DNA of 64,000 nucleotides from an uncultured Lachnospiraceae bacterium (lineage in GTDB: Bacteria; Bacillota; Clostridia; Lachnospirales; Lachnospiraceae): positions 1 through 64,000 of the forward strand of contig CATOJY010000001.1 of the NCBI GenBank assembly GCA_951800685.1, in the 5' to 3' direction. The translations under genes and the position numbers were made by a program. The stretch's first letter is position 1. Every line of letters starts with the position of its first letter. A model generated the notes under the pieces. That model was not told where the DNA came from, did not search any database, and saw only the letters and a list, made by a program, of their open reading frames with translations. This document shows, piece by piece, positions 1 through 64,000 of this stretch.

Positions 1-148
1 GCTACACTGTAGCTTTGATACCTCTATTATACAGCAAATAAACTATTTAGGCTTGTATTTACTACAAAATATATGAACTTTTCAAGGTACTATAGCGGGG
101 CTTTTGACCCCAATATCACTATTATAAAAATACAGGAGGACATCTAAA

Positions 149-481
149 ATGGAAGGGACATCTTTTATTAACCCTATGAATATGTGGGGGTCACTTGAGG
201 GCATTGGGAAGACTCTCGGAACAGCGGGAACAGCTGAAGCATTATCAGAAAGCAGCGGCATATCCTCATTTTCGGATATTTTCAAGAATGCAATAGACCA
301 GGTAAAGGAAACGGAGCTTGATGTGGAAAGAAAGAAGTATTTGCTGTCAACAGGGCAGTTAGATGATGCGCATACGCTTCCAATAGCAGAAGCGAAAGCT
401 GCACTCAGTTTGGATGTCTTGATATCGCTTCGGAATAAAGCGGTAGAAACTTATAATGAACTTATGAAGATAAGTCTGTAA
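149..481 (+). CDS. fliE: Flagellar hook-basal body complex protein FliE
   Basis: 110 aa; C-terminal FliE signature (VLISLRNKAVETYNELMKISL); directly precedes fliF. Confidence 0.93.
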   Translation: MEGTSFINPMNMWGSLEGIGKTLGTAGTAEALSESSGISSFSDIFKNAIDQVKETELDVERKKYLLSTGQLDDAHTLPIAEAKAALSLDVLISLRNKAVETYNELMKISL

Positions 482-501
482 TGAGCGAAATTAGTTAAAG
501 G

Positions 502-2196
502 TTGGTAACGGATGTGCAGAATCTAAAAGAAAATTGGCAAAAATTATCAGAGAAAACAAGGAAATTGGTAATAGGGCTTACGGCCGGCATGCTGGTTATT
601 GTTGTGGCTGCTGTAATATTGCTGAACCTGACTAAGAATACAGATTACAGTACCCTGTTTACCGGAATGAATCAGGAGGAGGCTCAGGAAGTAGCGGGGC
701 TTCTGAACGAATCGGGCGTGGATTACCGTTATGATGCCCAGAGCGGTACGATTAAAGTACCTCAGTCCCAGGAGAACCAGCTTCGTGTAGATTTGCTCAG
801 CAAGGGATATCCGAAAAGCGGCTTTACATATGACATGCGTCGTGAGAACACGGGGATTATGACTACGGAGTCAGATAAAGAGCAATATACATTGTATGAG
901 CTGCAGGATCGCCTGGGGGCGACTATTCGTCTGTTTGAAGGCGTTACAGATGCGAAGGTGACAATTTCGCCGGGCACGACGCAGAGATACGCGATAGAGG
1001 ATACGTCAGCGGCAGAAGCATCGGCTTCTGTGGTGATAACCATGAACGGTGAGTCCGAGCTGTCGGAGAAAAAAGCGTCGGCTGTTAAAAATCTGGTGGC
1101 AAGGTCTGTCCAGGGAATGACATTTACGAATGTTTCTGTCTTTGATGCAAACACGATGCTTGAGGTAGGAGCAGGAAGTTCTGATACGGATGTTGGAACT
1201 TCGCAGAATCGGACAGCTTTGGAAAGCATGATTGAGAACAATATTGCAACGAACATCCGTCGTGTTCTCGGAAGGCTTTATGGGCAGGAGAATGTAGCTG
1301 TATCAGTAAAAGGAACCCTGAATGTAGAAAGGGTGCTTCAGGAATACACACAGTATAAGGTTCCTGAAAAAAATGATGAAGATGATAAAACCGGACTGCT
1401 TCAGCGGGAGGATCTGCAGGGCGAGCAGTCGTTGATTGGTTCACAGGGCAATGGGGGAATCGTTGGTACAGACGCAAATGCAGATACCCCCAGATATACA
1501 AACGATGACGATGACGACGGGGATAATAATGGATATTCAGACGGAAGTGCGTCAAGGGAATGGCTGTATGATGTTTTGAAAGAACAGAAACAGGTGGATC
1601 CGGGATATCTGGAGAATCTTACCGTAGGCGTTGTGATTGATACGGATGATACCAGGGTATCAGAAAATGATTTGATTGATTTGATAGCAAATTCCGCCGG
1701 AATTTCCCAGGAGGATGCAGACCAGAAAGTATCAATTATACGCGTGCCGATCAATGGGGCAGACGGAACCGCAGAGTCGGGCGATTCTTCTACAGACGAG
1801 CCGGATGAACCGGGCGAGGGAATGAATTGGCTTCCGATTATCATAGCAGGCGCGGTGGCATTGGCAGTACTGCTTCTTCTTGTACTTTTCCTGCTGCTTC
1901 GCAGAGGAAAGAGAAAGCACAAGGCAGAAGGATTAGAAGATATGACAGAAGACGATCTTCCGGTTTCAGTTCTCAGTAATGAAAATGATGATTTCCCGGT
2001 TCGTCCCGGTGAAAGTGTGGCAGGCGGGGCAGGTATGGATGATTTTGATGATGGTTTTGCCGACGAAGAAGCAAACTTTAACATGAGTATGCGCCGCGGG
2101 CTGAAACTGAAAGAGAATGTGAATGAATTTGTGGAGCGCAACCCGCAGATTGCAGCGAAGCTTCTCCAGAGCTGGCTGAAAGAAAATGATGAATGA
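502..2196 (+). CDS. fliF: Flagellar M-ring protein FliF (TTG start)
   Basis: 564 aa; N-terminal TM, YSTLFTGMNQEEAQEVAGLLNESGVDYRY, second TM near C-terminus, FliG-binding tail; first codon reads TTG. Confidence 0.96.
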   Translation: MVTDVQNLKENWQKLSEKTRKLVIGLTAGMLVIVVAAVILLNLTKNTDYSTLFTGMNQEEAQEVAGLLNESGVDYRYDAQSGTIKVPQSQENQLRVDLLSKGYPKSGFTYDMRRENTGIMTTESDKEQYTLYELQDRLGATIRLFEGVTDAKVTISPGTTQRYAIEDTSAAEASASVVITMNGESELSEKKASAVKNLVARSVQGMTFTNVSVFDANTMLEVGAGSSDTDVGTSQNRTALESMIENNIATNIRRVLGRLYGQENVAVSVKGTLNVERVLQEYTQYKVPEKNDEDDKTGLLQREDLQGEQSLIGSQGNGGIVGTDANADTPRYTNDDDDDGDNNGYSDGSASREWLYDVLKEQKQVDPGYLENLTVGVVIDTDDTRVSENDLIDLIANSAGISQEDADQKVSIIRVPINGADGTAESGDSSTDEPDEPGEGMNWLPIIIAGAVALAVLLLLVLFLLLRRGKRKHKAEGLEDMTEDDLPVSVLSNENDDFPVRPGESVAGGAGMDDFDDGFADEEANFNMSMRRGLKLKENVNEFVERNPQIAAKLLQSWLKENDE

Positions 2197-2202
2197 TGAG
2201 GG

Positions 2203-3258
2203 GTGATGACTATGGACAAGCAGGCAGAATTAAATGAATTTGCAGAAGATGTAAAAAGCTTGAGCAGTAGAGAGAAAGCCGCCCTCGTAGTTGTCTCCCT
2301 TGGATCAGACAGGGCGTCTCAGATTTATAAGTATCTGAGTGAACAGGAAATAGAAGAACTTACCTATGCAGTGGCAGGCATGGGAAAGGCAGACAATAAA
2401 CAGGTAGAGGATACACTGGATGAGTTTTATAAGTTCTGCCTTGCGCATAAGATGATGACAGATGGCGGTATGGAATATGCCCGTGACGTACTGGAAAAAG
2501 CTTTTGGAAGTACTGCTGCCGCAGGGCTTCTGGATAAAGTATCCAGAACACTTCAGTCCAGGCCGTTCAGCTTCTTTATGAAAGGGGATCCGAAAGCTGT
2601 ATTGTCACTGCTGCAGAATGAGCGTTCGCAGGTAATCGCCCTGATTATTTCTTATATGGATCCAGATCAGGCGGCAAAGATTTTGGAGCAGCTTCCAGAG
2701 AGCAAAAGGATTGCGGCATTAGAAAACGTGGCCGGAATGGATAGAGTTTCGCCTGAGGCCATTGCGATTGTAGAAGAAGAAATGCGCCGTAAGTTTTCAG
2801 CTATCACCACGAGCACGGATAACACAAATCTGGGTGGTGTGGATTATGTGGCTGATGTGATGAACCATGTAGACCGCGGTAATGAGCGGAGGATTTTTGA
2901 AGAGCTGGATAAACGGAATCCGAATCTTGCAAAGAGTATCCGCGACAAAATGTTTGTATTTGAGGATATTCTTGGAATGGACAGCCGTTCTGTTCAGCGG
3001 TTTATTAGAGATTGTGATGTTAAAGATGTGGTGTATGCGCTTAAGACTGCATCTGATGAGATGAAGGATATTTTCTTCGAAAACATGTCCAAACGTATGG
3101 CTGACAGCGTCCGTGAGGATTTGGAGATTACTACAAATGTAAGATTGAAAGAAGTAGAGGAAGCGCAGCAGCGTATCGTCACGCTTATCAGGGATCTCGA
3201 AGAACAGGGAGAGGTAATTATCAAGAAGGGAGGCAGTGACGATGACATTCTCGTCTAG
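2203..3258 (+). CDS. fliG: Flagellar motor switch protein FliG
   Basis: 351 aa; LSSREKAALVVVSLGSDRASQIYKYLSEQEIEEL and C-terminal torque-helix region (MSKRMADSVREDLE). Confidence 0.97.
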   Translation: MMTMDKQAELNEFAEDVKSLSSREKAALVVVSLGSDRASQIYKYLSEQEIEELTYAVAGMGKADNKQVEDTLDEFYKFCLAHKMMTDGGMEYARDVLEKAFGSTAAAGLLDKVSRTLQSRPFSFFMKGDPKAVLSLLQNERSQVIALIISYMDPDQAAKILEQLPESKRIAALENVAGMDRVSPEAIAIVEEEMRRKFSAITTSTDNTNLGGVDYVADVMNHVDRGNERRIFEELDKRNPNLAKSIRDKMFVFEDILGMDSRSVQRFIRDCDVKDVVYALKTASDEMKDIFFENMSKRMADSVREDLEITTNVRLKEVEEAQQRIVTLIRDLEEQGEVIIKKGGSDDDILV

Positions 3259-4063
3259 CCGTATCATAAAAGCAGGGATTGTTTCACAGTCCGTGGGAGT
3301 AAAATCGTTTGAACTTCCTTCTATGGCGGCAGATACAAATGGAAAAGGTAAAAGTCCGGTTTTTCCGGATTTTTACCTGAACACTTCTGCAGAAGAAGCG
3401 CTTCCCGAAGAAGAATGTGAAGAAGAGCAGGAAGACCTGAAGGAAAAAGAAAAAGAGCGTTATCTGGCAGAGGTACAGGAAGAGGCAGAGGCAATCCTGC
3501 AGGAAGCCCGGGCTGAGGCAGAGAGAATGAAAGAAGAAGCTCTGCGCCGCGGTCAGGAAGAAGGTTATGAGATTGGATTCCGTGAAGGACAAAGCAGGGC
3601 TTATTCTGACTATAAAGCCGAGATGGATGCAGAAACTTCCAAGTTTCACAGGGAAATGGAAACAGCCCTGAAGGATGTAAGCCGGGCGAAAGAGACAGTC
3701 CTGGAAAAATATCTTGAGGAGTTGAAAGACTGTTCTATTGCAATTGCAGAAAAAGTTATGCATATCAGCTTGAAATCTAGCGGTGAAGTTATTAAACGGA
3801 TGATTGTTGCCGCTACGGAAAAACTCAAGAAAAAAGAATGGGTAAAAATTTACATGGGTAAATATGATTATGATATGATGATAGAAGCGGATGCAAATAT
3901 GGTTCAGGAACTCATGCATTTATCGAACAATATTAAGTTTGTTGTGATGGAGCAGGAGGAGCCGGGCAATTGTATCATAGAAATGCCGGATGAAATCATT
4001 GATGTAAGTGTAAATACCCAGATGGAAAATTTGAAAGATATCTTGGGAAATGTGAGGGTTTAG
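3236..4063 (+). CDS. fliH: Flagellar assembly protein FliH
   Basis: 275 aa; charged coiled coil (EAERMKEEALRRGQEEGYEIGFREG), position between fliG and fliI. Confidence 0.88.
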   Translation: MTMTFSSSRIIKAGIVSQSVGVKSFELPSMAADTNGKGKSPVFPDFYLNTSAEEALPEEECEEEQEDLKEKEKERYLAEVQEEAEAILQEARAEAERMKEEALRRGQEEGYEIGFREGQSRAYSDYKAEMDAETSKFHREMETALKDVSRAKETVLEKYLEELKDCSIAIAEKVMHISLKSSGEVIKRMIVAATEKLKKKEWVKIYMGKYDYDMMIEADANMVQELMHLSNNIKFVVMEQEEPGNCIIEMPDEIIDVSVNTQMENLKDILGNVRV

Positions 4064-4069
4064 CCGGGT

Positions 4070-5371
4070 ATGTTTGAAAAAGTAACACAGCAGGTCATGA
4101 AAGCTGAGACAGTGAGCCACATTGGAAAGATTGAAAATGTAGTGGGAATGTCTATGGAAGCTTCAGGAGGAAAGTCAAGCATTGGTGACATTGTAATGAT
4201 ATACAATGAAGAGCAGAACCGACAGATACCTGCTGAAGTTGTAGGATTTAAAGGTGACAGAATCCAGCTCATGACATATGAAGATATGGGCGGCATCACA
4301 TCAGGGAGTTTTGTGCGGAATACAAAGCATAAGCTGAGGGTTCCTGTAGGAGACTTTCTGAAAGGCAGGATTATCAATGCCTTGGGCGAGCCAATAGATG
4401 ATAAGGGAAAGTTTGAGGCGTTCAAATATTATACAGTTAATAGTAACTATACAAATCCGCTGACCAGACCGCCCATCAGAGAGCGGCTGGAGTTTGGCAT
4501 TAAGGCCATTGATGGCCTGAATACAATTGGAAAAGGACAGAGAATAGGAATTTTCGCAGGCTCGGGCGTTGGAAAAAGTACCTTGATGGGCATGATTGCA
4601 AGGAATGTCAAGACAGATATTAATGTGATTGCCCTGGTAGGGGAGCGAGGCCGTGAGGTTTTGGAATTTATGCAAAAGGATTTGGGTGAAGAGGGAATGC
4701 GCCGTTCCGTACTGGTGGTGGCGACATCCGACCAGCCCGCCATGCTTCGGATGAAATGTCCTTTAGTGGCGACTACAATCGCAGAGTATTTCAAAGACCA
4801 GGGGTATGATGTGCTTTTGATGATGGATTCTCTGACACGATATGCCATGGCACAGAGGGAGATTGGGCTTGCGATTGGGGAACCGCCTATTGCAAGGGGA
4901 TATACTCCCTCAATTTATGCAGAGTTTCCGAAACTTTTAGAGCGAAGCGGTAATTTTGGCAAAGGTTCTATTACCGGAGTTTACACAGTTTTGGTAGAGG
5001 GTGATGATACAAACGAGCCGATTGCCGATACTGTCAGGGGTATTCTGGACGGGCATATTGTGCTGAGCCGTCAGTTGGCAAATGAGAATCATTTTCCGGC
5101 CATAGACATTGGAGCGAGTATATCTCGTCTTATGGTTGAAATTGTATCACGGGGACATCACGATACAGCGTCAAAGTTTCGGAATATGTTGAGTCTTTAT
5201 CAGAAAAATGCAGACCTTATCGCGATTGGCGCTTATAAAAAAGGAACAAACGCCGCATTAGATGAGGCGGTATCAAAAATCAACAGAATCAACGCTTTTC
5301 TAATGCAGGGGATAGAAGAAAAATTCTCTTATGATGAAATCGTACAGTTAATGGAGCGTATTGTAGGATAG
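4070..5371 (+). CDS. fliI: Flagellar export ATPase FliI
   Basis: 433 aa; Walker A GIFAGSGVGKSTLMGMIARN; F1-beta-like ATPase. Confidence 0.98.
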   Translation: MFEKVTQQVMKAETVSHIGKIENVVGMSMEASGGKSSIGDIVMIYNEEQNRQIPAEVVGFKGDRIQLMTYEDMGGITSGSFVRNTKHKLRVPVGDFLKGRIINALGEPIDDKGKFEAFKYYTVNSNYTNPLTRPPIRERLEFGIKAIDGLNTIGKGQRIGIFAGSGVGKSTLMGMIARNVKTDINVIALVGERGREVLEFMQKDLGEEGMRRSVLVVATSDQPAMLRMKCPLVATTIAEYFKDQGYDVLLMMDSLTRYAMAQREIGLAIGEPPIARGYTPSIYAEFPKLLERSGNFGKGSITGVYTVLVEGDDTNEPIADTVRGILDGHIVLSRQLANENHFPAIDIGASISRLMVEIVSRGHHDTASKFRNMLSLYQKNADLIAIGAYKKGTNAALDEAVSKINRINAFLMQGIEEKFSYDEIVQLMERIVG

Positions 5372-5465
5372 ATGATGCAGTAAATGCGTGAGAAAGAGAA
5401 AAGTTTGGAACTAACCTTCCAAATCTACCAGGATGACGCAGCAAGTGCGTCAGAAAGAGGAAAGC

Positions 5466-5906
5466 ATGAAGAAATTTCAATATCGTCTGGAAACGGTACT
5501 GAGATATAAGAGCCAGGTGCTAGATGACCTAAAGGTGCAGCACGCGGCAATTCTCCAGAGTGTAAACCGGAAGCAAGAGGAGATTAATCAGCTGAATCAG
5601 AGACTGGCAGAATATGGTTCAGATTTTGATAAGAAAAAATCAACAGGCGCTTCTATAGAAGATTTCAAAATGTTTGACATATGTATTTCCCGTATGGAGG
5701 AATGCATTGACACCGAGAAAGAAAAGCTGAAAGAGCTGCAGATAAAAGAGCAGAAAAAAAAAGAAGAGGTTATTGAGGCAAAGACAGATACTTCTAAATT
5801 TGAAAAGCTGAAAGAAAAGAAAGTTGAGGAATACAACAAGGCCGCCGCAAAAGAGGAAGAATCTTTTATTGAAGAGTTTGTCATACGGGGGCTTGGTGAA
5901 ACATAG
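5466..5906 (+). CDS. fliJ: Flagellar export chaperone FliJ
   Basis: MKKFQYRLETVLRYK start inside the 5433 ORF; coiled coil; follows fliI. Confidence 0.88.
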   Translation: MKKFQYRLETVLRYKSQVLDDLKVQHAAILQSVNRKQEEINQLNQRLAEYGSDFDKKKSTGASIEDFKMFDICISRMEECIDTEKEKLKELQIKEQKKKEEVIEAKTDTSKFEKLKEKKVEEYNKAAAKEEESFIEEFVIRGLGET

Positions 5907-5965
5907 GTAATCTCAGGGCAACCTGTTGATTATATACATATAATATAAAGAAAGGAGGGAAAAAG

Positions 5966-7075
5966 ATGACAGGGACCGAAAGAGTGCAGTCCTTTAACCG
6001 CATGCAGGGCACCGGGAGTACAAATAAGGCAGGCAGCAAGGAGAGTGCTTCAGCAGGCGTGGAGGGCATTTTTGAGAGACTTCTCCAGGAAAGGCAGAAC
6101 GCCGTGGATGAAACAGAAAATAAGAAAGATACGGTTCAGTCAGAAGGAAAACAAGACACAAAAGAAGCAGGAGACAGCAAGGCAGCGCAGACAGAGAAAA
6201 CAGAGTCTCAGCAAACAGGGGATAAGAAAGCGGAAAGTGTATCAGAAACCCAGGAAACAGGCGCCGAAGAGGTATTGACGGCACAGATGCTGGGAGCAGC
6301 TTATCTGCTGAATGAGACAGAGCTTCTCGAGTTGCCGGAGGAAGTCGCAGCAGTTGAGGATGACGGCGCTGCGGGCGTGTATGGTGTGGAAGGAGTATTT
6401 GTAAGCCAGGCAGAAGAAAAGCCGGCGGAAAATATGCCAATGCAGTCTGTAGAAGGAAATGTTCAAACAGTTTCCGTACATGAGCAGATAGATATGCCTG
6501 CTGCAAAAGCAGAGACAGTTTCAGGAAGAGCAGAAGCGAATGTTGTAAAAGAGGCTGGAAATCGTCCCCACGAAGAGGGAATGTTCCAGGCAGAGACAGC
6601 AGTACAGGCGTCAGGAAATGATATCCGGCAGGAAGCACAAGCTGAAACTGCGGCAGTGAAAGACATTTCTGTTCCGGTAAAGACGACAGAAAATACTCTG
6701 GCACCGGATATCGCTAAAACGATGGCAGCGCGGATGCCTGCGGATAACGGGACGCTAACCCTGGAGCTGGAACCGGCATCACTGGGAAAGCTTACGATAC
6801 GCATGACCTATGAAGCAGGAAAAGCAGTTGTGTCTATTATGGCAACAAACACCAGGACACTGGAGCTCTTAAGTCAGAGAAGCGGAGAAATTGCAGCAAT
6901 TCTGGAGGAGCGCACAGGGCAGGAAACCGTTGTACAGCCATACCAGCCGAGTGAAGAGGGAGCTTACTATGAGCAGAACCAGGAAAGCGGCAGGGAGAGG
7001 CAGCAGCAAGAACAGAGAAAAGAAAACAAGGAAACAGATTCCTTTATGCAGCAGCTTCGGCTGGGATTAATTTAA
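5966..7075 (+). CDS. fliK: Flagellar hook-length control protein FliK
   Basis: 369 aa; low-complexity N-terminus, C-terminal Flg_hook motif LTLELEPASLGKLTIRM. Confidence 0.88.
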   Translation: MTGTERVQSFNRMQGTGSTNKAGSKESASAGVEGIFERLLQERQNAVDETENKKDTVQSEGKQDTKEAGDSKAAQTEKTESQQTGDKKAESVSETQETGAEEVLTAQMLGAAYLLNETELLELPEEVAAVEDDGAAGVYGVEGVFVSQAEEKPAENMPMQSVEGNVQTVSVHEQIDMPAAKAETVSGRAEANVVKEAGNRPHEEGMFQAETAVQASGNDIRQEAQAETAAVKDISVPVKTTENTLAPDIAKTMAARMPADNGTLTLELEPASLGKLTIRMTYEAGKAVVSIMATNTRTLELLSQRSGEIAAILEERTGQETVVQPYQPSEEGAYYEQNQESGRERQQQEQRKENKETDSFMQQLRLGLI

Positions 7076-7099
7076 CATACGAACAGAAAGGGGAATACA

Positions 7100-7642
7100 A
7101 TGGCAGACTTATCATCAGTTGGAGTGGCAAGTAATCCGTATGCAGGCAGTACATTTACAGCGGCAACGACGGATAAGAATACCCTGAGCATGTCAGATTA
7201 TTTTCAGCTCATGGCAGTCCAGCTCCAGAATCAGGATATGACAAATCCTATGGACAGCGGCGATATGATGGCGCAGATGGTTCAGATGGGAATGATGCAG
7301 GCCATGACTACCATGACGGAGGCGATAGATAATTCTACCGCAGTTTCTACGCAGACCTATGCGGCAAGCATGATTGGGCAGGAAATAACCGTAGCAGTCA
7401 CAGAGAAAGATGCGGCAGGACGCGAGACTCCGGTAGGGGTAAAATATGGCAAGGTAGTATCTGTAGACTTTACAAGCGGGATGCCTACTATCCGGCTGGA
7501 GAATGATCCAAAAGATTATTCTATGTCTTATATATTAGGAGTAGGGAAATTAGATGATCCGTATAAAGAGCCTGATACAGACGGTAAAGATGACGAAGAG
7601 GACAGCGGCAACAAAGATGATACCGGCACTGAGAAAGTTTAG
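7100..7642 (+). CDS. flgD: Flagellar hook capping protein FlgD
   Basis: 180 aa; DYFQLMAVQLQNQDMTNPMDSGDMMAQMVQMG typical of FlgD. Confidence 0.94.
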   Translation: MADLSSVGVASNPYAGSTFTAATTDKNTLSMSDYFQLMAVQLQNQDMTNPMDSGDMMAQMVQMGMMQAMTTMTEAIDNSTAVSTQTYAASMIGQEITVAVTEKDAAGRETPVGVKYGKVVSVDFTSGMPTIRLENDPKDYSMSYILGVGKLDDPYKEPDTDGKDDEEDSGNKDDTGTEKV

Positions 7643-7672
7643 CGTTTGAGAGGGAGCAGTTATTAAAAGCGG

Positions 7673-8080
7673 ATGGCTGGAAAGGAAGGAACTATGGACA
7701 TGAATCGGTTAGGAAACCTGGGAATCGTCCAGACCGATATTTCCGCTCAGCCTGCCAGAACGGCACAGCAGGCGAAAAAAGGAACCGGGCTTGATTTTCA
7801 GACAATGCTTCAGGAGCGGGCCGGGGAGAGCCTGAATTTTTCCAAGCATGCCGCAAAGCGTTTGGAAGAGCGGGGGATTGACATGGACAGCCGTCTTATG
7901 AATGATTTGGAGAATGCAGTGGAAGGCGCAAGGAAGAAAGGAGCCAGGGAACTGGCTGTTATCGGAGCGAAAGGCGTATTCATTGTAAATGTCCCCAATA
8001 ATGTGGTGGTGACCACCATGTCCCAGGAAGATATGAAACAGAGAGTATTTACAAATATTGATAGTGCCGTCTTGATGTAG
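7673..8080 (+). CDS. Flagellar operon protein (TIGR02530/flg_new type)
   Basis: 135 aa; FSKHAAKRLEERGIDM...GAKGVFIVNVPNNVVVTTM between flgD and flgE. Confidence 0.8.
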   Translation: MAGKEGTMDMNRLGNLGIVQTDISAQPARTAQQAKKGTGLDFQTMLQERAGESLNFSKHAAKRLEERGIDMDSRLMNDLENAVEGARKKGARELAVIGAKGVFIVNVPNNVVVTTMSQEDMKQRVFTNIDSAVLM

Positions 8081-8153
8081 CAGGACCGTAAGGGTGCTTA
8101 TCTGCCAGCCTGAAGCGCAGGCAGAGCGGACGGCGGAAAGGATTGAAAAGAAA

Positions 8154-9230
8154 ATGTTAAGAGCAATGGATTCAGCAGTGGCAGGTCTTCGTGCCCATCA
8201 GAATAAACTTGACGTAATCGGAAATAACCTGGCAAACGTAAATACAGCAGGTTACAAGACCCAGAGTTACAATTTCCAGGAGGCTATGTATCAGACGTCT
8301 ACCCAGTCCACGGCAGGAAGTACGCAGCCGGGACAGACTATGGGCGGTGCAAATGCGGCTCAGTACGGATATGGTTCTCTGATGGGATCTATCAGTATGG
8401 ATATGACAGAGAGTACGCCTACCTATACAGGTAAATTTGACGCGCATATCTGTGGTATGGGATTTTTCATCACACTGGCACAGATTAAGCCGGACGGTGT
8501 AGATGCGGCTGCTATGAAAACAGAAGATTTTGCTTATACCCGCGTGGGACAGTTCAAGCTGAACAGCGACGGATATGTAGTGGATTCCCAGAACAACTTT
8601 GTGTATGGCTTTGTAAGCATGGACAATGGAAAAACCTTCAGCGACGGCGGTACCGGAACGACATCTGCAGACCAGACATGTACAGTACAGGTACAGGACG
8701 GTGTGGACGCAGACGGAAAGCCGATTATGAGGGATGAGACAATTACAGTACCTAAGGGTAAGTTAGTTCCTCTGCGTGTACCGTCTTCTATAGATTTTAC
8801 GGATCCAAATGCTCCAAAAGTCAATATTGATAACAGTGGAGCTGCACAGGAAATGATTGTTACCAGCACAACGATCAATAATGCAGGCGAGATTACCGTA
8901 AAAGTACAGTCAGACGATCCGGCGCAGGATGGTAAGGTAGTCAGCATCGGTAAGATAGCAATCGCTTCTTTCCAGAACCCGGAGGGTCTCAGCAAGGGAG
9001 GAAACAATACTTTTAACGCGAAGGAGAACGACAACACTGGTGAAGCAAGCGCTACAGTACCGGGCGGTTCGACCCCAATGCTTATGGGAGGATACGTGGA
9101 GGGTTCCAACGTAGATATGGCGAATGAGTTCGTGCAGATGATTACTACTCAGAGAGGTTTCCAGGCAAATTCAAAAATCATTACTGTTAGTGACGAAATT
9201 TTGAATGAGCTTGTAAATATGAAACGATAA
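8154..9230 (+). CDS. flgE: Flagellar hook protein FlgE
   Basis: MLRAMDSAVAGLRAHQNKLDVIGNNLANVNTAGYKTQ; C-terminal MANEFVQMITTQRGFQANSKIITVSDE; start chosen at 8154 instead of ORF-track 8094. Confidence 0.95.
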   Translation: MLRAMDSAVAGLRAHQNKLDVIGNNLANVNTAGYKTQSYNFQEAMYQTSTQSTAGSTQPGQTMGGANAAQYGYGSLMGSISMDMTESTPTYTGKFDAHICGMGFFITLAQIKPDGVDAAAMKTEDFAYTRVGQFKLNSDGYVVDSQNNFVYGFVSMDNGKTFSDGGTGTTSADQTCTVQVQDGVDADGKPIMRDETITVPKGKLVPLRVPSSIDFTDPNAPKVNIDNSGAAQEMIVTSTTINNAGEITVKVQSDDPAQDGKVVSIGKIAIASFQNPEGLSKGGNNTFNAKENDNTGEASATVPGGSTPMLMGGYVEGSNVDMANEFVQMITTQRGFQANSKIITVSDEILNELVNMKR

Positions 9231-9233
9231 GGC

Positions 9234-9262
9234 TTGTGTTGAATTCAAAAAAATAGTATAAT
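9234..9262 (+). promoter_or_regulatory. Candidate sigma-A promoter between flgE and flbD
   Basis: TTGTGT (9234-9239) - 17 nt - TATAAT (9257-9262). Confidence 0.5.
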
Positions 9263-9276
9263 GAAAAATAAGTGAA

Positions 9277-9304
9277 ATCCGAGGTGCTTTAGGGCATCTC
9301 GGAT
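9277..9304 (+). other. RNA hairpin downstream of the internal promoter
   Basis: ATCCGAGGTGC-tttagg-GCATCTCGGAT (one G-U pair), not followed by a T-run. Confidence 0.5.
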
Positions 9305-9335
9305 TCAGAAAGGTAAAAGCAGGGGAGAAACAGCT

Positions 9336-9536
9336 ATGATCCGTGTAGTTCGTTTAAACGGCGAGGTTCTTTATCTGAATTATTTACAGATAGAGTTGAT
9401 TGAATGCATTCCCGAGACAAAAATCAGGCTGATGAATGGAGATTATTATGTAGTAAGGGATTCGGTAGATTCCATCAATCAGCAGATACAGTCATTCTTG
9501 AAAGGCTGTCTATATTATGAAAACAAATGTAAATAA
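9336..9536 (+). CDS. flbD: Flagellar FlbD family protein
   Basis: 66 aa; MIRVVRLNGEVLYLNYLQIELIECIPETKIRLMNGDYYVV. Confidence 0.9.
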   Translation: MIRVVRLNGEVLYLNYLQIELIECIPETKIRLMNGDYYVVRDSVDSINQQIQSFLKGCLYYENKCK

Positions 9537-9573
9537 CATTTAAGAATATTTTTTACATAGGAGGCAAATAGTA

Positions 9574-10395
9574 ATGGATATAACAACGCTGATCGGTATG
9601 ATTGCAGGGTTTGCATTGATGGTTTTTGGTATCGGTACGAGTAAGTTGGGAAACTTCTTTGAGACAGGAAGTATTATCATCGTACTGGGCGGTACAATGG
9701 CCGGAGTTATCGCGAGTTATCCCCTGCGAATGCTGCTTGGAATCCCAAAGCACATTCTGGTTACTACACGAGAAAAGAAGTACAGCATCCCGAAGCTGGT
9801 AGATCAAATGGTGGATTTGGCTACCACTGCAAGGCAGAACGGGCTTCTGGCTTTAGAGGAACAGGCGGAACAGATTAAAGACCCATTTTTGAAGCAGGGT
9901 GTGCTGATGCTGGTAGACGCTACAGATGCGGATAAGATACGCCATATGATGGAGCTGGAGATTGACAGCCTGGCGGCACGCCATGATGAAGTGGCGGGAA
10001 TGTATGAGAAAGCATCCGCGGCAGCGCCTGCGTTTGGTATGATTGGTACGTTGATTGGTCTGATTAACATGCTGAAGGGACTGAACGTGGATGGCGGCGG
10101 CGGTTCGAGCAGCTTGGGCGAGGACATGAGCGTGGCGTTGATTACCACCTTTTATGGATGTCTTTTGGCGAACCTGATTTTTAACCCGATAGCCAGCAAG
10201 CTTCGGATACGCCATCAGGAAGAAGAGTTATACTGCTCGCTGGTTATCGAAGGAGTCCTGGCTATTCAGGCAGGAGAGAACCCGAAATTTCTGCGCGAAC
10301 ATCTGCTTGCTACCCTGAAGCAGTCTCAGCAGAAGAAGCTGCTTGCAAAAGCAGGCGCTTCTGCCGGAAGCGCTGCAGCCGGTGGGGAGGAATAA
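9574..10395 (+). CDS. motA: Flagellar motor stator MotA
   Basis: 273 aa; IGMIAGFALMVFGIG, AAPAFGMIGTLIGLINML. Confidence 0.96.
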   Translation: MDITTLIGMIAGFALMVFGIGTSKLGNFFETGSIIIVLGGTMAGVIASYPLRMLLGIPKHILVTTREKKYSIPKLVDQMVDLATTARQNGLLALEEQAEQIKDPFLKQGVLMLVDATDADKIRHMMELEIDSLAARHDEVAGMYEKASAAAPAFGMIGTLIGLINMLKGLNVDGGGGSSSLGEDMSVALITTFYGCLLANLIFNPIASKLRIRHQEEELYCSLVIEGVLAIQAGENPKFLREHLLATLKQSQQKKLLAKAGASAGSAAAGGEE

Positions 10396-10398
10396 GCA

Positions 10399-11277
10399 AT
10401 GAAGAGAAGAAAGAGCTCAGGCGGCGGTGGCGCCAACTGGATGGATACATACGGAGATATGGTTACCTTGCTTCTGACTTTTTTCGTTATGCTTTATGCA
10501 ATGTCCAGCCTGGATCAGCAGAAATGGGAAATATTTGTAAAAAGTATTTATCCAAGCTCCTCTGACAAACAGGAAATAGCGATTAACCAGCCGATAGATG
10601 AAGGAACCTATGACGTGAACGGGAACATAGAAATGGAAGAGCTGGTAGATGACGAGATGGAAACCTTGTATCTGGTTTTGGCAGAGCAGTTTAATTCCAT
10701 GGGAATTGAAGGTGTCACGTTGTCCAGAGGTGAGGACTATACTTTCATTGCGTTTGAAGACAAGACTTTTTTTGAAGGAGACAGTTCAGAGCTTACAGAA
10801 CAGGGCGGACAGACTCTGGATGTGTTCTGTCAGGCGATTGCGCCTCTGAAAGATAAGATATCTCAGATTAATATTATGGGACACACCTCCCAAGGAGATC
10901 CGGAGAGACCGAATACGCCTCGTACAGACCGTATGCTGTCGTCTATGAGGGCGGCAGAGGTTACGATTTATATTCAGGAAAGTAATGTTATTCAGCCGGA
11001 AAAGATGATAAGTACCGGATTCGGGCAGTTCCGTCCAGTTGATACCTTTGAGACATTTGAAGGGCGGGCGAAAAATCGAAGGGTTGAGATACTGATGATT
11101 GACGAGGGGGCCGACATCAAATCTCTAAATCAATATTATGAAGAATATACCAGCGGGGTTAATGCGGACAGGACTGTTTCAACGGATGGATTCAAATCTA
11201 CAGAGTCCGGGCCGGAGGACGGGATGATGCCTCAAGACGTTGAGGGAAGTGGGGCGCAGGAGCCGGCAGCACAGTAA
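10399..11277 (+). CDS. motB: Flagellar motor stator MotB
   Basis: WMDTYGDMVTLLLTFFVMLYAMS plug/TM with Asp, OmpA-like C-terminus (GHTSQGD...NRRVEI). Confidence 0.96.
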   Translation: MKRRKSSGGGGANWMDTYGDMVTLLLTFFVMLYAMSSLDQQKWEIFVKSIYPSSSDKQEIAINQPIDEGTYDVNGNIEMEELVDDEMETLYLVLAEQFNSMGIEGVTLSRGEDYTFIAFEDKTFFEGDSSELTEQGGQTLDVFCQAIAPLKDKISQINIMGHTSQGDPERPNTPRTDRMLSSMRAAEVTIYIQESNVIQPEKMISTGFGQFRPVDTFETFEGRAKNRRVEILMIDEGADIKSLNQYYEEYTSGVNADRTVSTDGFKSTESGPEDGMMPQDVEGSGAQEPAAQ

Positions 11278-11340
11278 GCTGCCAGAACAGGGCGGCAGGA
11301 ACATGGCTCTGCTGCATGGAAAGAAAAAGGAGGCTGTACA

Positions 11341-12402
11341 ATGGCAGATACGGTATCACAGGATCAGATTAATGAGCTGTTGCGCACCATGCAGGTTCAG
11401 AAGGCAGCAAAACAGGAATCCGGAAATAGCGGACAGAGAGAAAAGACAAAATACAGTAAATATGATTTTTACAGTCCCAGGAAATTTACAAAGGACAAGA
11501 TGAAAATCCTCACCAGTGCGTTTGAGAATTATGCCAGGGTTATTACATCTCAGCTTAATGGCATTTTTCGTGTGAGCACGGAAATTACGGTTAAGGATGT
11601 TCAGGAGGGGCGCTATTATGAGTTTGTAGGTAAACTCAGTGAAAATGACAGCATTACGCTGGCAGATGCCTATACACAAGAAAAAAACAAGGCAAAGGTT
11701 CCTTTGATGATGTATGTCACACCGGGATTGGTTATCACGCTGGTTACCCATATGCTGGGCGGCGGGGATGAAGCAGTACATGTGGAAGAGGATTACCGCT
11801 ATTCTGATGTAGAGCTTGCATTATATGGGCGGATTGTAGACTATATGATACAGGCACTGAAAGATGGATTTGCAAATTATGTAAATATTGAGTTTCAGGT
11901 TCAAAGGATAGCGCAGAATCCGAGTCTTCTGCAGGATATCGGTTTAGACGAAGCAGTAGCTCTTATCACTTTAAATGCGGATATGGCAGGATTGGGGACA
12001 GAAACGATCCAGATATGTCTTCCGGGAACACTGTTGGAAATGATCTTCCGTCTGATGGATAGCCACAGGAATATAGGACGCGGTTTTGCATTTGAGGATA
12101 ACCAGGAAACAATTATGGAGCATTTGCGCATGTCGCAGCTGCAGATCACCGGGCAGTTAGCTACGGTAGAGCTGGATTTGAAGGACATTTATCATTTGCG
12201 TCCGGGCGATGTGATTGATTTGAATAAACCGCGGAACGGTGATGTGAAGCTGTTCATTGGGAAACGGCCCTGGTTTACGGGAAAGATGGGCACATATAAG
12301 AAAAATGTAGCTGTCCGGATTAGTGACAGGATAAATAAGGATGACCGGGAAATGACAGAGGAAAATGGTCAGATGGATATAGAGAAACCGAAGGTCCTGT
12401 AG
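11341..12402 (+). CDS. fliM: Flagellar motor switch protein FliM
   Basis: 353 aa; N-terminal LSQDQIN-like motif (VSQDQINELL), central FliM domain, C-terminal SpoA-like domain. Confidence 0.95.
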   Translation: MADTVSQDQINELLRTMQVQKAAKQESGNSGQREKTKYSKYDFYSPRKFTKDKMKILTSAFENYARVITSQLNGIFRVSTEITVKDVQEGRYYEFVGKLSENDSITLADAYTQEKNKAKVPLMMYVTPGLVITLVTHMLGGGDEAVHVEEDYRYSDVELALYGRIVDYMIQALKDGFANYVNIEFQVQRIAQNPSLLQDIGLDEAVALITLNADMAGLGTETIQICLPGTLLEMIFRLMDSHRNIGRGFAFEDNQETIMEHLRMSQLQITGQLATVELDLKDIYHLRPGDVIDLNKPRNGDVKLFIGKRPWFTGKMGTYKKNVAVRISDRINKDDREMTEENGQMDIEKPKVL

Positions 12403-12423
12403 AAAGTGGAGGAGTAGAGTGCT

Positions 12424-12789
12424 ATGGCGAAGATCATGCTTGTTGATGATGCGGCTTTTATGCGGACACATATAAGGAATATATTGAAGTATAACGGTTA
12501 CAGAGATTTTGTGGAAGCCGGTGACGGCGTCGAGGCTGTAGAAAAATATCTTCAGGAGAAGCCGGATGTGGTGATTATGGATATTACGATGCCCCACAAA
12601 GACGGATTGCAGGCATTGAGGGAAATCATGGCGGCCGATGCGGGAGCAAGGATTCTCATGTGTACGGCGATGGGACAGGAAGGAATTATGGCGGAGGCCA
12701 TTCAGAACGGGGCCAGGGACTTTATTGTGAAGCCGTTTGACCCGGAACGTATGGCACAGGCTGTTAATGCAGTTTTTGAAGAGCAGTAG
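12424..12789 (+). CDS. cheY: CheY-like response regulator
   Basis: 121 aa; MLVDDAAFMR, VVIMDITMPHKDG, KPFD receiver motifs. Confidence 0.92.
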   Translation: MAKIMLVDDAAFMRTHIRNILKYNGYRDFVEAGDGVEAVEKYLQEKPDVVIMDITMPHKDGLQALREIMAADAGARILMCTAMGQEGIMAEAIQNGARDFIVKPFDPERMAQAVNAVFEEQ

Positions 12790-12810
12790 AAAAGAAAGGA
12801 GGATGCGACG

Positions 12811-13260
12811 ATGGCTTTTTTAAGTTCTTTTGATATCAGCGCTTCGGGAATGAGCGCACAGCGTCTCAGGATGGATATAGCGTCTGAGAATATAGCAAAT
12901 ATGGATACAACAAGGACGGAAGGCGGCGGTGCGTATAAGCGGAAGCTGGTTTCCTTCCAGAGTTATGAAACCAGGTCTTTCCAGGATGTACTGAAAAGTG
13001 CACGGGATGGGAGAGGAATCGCCAGCAGAAAGGCGGGTGTCCGGGTATCTGCTATCACGGAAGATGACCGGGAAATGCAGAAAGTATATAATCCAGAACA
13101 TCCTGATGCGGATGAGGATGGATATGTAACCCTTTCGAATGTAGATGTGCTGAAAGAGACAGTTGACAGTATGGCAGCTTACCGTTCATATGAGGCAAAT
13201 GTAACGGCTTTGAACGCAATGAAGCTCATGGCTCAGAAAGCATTGGAAATCGGAAGGTAA
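12811..13260 (+). CDS. flgC: Flagellar basal-body rod protein FlgC
   Basis: FDISASGMSAQRLRMDIASENIANMDTTRTEGG; C-terminal YRSYEANVTALNAMKLMAQKALEIGR. Confidence 0.92.
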   Translation: MAFLSSFDISASGMSAQRLRMDIASENIANMDTTRTEGGGAYKRKLVSFQSYETRSFQDVLKSARDGRGIASRKAGVRVSAITEDDREMQKVYNPEHPDADEDGYVTLSNVDVLKETVDSMAAYRSYEANVTALNAMKLMAQKALEIGR

Positions 13261-13301
13261 TTTCCAGAAGAGGCAGATAAAGATAAAAGGAGATTGAGGA
13301 A

Positions 13302-14420
13302 ATGGGCGTTTGGAGTTTAAGTAAAATGGAAATGGACGCAATCGGGGAAATCATGAGCATCAGCATGGGAGCATCCGCATCGGCTGTATCTTCACTGCTG
13401 GGAAAGAATGTCAGGATTTCAACGCCGATGGTAAAGGTCCAGACAAAGGATGAGTTTGAGTTTAAGGATCTGGAGCCGGCAATCAGCGTGGACATCAGCT
13501 ATGCGGCAGGGCTGCAGGGAAGAAGCATATTGATGTTTCGTAAGAATGACCTCCGTCTGTTTGTGGCGATGCTTAACGGACAGGAGCCTGCCAATGAGGA
13601 ATTTGTGCTGGATGAGATGACGGTCAGCGCTGTTTGTGAGGTGATGAACCAGATGATGGGAGCATCTGCTACATCGCTCTCAGAGTTTCTGGGGAAAAAG
13701 ATTCGTATTTCCGAGCCAAAGCCCATGGAAGTCAAAGATGAAGAAAGCTTTAAAACGATGTACTTTGACGATCAATCTCCAATGGTAGCCGTTCGATTTA
13801 TGCTTGACATCGAAGGCAAGGTAAAAAGTACATTTTTAAATCTTATGCCGATAGATATGGCGAAGACGGTTTTGGAGCCGTTTGCTGCGGATATTACGGA
13901 AAAGGGCAGCGAAATTCCTGTACAGCCAGAGCGTATAGAAGAAGATGCTCGTGCACAGGAACAGAGTAGTCCTGCACAGGATTCACTGACTCAGCAGCTT
14001 CTTATGCAGATGCAGCAAACCCAGCAGCAAATCATGAATATGATGCAGAACAATATGACGCAGAATACACAAAAAGAGGACAAAAGAGTGGAAAGTAATA
14101 CAGTTATCCGGCCAATCTCTCCGGGAGAATTGGTTGATGAGGGAGGCCCAAGGGTCGAAGATAAAGCAAACCAGGAGATGTTGATGCAGCTTCCGCTGGA
14201 GGTTTCAGTGGAAATCGGAAGAACCAAGAGGCTGGTTCGGGATATCTTGGAATTCACACAGGGATCGCTTGTAGTGCTTGATAAGATGGCTGGAGAGCAA
14301 GTGGATTTATTTGTCAATGGACAATGCATTGCAAAAGGTGATATTGTAGTAGTGGAGGATAATTTCGGAATCCGAATTACGGAGATTGTATCCCGAAATC
14401 TTAGTTCGGAGGCTCTGTAA
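13302..14420 (+). CDS. fliY: Flagellar motor switch phosphatase FliY (CheC-like + FliN domains)
   Basis: MEMDAIGEIMSISMGASASAVSSLLGK CheC-type repeat; C-terminal FliN LPLEVSVEIGRTKRLVRDILEFTQGSLVVLD. Confidence 0.93.
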   Translation: MGVWSLSKMEMDAIGEIMSISMGASASAVSSLLGKNVRISTPMVKVQTKDEFEFKDLEPAISVDISYAAGLQGRSILMFRKNDLRLFVAMLNGQEPANEEFVLDEMTVSAVCEVMNQMMGASATSLSEFLGKKIRISEPKPMEVKDEESFKTMYFDDQSPMVAVRFMLDIEGKVKSTFLNLMPIDMAKTVLEPFAADITEKGSEIPVQPERIEEDARAQEQSSPAQDSLTQQLLMQMQQTQQQIMNMMQNNMTQNTQKEDKRVESNTVIRPISPGELVDEGGPRVEDKANQEMLMQLPLEVSVEIGRTKRLVRDILEFTQGSLVVLDKMAGEQVDLFVNGQCIAKGDIVVVEDNFGIRITEIVSRNLSSEAL

Positions 14421-14770
14421 TGGGCGGTCTGAATCTGATAAGTGCATTAGGGTGTGTAATCCTGGTATTGCTGTTAGCTTACTGGTGCAGCCGGTTTCTG
14501 GGAAAGAACTGGAGCAGGGTTTCCGGCACAAGAGAACTGAAGGTCATTGACCAGCTTCAGATAGGTCAGGACAAAAGGATTTTGCTGGTGAAGCTTAGAG
14601 AGCACACATACCTGATAGGAGTGAGCCAGGCAGGGATTACACTGTTGACAGAGGCGGAAGGAGATTTTGCAGATCCGGAGCTTTCGACGGAAAAGCCGAT
14701 GGATTTTAAAGAGATTATCCGAAATTATGCTTCGGTTCACCGCCGAAAAGAGGAGGATAAAGATGAATGA
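14420..14770 (+). CDS. fliO: FliO/FliZ-like flagellar export component
   Basis: 116 aa; single N-terminal TM, LKVIDQLQIGQDKRILLVKLREHTYLIGV; position between fliY and fliP. Confidence 0.75.
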   Translation: MGGLNLISALGCVILVLLLAYWCSRFLGKNWSRVSGTRELKVIDQLQIGQDKRILLVKLREHTYLIGVSQAGITLLTEAEGDFADPELSTEKPMDFKEIIRNYASVHRRKEEDKDE

Positions 14771-15425
14771 ACTGTTAGGAGGATTAAACGGAGGAAGCGT
14801 ACCTACACTGGAATTGATTTACATGCTGACGCTTTTGGCACTCCTGCCGTCCCTTGTCATCATGATGACTTCTTTTACAAGGACCATCATTATCCTGTCT
14901 TTTACCAGGAATGCGCTGGGTGTCCAGCAGACGCCGCCGAATATGGTGTTGGTAGGGATTGCTCTGTTTCTGACTCTTTATACGATGAGTCCGGTAATCA
15001 GCAGTGTAAATGAAGATGTGTTCCAGCCTTATTTAGCGGGAGAAATGACCCAGGAAGATGCATTAAAGGAGATGCAGGCGCCTATTAAACGTTTTATGTT
15101 AAGGAACACAGAGATTAGTACACTGAATAAGTTTGTAGAAATGTCCGGGACAGAAATAAAGGAGAATACAGAAGAGTATCCTATTACGGTGGTGACTCCG
15201 GCATTTATGACCAGTGAGCTAAAACGGGGATTTATGGCAGGCTTCTTAATTTATCTGCCATTCCTGCTCATTGATATCGTAGTGGCTACTACGCTGATGT
15301 CTATGGGTATGGTGATGCTGCCGCCGACGATGATTTCTCTGCCTTTTAAATTGCTTTTGTTTGTGACAGTAGACGGATGGCAGCTCTTGTTTGAGAATAT
15401 TATAGCCGGGGTTAATATCCCATAG
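14763..15425 (+). CDS. fliP: Flagellar export protein FliP
   Basis: MMTSFTRTIIILSFTRNALGVQQTPPNMVLVGIALFLT; true start at 14763 within the 14667 ORF. Confidence 0.96.
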   Translation: MNELLGGLNGGSVPTLELIYMLTLLALLPSLVIMMTSFTRTIIILSFTRNALGVQQTPPNMVLVGIALFLTLYTMSPVISSVNEDVFQPYLAGEMTQEDALKEMQAPIKRFMLRNTEISTLNKFVEMSGTEIKENTEEYPITVVTPAFMTSELKRGFMAGFLIYLPFLLIDIVVATTLMSMGMVMLPPTMISLPFKLLLFVTVDGWQLLFENIIAGVNIP

Positions 15426-15472
15426 CTGCAATAGGATGGATCTGCGTATGACGCGGACAAAGGAGGAGACAG

Positions 15473-15736
15473 ATGACACAGGCAGAAGTATTGGATATTG
15501 TTTATGAAACCTTTCAGATGGCGTTCCAGATGGCGATGCCGTTTCTTGTGGTTAGTATGATTGTAGGTGTTATCATTGCTATTTTCCAGGCTGCGACCCA
15601 GATTAATGAGCAGACTATGACATTTGTGCCAAAGCTGCTTGCAGTTTTGGCAATTTTAGGTTTCCTGGGAAGCACTATGCTGGGAAGAATGCAGGAGTTT
15701 GTCCAGAAGATATTCAGCATGATTGCCGGAGGTTAA
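15473..15736 (+). CDS. fliQ: Flagellar export protein FliQ
   Basis: 87 aa, two TM; follows fliP. Confidence 0.95.
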   Translation: MTQAEVLDIVYETFQMAFQMAMPFLVVSMIVGVIIAIFQAATQINEQTMTFVPKLLAVLAILGFLGSTMLGRMQEFVQKIFSMIAGG

Positions 15737-15742
15737 GGAATT

Positions 15743-16495
15743 ATGTTTATCCTGTTTTCCTTTATTGTCATGCGAATGAGCGGGGCAGTTTTCTTTAATC
15801 CTATTTTGGGGCGCAGCAATATTCCGGGCGCTGTTAAGACAGCGTTCGTGTTTATGTTATCCCTGATGATGTATATGGGAATAGGGGGGAAACTGCAGCA
15901 TGAGCCGCAGAGTCTTTTAGAGTTTGGGTTCCTGCTTATTACAGAGCTGGCATTTGGGTTTGTGATTGGATTTTGCATGGAACTAACGGTGCTGGTCATC
16001 AGGTTTGCTTCGTCCGTGATGGATTTTGGGATGGGGCTTTCTATGGCACAGACGTATGATCCGCAGTACAATATGCAGGTTACGGTAACTTCCGGTCTGT
16101 ATTATGCTTTTTTCGTACTGCTTTTTTTTGCGGTAGACGGACATGTGAAATTGATTGAGATATTTTACCGCTCGTCGGAGGTCATTCCCTTCGGCATGGT
16201 AAAGATAAATAGCGAGCTGTCAGCTGCTATGCTGGGGATTTTCAGCCAGGCAATTGTGCTCGGACTGCGGTTTGCGTTTCCGCTGCTGGCTATGGAGCTG
16301 GTGACAGAATTTGCAGTAGGTATTCTGATGAAGATTATCCCGCAGATTAATGTATTTGTTGTAAACTTCCAGCTTAAGATTATCGTAGGAATGATGATTT
16401 TGCTGTTGTTGTTTACTCCCATGGCGGATAGGTTCTATACGCTTCTGGATCAGATGTTTGCATGGCTGCAGGAGCTGGTTACGATCATGGGATAG
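15743..16495 (+). CDS. fliR: Flagellar export protein FliR
   Basis: 250 aa multi-TM; follows fliQ. Confidence 0.93.
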   Translation: MFILFSFIVMRMSGAVFFNPILGRSNIPGAVKTAFVFMLSLMMYMGIGGKLQHEPQSLLEFGFLLITELAFGFVIGFCMELTVLVIRFASSVMDFGMGLSMAQTYDPQYNMQVTVTSGLYYAFFVLLFFAVDGHVKLIEIFYRSSEVIPFGMVKINSELSAAMLGIFSQAIVLGLRFAFPLLAMELVTEFAVGILMKIIPQINVFVVNFQLKIIVGMMILLLLFTPMADRFYTLLDQMFAWLQELVTIMG

Positions 16496-16541
16496 CTTTG
16501 GTAACTTACGGAGCCTTTTTGTATGAAAGGGGGGATGAAGC

Positions 16542-17615
16542 ATGGCCGAGGCGAATGGGCAGGAAAAAACCGAACAAGCGACCCCGAAACGACGGAAAGA
16601 CGCCAGGAAAGAAGGTAACGTTTTTCAGAGTAAAGATGTCGCGACAGTAGTTACCCTGTTTGGTATGTTTACGATGCTTCAATGGATGATACCTGCCATA
16701 CATGAAAATGTGCGCCAGTTTCTGATGCAGATTTTGTCGGAAATCGGGAGAGATCCTGTTACAGTGGCAACACCACAGCTTTTTGCCACTTTCATAAGTG
16801 CATTTTTCAGGAGCTCACTGATACTGCTTTTGTCGGCTATGGCTTTAGGAATCCTGGCATATGGCATACAGACAAAGTTCCTCATATCTTTCCAGAGGAT
16901 GAAACCAAAGCTCAGTAAGCTTAGCCCGCTGAAAGGGATTAAGCGGATGTTTTCTATGAAAAACCTGGTGGAGCTGGTTAAAAATATTGCGAAAGCAATT
17001 CTGTTGATTGTGCTTTTGTACAGTACGCTGCAGGGAGATTTGGCATCTGTTGTTAAGATGATTGATATGCAGAGTGATGCGTCAGCCTCCTATATGTTTG
17101 ATATGATTTTTCAGCTGGTGCGTAATGTAAGCCTGGCTTTTGCCGTTATTGGATTCTTTGATTTTATGTATCAGAGATGGTCTTATGAAAAAGACTTAAA
17201 AATGACGAAGCAGGAAGTAAAGGAAGAGTTTAAACAGATGGAAGGTAATCCTGAGATTAAAGGGCGTATTAAAAGTATACAGAGACAGATGGCCATGAGC
17301 CGGATGATGCAGAAAGTTCCGGAATCGGATGTAATTATCCGAAACCCTACGCATTTTGCAATTGCCTTGAAATATGACCCTGAGAAGAACGGCGCTCCGG
17401 TGGTGCTGGCAAAGGGCCAGGATGCACTGGCGCTCCGGATTGTAAAAGTAGGGGAAGAAAATGGCGTTTTTATAACAGAGAACAGGCCCCTTGCAAGGGC
17501 GCTGTATGATACATGTGAGATAGGCCGGGAAATTCCCGTAGAGTTTTATGGCGCTATCGCCGAAATCCTGGTGTATATTTACAAAGCTTCTCACAGAGAG
17601 GAAATGTTTAAATAG
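16542..17615 (+). CDS. flhB: Flagellar export protein FlhB
   Basis: EKTEQATPKRRKDARKEGNVFQSKD; NPTH autocleavage motif at about 17343-17354 followed by FAIALKYDPEKNGAPVV. Confidence 0.97.
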   Translation: MAEANGQEKTEQATPKRRKDARKEGNVFQSKDVATVVTLFGMFTMLQWMIPAIHENVRQFLMQILSEIGRDPVTVATPQLFATFISAFFRSSLILLLSAMALGILAYGIQTKFLISFQRMKPKLSKLSPLKGIKRMFSMKNLVELVKNIAKAILLIVLLYSTLQGDLASVVKMIDMQSDASASYMFDMIFQLVRNVSLAFAVIGFFDFMYQRWSYEKDLKMTKQEVKEEFKQMEGNPEIKGRIKSIQRQMAMSRMMQKVPESDVIIRNPTHFAIALKYDPEKNGAPVVLAKGQDALALRIVKVGEENGVFITENRPLARALYDTCEIGREIPVEFYGAIAEILVYIYKASHREEMFK

Positions 17616-17639
17616 TACACCTGAACAAAAACAGGACGG

Positions 17640-19772
17640 ATGGAGTTTCAGATGAAAAAGATAATGAGTTATTCAGTAGTACTCTTTGTACTGACTGTTA
17701 TCCTGCTATTGATTATACCGTTGCCGGCCGGGCTGGTGGATGTTGCAATTGTGATTAACATGGCATTGTCTATGATGATTCTGGTTATCACGATGAGTAT
17801 CCATGAGCCGTTGGAATTTTCTATTTTTCCATCGCTGCTGCTGATTACGACGTTGTTCCGACTGGGAATCAATGTGTCTACGACCAGGAATATCTTATCA
17901 AATATGGGTTCCTCAGGACAGATTATCAAGGCATTCGGTGATTTCGTGCTGGGCGGCAACGTAGTCGTAGGTTTCATAATCTTCATAATTATCCTGTTGA
18001 TGCAGTTCCTGGTTATCACCAAGGGTGCGGAACGTGTGGCTGAGGTTGCAGCCCGCTTCAACTTGGATGCTATGCCAGGTAAGCAGATGGCGATTGACGC
18101 GGATTTAAGTTCAGGTCTGATTGATGAACAGCAGGCGAAGCATCGACGGGAAAAAGTACAGCGGGAAGCGGACTTCTACGGGGCAATGGACGGTGCTACA
18201 AAGATTGTAAAAGGCGATGCCATCATGTCTCTGATCACTACCGGAATTAACCTGGTAGGCGGTACAATTATCGGAATGGTAATGGGCGGCGGAGAGTTTA
18301 CGACTGTATTGAATACATATTCCATTGCTACAGTAGGTGATGGGCTGGTATCTCAGATACCGGCGCTGCTGATTTCCACGGCTACCGGTATGATTGTAAC
18401 CAGGGCAGTTTCTGAGGGCAGCTTGAATGAGGATGTTTCCAGGCAGTTCCTGGCACAGCCATATTCTATTATGATCAGCGGAATCGCAGTAGCAGTCATG
18501 GGCGTCATCCCAGGGATGCCGACGCTGACAATGCTGCTGATTGCCGGAATCCTGGTAGGAGGCGGCTATTACCTCTCAAGACAGATAAAGGCAGGCCCTG
18601 CTATGGCGCTGCCCGGCGGTGCTTTTGGTGACGGCGGGGAGGCTTCGCATGAGGAAGAGCAGCAGTCCCAGGAGGCTCCTCCTGTTACCGAGGAAGAATA
18701 TTATAAAGATGTTAATAACGTCTATACTCTGCTTACGGTGGAACCGGTGGAAATGGAGTTTGGCTACAGTTTGATTCCGCTGGTGGATGAATCGGTAGGC
18801 GGGCGGGTGATTAACCGGATTATTATTTTCCGAAGGCAGTATGCCCAGGATATGGGTTTTGTCATCCCGTCAATTCGCCTGCGTGACAGTTCCGGGCTGA
18901 ATACAAACCAGTACAGCATTAAGATTCGTGGTGAAGAGGTCGCAAGAGGAGAAATCCTGACAGATTATTATCTGGCTTTGGAGCCGGAAAATCCGGAAAG
19001 AGAAGTAGACGGAATCGAGACGATAGAGCCGGCTTACGGCATCCCAAGCCGATGGATCCGGCCGGAGGACAGGGAGAGGGCGGAAATATACGGTTATACG
19101 GTTATTGACCCGCTGTCTGTTATGATTACTCACCTGTCCGAGGTTATCAAACAGCATGCTTATGAGTTGATCACCAGACAGGAAGTCGTACGGTTGGTGG
19201 AAAATGCTAAGAAGGTATCGCCGGAGCTGATAGAAGAAGCATTCCCGAATGTGATTTCCTACAGTTTGTTTCAGAAGATACTTACAAGCCTTTTGAAAGA
19301 GGGCATTCCTATCAAGGATTTGGAAATCATTGTGGAGACGATATTGGAAACGGCATCCGAGAAAGGGCTGCGTGATGTAGATACATTGATTGAAGATATC
19401 AGGACAGCGCTTAAGCGGACGATTACCCGGCTGTACTGCGAAGACGGCAGCATGAAGGTAGTTACGATGGATTCTGAATTAGAACGCACTATGGTAGGTT
19501 CTCTTACCAAAGGAGAGGGCGGTTATTATCTGGCGCTCAGTCCGGATATCCTTCAGAGCCTTATTTCACAGATGGCCGTACAGATGCGGAAGTTTGCAGG
19601 ATTGTCCCAGACTCCGGTGGTATTGACTTCACAGGTTATGAGGGTACACTTTTACCGCCTGATAGAACAGTTTTATCCCAATGTCCGCGTCCTGTCTTTT
19701 AACGAAATAGCGAATAATATCCAAATCCAGTCAATAGGAAGTTTGGTTCTTGACAATACAAGCAGGCGTTAG
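17640..19772 (+). CDS. flhA: Flagellar export protein FlhA
   Basis: 710 aa; FPSLLLITTLFRLGINVSTTRNIL, RVAEVAARFNLDAMPGKQMAIDADLSSG. Confidence 0.98.
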   Translation: MEFQMKKIMSYSVVLFVLTVILLLIIPLPAGLVDVAIVINMALSMMILVITMSIHEPLEFSIFPSLLLITTLFRLGINVSTTRNILSNMGSSGQIIKAFGDFVLGGNVVVGFIIFIIILLMQFLVITKGAERVAEVAARFNLDAMPGKQMAIDADLSSGLIDEQQAKHRREKVQREADFYGAMDGATKIVKGDAIMSLITTGINLVGGTIIGMVMGGGEFTTVLNTYSIATVGDGLVSQIPALLISTATGMIVTRAVSEGSLNEDVSRQFLAQPYSIMISGIAVAVMGVIPGMPTLTMLLIAGILVGGGYYLSRQIKAGPAMALPGGAFGDGGEASHEEEQQSQEAPPVTEEEYYKDVNNVYTLLTVEPVEMEFGYSLIPLVDESVGGRVINRIIIFRRQYAQDMGFVIPSIRLRDSSGLNTNQYSIKIRGEEVARGEILTDYYLALEPENPEREVDGIETIEPAYGIPSRWIRPEDRERAEIYGYTVIDPLSVMITHLSEVIKQHAYELITRQEVVRLVENAKKVSPELIEEAFPNVISYSLFQKILTSLLKEGIPIKDLEIIVETILETASEKGLRDVDTLIEDIRTALKRTITRLYCEDGSMKVVTMDSELERTMVGSLTKGEGGYYLALSPDILQSLISQMAVQMRKFAGLSQTPVVLTSQVMRVHFYRLIEQFYPNVRVLSFNEIANNIQIQSIGSLVLDNTSRR

Positions 19773-19784
19773 AACAGACGATAA

Positions 19785-20564
19785 GTGGGTGAAGATATGG
19801 GAGAATGGGATTACTTAAAGGAAAAGACCAATGATGAGCTGCTGCATATGTATCTGGAAGAAAAGAAGATAGAGGTTAAGCAGGAACTCACGATGCGCTA
19901 TCTGTATATAGTAAAAAGTATAGCAGTCCAGATGAGGAATACGTATGCCGGCTCCCTGCAGATGGAAGATATCATCAATGAGGGCGTAATTGCCATCATG
20001 AAAGGGCTGGAACGTTATGACCCTGCGATGAATATTAAATTTGAAACCTTTATCTCAAGGCGCATCCGGGGAATGATCATTGATTTGATGCGCCAAAATG
20101 ACTGGATGCCCAGGGATTTCAGGAAGAACAGCCGGGCGATAGAGGAAGCGAGAGTTTCCCTTATGAGTACGCTGGGACGTGAGCCTACGGAAGAAGAGCT
20201 TGCACAGGCGGTTCAGACAGACGTAAAGAAATTCCGTAAGATACAGAGCATGAGCAGTATCATGAATGTGCTTTCCCTGGATATGATTCAGGATGATGAC
20301 ACGAACCAGTCTATACAGCTGGCGGACAAAGCGCCCGGCTCTCAGCCAGAGGCAGTATTTATCAAAGGGGAGACACGCCAGATGCTGGTGGAGGCGATTA
20401 ACAGCTTGAAGGAGAAAGAGAAGCTGGTAGTTTCCCTGTACTATGTGGAAGAACTGAACATGGGGCAGATTGCTCAGGTAATGGCGGTGAGTGAGCCGAG
20501 GGTCTCGCAGCTTCACAGCGCTGCCATACGCAAGTTAAAACAATATATGAGTAAATATATGTGA
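19785..20564 (+). CDS. fliA: RNA polymerase sigma factor FliA/SigD (WhiG family)
   Basis: sigma70-type regions; YDPAMNIKFETFISRRIRGMIIDLMRQNDWMPRDFR. Confidence 0.93.
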   Translation: MGEDMGEWDYLKEKTNDELLHMYLEEKKIEVKQELTMRYLYIVKSIAVQMRNTYAGSLQMEDIINEGVIAIMKGLERYDPAMNIKFETFISRRIRGMIIDLMRQNDWMPRDFRKNSRAIEEARVSLMSTLGREPTEEELAQAVQTDVKKFRKIQSMSSIMNVLSLDMIQDDDTNQSIQLADKAPGSQPEAVFIKGETRQMLVEAINSLKEKEKLVVSLYYVEELNMGQIAQVMAVSEPRVSQLHSAAIRKLKQYMSKYM

Positions 20565-20603
20565 TAGCCAGCCGCAGGAAGTGCGGGTGGAAAGGAGGAA
20601 AAT

Positions 20604-21380
20604 ATGTATCAGGGATTTTATAATTTAACATCCGGTATGCTTACTCAGAGCAGAAACCTGAATGTAGTCAGCAATAATATGGCAAATATTCAGACGGCGG
20701 GCTACAAGAAAGATACAATGGTGAGCAGTACCTTCCAGGAAGAAATGCTTTACCGTACAGGCAGACGGGCGAAAGAAAATAGGGAAGAACTGGCCGTGAC
20801 CTCAAAAATACGGACGGCGAGCAGGACATATGTGGATTATGAACAAGGTTCTATGGAGCCTACAGAGGGGATTTATGATTTTGCCATCCAGGGAAGAGGA
20901 TTTTTCTGTATACAGACAGAAGATGGAGTGAGATATACCAGGGACGGTTCTTTTTCCGTGGATAACCAGGGATATCTGGTACTGAATGACCAGGGACGCG
21001 TCTTGGGTAAAAATAATCGTCCGATAAAGATTGACAATGAGAACTTTAACGTAGATAATAGAGGTAACATCACGGTAGAGGAGACTGTCAGGGGAAAAGT
21101 AAGGCGAACTACCCTGGGAAGTATCCGGGTGGTGGATTTTGAGAATTATGAGAATCTTCATAAAGAAGACAACGGCATGTTTTCTACAGACCAGAATGGG
21201 AGACAGGTAGGAAATGACACGGCGATTGCCTGGAAATGCCTGGAGAGGGCGAATGTGAACATGGTGGATGAGATGACAAATATGATGTCATCACAGAGGG
21301 CGCTGCAGAGTGCCGCCCAGGTTCTAAGGCTTTATGACCAGGTGATGGGAAAATCAGCAAGTGAAGTTGGAAGCTTATAA
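20604..21380 (+). CDS. Flagellar hook-basal body (rod) protein FlgF/FlgG type
   Basis: NLNVVSNNMANIQTAGYKKD; YDFAIQGRGFFCIQTEDGVRYTRDGSF. Confidence 0.88.
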   Translation: MYQGFYNLTSGMLTQSRNLNVVSNNMANIQTAGYKKDTMVSSTFQEEMLYRTGRRAKENREELAVTSKIRTASRTYVDYEQGSMEPTEGIYDFAIQGRGFFCIQTEDGVRYTRDGSFSVDNQGYLVLNDQGRVLGKNNRPIKIDNENFNVDNRGNITVEETVRGKVRRTTLGSIRVVDFENYENLHKEDNGMFSTDQNGRQVGNDTAIAWKCLERANVNMVDEMTNMMSSQRALQSAAQVLRLYDQVMGKSASEVGSL

Positions 21381-21404
21381 ACCGATTAAGGAGGAAAATC
21401 AGCA

Positions 21405-22133
21405 ATGTATTCATCATTTTATACAGGGGCACTGGGAGCTAAGGCAAGCCTGAATAAGTTGGATGTTGTGGGCAATAACCTTGCAAATATTAATAATGGA
21501 GGGTTTAAGCCAAAGACAGCGGTGTTTTCTGATTTAATACAGTATAATCTGAACGATTCAGAGGATGCAGTTACAGAGCTTCAGGCCGGAGCCGGTGTGC
21601 GCACTCAGAATACATATACTACATTTGCGGCATCGACGCCGGTTGCATCGAACAGTGAGTTGGATTTTGCTATCATGGAGGATAATTCGTTCTTTATGGT
21701 AAGGGACAGAGGCACAAATGAAGTAAGTTATACCAGGGACGGACATTTTCACAGAGGTCAGATTGGCGATAGATTCTATTTGATGACAGATGCCGGGAAG
21801 CTGGTTCTGGACAGAAATAAGAAACCAATTGTGGTAGAAGGGCGGGGGGCAAAGGATACGCCGCTTCTGCAGCAGGTTGGGGTTTACACCTTTGAGAATC
21901 CGAGCCGTCTGATGAGTACCAGCAATAATGAGTATGTGCCGTCCGAAGACACAATGCGACCTTCGCTTGTCAAAAATCCGGAGCTGGCTCAGTGTGCATT
22001 GGAAAGCTCGGGGACAGACATGTCCATGGAGCTTACCCGTATGATTGAGAGCCAGAGAGCATATTCTTATGCTTTGAAGATGGTTCTTACATCGGATGAG
22101 ATTGTAGGTACGATTAATTCGCTGAAAGGATAA
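21405..22133 (+). CDS. Flagellar hook-basal body (rod) protein FlgF/FlgG type, second copy
   Basis: LNKLDVVGNNLANINNGGFKPK; LTRMIESQRAYSYALKMV. Confidence 0.87.
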   Translation: MYSSFYTGALGAKASLNKLDVVGNNLANINNGGFKPKTAVFSDLIQYNLNDSEDAVTELQAGAGVRTQNTYTTFAASTPVASNSELDFAIMEDNSFFMVRDRGTNEVSYTRDGHFHRGQIGDRFYLMTDAGKLVLDRNKKPIVVEGRGAKDTPLLQQVGVYTFENPSRLMSTSNNEYVPSEDTMRPSLVKNPELAQCALESSGTDMSMELTRMIESQRAYSYALKMVLTSDEIVGTINSLKG

Positions 22134-22163
22134 AGCGCGTCAGAAAATTTTGGAGGTGTCAAA

Positions 22164-22961
22164 TTGGCTACGATTATTACTGTATCAAACCAGAAAGGCG
22201 GAGTGGGAAAAACTACCACATCTGCGGCTCTGGCCGCCGGCATTGCGGACAGAGGAAACAAAGTGCTATGTATCGATTTAGATCCCCAGGGAAATTTGGG
22301 ATTCTGTCTGGGAGCCGATATGGAAAATGCACATACAGTGCTGGATGTGCTGAACGGCACGGTTTCCATAGAGGAGGCGGTGTGCCATGCTGACACCTGC
22401 GATATGCTGATTTCAGATATTACTCTGAGTAATAATGGGATGGAACAGGTTTCCAGTGAACGGGAATTTATACTAAAAAAAGCGATAGCTCCTGTTCAGG
22501 AACAATATGATTATATTATTATTGACACGCCGCCGGCATTGAATCTGCTGACGGCTAATGCGTATGCAGTCTCTGATTTTTTGATTATCCCCATGGTGGC
22601 TGATATCCTTAGCCTGGTGGGGCTTTCCCAGCTTTGGGAGACAGTGGAATCTGTTCGGAGCCTTTTCAATTCAGAGCTGAAGGTTCTGGGAATTCTGCTT
22701 ACCCGCTATAACCGCAGGACTCTTTTGTCGAGAGATGTAGATGAACTTGCGGCACAGCTTGCGGATCAGATGGGAACGGTAGTATTTAAGAGTAAGATTC
22801 GTCCGGGAGTGGCAATCGCAGAAGCGCCGGCTCACGGCGAGAGTATCTTTACATATAATCCGCGTTCCGGAGCTGTACAGGATTATCTGGAATTTATTGA
22901 TGAGATAGCGGAGACGATTCATCTAAAGGGAGGAACAGAACATGGCGAAGAAAACGAATAA
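22164..22961 (+). CDS. ParA/Soj family ATPase (TTG start)
   Basis: deviant Walker A KGGVGKTTTSAALA; CIDLDPQGNLGF; YIIIDTPPALNLLTANA; LLTRYNRRT. Confidence 0.94.
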   Translation: MATIITVSNQKGGVGKTTTSAALAAGIADRGNKVLCIDLDPQGNLGFCLGADMENAHTVLDVLNGTVSIEEAVCHADTCDMLISDITLSNNGMEQVSSEREFILKKAIAPVQEQYDYIIIDTPPALNLLTANAYAVSDFLIIPMVADILSLVGLSQLWETVESVRSLFNSELKVLGILLTRYNRRTLLSRDVDELAAQLADQMGTVVFKSKIRPGVAIAEAPAHGESIFTYNPRSGAVQDYLEFIDEIAETIHLKGGTEHGEENE

Positions 22962-23727
22962 AACTGCCCACGTACTGAATCTTTTGACGAAAAGTCCGGC
23001 GGCCCAGGACGAAGGAAGCGCAGAAGAAAATAAGATTCCTGCGGAAAATCAGGCCGCGGCTCCGGTGGCTGCTGCTGCAACAGTCACAGTAGTGGACGAG
23101 AGCGGCAATGAACAGTTGGAAAAGAGTATTCTGGAACAGTTGGAAAATGAGGTTTCCCAGGCAGATTCAGCAGAGGTGAAACCTGCGTCTGCAGCAAAGG
23201 CAAAGATTCCGGCAGCAAAAGAAGAGGTTTCCATGCCGGAACCGGAGATTTCTATGGGGCAGACAGAGATACCTGCCGTGAAAGAGGAAGTTTCAGCGTC
23301 CCCAACAGAGACGCCTGCGGCACAGCCGGAAGCCCCGGTGATAAAAGAGGAAGCTTCAGTGCCGGAGAGGACAGAAATGCCGACCGTGACGGCAGAAGGA
23401 AAAACAGCAGATGTGGAAGCAAAGGAGGAAGCAGCTCCGGAAAAGACTGCAGTGAAGGAGTCTTCTTTTATAAATGTGATGGAAGAACTGCTGAAACGGC
23501 AGGATATTAATAAATATATGGAACAGTACAAAGTGTGCCGGTGCGAGAGATGCCGGGCAGATGTAGAAGCGCTTACGCTTACGCGGCTTCCGGCGAAATA
23601 CGTGGCAGCAAAGAGCGGCTTCGGGACATCTGGCATGAATTACTATGAGAATAAATATAAGATACGGATTTTGACGGAAATCATACGTTCCTGCGTTGCA
23701 GTGAGAGAACATCCCCGCCATGATTAA
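22942..23727 (+). CDS. ComFB-domain protein with long acidic Pro/Ala/Glu-rich N-terminus
   Basis: C-terminal INVMEELLKRQDINKYMEQYKVCRCERCRADVEALTLTRLPAKYV matches the ComFB family pattern. Confidence 0.82.
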   Translation: MAKKTNKTAHVLNLLTKSPAAQDEGSAEENKIPAENQAAAPVAAAATVTVVDESGNEQLEKSILEQLENEVSQADSAEVKPASAAKAKIPAAKEEVSMPEPEISMGQTEIPAVKEEVSASPTETPAAQPEAPVIKEEASVPERTEMPTVTAEGKTADVEAKEEAAPEKTAVKESSFINVMEELLKRQDINKYMEQYKVCRCERCRADVEALTLTRLPAKYVAAKSGFGTSGMNYYENKYKIRILTEIIRSCVAVREHPRHD

Positions 23728-23752
23728 TCGCGGGAAAATCATCTGTCGGGTA

Positions 23753-23779
23753 TTATCTTTTTGAGGGATTTGCCGATAA
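23753..23779 (+). promoter_or_regulatory. Candidate sigma-28 promoter upstream of fliD
   Basis: TTAT-N15-GCCGATAA. Confidence 0.65.
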
Positions 23780-23850
23780 ATACAATATAGAATTTTGTAT
23801 ATTAAGTATATTAAGATTGTTCAAACTATCTTGAAAGGAGAGATATTTAT

Positions 23851-26283
23851 ATGGCAAAGGTAAATAGTTTGGGAAATACAAGCCTCAGAGGATTTGGCGG
23901 CATGGCGTCAGGAATCGACAGGGATGCGATGATTGAAGCGATGACAGCGGGGACAACCTCAAAGATTACAACACAGCGGAATAAGATGCAGACCCTCCAG
24001 TGGAAACAGGAAGCATACCAGAGCGTCAGCGGTAAGATTATTGACTTGGATGACAAATATTTCACATATTCATCTTCTAAATGTTTAAAGAGTGCATCAT
24101 TATTTGCAAGAAATCAGATTACAGCTATTGGGGATGAGAAGTATACAAGGTTTGTGAAAGCATCAGGGACTTCCTCGATGATAGATAATCTGTCCATATT
24201 AGGCGTAAAGCAGCTGGCAACTACCGCCAGCCGAAGATCAGCAAGCAATGTCGGAAAACTTTCTACAACGCTAAATTCGATGGATCAGGAAGTAAATATT
24301 TCTAATCTGAAGGATACGCAGCTTCGTTTTGGCGTGTGGACTCCGTTAGATGGAGGTAAATTTAATAATACCACTACATTTACCATGCCAACATCTTATA
24401 AGGATGAGAGTGGAACAGAACATTACATTGATTATACGACAGATGACATCGAAGGACTGGTAGACGAGCTGAATGCAGCGCTGAAAAATTCTGATGTTAT
24501 GCTTGGGGAAGATAAGATTTTCGACGTCATGGAATTTAAATATGAAAATGGAAAGATTAATATCAGTACGGATGGTAAAAAGTCTACAAATTATGTGATG
24601 CGTTCAACTTCTACGGCATTAGGAGCATTGGGGTATCAGGTAGATGCGGAGGCAGATAAGGAAGGGATTTCTTTCAATAAGTTTAATGACAATGTAGGAA
24701 ATTTTGCAGATTCTTATCGCAAGACCTATAAGGCAGACGAGTACTTTACCGGAAAGAAAGTTACTTTTAATTATGACGGTACTTCAAAAGATATAGAGTT
24801 GATTACCCAGGAAGAATATGATACTTTATTTAAAGATTCTACATTAACCGGAGAAGAGAGGCTTGCAAAGATGGCAGAGAATCTCCAGGTGCGTCTTGAC
24901 AGGGCGTTTGGTACGGGCAATGTAAAGGCAGAGCTTACAAATGTTGACGGAAAGGATACATTGGCATTCAGTACAAAGAATGATGCTTCTACGGTTACAA
25001 TCACATCTTTTAATGAGGATGTTAAGGATGCGCTTGGTATTGTATACGGTGCGTCAAACAAAGTGAATACTTATGCCACACTGGATAAGGCGAACCTGGG
25101 AATCAGCAAGGATGATATGAGCAATTATACAGATGCCAACGGAAATCTGGATTTGGTGATTAACGGTGTAAAGATTGAGGGGCTGACTGCGAAGAGTACA
25201 GTCGGGGATATCATATCGAAGATTAATGCGACACCGGAGGCAGGCGTAAAAGCTTCTTATGTAGATTCTACAGGACAGCTGATGCTGGTATCGTCTGAGA
25301 CAGGCGCGGGCAGGCAGATTGATGTGAGCGGAAGCGAACTGGCAAAGAAGCTCTTTATGGCAGATCCGGATAATGAGGACGCCGGATTTGTGGCAGGGCA
25401 GGATGCAGAGATTGCTGTAAGCTATGGAGATGGGACTGTAGTGAATTTAACGCGTTCCTCCAATACTTTCGATTTAGAGGGATTAAAGGTATCCGTAACA
25501 GGTAAATTTGGATATGACGCGGCAGGAAATCTGGACAGTTCCCAGACGGTTACTTTTAGTGCACAGGCAGACGTGGATGGAGTGGCAGAACTTGTATCAA
25601 AATTTTTTGAAGAATACAATGCACTGGTAGAAGAGGTAAATACGCAGATTACTTCAAAGCCGGATAGCTCTTATGGTCCGCTTACTGATGAACAGAAGGC
25701 AGAGATGACGGAAGCAGAAATTGAGCGCTGGGAGAAAAAGGCGAAACAGGGTCTGCTATTTAACGACGGTACGATGCGTGATTTGAGCGGCAGCCTTCAG
25801 AGCTTTTTAACGGATTTGATGGGAACCGGTATTTCCTACGATGATTTGGAGGAAATGGGAATCAGCGTTTCCAGCAACTATATGGATGGTGGGAAGATTG
25901 AGTTTAATGAAGCAAAGTTTAAACAGGCGATGTCTACACAACCGGATAAGGTTGCAAAAGTATTTACAGGTGAAGGAACTTCTTCAAAGGGACTGGCACA
26001 GTCCATGCAGGATCGGATGACGCCGTACGCTACTCGGTATGGAACGAGGAACGGAGGTTCTTATGGACGTTTGATAGAGGAGGCAGGTTCCCCTAAAGTG
26101 CCAATATCTGTTATGGATAACTATATATACAGAGAGATTGAATCTATTCAGGATATGATTGCAACTCTTCAGGAGAGGCTTTCCAGTGAAGAAGATCGTT
26201 ATATTAAACAGTTCACTTCCATGGAAACGATGATTAACAAACTGAATACGCAGTCGGGGTATTTGTCTCAGCTTCAGGGCTAA
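23851..26283 (+). CDS. fliD: Flagellar filament capping protein FliD
   Basis: 810 aa; GMASGIDRDAMIEAMTAG; C-terminal coiled coil. Confidence 0.94.
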   Translation: MAKVNSLGNTSLRGFGGMASGIDRDAMIEAMTAGTTSKITTQRNKMQTLQWKQEAYQSVSGKIIDLDDKYFTYSSSKCLKSASLFARNQITAIGDEKYTRFVKASGTSSMIDNLSILGVKQLATTASRRSASNVGKLSTTLNSMDQEVNISNLKDTQLRFGVWTPLDGGKFNNTTTFTMPTSYKDESGTEHYIDYTTDDIEGLVDELNAALKNSDVMLGEDKIFDVMEFKYENGKINISTDGKKSTNYVMRSTSTALGALGYQVDAEADKEGISFNKFNDNVGNFADSYRKTYKADEYFTGKKVTFNYDGTSKDIELITQEEYDTLFKDSTLTGEERLAKMAENLQVRLDRAFGTGNVKAELTNVDGKDTLAFSTKNDASTVTITSFNEDVKDALGIVYGASNKVNTYATLDKANLGISKDDMSNYTDANGNLDLVINGVKIEGLTAKSTVGDIISKINATPEAGVKASYVDSTGQLMLVSSETGAGRQIDVSGSELAKKLFMADPDNEDAGFVAGQDAEIAVSYGDGTVVNLTRSSNTFDLEGLKVSVTGKFGYDAAGNLDSSQTVTFSAQADVDGVAELVSKFFEEYNALVEEVNTQITSKPDSSYGPLTDEQKAEMTEAEIERWEKKAKQGLLFNDGTMRDLSGSLQSFLTDLMGTGISYDDLEEMGISVSSNYMDGGKIEFNEAKFKQAMSTQPDKVAKVFTGEGTSSKGLAQSMQDRMTPYATRYGTRNGGSYGRLIEEAGSPKVPISVMDNYIYREIESIQDMIATLQERLSSEEDRYIKQFTSMETMINKLNTQSGYLSQLQG

Positions 26284-26295
26284 AGAGAGGATTAG

Positions 26296-26709
26296 ATGAA
26301 CGCATATCAGAAATATAAGGAAAAGAGTATTCTTTCTATGTCGGGACCGGAGCTGGTGCTTCTGTTGTTTGAAGAAGCAGATAAGCGGTTAGCGAGAGCA
26401 GGATACGCGCTGGAAGATAAAGATTACGTGAATTTTGATAAAGCGCTTAATCGGACGTTTATGATTGTGCAGTATTTGATACAGATTTTAGATCTGGAAC
26501 AGCCAATTAGCCGGGAATTAAGAGAAATTTATCAGTATGTGCTTTATGATATTGGCCGTCTGCAGGCCGGACGGGAAAGACGGAAGGATGAAATTCCGCG
26601 TATTCGTCAGATATTATCAGGCTTGAAGGAAGCGTTCGACCAGGCATGGCATACGGTAGGTATGAGCGGCGGCAGAGCGATGCAGCATGATCTTGGAGTC
26701 CGGGGATAG
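26296..26709 (+). CDS. fliS: Flagellar export chaperone FliS
   Basis: AYQKYKEKSILSMSGPELVLLLFEEADKRLARA; follows fliD. Confidence 0.93.
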   Translation: MNAYQKYKEKSILSMSGPELVLLLFEEADKRLARAGYALEDKDYVNFDKALNRTFMIVQYLIQILDLEQPISRELREIYQYVLYDIGRLQAGRERRKDEIPRIRQILSGLKEAFDQAWHTVGMSGGRAMQHDLGVRG

Positions 26710-26717
26710 GAGAGAAG

Positions 26718-27113
26718 ATGGCTCTTAACAAAGAAAAAGTTATGATTTTGGTTCAGCGGCGGTTGTCACTTATCCAGGGGATAAGCCGGCTGACTGCTGA
26801 ATTGGCAGATGCCCTTTCGCGAAGGGATGAAGTATCCGTTAATATGCTGCTTCAAATGCGTGCAGATGAGATGGGAAAATTAGATGAGTGCATGGAGGAA
26901 ATCTGGAAGACAGGGGAAGAAGGCGTCTCTGAGACAGAGGAATTAAGGCATTTACTGACTTGTGATCCATTTCGTGAAACAGCTGGTCCAGGGTATGAGG
27001 AACGGAAAATTTTTGAAATTAGGCAGAAGACACAGGCGTTGATTAAAAAGCTTCAGGAAGAGGATAGGAAAATCAATCGGAGTGTTGCCGGGAATCAATC
27101 ATTTTATGATTGA
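26718..27113 (+). CDS. FliT-like flagellar protein
   Basis: 131 aa helical protein directly downstream of fliS; weak sequence signature. Confidence 0.55.
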   Translation: MALNKEKVMILVQRRLSLIQGISRLTAELADALSRRDEVSVNMLLQMRADEMGKLDECMEEIWKTGEEGVSETEELRHLLTCDPFRETAGPGYEERKIFEIRQKTQALIKKLQEEDRKINRSVAGNQSFYD

Positions 27114-27123
27114 TTCCCGGCAA
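27085..27123 (+). repeat. Perfect 17-bp inverted repeat with 5-nt loop
   Basis: TTGCCGGGAATCAATCA-tttta-TGATTGATTCCCGGCAA; overlaps the 3' end and stop codon of the FliT-like gene. Confidence 0.95.
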
Positions 27124-27179
27124 AATGCCTGAGGACAGTGTATTATTGCAAATACCCTGGCGTTAAGGAGAAAACAGGG

Positions 27180-28370
27180 ATGAAACAATTGTTGTATGAA
27201 GGACGCTTTTTGGCAGAAATTACTGCCAATGTCGTTCGGCAGGAGAATTTAAAAATTGTACATAACAGAATAGACTGGGAAAGGATATATCGGCTGGCAG
27301 ATTATCATCGGATAGCGCCTGTTATGTACCTTGGTCTATTAGGAAATGGAGAAGTGTTGCCTGACAGATGGAGTCAACGCTTTTTTCTGCGTTATCAGGA
27401 GGCTCTGCAATATGGTGTAAAGTGTGAAGCGGAAGAGCAGACGCTGCTGAAGCTGCTTAGTGAGAAAAAGGCATTCTGCATTGTGTTTTCAAACTCCAGG
27501 GTACGCAGTTTGTACCCATTGCCTGAAATGGCAGGAAAGCGCCCTCTGGGCCTTCTGACAGACAAATCCAGTTACTCTATGGTGAAAGGCTTCTTGATTG
27601 ATTTGGGATATGAGACGGCAAACACCTTTCAGGGGTTTGGGGAGTCTATGGTGAAAGAACAGGGGATTGAAGTGGAAATTTATCATACACTGCCTTTTAT
27701 AGTTCCGGCCTTCCAGAAGGAGGTTTCGTGGCTGATGGATACGGCAGAAGAAGAAGAGGGATTTCCGGAAGGGATACCTGTACTTCCCTTGGAAAGTGAT
27801 TTCCTGTTCCGCATGGCGCGCGCATCATACCGTTACGTGACGGACAGCTTAAAGCTGTGGGAGATGCTGGATTTGATGATGTTCCATAGAAAAATCAAGG
27901 ACAGCTTAAGCTTGGAAAATATCCAGGCTCAGATGAAGGATTTGGGAATAGAGGATTTATCCTGGAAGCTTTTGGAGCTTTCATACTTTTGGTTTGGAAG
28001 TAAAGCAGAGCTTAAAAAGCTGGAGCAGAAAGAGGATATGACTGTATTTGACATGTTGGAAAATCGTATATTGCTTATGGGGCAAGATTCTGATAATCAG
28101 GAGAAAAATGAGCAGGCGCTTCAATTGGCAGAACAGATTCAGAAAGCGAAAGCCAAGGCACAGAAGAAAGAGGAGAAGAATATTTTAAAAGAGAAGCGGA
28201 AGGAAAGCCGTGCAGAATTCCGTAAGATGCTGCGCTGGGTATTTCCGGATTATCATTATATGTGTACGATTTATCCTAAATTGGAGAGACTTCCTGTGTT
28301 GCTGCCATTTTTCTGGTGCTGCAGGGGATTGCGGATATTGAAAAGAGCATTAAAAAGGCAAGAGAAGTAA
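27180..28370 (+). CDS. Nucleotidyltransferase-family (NTP_transf_5-like) protein, apparently degenerate active site
   Basis: overall pattern DWERIYRLADYHRIAPVMY...SEKKAFCIVFSNSRVRSLYP...RPLGLLTDKSSYSMVKGFLIDLGYE resembling LKGxxLaxlyP...RpmgDiDLLV proteins. Confidence 0.6.
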   Translation: MKQLLYEGRFLAEITANVVRQENLKIVHNRIDWERIYRLADYHRIAPVMYLGLLGNGEVLPDRWSQRFFLRYQEALQYGVKCEAEEQTLLKLLSEKKAFCIVFSNSRVRSLYPLPEMAGKRPLGLLTDKSSYSMVKGFLIDLGYETANTFQGFGESMVKEQGIEVEIYHTLPFIVPAFQKEVSWLMDTAEEEEGFPEGIPVLPLESDFLFRMARASYRYVTDSLKLWEMLDLMMFHRKIKDSLSLENIQAQMKDLGIEDLSWKLLELSYFWFGSKAELKKLEQKEDMTVFDMLENRILLMGQDSDNQEKNEQALQLAEQIQKAKAKAQKKEEKNILKEKRKESRAEFRKMLRWVFPDYHYMCTIYPKLERLPVLLPFFWCCRGLRILKRALKRQEK

Positions 28371-28383
28371 TCATGAAGATTAG

Positions 28384-28442
28384 AAAAAGCAGTACGGAGA
28401 AATGTTTTCTTAAAAAAGAAATATTTCTCCGTACTGCTTTTT
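28384..28442. terminator. Bidirectional intrinsic terminator between convergent genes
   Basis: AAAAAGCAGTACGGAGAAAT...ATTTCTCCGTACTGCTTTTT. Confidence 0.92.
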
Positions 28443-28446
28443 CTGC

Positions 28447-28698
28447 TTATGCATCACAATCATCTGTTTCATTGGAATGAAGCATAGACTGCAGGGAACA
28501 TAAGGAATGGATATCCGCCGGGATGACAGCGCTCTTTGTAGCTTGTTCCATTTCTGAAAGCTCTTCCCGGAGAATAGAAATCTGTTTTGGCGCATCAATG
28601 GCGACACGTACGCCATCAGTAGCACAGTCAATAATCGTAATACGGACATTTCCACCTATTAAAAAGCTTTCATTCTTCTTACGTCTGAGAATCAGCAT
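28447..28698 (-). CDS. csrA: Carbon storage regulator CsrA
   Basis: MLILRRKKNESFLIGGNVRITIIDCATDGVRVAIDAPKQISILREEL; start at 28698 within a longer ORF. Confidence 0.96.
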   Translation of the reverse strand: MLILRRKKNESFLIGGNVRITIIDCATDGVRVAIDAPKQISILREELSEMEQATKSAVIPADIHSLCSLQSMLHSNETDDCDA

Positions 28699-29170
28699 AA
28701 TCAGCACTCCTATCTGTTGAATTTTCTGCTGGGCAAACAGTTTGGAAAGAACGTATCTGATGACGAATTCCATATTCGGAATTCGTCAAAATTACCTGCA
28801 TACCAATATGTGTTTCAGGATTTATCGCAAGAGGAGCTTTCAGGTTTACCGTAGTATCCAAGTAATTATCCCGTACAGTACAAAGTGTATAGTAGCATAA
28901 TTCTTCACTGTCTGAAACATTAAGAAAAGATAATTCCTCTGAGCTAAGGTATGGAGTATAGTCCGGACATAAATATATCGGATTCAACATAGCAAAGCAA
29001 ATCAAAGACTTCTCTACAGATTGCAGTAAAATGATAGAATCATCATTGTGACTCAGATACAGGGGAAGATACTTTTTCAAATTTGGAAAGCCAAACAGAC
29101 CATCCGGGAATATGATAAGATCTTCCTCTGTATATTCAACTTCGCCATAATAATCAGTTTGTATCAACAT
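28679..29170 (-). CDS. fliW: Flagellar assembly factor FliW
   Basis: IIFPDGLFGFPNLKKYLPL; NLKAPLAINPETHIGMQVIL; overlaps csrA start by about 20 nt. Confidence 0.95.
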   Translation of the reverse strand: MLIQTDYYGEVEYTEEDLIIFPDGLFGFPNLKKYLPLYLSHNDDSIILLQSVEKSLICFAMLNPIYLCPDYTPYLSSEELSFLNVSDSEELCYYTLCTVRDNYLDTTVNLKAPLAINPETHIGMQVILTNSEYGIRHQIRSFQTVCPAENSTDRSADYADSQT

Positions 29171-29183
29171 AAGCAAAACTCTC

Positions 29184-29747
29184 CTATACAGATAAATTGA
29201 GCTGCTGTCCGGGATCTGCCGATTCAGGGAAATAATTAAATCCTCCTGTATATTCAAAATGCACATCCGGATACTGAGTAATAATTGTCATGGAAAGAGC
29301 CGGAACAAAGGATAAGCTGCCGCTTGCAACACGCATCTCAAAAGCGCCTCTTTCTACATTGTAAGAAGCTTGTGCCTGACCAGGTGAATAATTAATATTC
29401 GCATCCGAAACAGAGACAGGAGCTTTTTGTACAATATCGGCTCCGGAATTTATCCGGTTGGCAGAGGGAGCAGGAGTCATCGGCTGTGCGGCCGTACCGG
29501 ATACGGAAGACGGAGGTGTGTGTACAGGTTTCGGCGCCGGAGCACGGTGAGAACCAGAGAATGCACGGTTAATGCTAGATACATCACGAACATTCGTACT
29601 TGCTCCGACACGCTGTGCAAACGCCTTATGGCGTGCCATAGCCTTCCTTCTCTCAATATCCAAAGAATCTTCTGAAACAAGACGTGCATTTTCAGAGAAC
29701 CTCACTGCTTTAAAAGAATCCGTTGAAATGTTTAAAAGCTGTGCCAT
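29184..29747 (-). CDS. DUF6470-like protein of flagellar late operons
   Basis: 187 aa between flgL and fliW; family assignment from position and N-terminal pattern only. Confidence 0.55.
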   Translation of the reverse strand: MAQLLNISTDSFKAVRFSENARLVSEDSLDIERRKAMARHKAFAQRVGASTNVRDVSSINRAFSGSHRAPAPKPVHTPPSSVSGTAAQPMTPAPSANRINSGADIVQKAPVSVSDANINYSPGQAQASYNVERGAFEMRVASGSLSFVPALSMTIITQYPDVHFEYTGGFNYFPESADPGQQLNLSV

Positions 29748-29779
29748 AATTGTTACCTCCTTTCATAAGTAACTATATT

Positions 29780-30922
29780 TTAGCGCATAAAATCAAATAA
29801 AGATGTTTCCATTAATTTAGAACCAACCTGAAGAGCAGCATTATAAGAATACTGGTTAGAAACCATTTCCATAATTGCTTCATAGGGGTCAGCGCCCAGT
29901 TTATCGGCATAAGCTTCGGTCAGAGAATCCTGAACAGAAAGCAATCGTGTATGTGTATCATCCAAACGGCTGTATTTAATACCCAGCTCTTCGTAAATAG
30001 TACCTAAACGGATAGAAGATGCATCTATCTCTGACAGAGTGTCGCCAAGAACTTTATTCATAGTGTTTAATCCATCCTGCGTAGGATTATCAATATAATC
30101 CTGAACAGCAAAAGCTGCCTGACCTGTAAGTGCGATGGCGCTGCCATTCATCCGTTCCTGGATAAGAGCTTTCAAATCATCTGTTTTTCCGAGACTTATC
30201 ATATCGCGAGCCGTTTTGGAGGTGATTCCTGTAAGAACATTCAATCCGCCAGTGTAGGTATCAATCAGGGAATCCCTGTCACCAATATAGCCATATCCTA
30301 AGTCCATCACACCCTGTTCAGTCATAGCCTTTACGACACTGTCAATATCATCAATCACATATTCATAACTGCCGTCAGTCTGTTTCGTGAGGGTCATAGT
30401 GATGTCTGTAGTTGTTTTGTCACCGGGGAACAGATGACGGTAGGTGAGAGTTTTTCCATCTTCACTAAGATAGAATGGAGCCTGGGAAGAGTCATTCCCG
30501 CCGAAAACATAAATATTCTGATACTGTACATTCAGGGCATTTACAATTTCGTGCTGTGATTGTGTCAGTTCATCCCTGACAGCGCTAAGTGTAGAAGTAT
30601 GATCTGAAGTTGCATTCAGCGCCTTTTCAATCTGGAACTTGGAGCCATTGTCGCCAGTCAGAGCCGACTGGATAGCGCGGGCGCCCAGTTCCTGCTGATA
30701 CATACGGTGTTTTACATCCTTAATCAGTGAAACTTTGCTCTCTAAATCCTGGAAATGAGTATCCATATTAAGCCCTTCATAGTAAGCTAATGGATTTTCA
30801 GCAGCGCTTTCATATTTTTTACTGTTTCCGCCGATTTTAGAGAAACTTTTGATAAGTTTGCTGTGCAAATCATTAGCAGTGAAAGTAAAATTCCGATAGA
30901 TTGATGTATTTGTAACACGCAT
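29780..30922 (-). CDS. flgL: Flagellar hook-associated protein FlgL
   Basis: MRVTNTSIYRNFTFTANDLHSKL; flagellin-like C-terminus; adjacent to flgK. Confidence 0.92.
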   Translation of the reverse strand: MRVTNTSIYRNFTFTANDLHSKLIKSFSKIGGNSKKYESAAENPLAYYEGLNMDTHFQDLESKVSLIKDVKHRMYQQELGARAIQSALTGDNGSKFQIEKALNATSDHTSTLSAVRDELTQSQHEIVNALNVQYQNIYVFGGNDSSQAPFYLSEDGKTLTYRHLFPGDKTTTDITMTLTKQTDGSYEYVIDDIDSVVKAMTEQGVMDLGYGYIGDRDSLIDTYTGGLNVLTGITSKTARDMISLGKTDDLKALIQERMNGSAIALTGQAAFAVQDYIDNPTQDGLNTMNKVLGDTLSEIDASSIRLGTIYEELGIKYSRLDDTHTRLLSVQDSLTEAYADKLGADPYEAIMEMVSNQYSYNAALQVGSKLMETSLFDFMR

Positions 30923-30949
30923 GGTGTAAACCTCCTTTTATTTTTTTTA

Positions 30950-32599
30950 TTAACGTCCGACAGTGCCGGTGCCATTAATCAGTTTATCAAGCGCTTCGTC
31001 CAAAGTGGTCATCAGACGGGAAGCTGCATTGTACGCGGCCATATAAGTCATCATGCCAGCAGCTTCTTCATCCATACTAACGCCGGAGACAGAGTCCCGT
31101 GCATTCTGAATTCCGTTTTGCATGATGCTATTTGATTTGACATTCATCAGGTTTGCGTAAGAATCACTGGCAAGGGTCGTGGAAACATGGCTGATAAATC
31201 CTGCAAAGGAGTTTCCATTCAGACTGTCATAATGTGATGACATGGCTTCCAGCATATTGAGGATATTTCCGGTTTTGCTATCCTCAGGAGAAGTTATGTG
31301 CACCAGACCCGCAGACCATTCTTTAGTAATTCCAACATTAGAAGCTTTATCGCCTTCCAACAAAATCATATTGCCGTTATTTGCTCCGGTCGTATTAATA
31401 CCGTTAATTGTATCAACAAAGGATTTCGCCAGCAAATCCAGCTGATCCATATAATACTGATACCCTCTTGTAAATCCGGTATTTACCCCATCATGTCCAA
31501 GCATATCAAGAGAAGCCTGGATAGAACCGCCGGTAAGTTCCGGTCCGTCGTTTGCAGGAGCAGTGATAGTGATGGAAGCAGGGTTCTGGGGTTTTCCGTC
31601 CGGTCCGGTTGCAGAGCCTGTAATCGTAATCGCAGTCTGATGTACATCGTCATCCGGTCGTGTAATGGAAAGATTTCCATAATTTTCGGCAACCGTTCCT
31701 TCGGAGCCGTTTACGAGTGTCAGACGCTGCGTTACACCGTTTTCATCTTTATAAACCAGATCAACCCTGACATCTTCAGGCCAGTCTTTTTTTGCCAGAA
31801 GGTTTCCGGCAGAAGAGATATCATAAAGCTCATTATCAAGGGCATTTCCGTCAGCGTCAAGGCCATCATGAGAAAAATCTTTAAAATAAGTTACTTCAAT
31901 CGGAAGATAACTTGCAAGCTTGTCAAGAAGAAGATTTCTGGTATCCTTAAGCTCGTTACTGTTTTGTCCTACGACTTCATTTCCCTTAATCTGACGATTC
32001 AGGGTGGCAATCTGAAGAAGCATATCATTTACCGTCTGAACTGCGCCGTTTCGGTTTGTAGTTTCACCGTCCAGACGCTCATACTCGGTCTGTTCCGCTT
32101 TTTTAATTTCTCTGGCGGCGTCGTTTAAAAGATTTGTGAAAGACTCCATGTCATTCCTTAACTCTACTTCGTAAGCGGAATCCAGCGCTTTTGCAGGATC
32201 CTGCATATCAGTCAAGGTAGAGCGGATGTTTGCCAGCGCCTGACGAAGCCCTTGTATCTGAGATTCATCAAGAATATTTGACAGGCTATCCAGGGAATTC
32301 TGATAGGCGTCAGTATAGCCGGATTTCGTCATCTGTGAGCGGTACTGGGCATCTAAAAGCGGATCACGGAGCTGTGAAACACCCGTAATCCCTACGCCAA
32401 ATCCTGTAAAAGCGGTATTCCGGCTGATATAAGCAGAAGATGGGCTGGTGCTGTTAATGCTGACAACGTCCAGCTGCTGTCTGGTATATCCTTCCGTGTG
32501 CATATTTGCTAAATTCTGCCCTGTAATGTCCAGCCGTTTCTGGCTGACCTGAAGGGCTGAGAGAGCAGTGGTAAAACCTGCAAAACTTGCTCGTACCAT
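30950..32599 (-). CDS. flgK: Flagellar hook-associated protein FlgK
   Basis: FTTALSALQVSQKRLDITGQNLANMHTEGYTRQQ; C-terminal MTYMAAYNAASRLMTTLDEALDKLI. Confidence 0.96.
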   Translation of the reverse strand: MVRASFAGFTTALSALQVSQKRLDITGQNLANMHTEGYTRQQLDVVSINSTSPSSAYISRNTAFTGFGVGITGVSQLRDPLLDAQYRSQMTKSGYTDAYQNSLDSLSNILDESQIQGLRQALANIRSTLTDMQDPAKALDSAYEVELRNDMESFTNLLNDAAREIKKAEQTEYERLDGETTNRNGAVQTVNDMLLQIATLNRQIKGNEVVGQNSNELKDTRNLLLDKLASYLPIEVTYFKDFSHDGLDADGNALDNELYDISSAGNLLAKKDWPEDVRVDLVYKDENGVTQRLTLVNGSEGTVAENYGNLSITRPDDDVHQTAITITGSATGPDGKPQNPASITITAPANDGPELTGGSIQASLDMLGHDGVNTGFTRGYQYYMDQLDLLAKSFVDTINGINTTGANNGNMILLEGDKASNVGITKEWSAGLVHITSPEDSKTGNILNMLEAMSSHYDSLNGNSFAGFISHVSTTLASDSYANLMNVKSNSIMQNGIQNARDSVSGVSMDEEAAGMMTYMAAYNAASRLMTTLDEALDKLINGTGTVGR

Positions 32600-32626
32600 A
32601 ATATAAATCCTCCTGTATGAGAAATA

Positions 32627-33094
32627 TTAAACGTAAGTATCTTTCTGGGAAAAAGACCGCGGAGCTTCCGCTGTACCGTCAGGGCTGTAAGATGGATTCT
32701 CACTGCGGGACAAGAAAATTTCCAATTCCCGAACCCTGGTAAGTATCATCCTGTCGGCATCTTCTTTTGCGGATGTCAGAGCTTTCAGCTTTCTGTCCAG
32801 ATCGTCAAACAGCGGTGAAAGAATCTGCTGTTTTTCCGGGGAGACCCGTTTCAGAAGCTGGCGAAATGTCAAATCCTTCCATCCAAGCCCTTCCATCAGC
32901 CGGAAACGTTTCTGTTCCAGTCCCCGGAGCTGGAGCAGGACAGCCTGTTCCTCCTGAATACAGTTATCAAGTAACTCATGTTTTCTATCTGCTGCCGCTG
33001 CCGCCTTTTCCCTTTCAATCAAGGTAATCTTATCGGTGACTTTGATTAAAGACTGTATAACAGCAGTAAAGTCCTCAAAAGAATGCTCTGTCAT
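32627..33094 (-). CDS. flgN: FlgN-type flagellar chaperone
   Basis: 155 aa helical; positioned between flgM and flgK. Confidence 0.78.
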   Translation of the reverse strand: MTEHSFEDFTAVIQSLIKVTDKITLIEREKAAAAADRKHELLDNCIQEEQAVLLQLRGLEQKRFRLMEGLGWKDLTFRQLLKRVSPEKQQILSPLFDDLDRKLKALTSAKEDADRMILTRVRELEIFLSRSENPSYSPDGTAEAPRSFSQKDTYV

Positions 33095-33135
33095 AATCCT
33101 GCCTGCCTTCCTATATTAATATATGAATAAATGGC

Positions 33136-33462
33136 TTATGCGTAGCCTAAAAGCTTCTCGGCTATACGTTCCGGATCAATCCGGTATGCACCTGCGGCAA
33201 CTTCATTCTGCAGCTGAAAAACTTTCTCTGTATCTGCTTCCCTGTCCAGGGCATTTGCACATCGGCGGGAAAGTATACGGGCAAACTCACTGTCATCCGA
33301 TAAAATTTTCCTTGGCTGATTTTTTGTAATCGTAACCTTATCATAATTGCTGGATATTTCGGATGGTTCTGCAAGGGATGGAGCTTTTCTTTCATTTGAT
33401 AGCTCAATTGCAGGCATCTGAAGCTGATAATTTACATTGGTAGTCTGAAATGTGATGTTCAT
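33136..33462 (-). CDS. flgM: Anti-sigma-28 factor FlgM
   Basis: 108 aa; YDKVTI...VFQLQNEVAAGAYRIDPERIAEKLLGYA typical FlgM C-terminus. Confidence 0.9.
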   Translation of the reverse strand: MNITFQTTNVNYQLQMPAIELSNERKAPSLAEPSEISSNYDKVTITKNQPRKILSDDSEFARILSRRCANALDREADTEKVFQLQNEVAAGAYRIDPERIAEKLLGYA

Positions 33463-33530
33463 GGCACCCTCCCTTCTGGAGCAGAGTACTTCTCTTCTCC
33501 TGTTAAATACAAACTACACTATATTTTCTT

Positions 33531-33557
33531 ATATCGGCACATTCCGGCACAAAATAA
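33531..33557 (-). promoter_or_regulatory. Candidate sigma-28 promoter driving flgM-N-K-L-fliW-csrA
   Basis: minus strand TTAT-N15-GCCGATAT. Confidence 0.68.
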
Positions 33558-33618
33558 GGATTTTGCATAAAAAAGTGAAATCAAACATAGAGGATAAAAA
33601 AAATAATCCTTGAAAACC

Positions 33619-33645
33619 TAATGTTTAATAGGGAATTGCCGATAT
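33619..33645 (+). promoter_or_regulatory. Candidate sigma-28 promoter for the 33686 gene pair
   Basis: TAAT-N15-GCCGATAT. Confidence 0.6.
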
Positions 33646-33685
33646 ATATAGATATACTTGTGACCTTATTTCTAATGGAGGCGTT

Positions 33686-35101
33686 ATGGCAAATATTTTA
33701 CAGGTAACCAATCCTGGCATGAATGATAACCGGGCGAATATAAACACACAGGATCCAAGAACCAGTCAGAACAATACGCGGATACAAAATCCGATTGACC
33801 CCACCCGGGTAGTCCGGACGGACGGACGGGAAGGCGGCAGGACTTCAGGCGCAGGAGAAGGAGCGTACAGTGTTATCGATTACGAGAGTAATTATGGCGC
33901 TTTCATAAAAAGCCTGGAGGAAGGAACGAGTGGCCTTCCGGCAGCCCTGGAGAGGCTTTTCTTCTCAGATATGGCGGCATTTCGGGAGGCAGGACAGGCA
34001 GAGGAGGCTGCCAGAAATTTTCTGGCTTCCCTGCAGATAAGTTCTCCGGAAGAATTGATGGCATATTTGAAAGGGCAGGCAGGAGGACAGCTTAAGTTCT
34101 CAGGGACGTTGTTTGACAGCCTGCGCTCCCTGTTTTCACAAAATATTTCAGAGAGTCTGCGGGAAGCTTTGGGAGATTTTTTGAAAGTTTATAACGATTA
34201 TTCATCAGGGACACATTTGCTGAGGCAGATGCAGAATTTGGCAGGAGATATTGAAAAGCTGATGCTGAGCCAGTTCCGGGAAGAGTTCCGTCAGCTGGCG
34301 GACGCTATGAACTGGGAAGCGATGAACGGTGATACACAGTATAATACAGGTATATTAAATGGAAAGTTAATTCCGTTTTTATCCGATTATATATCGAAAA
34401 CCCATGATTTCGGTTCTATACGAGATGCGTCTATGCTGTTGATATTTAATGCGGTACGGTATGAAAATGGCGGGATGGAGCAGCTGACCCGCCTGTTTGA
34501 ACGCATGATGGCAAATCGGGAATTTGCAAGGCTTTATCCGGGAGATGCGGGCGCAGATATGTCTGCTTTGCTGGCTGCATCCAGAGGGCATACAAACCTT
34601 CCGGCTGATGCACTGGCGGAAATGCTGCTGCGTGGAGCAAACGGACAGGCGGGATTGGAGAATATCCAGCAGTTCTACACGATGTTGAATGGACTTTTAT
34701 TAAATGAAAGCGTATACATGCCTTTAATGCATATTTTATTTCCGTTTCAATACCAGGAACAGAAAGTAATGTCGGAAGCCTGGGTAGATCCGGACAGTGA
34801 GCGGGGAGTAGAAACAGGAAGCCGAAAGATAAAAATGCTTCTGAAGTTTGATATACAGAGCCTTGGGAAATTTGAAATGGTTTTGGCGCTGCAGAACAGG
34901 CAGGTGGATATGCAGCTTTATGTTCCGAGGGCTTTGCAGAAGAAAGAATCAGATATCCGGGAAAAAGTGGGCGGAATCATGAAAGATAATGGTATGGATC
35001 TGAAACGTATCCAGGTGCAGGAACGGCTGAGGGAAAGCCGGATAGAAGAAGTGTTCCCGGAAATCAGGGAAAAGGAGAGAACGATCAATGTCAGAATTTG
35101 A
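33686..35101 (+). CDS. FliK-C-like protein (YlqG-like position), unknown function
   Basis: 471 aa; C-terminal KMLLKFDIQSLGKFEMVLALQNRQVDMQLYVP resembles Flg_hook fold; overlaps downstream FlhB-like gene. Confidence 0.6.
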   Translation: MANILQVTNPGMNDNRANINTQDPRTSQNNTRIQNPIDPTRVVRTDGREGGRTSGAGEGAYSVIDYESNYGAFIKSLEEGTSGLPAALERLFFSDMAAFREAGQAEEAARNFLASLQISSPEELMAYLKGQAGGQLKFSGTLFDSLRSLFSQNISESLREALGDFLKVYNDYSSGTHLLRQMQNLAGDIEKLMLSQFREEFRQLADAMNWEAMNGDTQYNTGILNGKLIPFLSDYISKTHDFGSIRDASMLLIFNAVRYENGGMEQLTRLFERMMANREFARLYPGDAGADMSALLAASRGHTNLPADALAEMLLRGANGQAGLENIQQFYTMLNGLLLNESVYMPLMHILFPFQYQEQKVMSEAWVDPDSERGVETGSRKIKMLLKFDIQSLGKFEMVLALQNRQVDMQLYVPRALQKKESDIREKVGGIMKDNGMDLKRIQVQERLRESRIEEVFPEIREKERTINVRI

Positions 35102-35405
35102 TGCTCTAATGAAACAGAAAGCCGTAGCGCTGAAATATGACCCGGAAAAAAACGGGGCTCCTGTAATCGTAGCGTCCGGAATGGGATATATGGCGGAGAA
35201 AATTACGGAAACAGCCATGGAAGCAGGGGTTCCTGTTTATGAGGACGGTTCCCTGGCTACACTGTTGACACAGCTGAAGCTGGGGGCAGAAATACCTGAG
35301 GAGTTGTATCAGGCAATCGTGGATATTTATATCTATTTTCTGGGATTTACGGGGGGACAGAAAGTTCCTGAACTACAGGAGGAGAAAGAAACAGAGGGAA
35401 TCTGA
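35088..35405 (+). CDS. FlhB C-terminal-domain homolog (FlhX/YlqH-like), no TM domain
   Basis: AVALKYDPEKNGAPVIVASGMG...GAEIPEELYQAIVDIYIYFL, aligns with FlhB just after NPTH. Confidence 0.9.
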   Translation: MSEFDALMKQKAVALKYDPEKNGAPVIVASGMGYMAEKITETAMEAGVPVYEDGSLATLLTQLKLGAEIPEELYQAIVDIYIYFLGFTGGQKVPELQEEKETEGI

Positions 35406-35537
35406 TGAAAAATCCTTGCAATTCAGCAATAGATAAGATAATATAATAAATATTATGGGTTGCTGTAATTAATATAGAGTGTACAGCAATGCTTATAGTA
35501 TAGACGCAGAAGCGTAATTACAGGAAGGAGTATAGGA

Positions 35538-36320
35538 ATGAGTACATTATCTGCAGCAGACAGCATTAAGCTGGCGATGGCGGGATTGAACACATCCGCA
35601 TTAAATACAACGAATACATCTCCTACAATAAAAACGGCTGACTCAGATTTTCAGACAGCTTTGAAAAAGGCAAGCGGCCAGACAAGCATGGACGATATTT
35701 TTGAGGAAGCGGCAAAGACTTACGGAGTACCTGCCCAGTTACTTAAGGCGGTTGCAAAAGCGGAGTCCGGGTTCAACCCAAATGCAGTTTCAGGAGCGGG
35801 AGCGATCGGCGTGATGCAGCTGATGCCGGCAACAGCCCAGTCTCTGGGAGTCACAAACCCTTATGACGCCCGACAGAATATTATGGGCGGTGCAAAATAC
35901 TTAAAAGAAAATCTGGAACGATTTAACGGCGACGCGAGCCTGGCGCTTGCGGCCTATAATGCGGGACCAAATGCCGTTGAGAAATACAATGGCATTCCCC
36001 CATATTCAGAAACTCAGAATTATGTGAAGACAGTTCTTTCTTATATGGATGACAGCTCACTTTCAGCGAACCGCACCGTAAATACCGGAACTACAGATAC
36101 AGGATTGAATTCTGCCTACATAAACCAGGGGACAGGACTTTCCAATCTTTCCTCTTACAGTCTTTCCGGTTTAGGAATGGGAGGCTGGGGAAGCTTTGGA
36201 ATATCCCAGGACGGCGAGAGCATCACGATGGACAAGGCGACTTTCGTCAATATGATACAGCTCATGCGTATCCAGATGATGATAAATATGGATAACCAGA
36301 TAGGAGCACTGACACTCTAA
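35538..36320 (+). CDS. SLT-type lytic transglycosylase
   Basis: VPAQLLKAVAKAESGFNPNAVSGAGAIGVMQLMPATAQ...ALAAYNAGP. Confidence 0.93.
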   Translation: MSTLSAADSIKLAMAGLNTSALNTTNTSPTIKTADSDFQTALKKASGQTSMDDIFEEAAKTYGVPAQLLKAVAKAESGFNPNAVSGAGAIGVMQLMPATAQSLGVTNPYDARQNIMGGAKYLKENLERFNGDASLALAAYNAGPNAVEKYNGIPPYSETQNYVKTVLSYMDDSSLSANRTVNTGTTDTGLNSAYINQGTGLSNLSSYSLSGLGMGGWGSFGISQDGESITMDKATFVNMIQLMRIQMMINMDNQIGALTL

Positions 36321-36368
36321 TCGGTATATGACGGATACTTTATGTATAAGAAGGAGGTGTTTGCTTCT

Positions 36369-36983
36369 ATGGTTTTGAAAGAATGTGAGAGATGTATTTT
36401 GTATGGACCAGGCGGGAAGATTCTGATGAAAGGCCGGGTGGAAGTTGCCGGGGAGTCCATTATGCTTTATTTTGAAAAGAATCCGGAATTTGCGAAGGGC
36501 AAGCTTCTCGTGGATTTTTTTGATACGCAGCTGGGGTATTTGCGGACTTTCTGTGAGATTACATTCCGAAAGAATCCAAACTATCTGCAAAGAAAGGAAG
36601 CCTGGGAAGGCAGATGTAAAATACTGAAGGTGCTTGAGACTGTACAGCGGCAGAAAGATATTCGGGTAAAGCTGAAGCTGGAGAAACTGTTCAGCTCGGC
36701 AAAGCAGGGAGATTTCTACGGTGTCATAGAGAATATCAGCGCCGGGGGTGTGTACATTACGACCTCAAAGCCTATGAGTAAGAATGAGCTTTTTTCATTC
36801 TATCACAATTTTGTGGGAAAGAACTGGAAGCTGCAGGCGGTGACGCTTTGGGCAAAGAGAATCACGGATGATTATTTTGGCTATGGATGCCGGTTTGCGG
36901 ACTTGCCTGAGGGAGCGGAGATGGATATCCGGCAGTTTGTATACCAGCGTCAGTTACACACGGGAGAACTTGATATCAGATAA
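36369..36983 (+). CDS. PilZ-domain protein
   Basis: RQKDIRVKL followed by ENISAGGVYI (N-x-S-x-x-G), YcgR/PilZ-like layout. Confidence 0.8.
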   Translation: MVLKECERCILYGPGGKILMKGRVEVAGESIMLYFEKNPEFAKGKLLVDFFDTQLGYLRTFCEITFRKNPNYLQRKEAWEGRCKILKVLETVQRQKDIRVKLKLEKLFSSAKQGDFYGVIENISAGGVYITTSKPMSKNELFSFYHNFVGKNWKLQAVTLWAKRITDDYFGYGCRFADLPEGAEMDIRQFVYQRQLHTGELDIR

Positions 36984-36992
36984 AGGAAGAAT

Positions 36993-38078
36993 ATGAAGCT
37001 GAATCTTGTAATGATTGTAAAAAATGAAGAACGTACGCTGGAGAAGTGCTTAAGGGCGGCAAAGCCTCTGGTAGATCATATGATTATCGCTGATACAGGA
37101 TCGGATGACGCCACGCGGGAGATTGCATCCCGGATGGGAGCGCAGGTGCTGGAGTTTCCGTGGATAGGTGATTTTTCGGCCGCCAGGAACTTTGCGCTGT
37201 CCCATTCGGATGCTGATTGGAATCTGGTGCTGGATGGTGATGAGATTCTTCGGCCATGCAGCAGGGATGAAATAGAAAGAAACATTCAGAAACACGGAGA
37301 GCAATGGATAGGAGGTGTACTATTATACAATTCCTATCGAGATGGAGAGGAAATCCGGGTGAGTACCGATGTGCTCCCACGGCTACTCCCACGGGGAGTC
37401 TGTTATCGAGGGATTATCCACGAGCAGCCGGATACATCTTATCCTTGTTTTTTGCTTCCTTTGACCATCGATCATGACGGCTATTTATATGTAGATAAGG
37501 GGGAGCGGAATCTTCCTTATTTGGAGCGAATGGTAAAAGAGAGTCCTGGAGATAGTTACTGCAGGTTTCATCTGGCATATACATTGCGGAATTTGAAGAA
37601 AACACAGGAAAGCCTGGTGCATTTCAGGGAATTTTACAGACTTTCGCCTCGGGGAGCAGAGTGGCGCAGGCAGGGAGTTGTGTTGTATTTATATACATTG
37701 ATTGATGCGGGAGATAACAACTCATTAAGGGAAGCATTGGCAGTGATTCAAAAGGAAGAAAAAGAGCTTGCACAGCTGTCAGATTTTATGTTTGTGTGCG
37801 GACTTTTTTATATGAAACTGGTACTGTCGGATGTTCACAGATACCTGAAATATCTTCCGAAGATTCAGGAATGTTATCTGCGGTGTCTGGAAATCGGGGA
37901 GCAGCCCTGGAGCAGAGGCGTGGTAGGGACAGGTTCTTTTCTGGCAAATTATAATCTGGGTGTATGGTACGAAGTGTCCGGGCAGATAGAACAGGCTATC
38001 CGCTGTTACCAGGCTGCGGCAGAAGAGGGATATGAGCCGGCGCTCAGGCGGATGAAGAGCTTAGGAAAAAAAGTTTAA
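36993..38078 (+). CDS. Family 2 glycosyltransferase with C-terminal TPR-like region (flagellin-associated)
   Basis: LNLVMIVKNEERTLEKCLRAAKPLVDHMIIADTGSDD; directly upstream of flagellins. Confidence 0.88.
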   Translation: MKLNLVMIVKNEERTLEKCLRAAKPLVDHMIIADTGSDDATREIASRMGAQVLEFPWIGDFSAARNFALSHSDADWNLVLDGDEILRPCSRDEIERNIQKHGEQWIGGVLLYNSYRDGEEIRVSTDVLPRLLPRGVCYRGIIHEQPDTSYPCFLLPLTIDHDGYLYVDKGERNLPYLERMVKESPGDSYCRFHLAYTLRNLKKTQESLVHFREFYRLSPRGAEWRRQGVVLYLYTLIDAGDNNSLREALAVIQKEEKELAQLSDFMFVCGLFYMKLVLSDVHRYLKYLPKIQECYLRCLEIGEQPWSRGVVGTGSFLANYNLGVWYEVSGQIEQAIRCYQAAAEEGYEPALRRMKSLGKKV

Positions 38079-38096
38079 TTTTTCTATTAAAAATAC

Positions 38097-38123
38097 TTAT
38101 ATTTCCCGAAGCAGTGACGATAG
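38097..38123 (+). promoter_or_regulatory. Candidate sigma-28 promoter, flagellin 1
   Basis: TTAT-N15-GACGATAG. Confidence 0.65.
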
Positions 38124-38218
38124 ATGTATATGTAAGGTAAATCAAGTGGGAATACTACAGTTTATACCTTACAGTTATGTAGGCTACACATGCAGGGCCC
38201 GCGTGGGTAGTAATGGGG

Positions 38219-38254
38219 ACAGGGAGGTTCTCATAAATAGTTATAAAACAAGGA
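38219..38254 (+). promoter_or_regulatory. Two CsrA-like sites in flagellin 1 leader
   Basis: ACAGGGA (38219-38225) and ACAAGGA (38248-38254, overlapping the RBS). Confidence 0.6.
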
Positions 38255-38264
38255 GGTATATTTT

Positions 38265-39074
38265 ATGGTAATTCAGCATAATATTGGAGCACTTAACTCT
38301 TACAGGAATTTAGGTATCAATCAGAGTGGTCTGAACAGCAATCTCGAAAAACTGTCTTCTGGTTACAGAATCAACCGTGCAGGCGATGACGCAGCAGGTC
38401 TGGCAATTTCCGAGCAGATGAGGTCTCAGATCAGAGGTCTGAATCAGGCTTCTAAGAATGCAGAGGATGCTATCGGTTTAATCAAGACAGCAGAGGGTGC
38501 ATTGACAGAGGTTCACGCTATGCTTCAGCGTATGTCAACTCTGGCAACACAGGGAGCTAATGGTACTTATAATTGTACTGCTCAGAAGAATATTCAGGCA
38601 GAGGTTAAGGAATTATTGTCAGAAATTGACCGTATTGCAAAGAACACAAACTTTAATGGCGTTTATTCATTAAATGGTACTAAATCGGCTCAGTTCCAGA
38701 TTGGACCAAGCGCAGGCGAGACAATGAGCTTGACTGGTAAAGATATGACATCTACCGGTATTAGTCTTACCAGTCTTAACGTAACAGGTGTGAAGGCTGC
38801 TAATGAGGCTATTACTAAGGTTAAGGCTGCTATTGATAAAGTGTCTACATTCCGAGCTGATTTGGGTGCTAAGCAGAACAGGCTTGAGCATACGATTGCA
38901 AACCTGGATATCACTGCTGAGAACCTGACAGATGCTGAGTCCCGTATCCGTGATACAGATATGCCGGATGAAATTACTGCATTTACAAAGAATAATATTC
39001 TTATGCAGGCTTCTCAGTCTATGCTGGCTCAGGCAAATGCAGTACCACAGAACGTATTAAGCCTTCTGCAGTAA
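38265..39074 (+). CDS. Flagellin 1
   Basis: 269 aa; LSSGYRINRAGDDAAGLAISEQMRSQIRGL; C-terminal QASQSMLAQANAVPQNVLSLLQ. Confidence 0.97.
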   Translation: MVIQHNIGALNSYRNLGINQSGLNSNLEKLSSGYRINRAGDDAAGLAISEQMRSQIRGLNQASKNAEDAIGLIKTAEGALTEVHAMLQRMSTLATQGANGTYNCTAQKNIQAEVKELLSEIDRIAKNTNFNGVYSLNGTKSAQFQIGPSAGETMSLTGKDMTSTGISLTSLNVTGVKAANEAITKVKAAIDKVSTFRADLGAKQNRLEHTIANLDITAENLTDAESRIRDTDMPDEITAFTKNNILMQASQSMLAQANAVPQNVLSLLQ

Positions 39075-39141
39075 TTTTTTTGGATGTTAATCGGAAGAAA
39101 GCTACGTAGCTAATAATTTTGTAAGTTTAGAAAAACAAGGA

Positions 39142-39180
39142 AGAACTGTTTTGAAGCACAAAAGCGGAAGAACAGTTTTT
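39142..39180 (+). terminator. Intrinsic terminator after flagellin 1
   Basis: AACTGTT...AACAGTTTTT. Confidence 0.75.
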
Positions 39181-39218
39181 CTGCTGTTGTGAAAAAATAA
39201 AAAAGATTGTAAAAATGC

Positions 39219-39245
39219 TTATATTTTTTTGAAAGATGACGATAA
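39219..39245 (+). promoter_or_regulatory. Candidate sigma-28 promoter, flagellin 2
   Basis: TTAT-N15-GACGATAA. Confidence 0.65.
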
Positions 39246-39338
39246 ATATTAATATAAAGTAAATCGAGTGAAATATAATGATTATACTTTATACTGATAT
39301 TGACTATATATGTAGGGCCCGCATGTATAGCGATGGAG

Positions 39339-39373
39339 ACAGGGAGGTTTCCACAGACATTTATAAACAAGGA
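39339..39373 (+). promoter_or_regulatory. Two CsrA-like sites in flagellin 2 leader
   Basis: ACAGGGA (39339-39345) and ACAAGGA (39367-39373). Confidence 0.6.
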
Positions 39374-39383
39374 GGTATATTTT

Positions 39384-40193
39384 ATGGTAATTCAGCATAA
39401 TATTGGAGCGCTTAACTCTTACAGGAATTTAGGTATCAATCAGAGTGGTCTGAACAGTAATCTTGAAAAACTGTCTTCCGGTTACAGAATCAACCGTGCA
39501 GGTGATGATGCAGCAGGTCTGGCAATTTCCGAGCAGATGAGGTCTCAGATCAGAGGTCTGAATCAGGCTTCTAAGAATGCAGAGGATGCTATCGGTTTAA
39601 TCAAGACAGCAGAGGGTGCATTGACAGAGGTTCACGCTATGCTTCAGCGTATGTCAACTCTGGCAACACAGGGAGCTAATGGTACTTATAATTGTACTGC
39701 TCAGAAGAATATTCAGGCAGAGGTTAAGGAATTATTGTCAGAAATTGACCGTATTGCAAAGAACACAAACTTTAATGGCGTTTATTCATTAAATGGTACT
39801 AAATCGGCTCAGTTCCAGATTGGACCAAGCGCAGGCGAGACAATGAGCTTGACTGGTAAAGATATGACATCTACCGGTATTAGTCTTACCAGTCTTAACG
39901 TAACAGGTGTGAAGGCTGCTAATGAGGCTATTACTAAGGTTAAGGCTGCTATTGATAAAGTGTCTACATTCCGAGCTGATTTGGGTGCTAAGCAGAACAG
40001 GCTTGAGCATACGATTGCAAACCTGGATATCACTGCTGAGAACCTGACAGATGCTGAGTCCCGTATCCGTGATACAGATATGCCGGATGAAATTACTGCA
40101 TTTACAAAGAATAATATTCTTATGCAGGCTTCTCAGTCTATGCTGGCTCAGGCAAATGCAGTACCGCAGAACGTATTAAGCCTTCTGCAGTAA
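39384..40193 (+). CDS. Flagellin 2 (protein identical to flagellin 1)
   Basis: translation identical to 38265-39074; start at 39384 within the 39300 ORF. Confidence 0.97.
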   Translation: MVIQHNIGALNSYRNLGINQSGLNSNLEKLSSGYRINRAGDDAAGLAISEQMRSQIRGLNQASKNAEDAIGLIKTAEGALTEVHAMLQRMSTLATQGANGTYNCTAQKNIQAEVKELLSEIDRIAKNTNFNGVYSLNGTKSAQFQIGPSAGETMSLTGKDMTSTGISLTSLNVTGVKAANEAITKVKAAIDKVSTFRADLGAKQNRLEHTIANLDITAENLTDAESRIRDTDMPDEITAFTKNNILMQASQSMLAQANAVPQNVLSLLQ

Positions 40194-40253
40194 TTTCCCA
40201 GACTGATAGGGAATAGCTGCATAGCTGATATTCCGTAAATTAAGGAAAATAAG

Positions 40254-40297
40254 AAAGAGCTATTTCAAAGTGTAACAGCAGAGAAATAGCTTTTTTC
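40254..40297 (+). terminator. Intrinsic terminator after flagellin 2
   Basis: GAGCTATTTC...GAAATAGCTTTTTT. Confidence 0.85.
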
Positions 40298-40344
40298 TCT
40301 TATATGCAAGATGCGTTACAGAAGAAAAAGTTTTTGAAAAATGC

Positions 40345-40371
40345 TTATTTTTTCTGGAAATGCGGCGATAA
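40345..40371 (+). promoter_or_regulatory. Candidate sigma-28 promoter, flagellin 3
   Basis: TTAT-N15-GGCGATAA. Confidence 0.6.
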
Positions 40372-40465
40372 ATGTAATGTAAGATAGGTATATGGGGAAT
40401 CCGCATAATAGATCTAAAAAATTTATTTGCCAAGTGTATAAGGGCTTATATAAACGGTGGCAGAG

Positions 40466-40500
40466 ACAGGGAAGTTTCTGTAGATATTTTCAGACAAGGA
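40466..40500 (+). promoter_or_regulatory. Two CsrA-like sites in flagellin 3 leader
   Basis: ACAGGGA (40466-40472) and ACAAGGA (40494-40500). Confidence 0.6.
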
Positions 40501-40510
40501 GGTATACTTT

Positions 40511-41317
40511 ATGGTAGTTCAGCATAATATTGGCGCGCTTACTGCATACCGGAACCTGGGAATTAATCAGGGTGGTTTGAATGGAAATCTGGAAAAATTA
40601 TCTTCCGGTTATAGAATTAACCGTGCTGGTGATGATGCGGCAGGTCTGGCGATTTCCGAGAATATGAGGGCGCAGATTAGGGGCTTGAATCAGGCTGCAA
40701 GGAATGCACAGGAAGCAGTGGGATTGATTAAAACTGCTGAAGGTGGTTTGACAGAGATTCATGCTATGCTTCAGCGTATGACTACGCTGGCAACCCAGGG
40801 TGCAAACGGCACATATAATAGTGTGGCACAGAAAAATATTCAGGCAGAGGTTGACGAGCTGCTGGAGGAGATAGACCGTATTTCGGCAAATACAAATTTT
40901 AATGGTGTGTATACATTGAAAGGGGTGGCTAGTACGCAGCTTCAGATTGGTACAACTGCACCGGAAATCATGACAATAGAGGCGCGTGATATGTCATCTG
41001 CCATACTGGGAGGCTCTCTGAATGTGACAGGTGTATCGGCTGCAAATGCGGCGATGTCTACCATTCGGACGGCGATTAATACAGTATCTGAGTTTCGTGC
41101 GGAGCTTGGTGCAAAACAAGACAGACTGGAGTTTACGTATAACAACTTATATGTTACGGCTGAGAATCTTACAGATGCAGAGTCGCGTATTCGTGATACA
41201 GATATGCCGGAAGAGATTACAGCGTTTACAAAGAATAATATTCTTGTACAGGCATCACAGTCTATGCTGGCACAGGCAAATGCAGTGCCGCAGAGTGTAT
41301 TGAGCCTTTTACAGTAA
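40511..41317 (+). CDS. Flagellin 3 (diverged paralog)
   Basis: 268 aa; same D0/D1 signatures as flagellins 1 and 2. Confidence 0.97.
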   Translation: MVVQHNIGALTAYRNLGINQGGLNGNLEKLSSGYRINRAGDDAAGLAISENMRAQIRGLNQAARNAQEAVGLIKTAEGGLTEIHAMLQRMTTLATQGANGTYNSVAQKNIQAEVDELLEEIDRISANTNFNGVYTLKGVASTQLQIGTTAPEIMTIEARDMSSAILGGSLNVTGVSAANAAMSTIRTAINTVSEFRAELGAKQDRLEFTYNNLYVTAENLTDAESRIRDTDMPEEITAFTKNNILVQASQSMLAQANAVPQSVLSLLQ

Positions 41318-41365
41318 ATACAGTTTTGTTGTATAAGTAGAGAGGTTGGAAAGAATGAAAATAGG

Positions 41366-41409
41366 AAAGGGTTATTTCAAAGTGTAAAGCGGAGAAATAG
41401 CCCTTTTTA
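41366..41409 (+). terminator. Intrinsic terminator after flagellin 3
   Basis: GGGTTATTTC...GAAATAGCCCTTTTT. Confidence 0.88.
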
Positions 41410-41448
41410 ATATAGAAGGATGAAAGATTAGCAGGGAGGAAATGGCAT

Positions 41449-42813
41449 ATGAGACGGGGAGTCAGGCTTTCCCAGTGTATGATTGTAAAAAATGAAGAGA
41501 AAAATATTGAGCGGGCGCTTTCCTGGGGGAAAGACATTATGTACGAGCAGATTGTGGTAGACACAGGCAGCACAGACCGTACGGTGGACATTGCAAAACA
41601 GATGGGGGCAAAAGTTTACCATTTCGAGTGGATAGATGATTTTGCAGCAGCCAAAAATTACGCGATTGATTTGGCGAAAGGGGATTGGATTGCATTTTTG
41701 GATGCGGACGAGTATTTTTTGCCACAAGATGCAGAAAAGATGATGGCGCTTTTGTGGGATTTGCAGAATAGCAAATATGAAGTCCTAATGACGAATGCTT
41801 TACATTTGGATAGAGAAGGGGAAATAGCTGAGAGCAATACTTGCCTGCGAATCTTTCGAAACCGTCCAGGTTTGCGTTACCTGGGGCGGATTCATGAAGC
41901 GTTGGCTTCGTATAGAGAGGAAATAGAGTATATTGATGCTACAGAAGAGTTGTCCATATATCATACAGGATACCTTCAGTCAGACGAGTCTGATGTAAGA
42001 AAAAGCAAAAGGAATGCATTGCTGATAGAAAAAGTATTAGAGGAAGAGCCGGATAACTATGTTATGATGGGGTATTTGGGAGACTGTTATGTAAATCTGA
42101 AGAGATATGATGAAGCTGTCTGCTTGTATGAAAAAGTAATTGCATATTTTTCTGACGAGGAGTTAGGGGAGTATGATGCTAGGAGTGCAGCTACATTTAA
42201 GAATCTTATGCGTGTTTTATTAAGAATGCAAAAGGGAGTGGATGCGCTGGAAAAAGTATATCATCAGGCTGTTAGGAACCTTCCGAAGAATGGGGATTTT
42301 GACTATGTAATAGGAGAAGAATATATGAGGTTGGGACGGTTTAAAGATGCAGTGTATCATTTAAAGAGAGGAATTGATCTTTTAGAAGAGTTTGGGAATG
42401 CACAGAAAACAGATTTACTTTTTGCAAATCTTCAGAAAGCCTGGGAGGATTTGGCGCTGTGCTATTACGGAATCGGAGATTTGAGTCAGTGTGTGAACTG
42501 TACAACTGCACTATTACGGGCAAATCCCTGGAATATGCGTATGCTCCAAGTACTCCTTTTGGCATTCTTAAGGGATGAACAGAATGCACAGGCGGGTGGG
42601 AACGGAGTATATCAGGCGGCATCCCCGGCGCAAGTAAGAGAGTTTCTCGGAAATTTTTATAACTTTCAGATACTGAAAGACAGGCTTTTTGTTCTGAAAA
42701 CGGCGATGGCAGCCGGATATGAAGGTCTGGTACAGGAGTTTCGTCAGCTTATGGCTCCGCAGGAGCTGGAGAGCTTTGACAGGGCGATGGGACAGGAGGT
42801 ACAGGAAAATTGA
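41449..42813 (+). CDS. GT2 glycosyltransferase with TPR-like C-terminus
   Basis: RLSQCMIVKNEEKNIERALSWGKDIMYEQIVVDTGSTDRTVDIA; FLDADEYF. Confidence 0.9.
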   Translation: MRRGVRLSQCMIVKNEEKNIERALSWGKDIMYEQIVVDTGSTDRTVDIAKQMGAKVYHFEWIDDFAAAKNYAIDLAKGDWIAFLDADEYFLPQDAEKMMALLWDLQNSKYEVLMTNALHLDREGEIAESNTCLRIFRNRPGLRYLGRIHEALASYREEIEYIDATEELSIYHTGYLQSDESDVRKSKRNALLIEKVLEEEPDNYVMMGYLGDCYVNLKRYDEAVCLYEKVIAYFSDEELGEYDARSAATFKNLMRVLLRMQKGVDALEKVYHQAVRNLPKNGDFDYVIGEEYMRLGRFKDAVYHLKRGIDLLEEFGNAQKTDLLFANLQKAWEDLALCYYGIGDLSQCVNCTTALLRANPWNMRMLQVLLLAFLRDEQNAQAGGNGVYQAASPAQVREFLGNFYNFQILKDRLFVLKTAMAAGYEGLVQEFRQLMAPQELESFDRAMGQEVQEN

Positions 42814-44165
42814 AAAAGGAAATCAGGCTTTCCCAGTGTATGATTGTGAAAAATGAAGAGAAAAATATTGAGCGTGCGCTTTCCTGGGGAAAGAGCTTTA
42901 TGTGGGAGCAGATTGTGGTGGATACAGGGAGCACAGACCGCACAGTGGAAATCGCCAGGCGTCTGGGTGCGAAGGTGTATCATTTTGAATGGATAGATGA
43001 TTTTGCGGCAGCCAAAAATTATGCAGTCAGCCAGGCGCAGGGGGACTGGATTGTGTTTTTGGATGCTGATGAATACTTTTTGGAGGAGGATGCGAAACGT
43101 CTTGTCCCGCTGCTGGAGAAGCTTGAGGGGACAAAGTACAATGCGCTTGTCACCCGATGGGTGCAGGTGGAGGGCAGTGAGGAGCTTTCAAGCGGCGGGC
43201 CGCAGGGGAACACCCAGTGGGTTTCAGCGGTTCGGGCAGACGGGAGTACAGGCACACTGTTTTCAGGTACACAGACAAGGATATTCAGGAACCAGCCGGG
43301 GCTGCGGTATCGTGGAAGGGTTCATGAGAAGCTCTATGTGGAACATGGGAAATTGTGGGAATCGGATGCGGGCGGCGAGCTGTCCATCCTGCATACAGGC
43401 TACAGTGAAGCGGAGATGAAGGAGAAGGATAAAGCCGGAAGAAATATTGCCTTGATTAAGAAAGAGCTGGAAGCCAATCCGAAAGACCATGTGATGCTGT
43501 CCTGCCTGGGAGATTCCTATAGCCAGCAGGGAAATAAGGAAGAAGCAGCCCGGTGGTATGAGCAGGCGGTTTCCTGTATGCCAAAACGTCCGGATGAAAA
43601 CGATGCGCTGTGCTCTGGAATATTTAGGAATCTGATGGCGATTTATGTTATGCGTCAGGATGTCTCTGCGGTACAGAAAGTATATGAAACCGCGGTAAAG
43701 CGTTTTCCCAAAGAGCCGGACTATGACTATATCCTGGGAGGGAAGTGTATAAGTCTTGGACTCTATAAGGAAGGGGCGGAGCATCTGCAGAGAGCGTTGA
43801 CGCTGCTGGATTTGTATGGTAGTGAGAATAAGGCAATCATGCTTACCCACAATCTGATGCGGGTATGGGAGCTGCTGGCAGTATGCCATTTTGAAAGTGG
43901 AGATTTAGAGCAATGCGTAAACTGTGCGGTGGCAGTCTTGAGAGTTGATCCCTGGCGGATGGGAACGCTGCAGGAGCTGCTGCTGGCATTCAAGACAGAT
44001 GAAGAGCGCGCAAGAGCAGCAGGAACGCCAGGGAAAGCGGCGTCTCCGGCGCAGGTGCAGGCATTTCTTGGCAGTCTCTATGATCTGCGCCAGCCAGAGG
44101 CGGCGGAGTTTGTGAAGAAGGCGGCAGAAGGCGCTTCGTATGCCGGTCTTGTCCGGCTGCTGTAG
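42810..44165 (+). CDS. GT2 glycosyltransferase with TPR-like C-terminus, tandem paralog (TTG start)
   Basis: RLSQCMIVKNEEKNIERALSWGKSFMWEQIVVDTGSTDRTVEIA; overlaps the upstream stop by 4 nt. Confidence 0.9.
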   Translation: MKKEIRLSQCMIVKNEEKNIERALSWGKSFMWEQIVVDTGSTDRTVEIARRLGAKVYHFEWIDDFAAAKNYAVSQAQGDWIVFLDADEYFLEEDAKRLVPLLEKLEGTKYNALVTRWVQVEGSEELSSGGPQGNTQWVSAVRADGSTGTLFSGTQTRIFRNQPGLRYRGRVHEKLYVEHGKLWESDAGGELSILHTGYSEAEMKEKDKAGRNIALIKKELEANPKDHVMLSCLGDSYSQQGNKEEAARWYEQAVSCMPKRPDENDALCSGIFRNLMAIYVMRQDVSAVQKVYETAVKRFPKEPDYDYILGGKCISLGLYKEGAEHLQRALTLLDLYGSENKAIMLTHNLMRVWELLAVCHFESGDLEQCVNCAVAVLRVDPWRMGTLQELLLAFKTDEERARAAGTPGKAASPAQVQAFLGSLYDLRQPEAAEFVKKAAEGASYAGLVRLL

Positions 44166-44338
44166 TATTGTTCAGTGAAAGTATTTGAATGGCTGCATCA
44201 TTCTGCCATATTGGTAAAAGGGGTGGAAAGCGTTAAGTTTTATATCGTTACGGTCGATAATATAAGAAAAGGGTTTAGGGGCAGACTGGAGAAAATGCTC
44301 CGGATTTCAGGCTGTATGGCAGCGGAACGGAGGATATC

Positions 44339-45115
44339 ATGGGAAATATTCCTGAAACAAGGATTTATGGAAAAAATGTAGATATTGACAGCAATGCGGT
44401 GAAGAATCTGTACAGCGCCCGTTCGGAGAAGAATGGGGACAGGCCGGTTGACGCGCCTACGGTGCTGAGCAGCGATACGAATATCGAAAATATAGAGCTT
44501 TGGACAAAGGAAGAATTGGAAAGATGGTTTCCGCAGTTTCCGCTTGACAATGAAAGCATTGTGCTGGAAATTGGATTTGGCACAGGGAGAATGACCAGGC
44601 ACATTACCTCAAAAGCAGGGGAATATGTAGGCATTGATTATGTAAAAGAATTTGTGGATACGGTGAAAAAGCGTGAGGATATTGTCAAGAAAGAGAATAC
44701 GGTTTTCCTTCATATGCCATTGGAGCAGTTTGCCGCAGAAAACCACAGCCGCTACAGCAAACGGTTTAACAGGCTCTTTTTGTCGGGCGGAGTATTTATG
44801 TATATGAATGACTGCACGCTGAAAGAATGTATGGCTCATCTGGCAGATATGCTGCAGGAGTCGTGCGTGATGTACATATCAGAGCCGGTTGCGGTAGAGG
44901 AGAGGCTTACTCTGAATGCGTTTTATTCAGAGACGATACAGGATAATTACAGTGCGATTTACCGGACGGTTGATGAGTACAGAGAGCTGTTTTCCCCATT
45001 TTTAAACCAGGGCTTTGCATTAGAAGTATGTCAGGAATTTTTTGAGAACGATATTAAGAAGATGAAAGAGACAAAACAGTGGATATTCATACTGAAAAGA
45101 ACAAAAAGAGGGTGA
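44339..45115 (+). CDS. SAM-dependent class I methyltransferase
   Basis: IVLEIGFGTGRMTRHITSKAGEYVGIDY. Confidence 0.85.
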   Translation: MGNIPETRIYGKNVDIDSNAVKNLYSARSEKNGDRPVDAPTVLSSDTNIENIELWTKEELERWFPQFPLDNESIVLEIGFGTGRMTRHITSKAGEYVGIDYVKEFVDTVKKREDIVKKENTVFLHMPLEQFAAENHSRYSKRFNRLFLSGGVFMYMNDCTLKECMAHLADMLQESCVMYISEPVAVEERLTLNAFYSETIQDNYSAIYRTVDEYRELFSPFLNQGFALEVCQEFFENDIKKMKETKQWIFILKRTKRG

Positions 45116-45119
45116 GAAC

Positions 45120-45842
45120 GTGAAAGCATTTTTATTAGCGGCAGGTGTGGGCAACAGAATTTCAAGAATGATTAAGAATGTTCCCAAGTCAACGCTTCCA
45201 ATCAACGACAAACCATTGATAAGAATTACCGCAGAAATGCTGCTTGGGATGGGGATGGAAATTGTAGTAGTAGTAGGATATCAGAAGGAAAAGATTTTTG
45301 AGGCGCTGGACGGCCTGGACGTCACGTATTATACAAATCCTTTTTATAAGCTTACGAACAGCATTGCGAGCCTGTGGTTTGCAAAAGATGAGCTGGAGGG
45401 CGACGTACTGATTATGAATGCGGATGTGTTTGTATCAGAAAAAATTCTCAGGGGAATCCTGGCGGATACACGTGACAATGTAATGGCAATTGATGTGACA
45501 AGAACCAAGACGGGAGACTACTTTTTTTCGACAACGGAGAGTGGGATTATCCGTAAATATGGCAAGGACATCCCGCTGCAGGAGCGCGATTGTGAGTATG
45601 TGGGAATGGCGAAGGTAGCATCCGTTTTTACACCGCGGTTTAAAGAACGGCTGGAAGCCCTGATTGATGGACAGCAGTATAATCTCTGGTGGGAGAATGT
45701 CTTGTATTCGTTTGCAGATGAAAAGGAACATCCGATTTATACGATGGATGTGGGGAAGGAATTTTGGTCAGAGATAGATTTCTTTGATGATTATGAGCGG
45801 ATTTTGAATTATATCAATGGGCAGTCTAAGAATGAAAAGTGA
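45120..45842 (+). CDS. NTP-transferase (LicC/phosphocholine- or phosphonate-cytidylyltransferase-like)
   Basis: MKAFLLAAGVGNRISRMIKNVPKSTLPINDKPLI; LIMNADVFVSEKI; EFWSEIDFFDDYERI. Confidence 0.8.
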   Translation: MKAFLLAAGVGNRISRMIKNVPKSTLPINDKPLIRITAEMLLGMGMEIVVVVGYQKEKIFEALDGLDVTYYTNPFYKLTNSIASLWFAKDELEGDVLIMNADVFVSEKILRGILADTRDNVMAIDVTRTKTGDYFFSTTESGIIRKYGKDIPLQERDCEYVGMAKVASVFTPRFKERLEALIDGQQYNLWWENVLYSFADEKEHPIYTMDVGKEFWSEIDFFDDYERILNYINGQSKNEK

Positions 45843-45852
45843 AGGTGCAGAG

Positions 45853-46911
45853 ATGTATAGAGATAAATATATAGCCAGTACATATCGTATCAAAGACCAT
45901 ACGGACAGAAGAGGATATTTGCGTTTGGATATGAATGAGAATCCCGAAGGGCTGCCGGAAGATTTTGTGCGCGAGACAGTGAAGAAAATTACGCCGGAGT
46001 TTCTGGCGTCTTATCCGCAGAAGGATAATCTGCTTGGGCTTATTGCCGGGCGGGAAGGGGTAGACGTACAGAATGTGACGCTGACGAATGGTTCCGATGA
46101 GGGCATGCGCCTGGTCTTTGAAACATTTACCCATGCAGGGGGGCGGGTTTTAACAGTTACACCTACGTTTGAGATGTATCAGGTATATGCAAGTATGTTT
46201 GGCGTTGAGTTGGATACGGTTCTTTTTAAAGAAGATTTTACGATAGAGACAGAGGAGCTGCTTGGGGCAATTAAGGAAGATACGAATCTGGTGGTTCTTC
46301 TGAATCCAAACAGCCCGATTGGGACAGAGTTTACGGAAGAGGAATTTGAACGGATTGTGGCGAAGGCGGAAGCTGTAGGGGCTGTGGTTCTGGTGGATGA
46401 GGCATATTATCCTTTTGGAGTGGAATCGAAGGTGGAGCATTGCAGGAAATATCCCCATGTGATGGTGATGCGGACCTTTTCGAAATGGTGTTCCCTGGCA
46501 GCTTTACGGGTGGGATATCTGATTGGAAGTGAAGAATGTATTCATCTGATAGAAAATGCACAGTCTACTTACAATGTGAATTCGGTGGGGATTTTGTTTG
46601 CCGAAGAACTGCTGAAACGGGAGGACATTCTGGACAGTTTGAGGCAGTCGATGGAAGCGGGAAGGGACTATCTGGTTTCTCAATTGGAAAGCGCCGGGTA
46701 TCGCTACTATGCATCAAGAGGAAACTATATTCTGATTAAGCCTAAGAGAGAACCGCAGGTTATAGCAGAAGCGTTGAAAAAGGAATACATTTTGATAAAG
46801 ACATACCGCAAAGGGATGCTGGGCGGCTGGGTCAGGATTACTCTGGGCAGCAGGAAGGTTATGGAGAAGTTCTGGAAAAGCTTTTGCAGGATGGAGGAAT
46901 GTGACTCGTGA
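45853..46911 (+). CDS. PLP-dependent HisC/CobD-like aminotransferase or decarboxylase
   Basis: LRLDMNENPEGLP; VVLLNPNSPIGTEF; RTFSKWCSLAALRVGYLIG. Confidence 0.85.
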   Translation: MYRDKYIASTYRIKDHTDRRGYLRLDMNENPEGLPEDFVRETVKKITPEFLASYPQKDNLLGLIAGREGVDVQNVTLTNGSDEGMRLVFETFTHAGGRVLTVTPTFEMYQVYASMFGVELDTVLFKEDFTIETEELLGAIKEDTNLVVLLNPNSPIGTEFTEEEFERIVAKAEAVGAVVLVDEAYYPFGVESKVEHCRKYPHVMVMRTFSKWCSLAALRVGYLIGSEECIHLIENAQSTYNVNSVGILFAEELLKREDILDSLRQSMEAGRDYLVSQLESAGYRYYASRGNYILIKPKREPQVIAEALKKEYILIKTYRKGMLGGWVRITLGSRKVMEKFWKSFCRMEECDS

Positions 46912-48152
46912 CAGGGCAAAAACCGCTTGTATCCATTGTGATACCTGTTTATAATGGAGCGAATTATTTAAAAGAAGCGATTGAAAGCGCTTTAGGGCAG
47001 ACTTATGAGAACTGTGAAGTTCTTGTTATCAATGACGGTTCCAGTGATCAGGGGGAAACGGAACGGGAAGCGCTGAAGTTCGGAGACAGAATCCGGTATT
47101 TCAAAAAGGAAAACGGCGGAGTTGCATCCGCTTTAAATTTCGGCATCCGCAAAATGCAGGGAGAGTATTTTTCATGGCTTTCCCACGACGATGTATACAG
47201 TCCTCAGAAAATAGAAAAGCAGTTGGAGGCGGTTTTACAGTCGGGAAATCCGGCGGCTCTGGTGCAGGCTGAATATGAGTTTTACAATGAGGATACGGGT
47301 TCAAGGACGCCGACGCGTTTTTTGAAGCATTATAGACCGGAACAGATTACAAATTCCTGCTTTTCCGTGCTGCAGCTCCAGAGCCATGCGTGCAGTGCGC
47401 TGATACATAAGAGCCATTTTGAGAGGGCGGGGCTGTTTGATGAAAGCCTGAAAACGATACAGGATATTGATATGTGGTTCCGGATTTTTAGGGGACAGAA
47501 ATCTTTGTTCCTGGCGGATATCCTTCATATGGTAAGGGAACACCGGGAGGCAGGCTCCAACACGATTTCCTGTTATCATGAAGAAACGCGGAAGGAATAC
47601 GCAAAGCTTGTCCGGCAGATGCCGAATGAGGAAATCCGGCAGGTGTTTGGAAATGCGGGAGCGTTTTTATGCCGTATGGCCGGGTTTGTGAAGAGTTACG
47701 GCGGCGGAGACGAACTGAGAGAAATAGAGAACAGGCTATGGAATATGGAGAAAGATTCTGAGGAAGGCCAGGGCTTGAAGGAATTTTATGATAAGCTGTC
47801 TGATTTTTCCCAGAACAAGGCGAAAAGGATTGTGATATTCGGCTCCGGGCAGTATGGAATCCGGGTGAAATATGATTTGGAGAGCCGTTTGGTGGCGCCG
47901 GAATATTTTATGGATAATAACCCAAAGAAACAGGGAACGGTCATTGATGGGATTCCCTGTAAATCGAAAGAGGAATTGTTGGCGCAGAAGGGAGATACGC
48001 TGGTGGTAATCGCGATGAGGAATTGTGAGGAAGCGGTGAAGGAACTGGAAGCAGAAGGGATACCTTATTATGTGACAAGACAGGAGCTTGATCCCATCCT
48101 GCTGAATACGCCGCCGGCAGTCTCCAGAAAGGAAGAGTGGCTGGGAAAATGA
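46908..48152 (+). CDS. GT2 glycosyltransferase with C-terminal Rossmann-like domain
   Basis: VSIVIPVYNGANYLKEAIESALGQTYENCEVLVINDGSSD; C-terminal IVIFGSGQYGIRVKYDLESRLVAPEYFMDNNPKKQG. Confidence 0.88.
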   Translation: MTGQKPLVSIVIPVYNGANYLKEAIESALGQTYENCEVLVINDGSSDQGETEREALKFGDRIRYFKKENGGVASALNFGIRKMQGEYFSWLSHDDVYSPQKIEKQLEAVLQSGNPAALVQAEYEFYNEDTGSRTPTRFLKHYRPEQITNSCFSVLQLQSHACSALIHKSHFERAGLFDESLKTIQDIDMWFRIFRGQKSLFLADILHMVREHREAGSNTISCYHEETRKEYAKLVRQMPNEEIRQVFGNAGAFLCRMAGFVKSYGGGDELREIENRLWNMEKDSEEGQGLKEFYDKLSDFSQNKAKRIVIFGSGQYGIRVKYDLESRLVAPEYFMDNNPKKQGTVIDGIPCKSKEELLAQKGDTLVVIAMRNCEEAVKELEAEGIPYYVTRQELDPILLNTPPAVSRKEEWLGK

Positions 48153-48865
48153 ATGTAGCGATTATTATTGCAGCGGGACAGGGGCACAGGATGCGGCAGG
48201 AAATTCCGAAACAGTTTATCAATGTGTATGATAAGCCTGTAGTGATTTATACACTGGAGAGCTTTCAGCGGCATCCGGATATAGACGCTATCGAAGTGGT
48301 GTGCCTGGACGGCTGGCAGGATTTGCTGAGGGCTTATGCGAAGCAGTTTGGCATTACGAAATTAAAATGGATTGTCAGCGGAGGGAGCACGGCGCAGGAA
48401 TCCATCCGGAACGGCGTGTTTGCATTGAAAGAAGAATGCGAGGATGATGATATTGTTATTATCCATGACGGAATCCGGCCTTTGGTGGATGAGAGCATTT
48501 TGTCTGATGTAATTCTGAAATGCCGGGAATATGGGAACGCGGTAACATCTCTCCCATATAATGAGCAGATTTTTGTGATAAAGGATGAAAAATGTACCAG
48601 CCAGTATATTCCTCGGGAAACGCTGCGGCGGGTATCGACTCCCCAGGCTTACATGTATGCAAAACTGGTATGGGCTTATACAAAAGCGTTTAAAGAAGAA
48701 ATCGGTATCTACGGTTCTTCTTATACGAATACCATGATGGTGGATTTGGGCGAGGTGCTGTATTTTGCTGCAGGTTCGGATAAAAATATTAAGCTGACGA
48801 CAAAGGATGATTTGGAGTTGTTTAAAGGATATCTGCGGACGGAAAAGGACGAGTGGTTAAAGTAG
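48149..48865 (+). CDS. IspD/TarI-family cytidylyltransferase
   Basis: MNVAIIIAAGQGHRMRQEIPKQFINVYDKPVVIYTLESFQ; VIIHDGIRPLV; STPQAY. Confidence 0.87.
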   Translation: MNVAIIIAAGQGHRMRQEIPKQFINVYDKPVVIYTLESFQRHPDIDAIEVVCLDGWQDLLRAYAKQFGITKLKWIVSGGSTAQESIRNGVFALKEECEDDDIVIIHDGIRPLVDESILSDVILKCREYGNAVTSLPYNEQIFVIKDEKCTSQYIPRETLRRVSTPQAYMYAKLVWAYTKAFKEEIGIYGSSYTNTMMVDLGEVLYFAAGSDKNIKLTTKDDLELFKGYLRTEKDEWLK

Positions 48866-48884
48866 AAGATTAGGAGACAGGCGT

Positions 48885-50045
48885 ATGAAGTGGAAGAACA
48901 GAGGGCATGAATTTGACGGCGTGTATGATAACATACAGAAGCTGGATAAATACTATTTGTTTGGTGCAGGAGAGTATGGGGAACAGATTTGCGGGCTTTT
49001 AGAGAAAGAGCTTATGATATTGGGATTTCTTGATAATGACAGCAGAAAGCAGCATACGCTGTATTGCGGAAAAATGATATACTCTTTAGATGAAGTGGAA
49101 GAAAAGCTGGACGAAACTACAGGAATCATCGTGACAGTATCGCCGTATACAAGGCTGCCGGTTATGCAGCAGCTGATGCAAAAAGGGCTGGCGCAGGACA
49201 AACAGGTCTTTACCATGGAAATGTTCATGATGGTATATGCCGCGTACAAGAACGGCAAAGTATACATTCCGTCAATATCTTTCCTGCCCAGTACGAGGTG
49301 CAATCTGCGCTGTGAGGCGTGCCTGAATTTCACTCCGTATATGAAGCACTTTGATGAACGTCCGTGGGAGCAGATTCAGGCTGATGTTGATACATTTTTT
49401 TCATGTATTGATTATATTATGCTTTTTCATATCAGCGGCGGGGAGCCAATGCTGTATCCGCATATGAAGAAGCTGGTGGAGTACATTGATACGAATTACC
49501 GGAAGAAAATCCATATTTTGCGGACAGTGACAAATGGGACGGTGCTTCCCAAGCCGGAACTTTTGGATGCGCTGGCAGAGCACAATGTAGAAGTGACGGT
49601 GGATGATTATCGGGAAGCAGTGCCGAACAGTGTGGAAACATTTTCTAAATTGCTGGAGCGTCTGGAGAAACATCAGGTAAAATATGAAATTAATAAAGTG
49701 GACGAGTGGATTGATTTGGCGCCGCTTACAACCCATCATGAGGACTGGAGCGAGCAGCGGCTGCAGAATCAGTTTGAGAGCTGTCATGTGCCGTGGCAGG
49801 AGTTGAGGGACGGAAAGCTTTTTAGCTGTAATTATGCGAGTTATGCGATGGTAGCAGGGCTGGCAAAGACAGATGAGACTGAGTATTTTGATTTGAGGAG
49901 CTATACGCCGGAGAAACGAAAGGAACTGATTGAATTCCGTATGGGGTACAATGTGAAAGGGTATGTGGAATTTTGTAAGAATTGCAGTGGATATATAGAT
50001 ATCAATCCGAACAAAGTAGAGCCGGCGAAGCAGGCAGCGAGGTGA
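48885..50045 (+). CDS. Radical SAM protein with N-terminal Rossmann-like domain (rSAM-1)
   Basis: YLFGAGEYGEQICGLLEKELMILGFLDND; CNLRCEACLNFTP (CxxxCxxC); C-terminal CxxC cysteine cluster. Confidence 0.87.
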   Translation: MKWKNRGHEFDGVYDNIQKLDKYYLFGAGEYGEQICGLLEKELMILGFLDNDSRKQHTLYCGKMIYSLDEVEEKLDETTGIIVTVSPYTRLPVMQQLMQKGLAQDKQVFTMEMFMMVYAAYKNGKVYIPSISFLPSTRCNLRCEACLNFTPYMKHFDERPWEQIQADVDTFFSCIDYIMLFHISGGEPMLYPHMKKLVEYIDTNYRKKIHILRTVTNGTVLPKPELLDALAEHNVEVTVDDYREAVPNSVETFSKLLERLEKHQVKYEINKVDEWIDLAPLTTHHEDWSEQRLQNQFESCHVPWQELRDGKLFSCNYASYAMVAGLAKTDETEYFDLRSYTPEKRKELIEFRMGYNVKGYVEFCKNCSGYIDINPNKVEPAKQAAR

Positions 50046-50107
50046 GGAACCCGGTTTACAGAGCCTGGAAACAGAGTATATAGAAAACAGTGGTAAGGAG
50101 ATGCGTG

Positions 50108-50947
50108 ATGAGAAAAGCTCAGGAATATAAATTATCTTCGGAAGAACTGAGAAAGTTACAGCGTATTGAGCTGGAAATGCTGATTGAGGTGGACAGAATC
50201 TGCCGGAAGCACAATATTCAGTATTCGCTGGATGGCGGTACGCTGCTGGGCGCAGTCCGCCACAAAGGATTTATCCCATGGGATGATGATATTGATGTGA
50301 TTATGCTCAGAAAAGAGTATGCAAAGTTCCGAAGGGTATGTAAGAAAGAGCTGGATACGGCGCGTTTTTTTCTTCAAGATTATAAGAGTGATCCTTATTA
50401 CCGTTGGGGCTGGGCAAAGATACGGCGGGAGAATACGGAACATGTGCGGCTGGGGCAGGAATTCCTGAAACAGAAAACAGGGATTTTTATTGACATTTTT
50501 GTGGCGGATAATGTGCCGGATCGTTTTCTTCTGCGGCGGCTGCACCATTTCCTGTGCTTTTTTATTCGAAAAGTTTTGTATGCGCCATTGGGAGTACGGC
50601 AGGCAGGAAAGCGCAGGGAAAGAGCAGTGTACCGTATATTGAGCAGGATACCGAGGGACAGCGCATTTGCGCTGCGGAATCGGCTGGCGTGGGCGTGCAA
50701 CAGGAGGGATACCGAGCTTATCAGCCACTATACGCTGGAGTATCCGAAAAGCTGCCGGTACGGCCTTCCGCGGCGGTGTTTTGAAGAGTTTATTGAGCTG
50801 GAGTTTGAGGGATATAGGTTTCAGGCTTTTAAAGATTATGAGGTCTATCTGCGGGGGCACTATGGAGATTACAGGAAGCTGCCTCCGGTGGAAGAGAGAG
50901 TGCCGCATTCAAAGATTTCGAAGATTGATATGAGTGGAGTGGAGTGA
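50108..50947 (+). CDS. LicD family phosphotransferase-like protein
   Basis: YSLDGGTLLGAVRHKGFIPWDDDIDVIMLR; start at 50108 with AAGGAG upstream. Confidence 0.9.
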   Translation: MRKAQEYKLSSEELRKLQRIELEMLIEVDRICRKHNIQYSLDGGTLLGAVRHKGFIPWDDDIDVIMLRKEYAKFRRVCKKELDTARFFLQDYKSDPYYRWGWAKIRRENTEHVRLGQEFLKQKTGIFIDIFVADNVPDRFLLRRLHHFLCFFIRKVLYAPLGVRQAGKRRERAVYRILSRIPRDSAFALRNRLAWACNRRDTELISHYTLEYPKSCRYGLPRRCFEEFIELEFEGYRFQAFKDYEVYLRGHYGDYRKLPPVEERVPHSKISKIDMSGVE

Positions 50948-50948
50948 C

Positions 50949-52139
50949 ATGAAATGGACAAAGCAGGGCAGGGAACTTGCCGGGACAGAAGAGGCTATCG
51001 CGAAAGAATATGCCAATAAAGAAATATATATATATGGCAGCGGGATTATTGGGGAAAGATTTTTTTATGCAATACAGAGACTTACGGATTGGACGGTAAA
51101 GGCATTTATTGATAAATATAAAGCAGGAGATATATGCCAGGGTCTGGATGTGTTGAGTCTGGAGGAGTTCTCAAGAAGAGCAAATGCTGATTGCCTGGTG
51201 TTAATTGCCTTACATGACGATATTGGACAAGAGGTAAAAGAGGGACTTAGTGTTTTTTTGGAGAATAAGCGCAGTATCTGTAAAACTTATAATGAATTTA
51301 TGCGGCATGATTTTCCGCTCCTGATGCTTCATCAATATCAAAAAGTTGTTGTGAATTCCCTTTCCTGTATCGTGACAGAGAGATGTACGCTGAGGTGTGA
51401 AAAATGTGCGATTATGCTTCCATATTTCAAAAATGTGAAGAAATATGAGGCGGCAAAAATAAAAGAAGAGATTGATCTGGCATTTAGCAAAATAGATTTC
51501 GTGGGAGACTTTACTTTTACAGGCGGAGAGCCGTTATTAAACCAGGAGTTGGAAGAGGTTCTTGGGTATATAGCAGAAAACTATCTGGAACAGATAGGAA
51601 GTTTAAAGATTATTACCAATGGTATGATAGAGCCAGGAAAAAGGCTATTAAACTGTATGAAGAAATATGGTATGTATGTGGAAATCAGTGATTATACGGC
51701 TACGAACCCTGAACTGAAACAGAGAGTCATGGAAAATTATGAAAAATACAGGGAGAACGGGATTAGGACATATTTGTTAAGTTCTGCGCAATGGGTAGAT
51801 TTTGGGTTTGAGGCGCTGCATCATGAGGAAGATACAGAAAGCAGCATGGAAGCCTTTTTTGATTACTGCCATACAAATTGCCGTGGGTATATCGATGGAA
51901 AAATATGGTACTGCATTAATGCAAGATTTGCGGAAAAAGCGCTGGAGTTTGCATATGATGAAAGCAATATGCTGGAGCTTGGGAAGCTTGGGAATGGGAT
52001 AGAAGAAAAGGCAAAAATTGTGGAATTTGATTTGGGATATAATGCCAGAGGTTATTTAACAATGTGCCGGAGGTGCAATGGCGGATGTGATATCAATACA
52101 CATTATATAGAGGTGGGAAGACAGTGCAGAAATCTTTAG
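50949..52139 (+). CDS. Radical SAM protein with N-terminal Rossmann-like domain (rSAM-2)
   Basis: IYIYGSGIIGERFFYAI; CTLRCEKCAIMLP; MCRRCNGGCDIN. Confidence 0.86.
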   Translation: MKWTKQGRELAGTEEAIAKEYANKEIYIYGSGIIGERFFYAIQRLTDWTVKAFIDKYKAGDICQGLDVLSLEEFSRRANADCLVLIALHDDIGQEVKEGLSVFLENKRSICKTYNEFMRHDFPLLMLHQYQKVVVNSLSCIVTERCTLRCEKCAIMLPYFKNVKKYEAAKIKEEIDLAFSKIDFVGDFTFTGGEPLLNQELEEVLGYIAENYLEQIGSLKIITNGMIEPGKRLLNCMKKYGMYVEISDYTATNPELKQRVMENYEKYRENGIRTYLLSSAQWVDFGFEALHHEEDTESSMEAFFDYCHTNCRGYIDGKIWYCINARFAEKALEFAYDESNMLELGKLGNGIEEKAKIVEFDLGYNARGYLTMCRRCNGGCDINTHYIEVGRQCRNL

Positions 52140-53332
52140 TATCTATTATCATTCCGGTTTATAATGGAGCAAATTATTTGAGAGAGGCGATTGACAGTGC
52201 GTTAAATCAGACATATCAGAACTGTGAGGTTATCGTTGTGAATGATGGTTCAGACGATAATGGAAAAACGGAAGAGATTGCATTGTCATACGGAAGCAGA
52301 ATCAGGTATTTCAGGAAAGAGAATGGGGGAGTGGCAACGGCATTAAATGCAGGCATAAGAGAAATGCAGGGAGAGTATTTTTCCTGGCTTTCTCATGATG
52401 ACGTTTTCTATCCCCGTAAGATTGAAGAGCAGGTTAAATGTGTGAAAGAAAACAATGTATGGATGACAGCATGTTCTTACGATATCTTTACGGATTCGGG
52501 AAGAAGGGTTGCGGTTCCGTTATTACAATTTTACAAAGAGGGAAATTTAGAGAAAAATGTATTTTCTGTAATACAATCGCTTATACAATTTGGCGGTGTG
52601 CTTCTCCACGAATGTATTTTTGAAAGATATGGGACATTCCGTGAAGATTTGCGCACAACGCAAGATTATGAGTTCCTGTTTAGGATTTTAAGAAAGGAAA
52701 AATGTAAATTCTCTAATGAACGCCTTTATGGCATCAGATACCATGCGGAGCAGGGAAGCAATACCATAAGAAGTGTAGACATTGAACGGGATGAAATGTA
52801 CCGTATGTTTTTAGATGAACTTACACATCAGGAGAGAGTGGAGTTATACGGAAGTGATTATAACTTTTTTTATCAGATGCTGCTGAGGATTTTTCCGATA
52901 CCAGGCATGGAGAAAAGTTATTCTGCCTGTTTGCAGGGAATGCGCTTAAACACATGCATTGCGGGTGAGATAGAAGAAAAAATAGAAACGCCGATTTGGA
53001 TTTATGGGGCGGGCGCTTATGGAAAAAGGCTTTTATTTGATTTGCGCTGCCGCGGCTTTGCTGTTGAAGGGTTTCTTGATGGAAACAAGAAGCTGCATGG
53101 CAAGAAAATAGATGGGATTATATGTCGGGGATTAGGGGAACAGGGAATGTTTCGGGGCAGAATTATCATTGCCTCTTTATATAGAGAAGAGATTGCGCAG
53201 GAATTAAGAAGAGCCGGAATTAGTAATTATGTATTTAAAGAGGATTTGGATAAGATCTTTATGGATGTTTCACCCCAAAATAAAATTGTAGAAAAGATAA
53301 TTGGCAGGTATCAGGAAAATGGATGGAGATAA
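52124..53332 (+). CDS. GT2 glycosyltransferase with C-terminal Rossmann-like domain
   Basis: VSIIIPVYNGANYLREAIDSALNQTYQNCEVIVVNDGS; C-terminal IWIYGAGAYGKRLLFDLRCRGFAVEGFLDGNKK. Confidence 0.88.
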   Translation: MQKSLVSIIIPVYNGANYLREAIDSALNQTYQNCEVIVVNDGSDDNGKTEEIALSYGSRIRYFRKENGGVATALNAGIREMQGEYFSWLSHDDVFYPRKIEEQVKCVKENNVWMTACSYDIFTDSGRRVAVPLLQFYKEGNLEKNVFSVIQSLIQFGGVLLHECIFERYGTFREDLRTTQDYEFLFRILRKEKCKFSNERLYGIRYHAEQGSNTIRSVDIERDEMYRMFLDELTHQERVELYGSDYNFFYQMLLRIFPIPGMEKSYSACLQGMRLNTCIAGEIEEKIETPIWIYGAGAYGKRLLFDLRCRGFAVEGFLDGNKKLHGKKIDGIICRGLGEQGMFRGRIIIASLYREEIAQELRRAGISNYVFKEDLDKIFMDVSPQNKIVEKIIGRYQENGWR

Positions 53333-53798
53333 AAAGCAGGTATGTATCTATTGCATGGGAGAATATGGGATACAGACATATTTCAAGTTAAAAAAATATG
53401 GAATTGCAGTTGGATGTTTTGGAGATACGGATAAAAGTAAACAAGGTTATGCGTTGGAAGGGTTATTCTGTAAATCTTATGAAGAGGTACTGGAACTGGA
53501 TAAAAGGGAAACTGTTATTATTGTTAGTATGAAAAATTCAGCGGCATTGGTAAATCAGTTTCGCCAGGAGGGATTTGAGAACGTATATAGCAGAGAGGAG
53601 CTATACGCTTTATTGGATAAAAAGGAGCCGTGTGTGAGGAATGATTTGCTGGATGAAACGGAAATTGTGGATTTGAAGGACAATCTTGAAAAAGTTTTTT
53701 GCGGATATCCTTACAAAAAGACGGAGAGGCGTAAAAGCGCGGAGATTCTTTTAGAAGATTGTGTAAAGCGCCAGGGGAGGAGAAATCTAGGCAAATGA
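53319..53798 (+). CDS. Stand-alone Rossmann-like domain protein
   Basis: VCIYCMGEYGIQTYFKLKKYGIAVGCFGDTDKSKQGYALEGLFCKSYEEV; same pattern as the flanking fused domains. Confidence 0.75.
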   Translation: MDGDKKQVCIYCMGEYGIQTYFKLKKYGIAVGCFGDTDKSKQGYALEGLFCKSYEEVLELDKRETVIIVSMKNSAALVNQFRQEGFENVYSREELYALLDKKEPCVRNDLLDETEIVDLKDNLEKVFCGYPYKKTERRKSAEILLEDCVKRQGRRNLGK

Positions 53799-55015
53799 AA
53801 GTCGTAGAGGTGAATTATTGGGATTTGGTGGGAAGGAACTTTAATGGATATGATTTGCATTTGAAGCTGCGCGAAAATGGAATAGATGCAAAACAGATTG
53901 TGATGGATAAAAGAAGCGACGCGGATAGTGTTATCTGTTTAAAGAATGACTGGATGTTTCATGAGCAGGTTGCACATTATGAGAAAGAACATTCGATTAG
54001 CAATCTTTTGATGCCTTACATAACAGAGTTAAAGAGAATAGAGGAATTTCAAAATGCGGATATTAAACATTATCACATTCTGCATAATAGAATGTTTTCC
54101 TTGTATGATTATCCGGATTTGATGAAGGCGAATAGTGTATGGACGATACATGATCCCTGGATTGTTACGGGAAATTGTATACATCCGATGACATGTGAAA
54201 AATGGAAAACCGGCTGTGGAAATTGTGTGAGGCTGGATGAAATATATTATGAGATGGAGCAGGATAATACAAATTTTATGTGGGAGGTTAAAAGAAAAGT
54301 ATTTCGGGAAATGAATCCCCACGTTGTGGTTGCTTCAGAATTTATGAAGAGATATATGAAGGAAAGTCCGTTGACTGAACATTTTGATAAGATTCATGTG
54401 ATACCCTTTGGGGTTGATATCAGTTCGTATCATGACAGAGAAGAATTAGCAGATGAAAACCATATTGTTATTGGATTCAGGGCAGATAACGCGCCGGTGA
54501 AAGGATGCGAATACATATATGAAGCATTAAGACAGATATCAGATAAGGACAGAATATTCCTTATGACAGTAGGCGCGGGGGTAATCCCGGAGGATATTCG
54601 GAAAATGTATAAAGTACAGGAGCATTCCTGGATAAATGATAAACAGGGAATGATTGATTTTCAGGAAGCCTGTGATATATTTATTATGCCGTCGCTGGCA
54701 GAAAGTTTTGGCCTTATGGCGATTGAAGCTATGGCAGCCGGAAACGCAGTTATTTGCTTTAAGGGGACGGTATTGGAAGATATTACAAATGCTCCAATAT
54801 GTGGAAGTTCTGTAGAGTATAAATCAAGTTCTGCATTGGCGTATGAAATTGAGAGATTGTCCCGGAATCCGAGGGAAATCCGGCAAAAAGGGAGGATGGG
54901 ACGGCAGCTGGTGGAACAGAAATATCAATTTGACACGTATGTAAAAAGGCATCAGGAGCTGTATGAGAGTATTTTAAAAGAGAGCCTGGACGGAAAAGGG
55001 AAAAGATATGAATGA
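53795..55015 (+). CDS. GT1/GT4-type glycosyltransferase
   Basis: IHVIPFGVDISSY; CDIFIMPSLAESFGLMAIEAMAAGNAVICF. Confidence 0.9.
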   Translation: MKVVEVNYWDLVGRNFNGYDLHLKLRENGIDAKQIVMDKRSDADSVICLKNDWMFHEQVAHYEKEHSISNLLMPYITELKRIEEFQNADIKHYHILHNRMFSLYDYPDLMKANSVWTIHDPWIVTGNCIHPMTCEKWKTGCGNCVRLDEIYYEMEQDNTNFMWEVKRKVFREMNPHVVVASEFMKRYMKESPLTEHFDKIHVIPFGVDISSYHDREELADENHIVIGFRADNAPVKGCEYIYEALRQISDKDRIFLMTVGAGVIPEDIRKMYKVQEHSWINDKQGMIDFQEACDIFIMPSLAESFGLMAIEAMAAGNAVICFKGTVLEDITNAPICGSSVEYKSSSALAYEIERLSRNPREIRQKGRMGRQLVEQKYQFDTYVKRHQELYESILKESLDGKGKRYE

Positions 55016-56231
55016 CAAAAAGATTTCTATTATTATTCCGGTTTATAACGGAGCAAATTATTTAAGAAATGCCATAGACAGCGCACTGAATCAGACATAT
55101 GACAATTGTGAGGTGCTCGTGATCAATGACGGTTCTTCGGATGATGGAGCGACGGAAAGAATAGCGGCGGAGTATGGAGAACGTATCCGTTATTTTTATA
55201 AAGAAAATGGAGGCGTGGCTTCTGCATTGAACTTAGGCATCCGTGAGATGGACGGGGACTATTTTGCCTGGTGTTCCCATGATGACATGTTTCTGCCAGA
55301 TAAATGTGAAAAGCAGATACAGGCGTTGGAGGAATGCGGTGATGATCAGCGGATTGTGCTCAGTGAATACAGGCTTTTATTTGTGGAAAAGAATTTGTTG
55401 GATGAAGCGGTGAAGCCAAGAAAGAAGCTGAAACGCAGGATGCGTCAGGATGGGCTTGCGGCTGTGTTAGCGCAAATGGTTCATGGATGTGATGCATTAA
55501 TACATAAATGCCATTTTGAAAGGTGCGGTGTGTTTGACGAGACGCTGCGCACAACGCAGGATTATGATTTGTGGTTTCGGATATTGCGGGGACAGAAAAT
55601 CCTGTATTTGGAGGAGCCTCTGGTTATTTCCAGAATTCATGCAGAGCAGGGGAGCAGGACGATACCAAGCCATATCAGGGAGTGTAACGAGCTGTGGATT
55701 CGTTTTGTGAATCAGGTGACGGACAGAGAGATGTATAAGTTGTATGGGAGTCCCTATGAGTTTTATTGGGAGATGCTTGATTTTGCAAGAAAAACCCCTT
55801 ATCGGGCTTTTGAAGAGCATGTGACGGGAAAAATCCTGGCATTGGAGGAGCCTGCTGATTTAGAAAGCAGGATATTGGAATTGAAAAAGAAGTTTGGAAC
55901 AGGGAAGCTGTTTATGTTTGGGGCTGGCAGAAATGGAAGAAACCTGAACCTGCAGCTTATGCTCAGGGGGATTTTGATAGAGGGATTTATTGATAATGCA
56001 GAGGAAAAGCAAAATCAGATTTTGGATGGAAAAAAGATAGAAAGTTTAGAATGTGCCATGAAGCATCCGGGAAAGAAATGCATTCTTGTTTCGCCGGATG
56101 CCCAGGAGGCTGTCATCCGGCAGCTGGAAGAAGCACATGTGACAGATTATCTCACAAAAGCTGAGATAGAGGAGTATCTGGATATGGCGCCGCCACTGAA
56201 AGAAAAACTGGCGTTGCTGGAAAGGGGCTAA
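55008..56231 (+). CDS. GT2 glycosyltransferase with C-terminal Rossmann-like domain
   Basis: ISIIIPVYNGANYLRNAIDSALNQTYDNCEVLVINDGSSDD; C-terminal LFMFGAGRNGRNLNLQLMLRGILIEGFIDN. Confidence 0.88.
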   Translation: MNDKKISIIIPVYNGANYLRNAIDSALNQTYDNCEVLVINDGSSDDGATERIAAEYGERIRYFYKENGGVASALNLGIREMDGDYFAWCSHDDMFLPDKCEKQIQALEECGDDQRIVLSEYRLLFVEKNLLDEAVKPRKKLKRRMRQDGLAAVLAQMVHGCDALIHKCHFERCGVFDETLRTTQDYDLWFRILRGQKILYLEEPLVISRIHAEQGSRTIPSHIRECNELWIRFVNQVTDREMYKLYGSPYEFYWEMLDFARKTPYRAFEEHVTGKILALEEPADLESRILELKKKFGTGKLFMFGAGRNGRNLNLQLMLRGILIEGFIDNAEEKQNQILDGKKIESLECAMKHPGKKCILVSPDAQEAVIRQLEEAHVTDYLTKAEIEEYLDMAPPLKEKLALLERG

Positions 56232-56234
56232 TGT

Positions 56235-58751
56235 ATGAGAACACAAATCAGGCAGCAGTTACTGGAGATGACGGATTCTATGCTGGAAGCGGCGAAAACT
56301 CTGGACGAGCTGTACAGAAAAAAGGAATATGCACAGTTTAAAGAGCTTCTGGGTATTGTGCAGGAGGCAGCGCTTACTGTTGGAAATAAAATCGAGGAAA
56401 CAGAAGGGGAAGGCACGGCAGCGGTCAGCCAGTTGGAGAACCTGTGTGAGCTTGTGTGGGGGCTTTATGAGAATGTGGAAACTGAGAATCCCCAGAAACG
56501 CATGAAGCTGATGAATAAGCAGCTGCTTCAGATACGGAACAGCATAAAATATGATATACCTGTTACGTATGAGGTCGTGTTTCTGCCGTACAAGGCGTCT
56601 ATGTGGGATTCCCTGGAAAGTATATGGATGGCGGCAAAAGAAGCGCCTGACTGTAACTGCAGGGTGATTCCCATTCCGTATTTTGACAGGAAACCGGATG
56701 GAACCCCAAGGAACTGGTACGATGAAAGCGGGGAATTTCCGGGATATGTGCCAATTACGAAATATACAGAATATCATTTGGAAACGGAAAGGCCGGACAT
56801 TATTTTTATTCATAATCCGTATGACGATCAGAACACAGTGACAAGTATCCATCCGGACTATTATAGCCGGAAAATACGGGAATACACATCGCTCCTGGTG
56901 TATGTTCCTTACTTTGTGGCGAATAATGATTCAGTGAATCCGCTGCAGTGTCTGACAAGCGGCGTATTGTATGCTCATAAGACAATCCTTCAGTCTGACA
57001 AACTCAGGGATGTTTTTATCAGGGGATTAAGGGAAGCTCTGGATATGAGCGAAGAGAGGTTCCGGAACAGCGGGTTGGAAGATAGATACCTGGCGTTAGG
57101 TTCTCCCAAATTAGACAAAATGATTTCAGGAATTTACGATGCTGACGGAATACCGGAATCATGGCAAAGGAAAATCGGTTCGCCGAGAAAGAAAGTGATT
57201 CTGTATAATTCGACAATAACAGAATTGCTTAATTATACAGAGGGTGTGATGAAGAAGCTGGAGGACTTTATAGAACTGTTTCCGAGAAGAGACGATATGG
57301 TATTGCTGTGGCGTCCGCATCCTTTGAGCATCAGCACCATAGAAAGTGTACGCCCTCACTATAAGAAGCGGTATATGGATATCGTAGAACAGTTTCAGAT
57401 GCTTCCTAATGTGATTTATGATAACAGCCAGGACAGCCAGCGGGCGCTCCTGCTGGCAGACGCATATATTGGGGATGAAACCAGTTCCATGCTGAAATCT
57501 TTTGGCGTTACCGGAAAACCAATCCTGATTACAGACTATAATAATACGCGTATGGGAACAATCAGCTGTGCAGTTCAGGAAGATATTTTATGGATGTTTC
57601 ATCATAAATATAACGCGGTGTTTAAATTGCATCTGCAGACAAAACAGATAGAGTTTGCCGGGGCGCTGGAAGGCGCAGAAAGCAAAAACTATATGTTTAA
57701 GAATGCGGTGGCATATGGGCAGAAAATTTTCTTTATTCCGTATTTTTGTGATTGCATATTGGTGGTTGACACCAAAAACGGTAATATGGAAAGAGTTGTA
57801 TTGGAAGAGAAAGAACTAAATAACCAGTATATTCCGATACTGCATGGAAAAAAGATATATCTGTTTCCGATTTTATTCAGCAGCCGGAGATTTGTGATTG
57901 ATGCAGAAGATAATACGGTAGAAGCAGCAGAATGTCCTTTGTCAAAGGAATTAGGCTATAAAAATGAAGAGCCGGTTTTTGTTGGGGGCCGGTTGTTTAA
58001 AAACCATATTTTTTTCGGGTGTAATGATAAGCCGTGGCTGGCGGAATATGCGCCGGAAACGGATAGCTGGGAAGTCCATAGATATAAAGGAACAGCAGCG
58101 TTCTATAGCATCACAGCGGATCATGAAAATATATGGATTATGTCAAAGAACCCGCTGATGCTTTTGAAATGGAACAAAGAAGAAGGATTTTCTGTAGTGT
58201 CAGAAGATTTTGCCGCGTATAATATTTTGGACGAGATTAATCCTGCATTTTCTGAAATTGCATATATAGGGGACAGTGTGTGGTTTATCCCATTCCAGGC
58301 GGATCATTTTATAAAAATAGATAGAAAGACAGGAAAGCATGCGGAGGTTCCGGTTGGGACGCAGGAGCTTTTAGGGAATGGAAAGGAAGGCGGATTTTTT
58401 GGCGGCCGATGTCATGATGAAGATTATGAATATCTATTTTCAAGAGTGAGCGATAAAATTGTGTGCATTGATAAGAAGAGAAATCAGGCAGCAAGTATTG
58501 AGATTGTTCCGTTTACTGAAAACCAGAAAAAAGAGATTGTGGAATCTGTGATGCAGGCTTCCGTGAATCCTGTCTATCGGGAGTCTTACTGCAGTTTGAA
58601 GGATTTTCTGGATATTGTGGCACAGGGGAAAGATATGCACATAGATAAAAGAAAAGGTTTTTTTAGAGGAAATGTAAATTTTGCAGATGGCACGGCAGGA
58701 AAAGAAATCTGGAAGCATATGAAAGAAGAACTGGAAAGGAGAAATTTCTAA
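56235..58751 (+). CDS. TagF-like (CDP-glycerol glycerophosphotransferase-type) GT-B protein fused to a C-terminal beta-propeller-like region
   Basis: VILYNSTITELLNY...MVLLWRPHPLSISTIES...LLADAYIGDETSSMLKSFGVTGKPILITDY; repeated blades GQKIFFIPYFCDCILVVDTKNG / DSVWFIPFQADHFIKIDRKTGK. Confidence 0.75.
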   Translation: MRTQIRQQLLEMTDSMLEAAKTLDELYRKKEYAQFKELLGIVQEAALTVGNKIEETEGEGTAAVSQLENLCELVWGLYENVETENPQKRMKLMNKQLLQIRNSIKYDIPVTYEVVFLPYKASMWDSLESIWMAAKEAPDCNCRVIPIPYFDRKPDGTPRNWYDESGEFPGYVPITKYTEYHLETERPDIIFIHNPYDDQNTVTSIHPDYYSRKIREYTSLLVYVPYFVANNDSVNPLQCLTSGVLYAHKTILQSDKLRDVFIRGLREALDMSEERFRNSGLEDRYLALGSPKLDKMISGIYDADGIPESWQRKIGSPRKKVILYNSTITELLNYTEGVMKKLEDFIELFPRRDDMVLLWRPHPLSISTIESVRPHYKKRYMDIVEQFQMLPNVIYDNSQDSQRALLLADAYIGDETSSMLKSFGVTGKPILITDYNNTRMGTISCAVQEDILWMFHHKYNAVFKLHLQTKQIEFAGALEGAESKNYMFKNAVAYGQKIFFIPYFCDCILVVDTKNGNMERVVLEEKELNNQYIPILHGKKIYLFPILFSSRRFVIDAEDNTVEAAECPLSKELGYKNEEPVFVGGRLFKNHIFFGCNDKPWLAEYAPETDSWEVHRYKGTAAFYSITADHENIWIMSKNPLMLLKWNKEEGFSVVSEDFAAYNILDEINPAFSEIAYIGDSVWFIPFQADHFIKIDRKTGKHAEVPVGTQELLGNGKEGGFFGGRCHDEDYEYLFSRVSDKIVCIDKKRNQAASIEIVPFTENQKKEIVESVMQASVNPVYRESYCSLKDFLDIVAQGKDMHIDKRKGFFRGNVNFADGTAGKEIWKHMKEELERRNF

Positions 58752-58752
58752 T

Positions 58753-59943
58753 ATGAAATGGACAAAAAAGGGACATGAACTTGAAGAACAATGGGAGGCG
58801 TTAAAAGGCGGATGTTTTTATATTTATGGCGCGGGAGACTATGGAGCCAGGATGAGCAGGACTCTTTCAAAATTGGGGATAGAGTTTGCGTTTGTGGATG
58901 GAAATTATGACAAACAGCAGAACGGCTATTTAGGGAAAAAAGTAATTTCTCCGGTAGAATTAGTAGAAAGGCCCGAAAAGAAATTGATTATTTTGGCCGC
59001 AATGGAAAACACGATGCTGGAAATGCGCCGGATATTGGAAAAGCATGGGATGGAAAAGAACAGGGATTTCTGGTATATGGAGGAATTTAAACAGTCAGTG
59101 CTTCCGGTTTATGCATGGTATGCGCTGGGGAAGATTTATATGCCTAGCGTCGGTTTTTTATCAACGACCATCTGTAATCTGAACTGTGACGGATGTCTGA
59201 ATTTTACAGCTTACAATAAGAATCAGAAGAATGAGAATGTAGAGGATTTAAAAAAGACGCTTGCAGACTATTTTAAAAATGTTGATGTGGTGGATTTCTT
59301 TTCTTATACAGGGGGAGAACCGTTTCTTCATCCTGAGGCGGATGAAATCCTGGAGTATATCGGGAGCCATTACAGGAATCAGATTGTTTCTTTGGGAATT
59401 TCAACTAACTGCACGATTGTTCCGAAAGACAGGGTATGCGAAATATGCGCCAGGTATGGATTCTGTTTTCTGATTGACGATTATTCAAAGTATGTAGAAC
59501 GTTCTAAAAAGATCTTGCCTGAGATAGAAGAGAAATTGCAGAAGTATGGCGTAGAATATGCGGTAAATAGAGGGGATGAAACATATTGGATCGACTTGGA
59601 ACCTCTTAAAACAGATAATTATGGAATGAGTGAAGAAGAGTTAATTGCCTATAGGGACAGGTGTGCAGTGCCATATAGGGAATTGTACCATAGCAGGTTA
59701 TATGCATGTAACTATGCGAATTTTGGTATAAAAGCCGGATTGGAAACAGAAGAGCCAAACGATTCGTTTGATCTGAGCGGCGGTGAAGTAGAAGATAAAG
59801 TAGTTTTCGTGGAGTTTATTATGGGTTATACAGAAAAAGGGTATGTGAATTTCTGCAAGCACTGTGCGGGCTTTCTGCCCATCAATCCGTATAAGAAACC
59901 TGTAGGGAAACAATTGCCAAGGGGAGAAGAGAAAAATGTATAA
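58753..59943 (+). CDS. Radical SAM protein with N-terminal Rossmann-like domain (rSAM-3)
   Basis: FYIYGAGDYGARMSRTLSKLGIEFAFVDGN; CNLNCDGCLNFTAYN; FCKHCAGFLPINPYK. Confidence 0.87.
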   Translation: MKWTKKGHELEEQWEALKGGCFYIYGAGDYGARMSRTLSKLGIEFAFVDGNYDKQQNGYLGKKVISPVELVERPEKKLIILAAMENTMLEMRRILEKHGMEKNRDFWYMEEFKQSVLPVYAWYALGKIYMPSVGFLSTTICNLNCDGCLNFTAYNKNQKNENVEDLKKTLADYFKNVDVVDFFSYTGGEPFLHPEADEILEYIGSHYRNQIVSLGISTNCTIVPKDRVCEICARYGFCFLIDDYSKYVERSKKILPEIEEKLQKYGVEYAVNRGDETYWIDLEPLKTDNYGMSEEELIAYRDRCAVPYRELYHSRLYACNYANFGIKAGLETEEPNDSFDLSGGEVEDKVVFVEFIMGYTEKGYVNFCKHCAGFLPINPYKKPVGKQLPRGEEKNV

Positions 59944-60898
59944 ACCCAGGATATCCGTCGTAATACCGGTATATAACGGAGAAAATTATATGAAAGAAGC
60001 GATTGACAGCGCGCTAAACCAGACGTATGAAAACGTAGAAGTTCTTGTGGTGGATGATGGTTCAGTGGATGGAACAAAGGAAATCATGGACGCTTATGGA
60101 GATCGGATTATCGGGCTTCATAAGAAAAACGGGGGAGTAGCCACGGCGCTGAATATGGGAATTGCGCATATGTCAGGAGAGTATTTTGCATGGCTTTCCC
60201 ATGACGATCTGATGAAACCGGATGCGTGTGAAATTTATGTGAGGCATCTGCAGGGCGAGGAAAAAGAGACGCTCGTATATGGAAATTACGATATTCTGGA
60301 TAAAGAGGGAAGGGTGTACAATTGGACAAATTTTGAGGCGCTCTATACGCAGGAAGTCATGGAGATGTCTGTGTATCCTGTTATTTTAGGATGCGTCAAT
60401 GGGTGCGCGCTTTTAGTACATAGGAGTCATTTTGACAGAGTAGGATATTTTAATGAGGAGCTAAAGATTACGCAGGATAATGAGATGTGGTTCCGAATTT
60501 TCCGGGATTCAAAGATTAAATTCTGCGGGGAAACCGTTTCGTCCAAACGCTACCACCCACAACAGGACAGCCAGACAAAAGATATATATCCTGATGAAGA
60601 TGCATTTGTCTTTGCGTGCCTGCGTCAATTAAATCTGGTGGAATGCGCCTGTTTTGGCGGAAATGTATTATCATTTTTTAGAAAAATGAAAGCGAGAGTG
60701 TCACCGGAGAAGCATCCGCTGACAACGAAATTCTGTGGGGAAATGATTTGTAAAGCGCAAAATGGAAGTTTGTATAGCGAGTTGACAGCAGAAGAACTGA
60801 CAAGAATGCTTATGGCTGCTGAGCAAAAAAATGACGAATTGGAGAAAGAGAATAGAAGGCTTCAGGGGAAATTAAGAGAGTTATATATGAAATTTTAA
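59936..60898 (+). CDS. GT2 glycosyltransferase (C-terminal Rossmann-like domain absent)
   Basis: ISVVIPVYNGENYMKEAIDSALNQTYENVEVLVVDDGSVDGTKEI; coiled-coil C-terminus. Confidence 0.88.
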   Translation: MYKPRISVVIPVYNGENYMKEAIDSALNQTYENVEVLVVDDGSVDGTKEIMDAYGDRIIGLHKKNGGVATALNMGIAHMSGEYFAWLSHDDLMKPDACEIYVRHLQGEEKETLVYGNYDILDKEGRVYNWTNFEALYTQEVMEMSVYPVILGCVNGCALLVHRSHFDRVGYFNEELKITQDNEMWFRIFRDSKIKFCGETVSSKRYHPQQDSQTKDIYPDEDAFVFACLRQLNLVECACFGGNVLSFFRKMKARVSPEKHPLTTKFCGEMICKAQNGSLYSELTAEELTRMLMAAEQKNDELEKENRRLQGKLRELYMKF

Positions 60899-60946
60899 AA
60901 TGTTATAACAAAGATAACTGAATGTGTCATGTTAGGAGAATAATGG

Positions 60947-62293
60947 ATGGAGAGGAAAAATTTAGAAATAAGATTAGAAAAGTTTAATGATAAATATAAA
61001 AATCAAACAATATGGCATTGTAATATTCTTGGACAATGTATTGATTTTGATTATGATGAAATTATTTTTTGCTGTTCTTCAACAGTCTATCCTAAAACAC
61101 CTGTAATATGTGATGTTGATAGGGGGGGGGTAGAGGACAATTTTCATAAAGAGAGTTATGTTGGGAAATTGCTGGATGTGATGGAAGAAAATCAGAATGC
61201 AGACGGTCCCTGTCGTGGATGCAAGCACTTGAAACAGATCATATTTGAAGGCCTGGAATATGATGATGTAAAATTAAAAAATATAGTACACAACAATTTT
61301 CGTGGCTGTAACTCCAGATGCATTTACTGTGACCAGAATGTAGCGAAAATTAATGAAAAGTATGAGTCTTTAAAGATTATCAAACGGTTGCTAGAAGAGG
61401 GATGTATAGATACCCATTTCAATATTGATTTTGGGGGAGGTGAACCTACGCTGCTGCCTAATTTGAAAGAGTACCTGGAATTTGGTTATGCACATGGATG
61501 TCGGCAGCTTTTAAACACGAGTGGAATTTTGTTTCACGAATCAATTTATGAAGGTCTGAAACAGGGGAATTTGACAGTTCAGATCAGTCCGGATGCAGGA
61601 ACAGCGGAAACATACAAAAAAATAAAGAGGCAGAACGGTTTTGAACAAGTTTGGAGGAACATCGGAAAATACTGTGATTATGCGGATAATGTACTGATAA
61701 AATATATTGTGTTCTCATATAACTCATCGCATCAGGAAATAGATGCTTTTATTACGCAGTGTAAGCGTCATGGTGTAAAGGACATTAGGGTTTCGGCAGA
61801 AACAAGGACAGCGTGGAAAGATACTGAAAAAACAGGTAAAGTATGGGAGTTTGGAGAAGCTGAGATAGACGGATGTGCATATTTGATGTATCAGTGCTGC
61901 GTGAATGATTTTCTTTTTAGATTTATGGACGGTAACGTGTCTGAGGAGAAAAGAAAGAAGGTAGGCAGAAGATTTTTTGAGTATTACTTTAAGTCGTACA
62001 TAAAAGAAAATCAAAAAGAAAATAATGTGTTTGTCTATGGCATGGGAAAAAATGGAGTCCGTCTGTATCATCAAATGAAGGAACTTGGCATTGAAATAAG
62101 GAGCTTTGTTGATTGCGATGTCAAGAAGCAGAAAACAGGGTATGACGGGAAAAACTGCCTGTCACCAGAGGAAATTAACGGGGAAAAGGATTGGATCATT
62201 ATATCAACAGAGAGCTATCATGAAATATGGGGAAAATTGAAACAGCAAGGTGTGAAAAAAATATTTGCAAGTTTTGCAGGATTGCAAACTTAA
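60947..62293 (+). CDS. Radical SAM protein with C-terminal Rossmann-like domain (rSAM-4), carries a G9 tract
   Basis: NFRGCNSRCIYCDQNVAKI; FGGGEPTLLPNLKEYLEFG; C-terminal VFVYGMGKNGVRLYHQMKELGIEIRSFVDCDVKKQKTGYDG. Confidence 0.85.
   Translation: MERKNLEIRLEKFNDKYKNQTIWHCNILGQCIDFDYDEIIFCCSSTVYPKTPVICDVDRGGVEDNFHKESYVGKLLDVMEENQNADGPCRGCKHLKQIIFEGLEYDDVKLKNIVHNNFRGCNSRCIYCDQNVAKINEKYESLKIIKRLLEEGCIDTHFNIDFGGGEPTLLPNLKEYLEFGYAHGCRQLLNTSGILFHESIYEGLKQGNLTVQISPDAGTAETYKKIKRQNGFEQVWRNIGKYCDYADNVLIKYIVFSYNSSHQEIDAFITQCKRHGVKDIRVSAETRTAWKDTEKTGKVWEFGEAEIDGCAYLMYQCCVNDFLFRFMDGNVSEEKRKKVGRRFFEYYFKSYIKENQKENNVFVYGMGKNGVRLYHQMKELGIEIRSFVDCDVKKQKTGYDGKNCLSPEEINGEKDWIIISTESYHEIWGKLKQQGVKKIFASFAGLQT
61122..61130 (+). 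repeat. Homopolymeric G9 tract inside coding sequence
   Basis: gttgat-a-ggggggggg-tagagg, encodes DRGGVE. Confidence 0.9.
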
Positions 62294-62318
62294 GAAAGTA
62301 AGAAAGAAGGAGAAGTTT

Positions 62319-63347
62319 ATGGGACGGACAGATATTTTTGCAGGAAAGACATTGTTGATTACGGGAGGAACGGGTTCTTTTGGAAATGCGGTATTGAAAC
62401 GTTTTTTGAATACAGAAATCAAAGAGATTCGCATTTTTTCCCGCGATGAAAAGAAACAGGATGATATGCGCAGATTTTATAACAACAGCAAGATTAAATA
62501 TTATATTGGCGATGTGCGCCAGCTTCGGAGCGTACAGGAGGCGATGCGGGGCGTGGATTATGTGTTCCATGCTGCGGCGTTAAAACAAGTTCCTTCCTGT
62601 GAGTTTTTCCCGATGGAAGCAGTCAAGACAAATATCATGGGAACAGATAATGTACTTACCGCAGCAATTGCAGAAGGGGTAAAAAAGGTGGTCTGCCTGT
62701 CTACAGATAAAGCAGCCTATCCGATTAATGCTATGGGTATCAGCAAAGCCATGATGGAAAGGGTGTTTGTGGCAAAATCAAGGACAACGGATAAGACTGT
62801 AATCTGCGGGACACGGTATGGGAATGTGATGTGTTCCAGAGGATCAGTCATCCCTCTGTTTATTGAACAGCTGAAAGCCGGGAAGCCTTTGACGATTACA
62901 GAGCCGAATATGACGAGATTCCTGATGAGCCTGGAGGAAGCGGTAGACCTGGTGCTTTTCGCGTTTAAGAACGGACAGGCAGGCGATATCATGGTGCAGA
63001 AGGCTCCGGCGTGCACGATTGATACGCTGGCGCACGCCGTTTCGGATATTTTTGCAGAAGGGCAGGCGGATATCCATTATATCGGAATTCGTCATGGCGA
63101 GAAGATGTATGAGACGCTGCTGACGCGGGAAGAGTATATCCATGCGGAGGATATGGGGCAGTTTTTCCGGGTGCCTGCGGATAACAGGGAGCTGAACTAC
63201 GAGCAGTATTTTGAGAAGGGTAAAGTAGATGTGCGGGAACTGAAGGAATTTAATTCCAGCAATACGCAGATTCTGGACAGGGATCAGGTAAAAGAACGCC
63301 TTCTGGAGCTGCAGTATGTACAGGGAGAGTTGGAGACAGCAAAATAG
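62319..63347 (+). CDS. UDP-GlcNAc 4,6-dehydratase/5-epimerase family (FnlA/CapE-like)
   Basis: LLITGGTGSFGNAVLKRFL; RIFSRDEKKQDDMRRFYNNSKIKYYIGDVRQ; HAAALKQVPSCEFFPMEAVKTNI. Confidence 0.9.
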   Translation: MGRTDIFAGKTLLITGGTGSFGNAVLKRFLNTEIKEIRIFSRDEKKQDDMRRFYNNSKIKYYIGDVRQLRSVQEAMRGVDYVFHAAALKQVPSCEFFPMEAVKTNIMGTDNVLTAAIAEGVKKVVCLSTDKAAYPINAMGISKAMMERVFVAKSRTTDKTVICGTRYGNVMCSRGSVIPLFIEQLKAGKPLTITEPNMTRFLMSLEEAVDLVLFAFKNGQAGDIMVQKAPACTIDTLAHAVSDIFAEGQADIHYIGIRHGEKMYETLLTREEYIHAEDMGQFFRVPADNRELNYEQYFEKGKVDVRELKEFNSSNTQILDRDQVKERLLELQYVQGELETAK

Positions 63348-63366
63348 CCCGGGAGGAGAAAAGCAG

Positions 63367-64000
63367 ATGAAAGTTATCATATTTGGGGTAAATGGCATGG
63401 CGGGGCATATGGCCGCTCTGTATCTGGCTGAACGCGGGCATCAGGTAACGGGATTTGCAAGGCGTCCCCAAAATCTTGGCGAAGGCATCGTCTGTATAGA
63501 GGGAGATGCTTTGAATCAGGATTCGGTCAGGAGTGTATTGGCAGAAGGAACGTATGATGCGGCGGTCAATTGTATCGGAATCCTGAATAGGGCTGTGGAT
63601 GCTAAGTTGTCAGAAGGGATTTATTTAAACAGTGTATTTCCGCATTTCCTGGCGGAATGTGCAGAGGATGCGGGCGCCAGGGTAATACATATCAGTACGG
63701 ACTGTGTATTCAGCGGAAGTAAAGGGCAGTATACGGAGAAAAGTACACCGGATGCGGAGTCCTACTATGGAAGGTCAAAGGCGTTGGGAGAGTTGACAGA
63801 CGACAGGAATCTGACGCTTCGTACATCTATTGTCGGGCCGGAGTTGAAAGCGGACGGAATTGGGCTGTTTCACTGGTTTATGGGGCAGGATGGGGAGATT
63901 GACGGCTTTACGAAGGCAATCTGGTCCGGTGTGACAACGCTGGAACTGGCAAAGTCCATAGAAGCTGCTATGCGCCAGAACCTGACGGGGCTTTATCATC
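63367..64000 (+). CDS. RmlD-like NAD(P)-dependent sugar reductase, truncated by the window end
   Basis: own translation MKVIIFGVNGMAGHMAALYLAERGHQVTGFARRP...RVIHISTDCVFSGSKGQYTEKSTPDAESYYGRSKALGE; not in the ORF track because it runs off the end. Confidence 0.85.
   Translation, partial: MKVIIFGVNGMAGHMAALYLAERGHQVTGFARRPQNLGEGIVCIEGDALNQDSVRSVLAEGTYDAAVNCIGILNRAVDAKLSEGIYLNSVFPHFLAECAEDAGARVIHISTDCVFSGSKGQYTEKSTPDAESYYGRSKALGELTDDRNLTLRTSIVGPELKADGIGLFHWFMGQDGEIDGFTKAIWSGVTTLELAKSIEAAMRQNLTGLYH

What the first reader, a model, noticed from the sequence alone, without database searches (positions are those of the whole stretch)
61122..61130. G9 homopolymer inside a radical SAM gene: potential phase-variable switch
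Nine consecutive G lie about 59 codons into a 448-codon ORF, and I noticed no comparable G tract elsewhere (longest other runs seen were G6). Poly-G tracts in surface-glycan and flagellar genes of Campylobacter and Helicobacter mediate slipped-strand ON/OFF switching (established). In this assembly the tract is in the ON length (DRGGVE in frame).
Basis: partly seen in the sequence, partly recalled or inferred. Interest (0 to 1): 0.74.

Follow-up and report, generated by a model that had tools for sequence, protein, structure and literature searches.

The report
Possible G-run switch in flagellar-glycan gene
A run of nine Gs sits early in a radical SAM enzyme gene beside the flagellin genes of a gut bacterium, where losing or gaining one G would switch the gene off; this resembles Campylobacter's sugar-coat switches, but nothing yet shows that it actually switches.

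Summary
G9 lies at 61122-61130, codons 59-62 of an intact 448-codon radical SAM gene, and is the only G run longer than six in the window. G6, G9 and G12 keep the frame; G7, G8, G10 and G11 stop at codons 62-68, before the radical SAM core. The gene lies in a sugar-modification island just downstream of the flagellins. An independent isolate assembly (Hominisplanchenecus murintestinalis NM72_1-8) also has G9, so it is not an assembly error. But the two genomes share a 4.4-kb block without one difference there, so equal length says nothing about stability.

Phase variation is plausible, not shown. Against: the species has only five G runs of nine or more, near chance, and intact mutS/mutL. For: in other Clostridia, G9-G11 tracts split similar genes (radical SAM, acyltransferase, FkbM, a DUF4910/DUF2172 gene) between two frames, apparently OFF alleles; one lies near the second-closest homologue of this gene.

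The window's contig is misbinned: its first 143 kb are H. murintestinalis, while the rest of the bin is another genus carrying about 20 long G tracts. That repertoire is the more interesting lead.

The parts
61122..61130 (+). G9 homopolymer, codons 59-62 (AGG GGG GGG GTA) of the radical SAM gene
   Evidence: frame consequences of other lengths
60947..62293 (+). radical SAM gene, 448 codons, open (ON) at G9
   Evidence: Pfam PF04055 at residues 118-250, E 5.1e-18; over no NCBIfam cut-off
61298..61696 (+). radical SAM core domain with C-x3-C-x2-C (CNSRCIYC), wholly downstream of the tract
   Evidence: motif read
61943..62254 (+). C-terminal module (about residues 333-436) shared with other proteins of the island, residues read as a nucleotide-binding-like fold
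   Evidence: matches to window 47745-48062, 58804-58998, 53331-53591
59936..60898 (+). family 2 glycosyltransferase, gene directly upstream
   Evidence: PF00535
62319..63347 (+). FnlA/PseB-like UDP-N-acetylglucosamine 4,6-dehydratase, gene directly downstream (below both curated cut-offs)
38265..41317 (+). three flagellin genes upstream of the sugar island
   Evidence: translations; family assignment by reading the sequence
41449..60898 (+). sugar-modification island: glycosyltransferases, nucleotidyltransferases and three further radical SAM proteins
60596..64000 (.). block identical to H. murintestinalis NM72_1-8 (continues to about 65000 on the contig); zero differences, flanks differ

Best explanation
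The G9 is most likely a translational contingency tract. Slippage during replication would occasionally change its length by one. G8 stops translation at codon 62 and G10 at codon 68, before the radical SAM core, so part of the population would lack this enzyme and carry an altered glycan, probably on flagellin. Shown here: the tract, its position, the frame consequences, the enzyme superfamily and the island. Inferred: that the length changes often enough to matter, that the product acts on flagellin sugars, and that selection maintains the tract.
For: Both neighbouring lengths are null, G6/G9/G12 are on. The gene lies in a sugar island downstream of the flagellins. The synonymous-codon null predicts 0.38 runs of G9 or more in 143 kb, and there are no G7 or G8. 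Nine G is within the range that switches in C. jejuni: Cj1295 of the flagellin glycosylation locus is off at 8 and on at 9 (PMC3068675), and tracts of eight or more vary in strain NCTC 11168 (PMC6321876). In other Lachnospiraceae, single domains are split at G9-G11 tracts: an acyltransferase in L256, a methyltransferase and a DUF4910/DUF2172 gene in L241, an FkbM methyltransferase in L243 near the second-closest homologue of this gene.
Against: No length variation was seen: two genomes, both G9, but in a recently shared identical block. The species has only five G runs of nine or more, with one to two expected, and the other four are not in convincing switch positions. mutS and mutL are intact about 9 kb downstream, which should lower slippage. 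In Lachnospiraceae generally, G9 runs are mixed between long reading frames and sites in none.
Confidence: 0.5

Rival explanations
1. The G9 is a chance run of AGG GGG GGG G in a weakly constrained loop. The gene is expressed constitutively, and the tract is at most a mild mutational hot spot that selection and mismatch repair hold at G9.
For: Five runs of nine or more against one to two expected in the genome. The tract falls in a loop that is not conserved in the distant homologues. MutS and MutL are present. Both strains have G9.
Against: The absence of G7 and G8 with one G9 in the 143-kb block is unlike a simple tail, and the one convincing coding tract of the species falls in a flagellin-linked sugar island, the classic site.
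Confidence: 0.38
2. The tract is a hot spot for one-way loss: it occasionally inactivates the gene in some strains, without the frequent reversion that defines phase variation.
For: A comparable case is the 8C-to-7C change in mga of group A streptococci, where spontaneous reversion was not seen (PMC11868660). The gene is accessory: no orthologue was found outside the species.
Against: No off allele of this gene has been seen at all.
Confidence: 0.09
3. The G9 is an assembly or sequencing artefact.
For: Homopolymers are error-prone, and the window's contig is misbinned.
Against: An independent isolate assembly, whose contig name gives 294-fold coverage, has the same G9 and the same intact frame.
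Confidence: 0.03

Closest known systems
Campylobacter jejuni Cj1295, a poly-G gene of the flagellin glycosylation locus (PMC3068675)
   Same: G tract in the 5' part of a gene in a flagellin-linked sugar locus; on at 9 G, off at 8 G.
   Different: Cj1295 is an aminopeptidase-like protein, not radical SAM. Its length variation and its effect on flagellin are proven. C. jejuni lacks MutS/MutL (own knowledge), the species here has both.
PhasomeIt poly-G/C phase-variable genes of Campylobacter (PMC6321876)
   Same: Meets the length cut-off (seven or more G or C) inside a reading frame.
   Different: Campylobacter genomes carry many such tracts, this species essentially one in a chromosomal gene. 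The authors themselves note that a tract over the cut-off may mutate too slowly to count.
mga 8C-to-7C change in group A streptococci (cited in PMC11868660)
   Same: Short G/C homopolymer in a Gram-positive gene, frame lost by one base.
   Different: A regulator gene, and the review declines to class it as phase variation because spontaneous reversion was not seen.

Membership tests
Slipped-strand (simple sequence repeat) phase-variable gene | Uninterrupted repeat above the hypermutable length inside the reading frame | tested here: met
   G9 in frame; cut-off of seven in PMC6321876
Slipped-strand (simple sequence repeat) phase-variable gene | One-unit changes switch the product off | tested here: met
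   G7, G8, G10, G11 stop at codons 62-68 (in-silico)
Slipped-strand (simple sequence repeat) phase-variable gene | Tract length differs between isolates or within a culture | tested here: inconclusive
   G9 in both genomes, but within a 4.4-kb block with zero differences
Slipped-strand (simple sequence repeat) phase-variable gene | High-frequency, reversible switching | not testable with these tools
   needs reads or colonies
Flagellin glycosylation contingency gene (Cj1295-like role) | Lies in a sugar-modification locus next to flagellin genes | tested here: met
Flagellin glycosylation contingency gene (Cj1295-like role) | Product changes the flagellin glycan | not testable with these tools
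   inference from location only
Radical SAM superfamily | PF04055 match with CxxxCxxC motif | tested here: met
   E 5.1e-18 over the cut-off; CNSRCIYC in the sequence
Any named radical SAM equivalog in NCBIfam | Score over the curated cut-off | tested here: not met
   best 44.9 bits against a cut-off of 265

The most novel reading that the evidence does not exclude
Poly-G contingency loci are a widespread, largely undescribed way of diversifying surface glycans and lipoproteins in gut Clostridia that keep their mismatch repair genes. The window's gene is one instance, the bin's other genus a heavily equipped one, and another Lachnospiraceae genome has such a tract in a DUF4910/DUF2172 gene, which by my reading is the protein type of Campylobacter's Cj1295.
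Probability: 0.5. Interest if true: 0.65.

Novelty: new member of a known kind. Interest (0 to 1): 0.42.

Why it matters
If it switches, one species-specific enzyme would make part of the population display a different flagellar sugar coat, which bears on phage adsorption, antibody recognition and flagellin sensing in the gut. The broader pattern would extend poly-G contingency from Campylobacter, Helicobacter and Neisseria to common gut Clostridia, where switches have mostly been looked for as DNA inversions (own knowledge).

Tried and rejected
1. I first took the 20 other G9+ tracts of the assembly as evidence for many switches in the window's organism. Rejected once the contig proved to be H. 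murintestinalis and the rest of the bin another genus.
2. Tract-length comparison with the isolate genome was uninformative because of the zero-difference block.
3. Twenty tract flanks searched as one concatenated DNA query in the isolate genome gave nothing (no positive control, so weak). A 2-kb query for one of them also gave nothing there. Both are consistent with these loci not belonging to the species.
4. Close orthologues were sought in the bin's genus, the isolate's genus (two genomes only), 396 family genomes and the 85,000-species contig set. Only distant homologues without a tract were found.
5. Loss of MutS as the reason for the other genus's tracts was rejected: 76 of 78 genomes have MutS1 over the cut-off.
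6. A one-per-genome sample of G9+ tracts from Lachnospiraceae was mixed, with many in no long frame, so a G9 alone proves nothing.
7. Literature searches for poly-G phase variation in Lachnospiraceae or Clostridia found no relevant paper in the held library. It holds open-licence papers only.
8. A structure prediction was not run: without an alignment of usable relatives it would be weak, and it would not decide whether the tract varies.

Full report
The tract. The G9 is at 61122-61130 within the ORF 60947-62293 (448 aa), codons 59-62, reading DVDRGGVED. It is the only G run above six in the window. Changing its length in silico gives a full frame with G6, G9 and G12, and stops at codons 62-68 with G7, G8, G10 and G11. 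The radical SAM core (residues 118-250) lies wholly downstream, so the off forms should be null. One caveat: in-frame alternative starts exist at codons 75-79, and whether they are used is unknown.

Surroundings. The window runs from flagellar structural genes through three flagellins (38265-41317) into an island of glycosyltransferases, nucleotidyltransferases and four radical SAM proteins including this one. The next gene downstream resembles FnlA/PseB UDP-GlcNAc dehydratases, below both cut-offs. The tract gene reaches no NCBIfam cut-off and only weakly matches solved enzymes. Its C-terminal module recurs in other island proteins. A role in flagellin glycan modification is inference from location.

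Whose DNA is it? A contig search found the same gene in Hominisplanchenecus murintestinalis NM72_1-8. The first 143 kb of the window's contig align to one contig of that isolate at 98.7%. By contrast, about 470 kb from other contigs of the bin and about 900 kb from the isolate share nothing better than about 81%. MutS on the window's contig is 70-74% identical to MutS of ten genomes from the bin's genus, which are 84-98% identical to each other. The window's contig is therefore misbinned, and the bin's other G tracts belong to a different organism. This corrects what a simple genome-wide count would suggest. One loose end: the bin holds no second full-length MutS1, so its majority organism's own copy is probably among the missing sequence.

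Is one G9 remarkable in this species? The isolate has five G runs of nine or more. Of the other four, three lie on two contigs of unusual composition and one is in no long frame. A 1.13-Mb sample predicts one to two by extrapolation. Codon resampling predicts 0.38 in the 143-kb block, together with 5.4 G7 or G8 runs of which none exist. The tract is suggestive, not compelling.

Length variation. Both genomes have G9. They share 60596 to about 65000 without a single difference, although other island segments differ by up to about 20% per 500 bases. The block is recently shared and cannot show stability or variability. Homologues in the family are at best about 30% identical; the residues around the tract are an unconserved loop, and no long G run is there.

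What related genomes show. Of 298 Lachnospiraceae genomes, 184 have at least one G9 run. A one-per-genome sample is mixed between long reading frames and sites in none. In several cases one protein is split at the tract between two frames, as expected for an off allele: an acyltransferase at G10 (L256), a methyltransferase at G9 and a DUF4910/DUF2172 gene at G10 in a single-contig genome (L241), and an FkbM methyltransferase at G11 (L243) about 1.5 kb from the second-closest homologue of the window's gene. Calling these off alleles rests on single assemblies.

The bin's other organism. Run lengths over the whole bin are bimodal: 7 G7, 3 G8, then 15 G9, 3 G10, 2 G11 and 1 G12, one of the G9 being the window's own. 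The decline from G4 to G6 (1212, 219, 30 in 456 kb) predicts about one run of nine or more. Tracts lie in radical SAM genes, acyl- and acetyltransferases, FkbM and WbqC genes, solute-binding lipoproteins and AraC regulators, and six genes appear split. Many relatives in that genus also have numerous G9 runs, although the genus has MutS1.

Comparison with known systems. The arrangement works like Cj1295 of C. jejuni, where 8 G is off and 9 G on in a flagellin glycosylation gene (PMC3068675), and it meets the length cut-off of the PhasomeIt survey (PMC6321876). The defining property, length variation, remains unshown. I call it a candidate contingency locus at about even odds, not a demonstrated phase-variable gene.

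Noticed in passing
whole bin G000 versus its contig C1 (the window's contig): The contig is misbinned: C1 1-143153 is 98.7% identical to H. murintestinalis NM72_1-8, while the rest of the bin is another genus.
   Followed up: yes
L010-L027 (other contigs of the bin): About 20 G9-G12 tracts in a bimodal length distribution, in glycan genes, lipoproteins and AraC regulators, six genes apparently split between frames; some tracts lie just before start codons (cas1 in L023, a DUF975 gene in L025).
   Followed up: partly
L241 9260 and 15364 (G474, single-contig genome): Two G tracts in one glycan locus, a methyltransferase (G9) and a DUF4910/DUF2172 gene (G10), both split between frames as if off.
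   Followed up: partly
G000 contig C1 at 143153: The match to the isolate ends inside what reads as a small acid-soluble spore protein gene, and the following 167 kb has a different composition: possibly a large integrated element or an assembly join.
   Followed up: no
L026 query 799-863 (upstream of a split solute-binding lipoprotein gene): A stretch of about 65 bases upstream of the start codon matches several places in genome G013 at 87-91%: perhaps a shared regulatory element of sugar-binding protein genes.
   Followed up: no
contig C1 71008-75698, about 7 kb past the window: mutS and mutL lie close to the flagellin sugar island.
   Followed up: partly
window 38265-40193: Two adjacent flagellin genes encode what read as identical 269-aa proteins, with a third, diverged copy next to them.
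   Followed up: no
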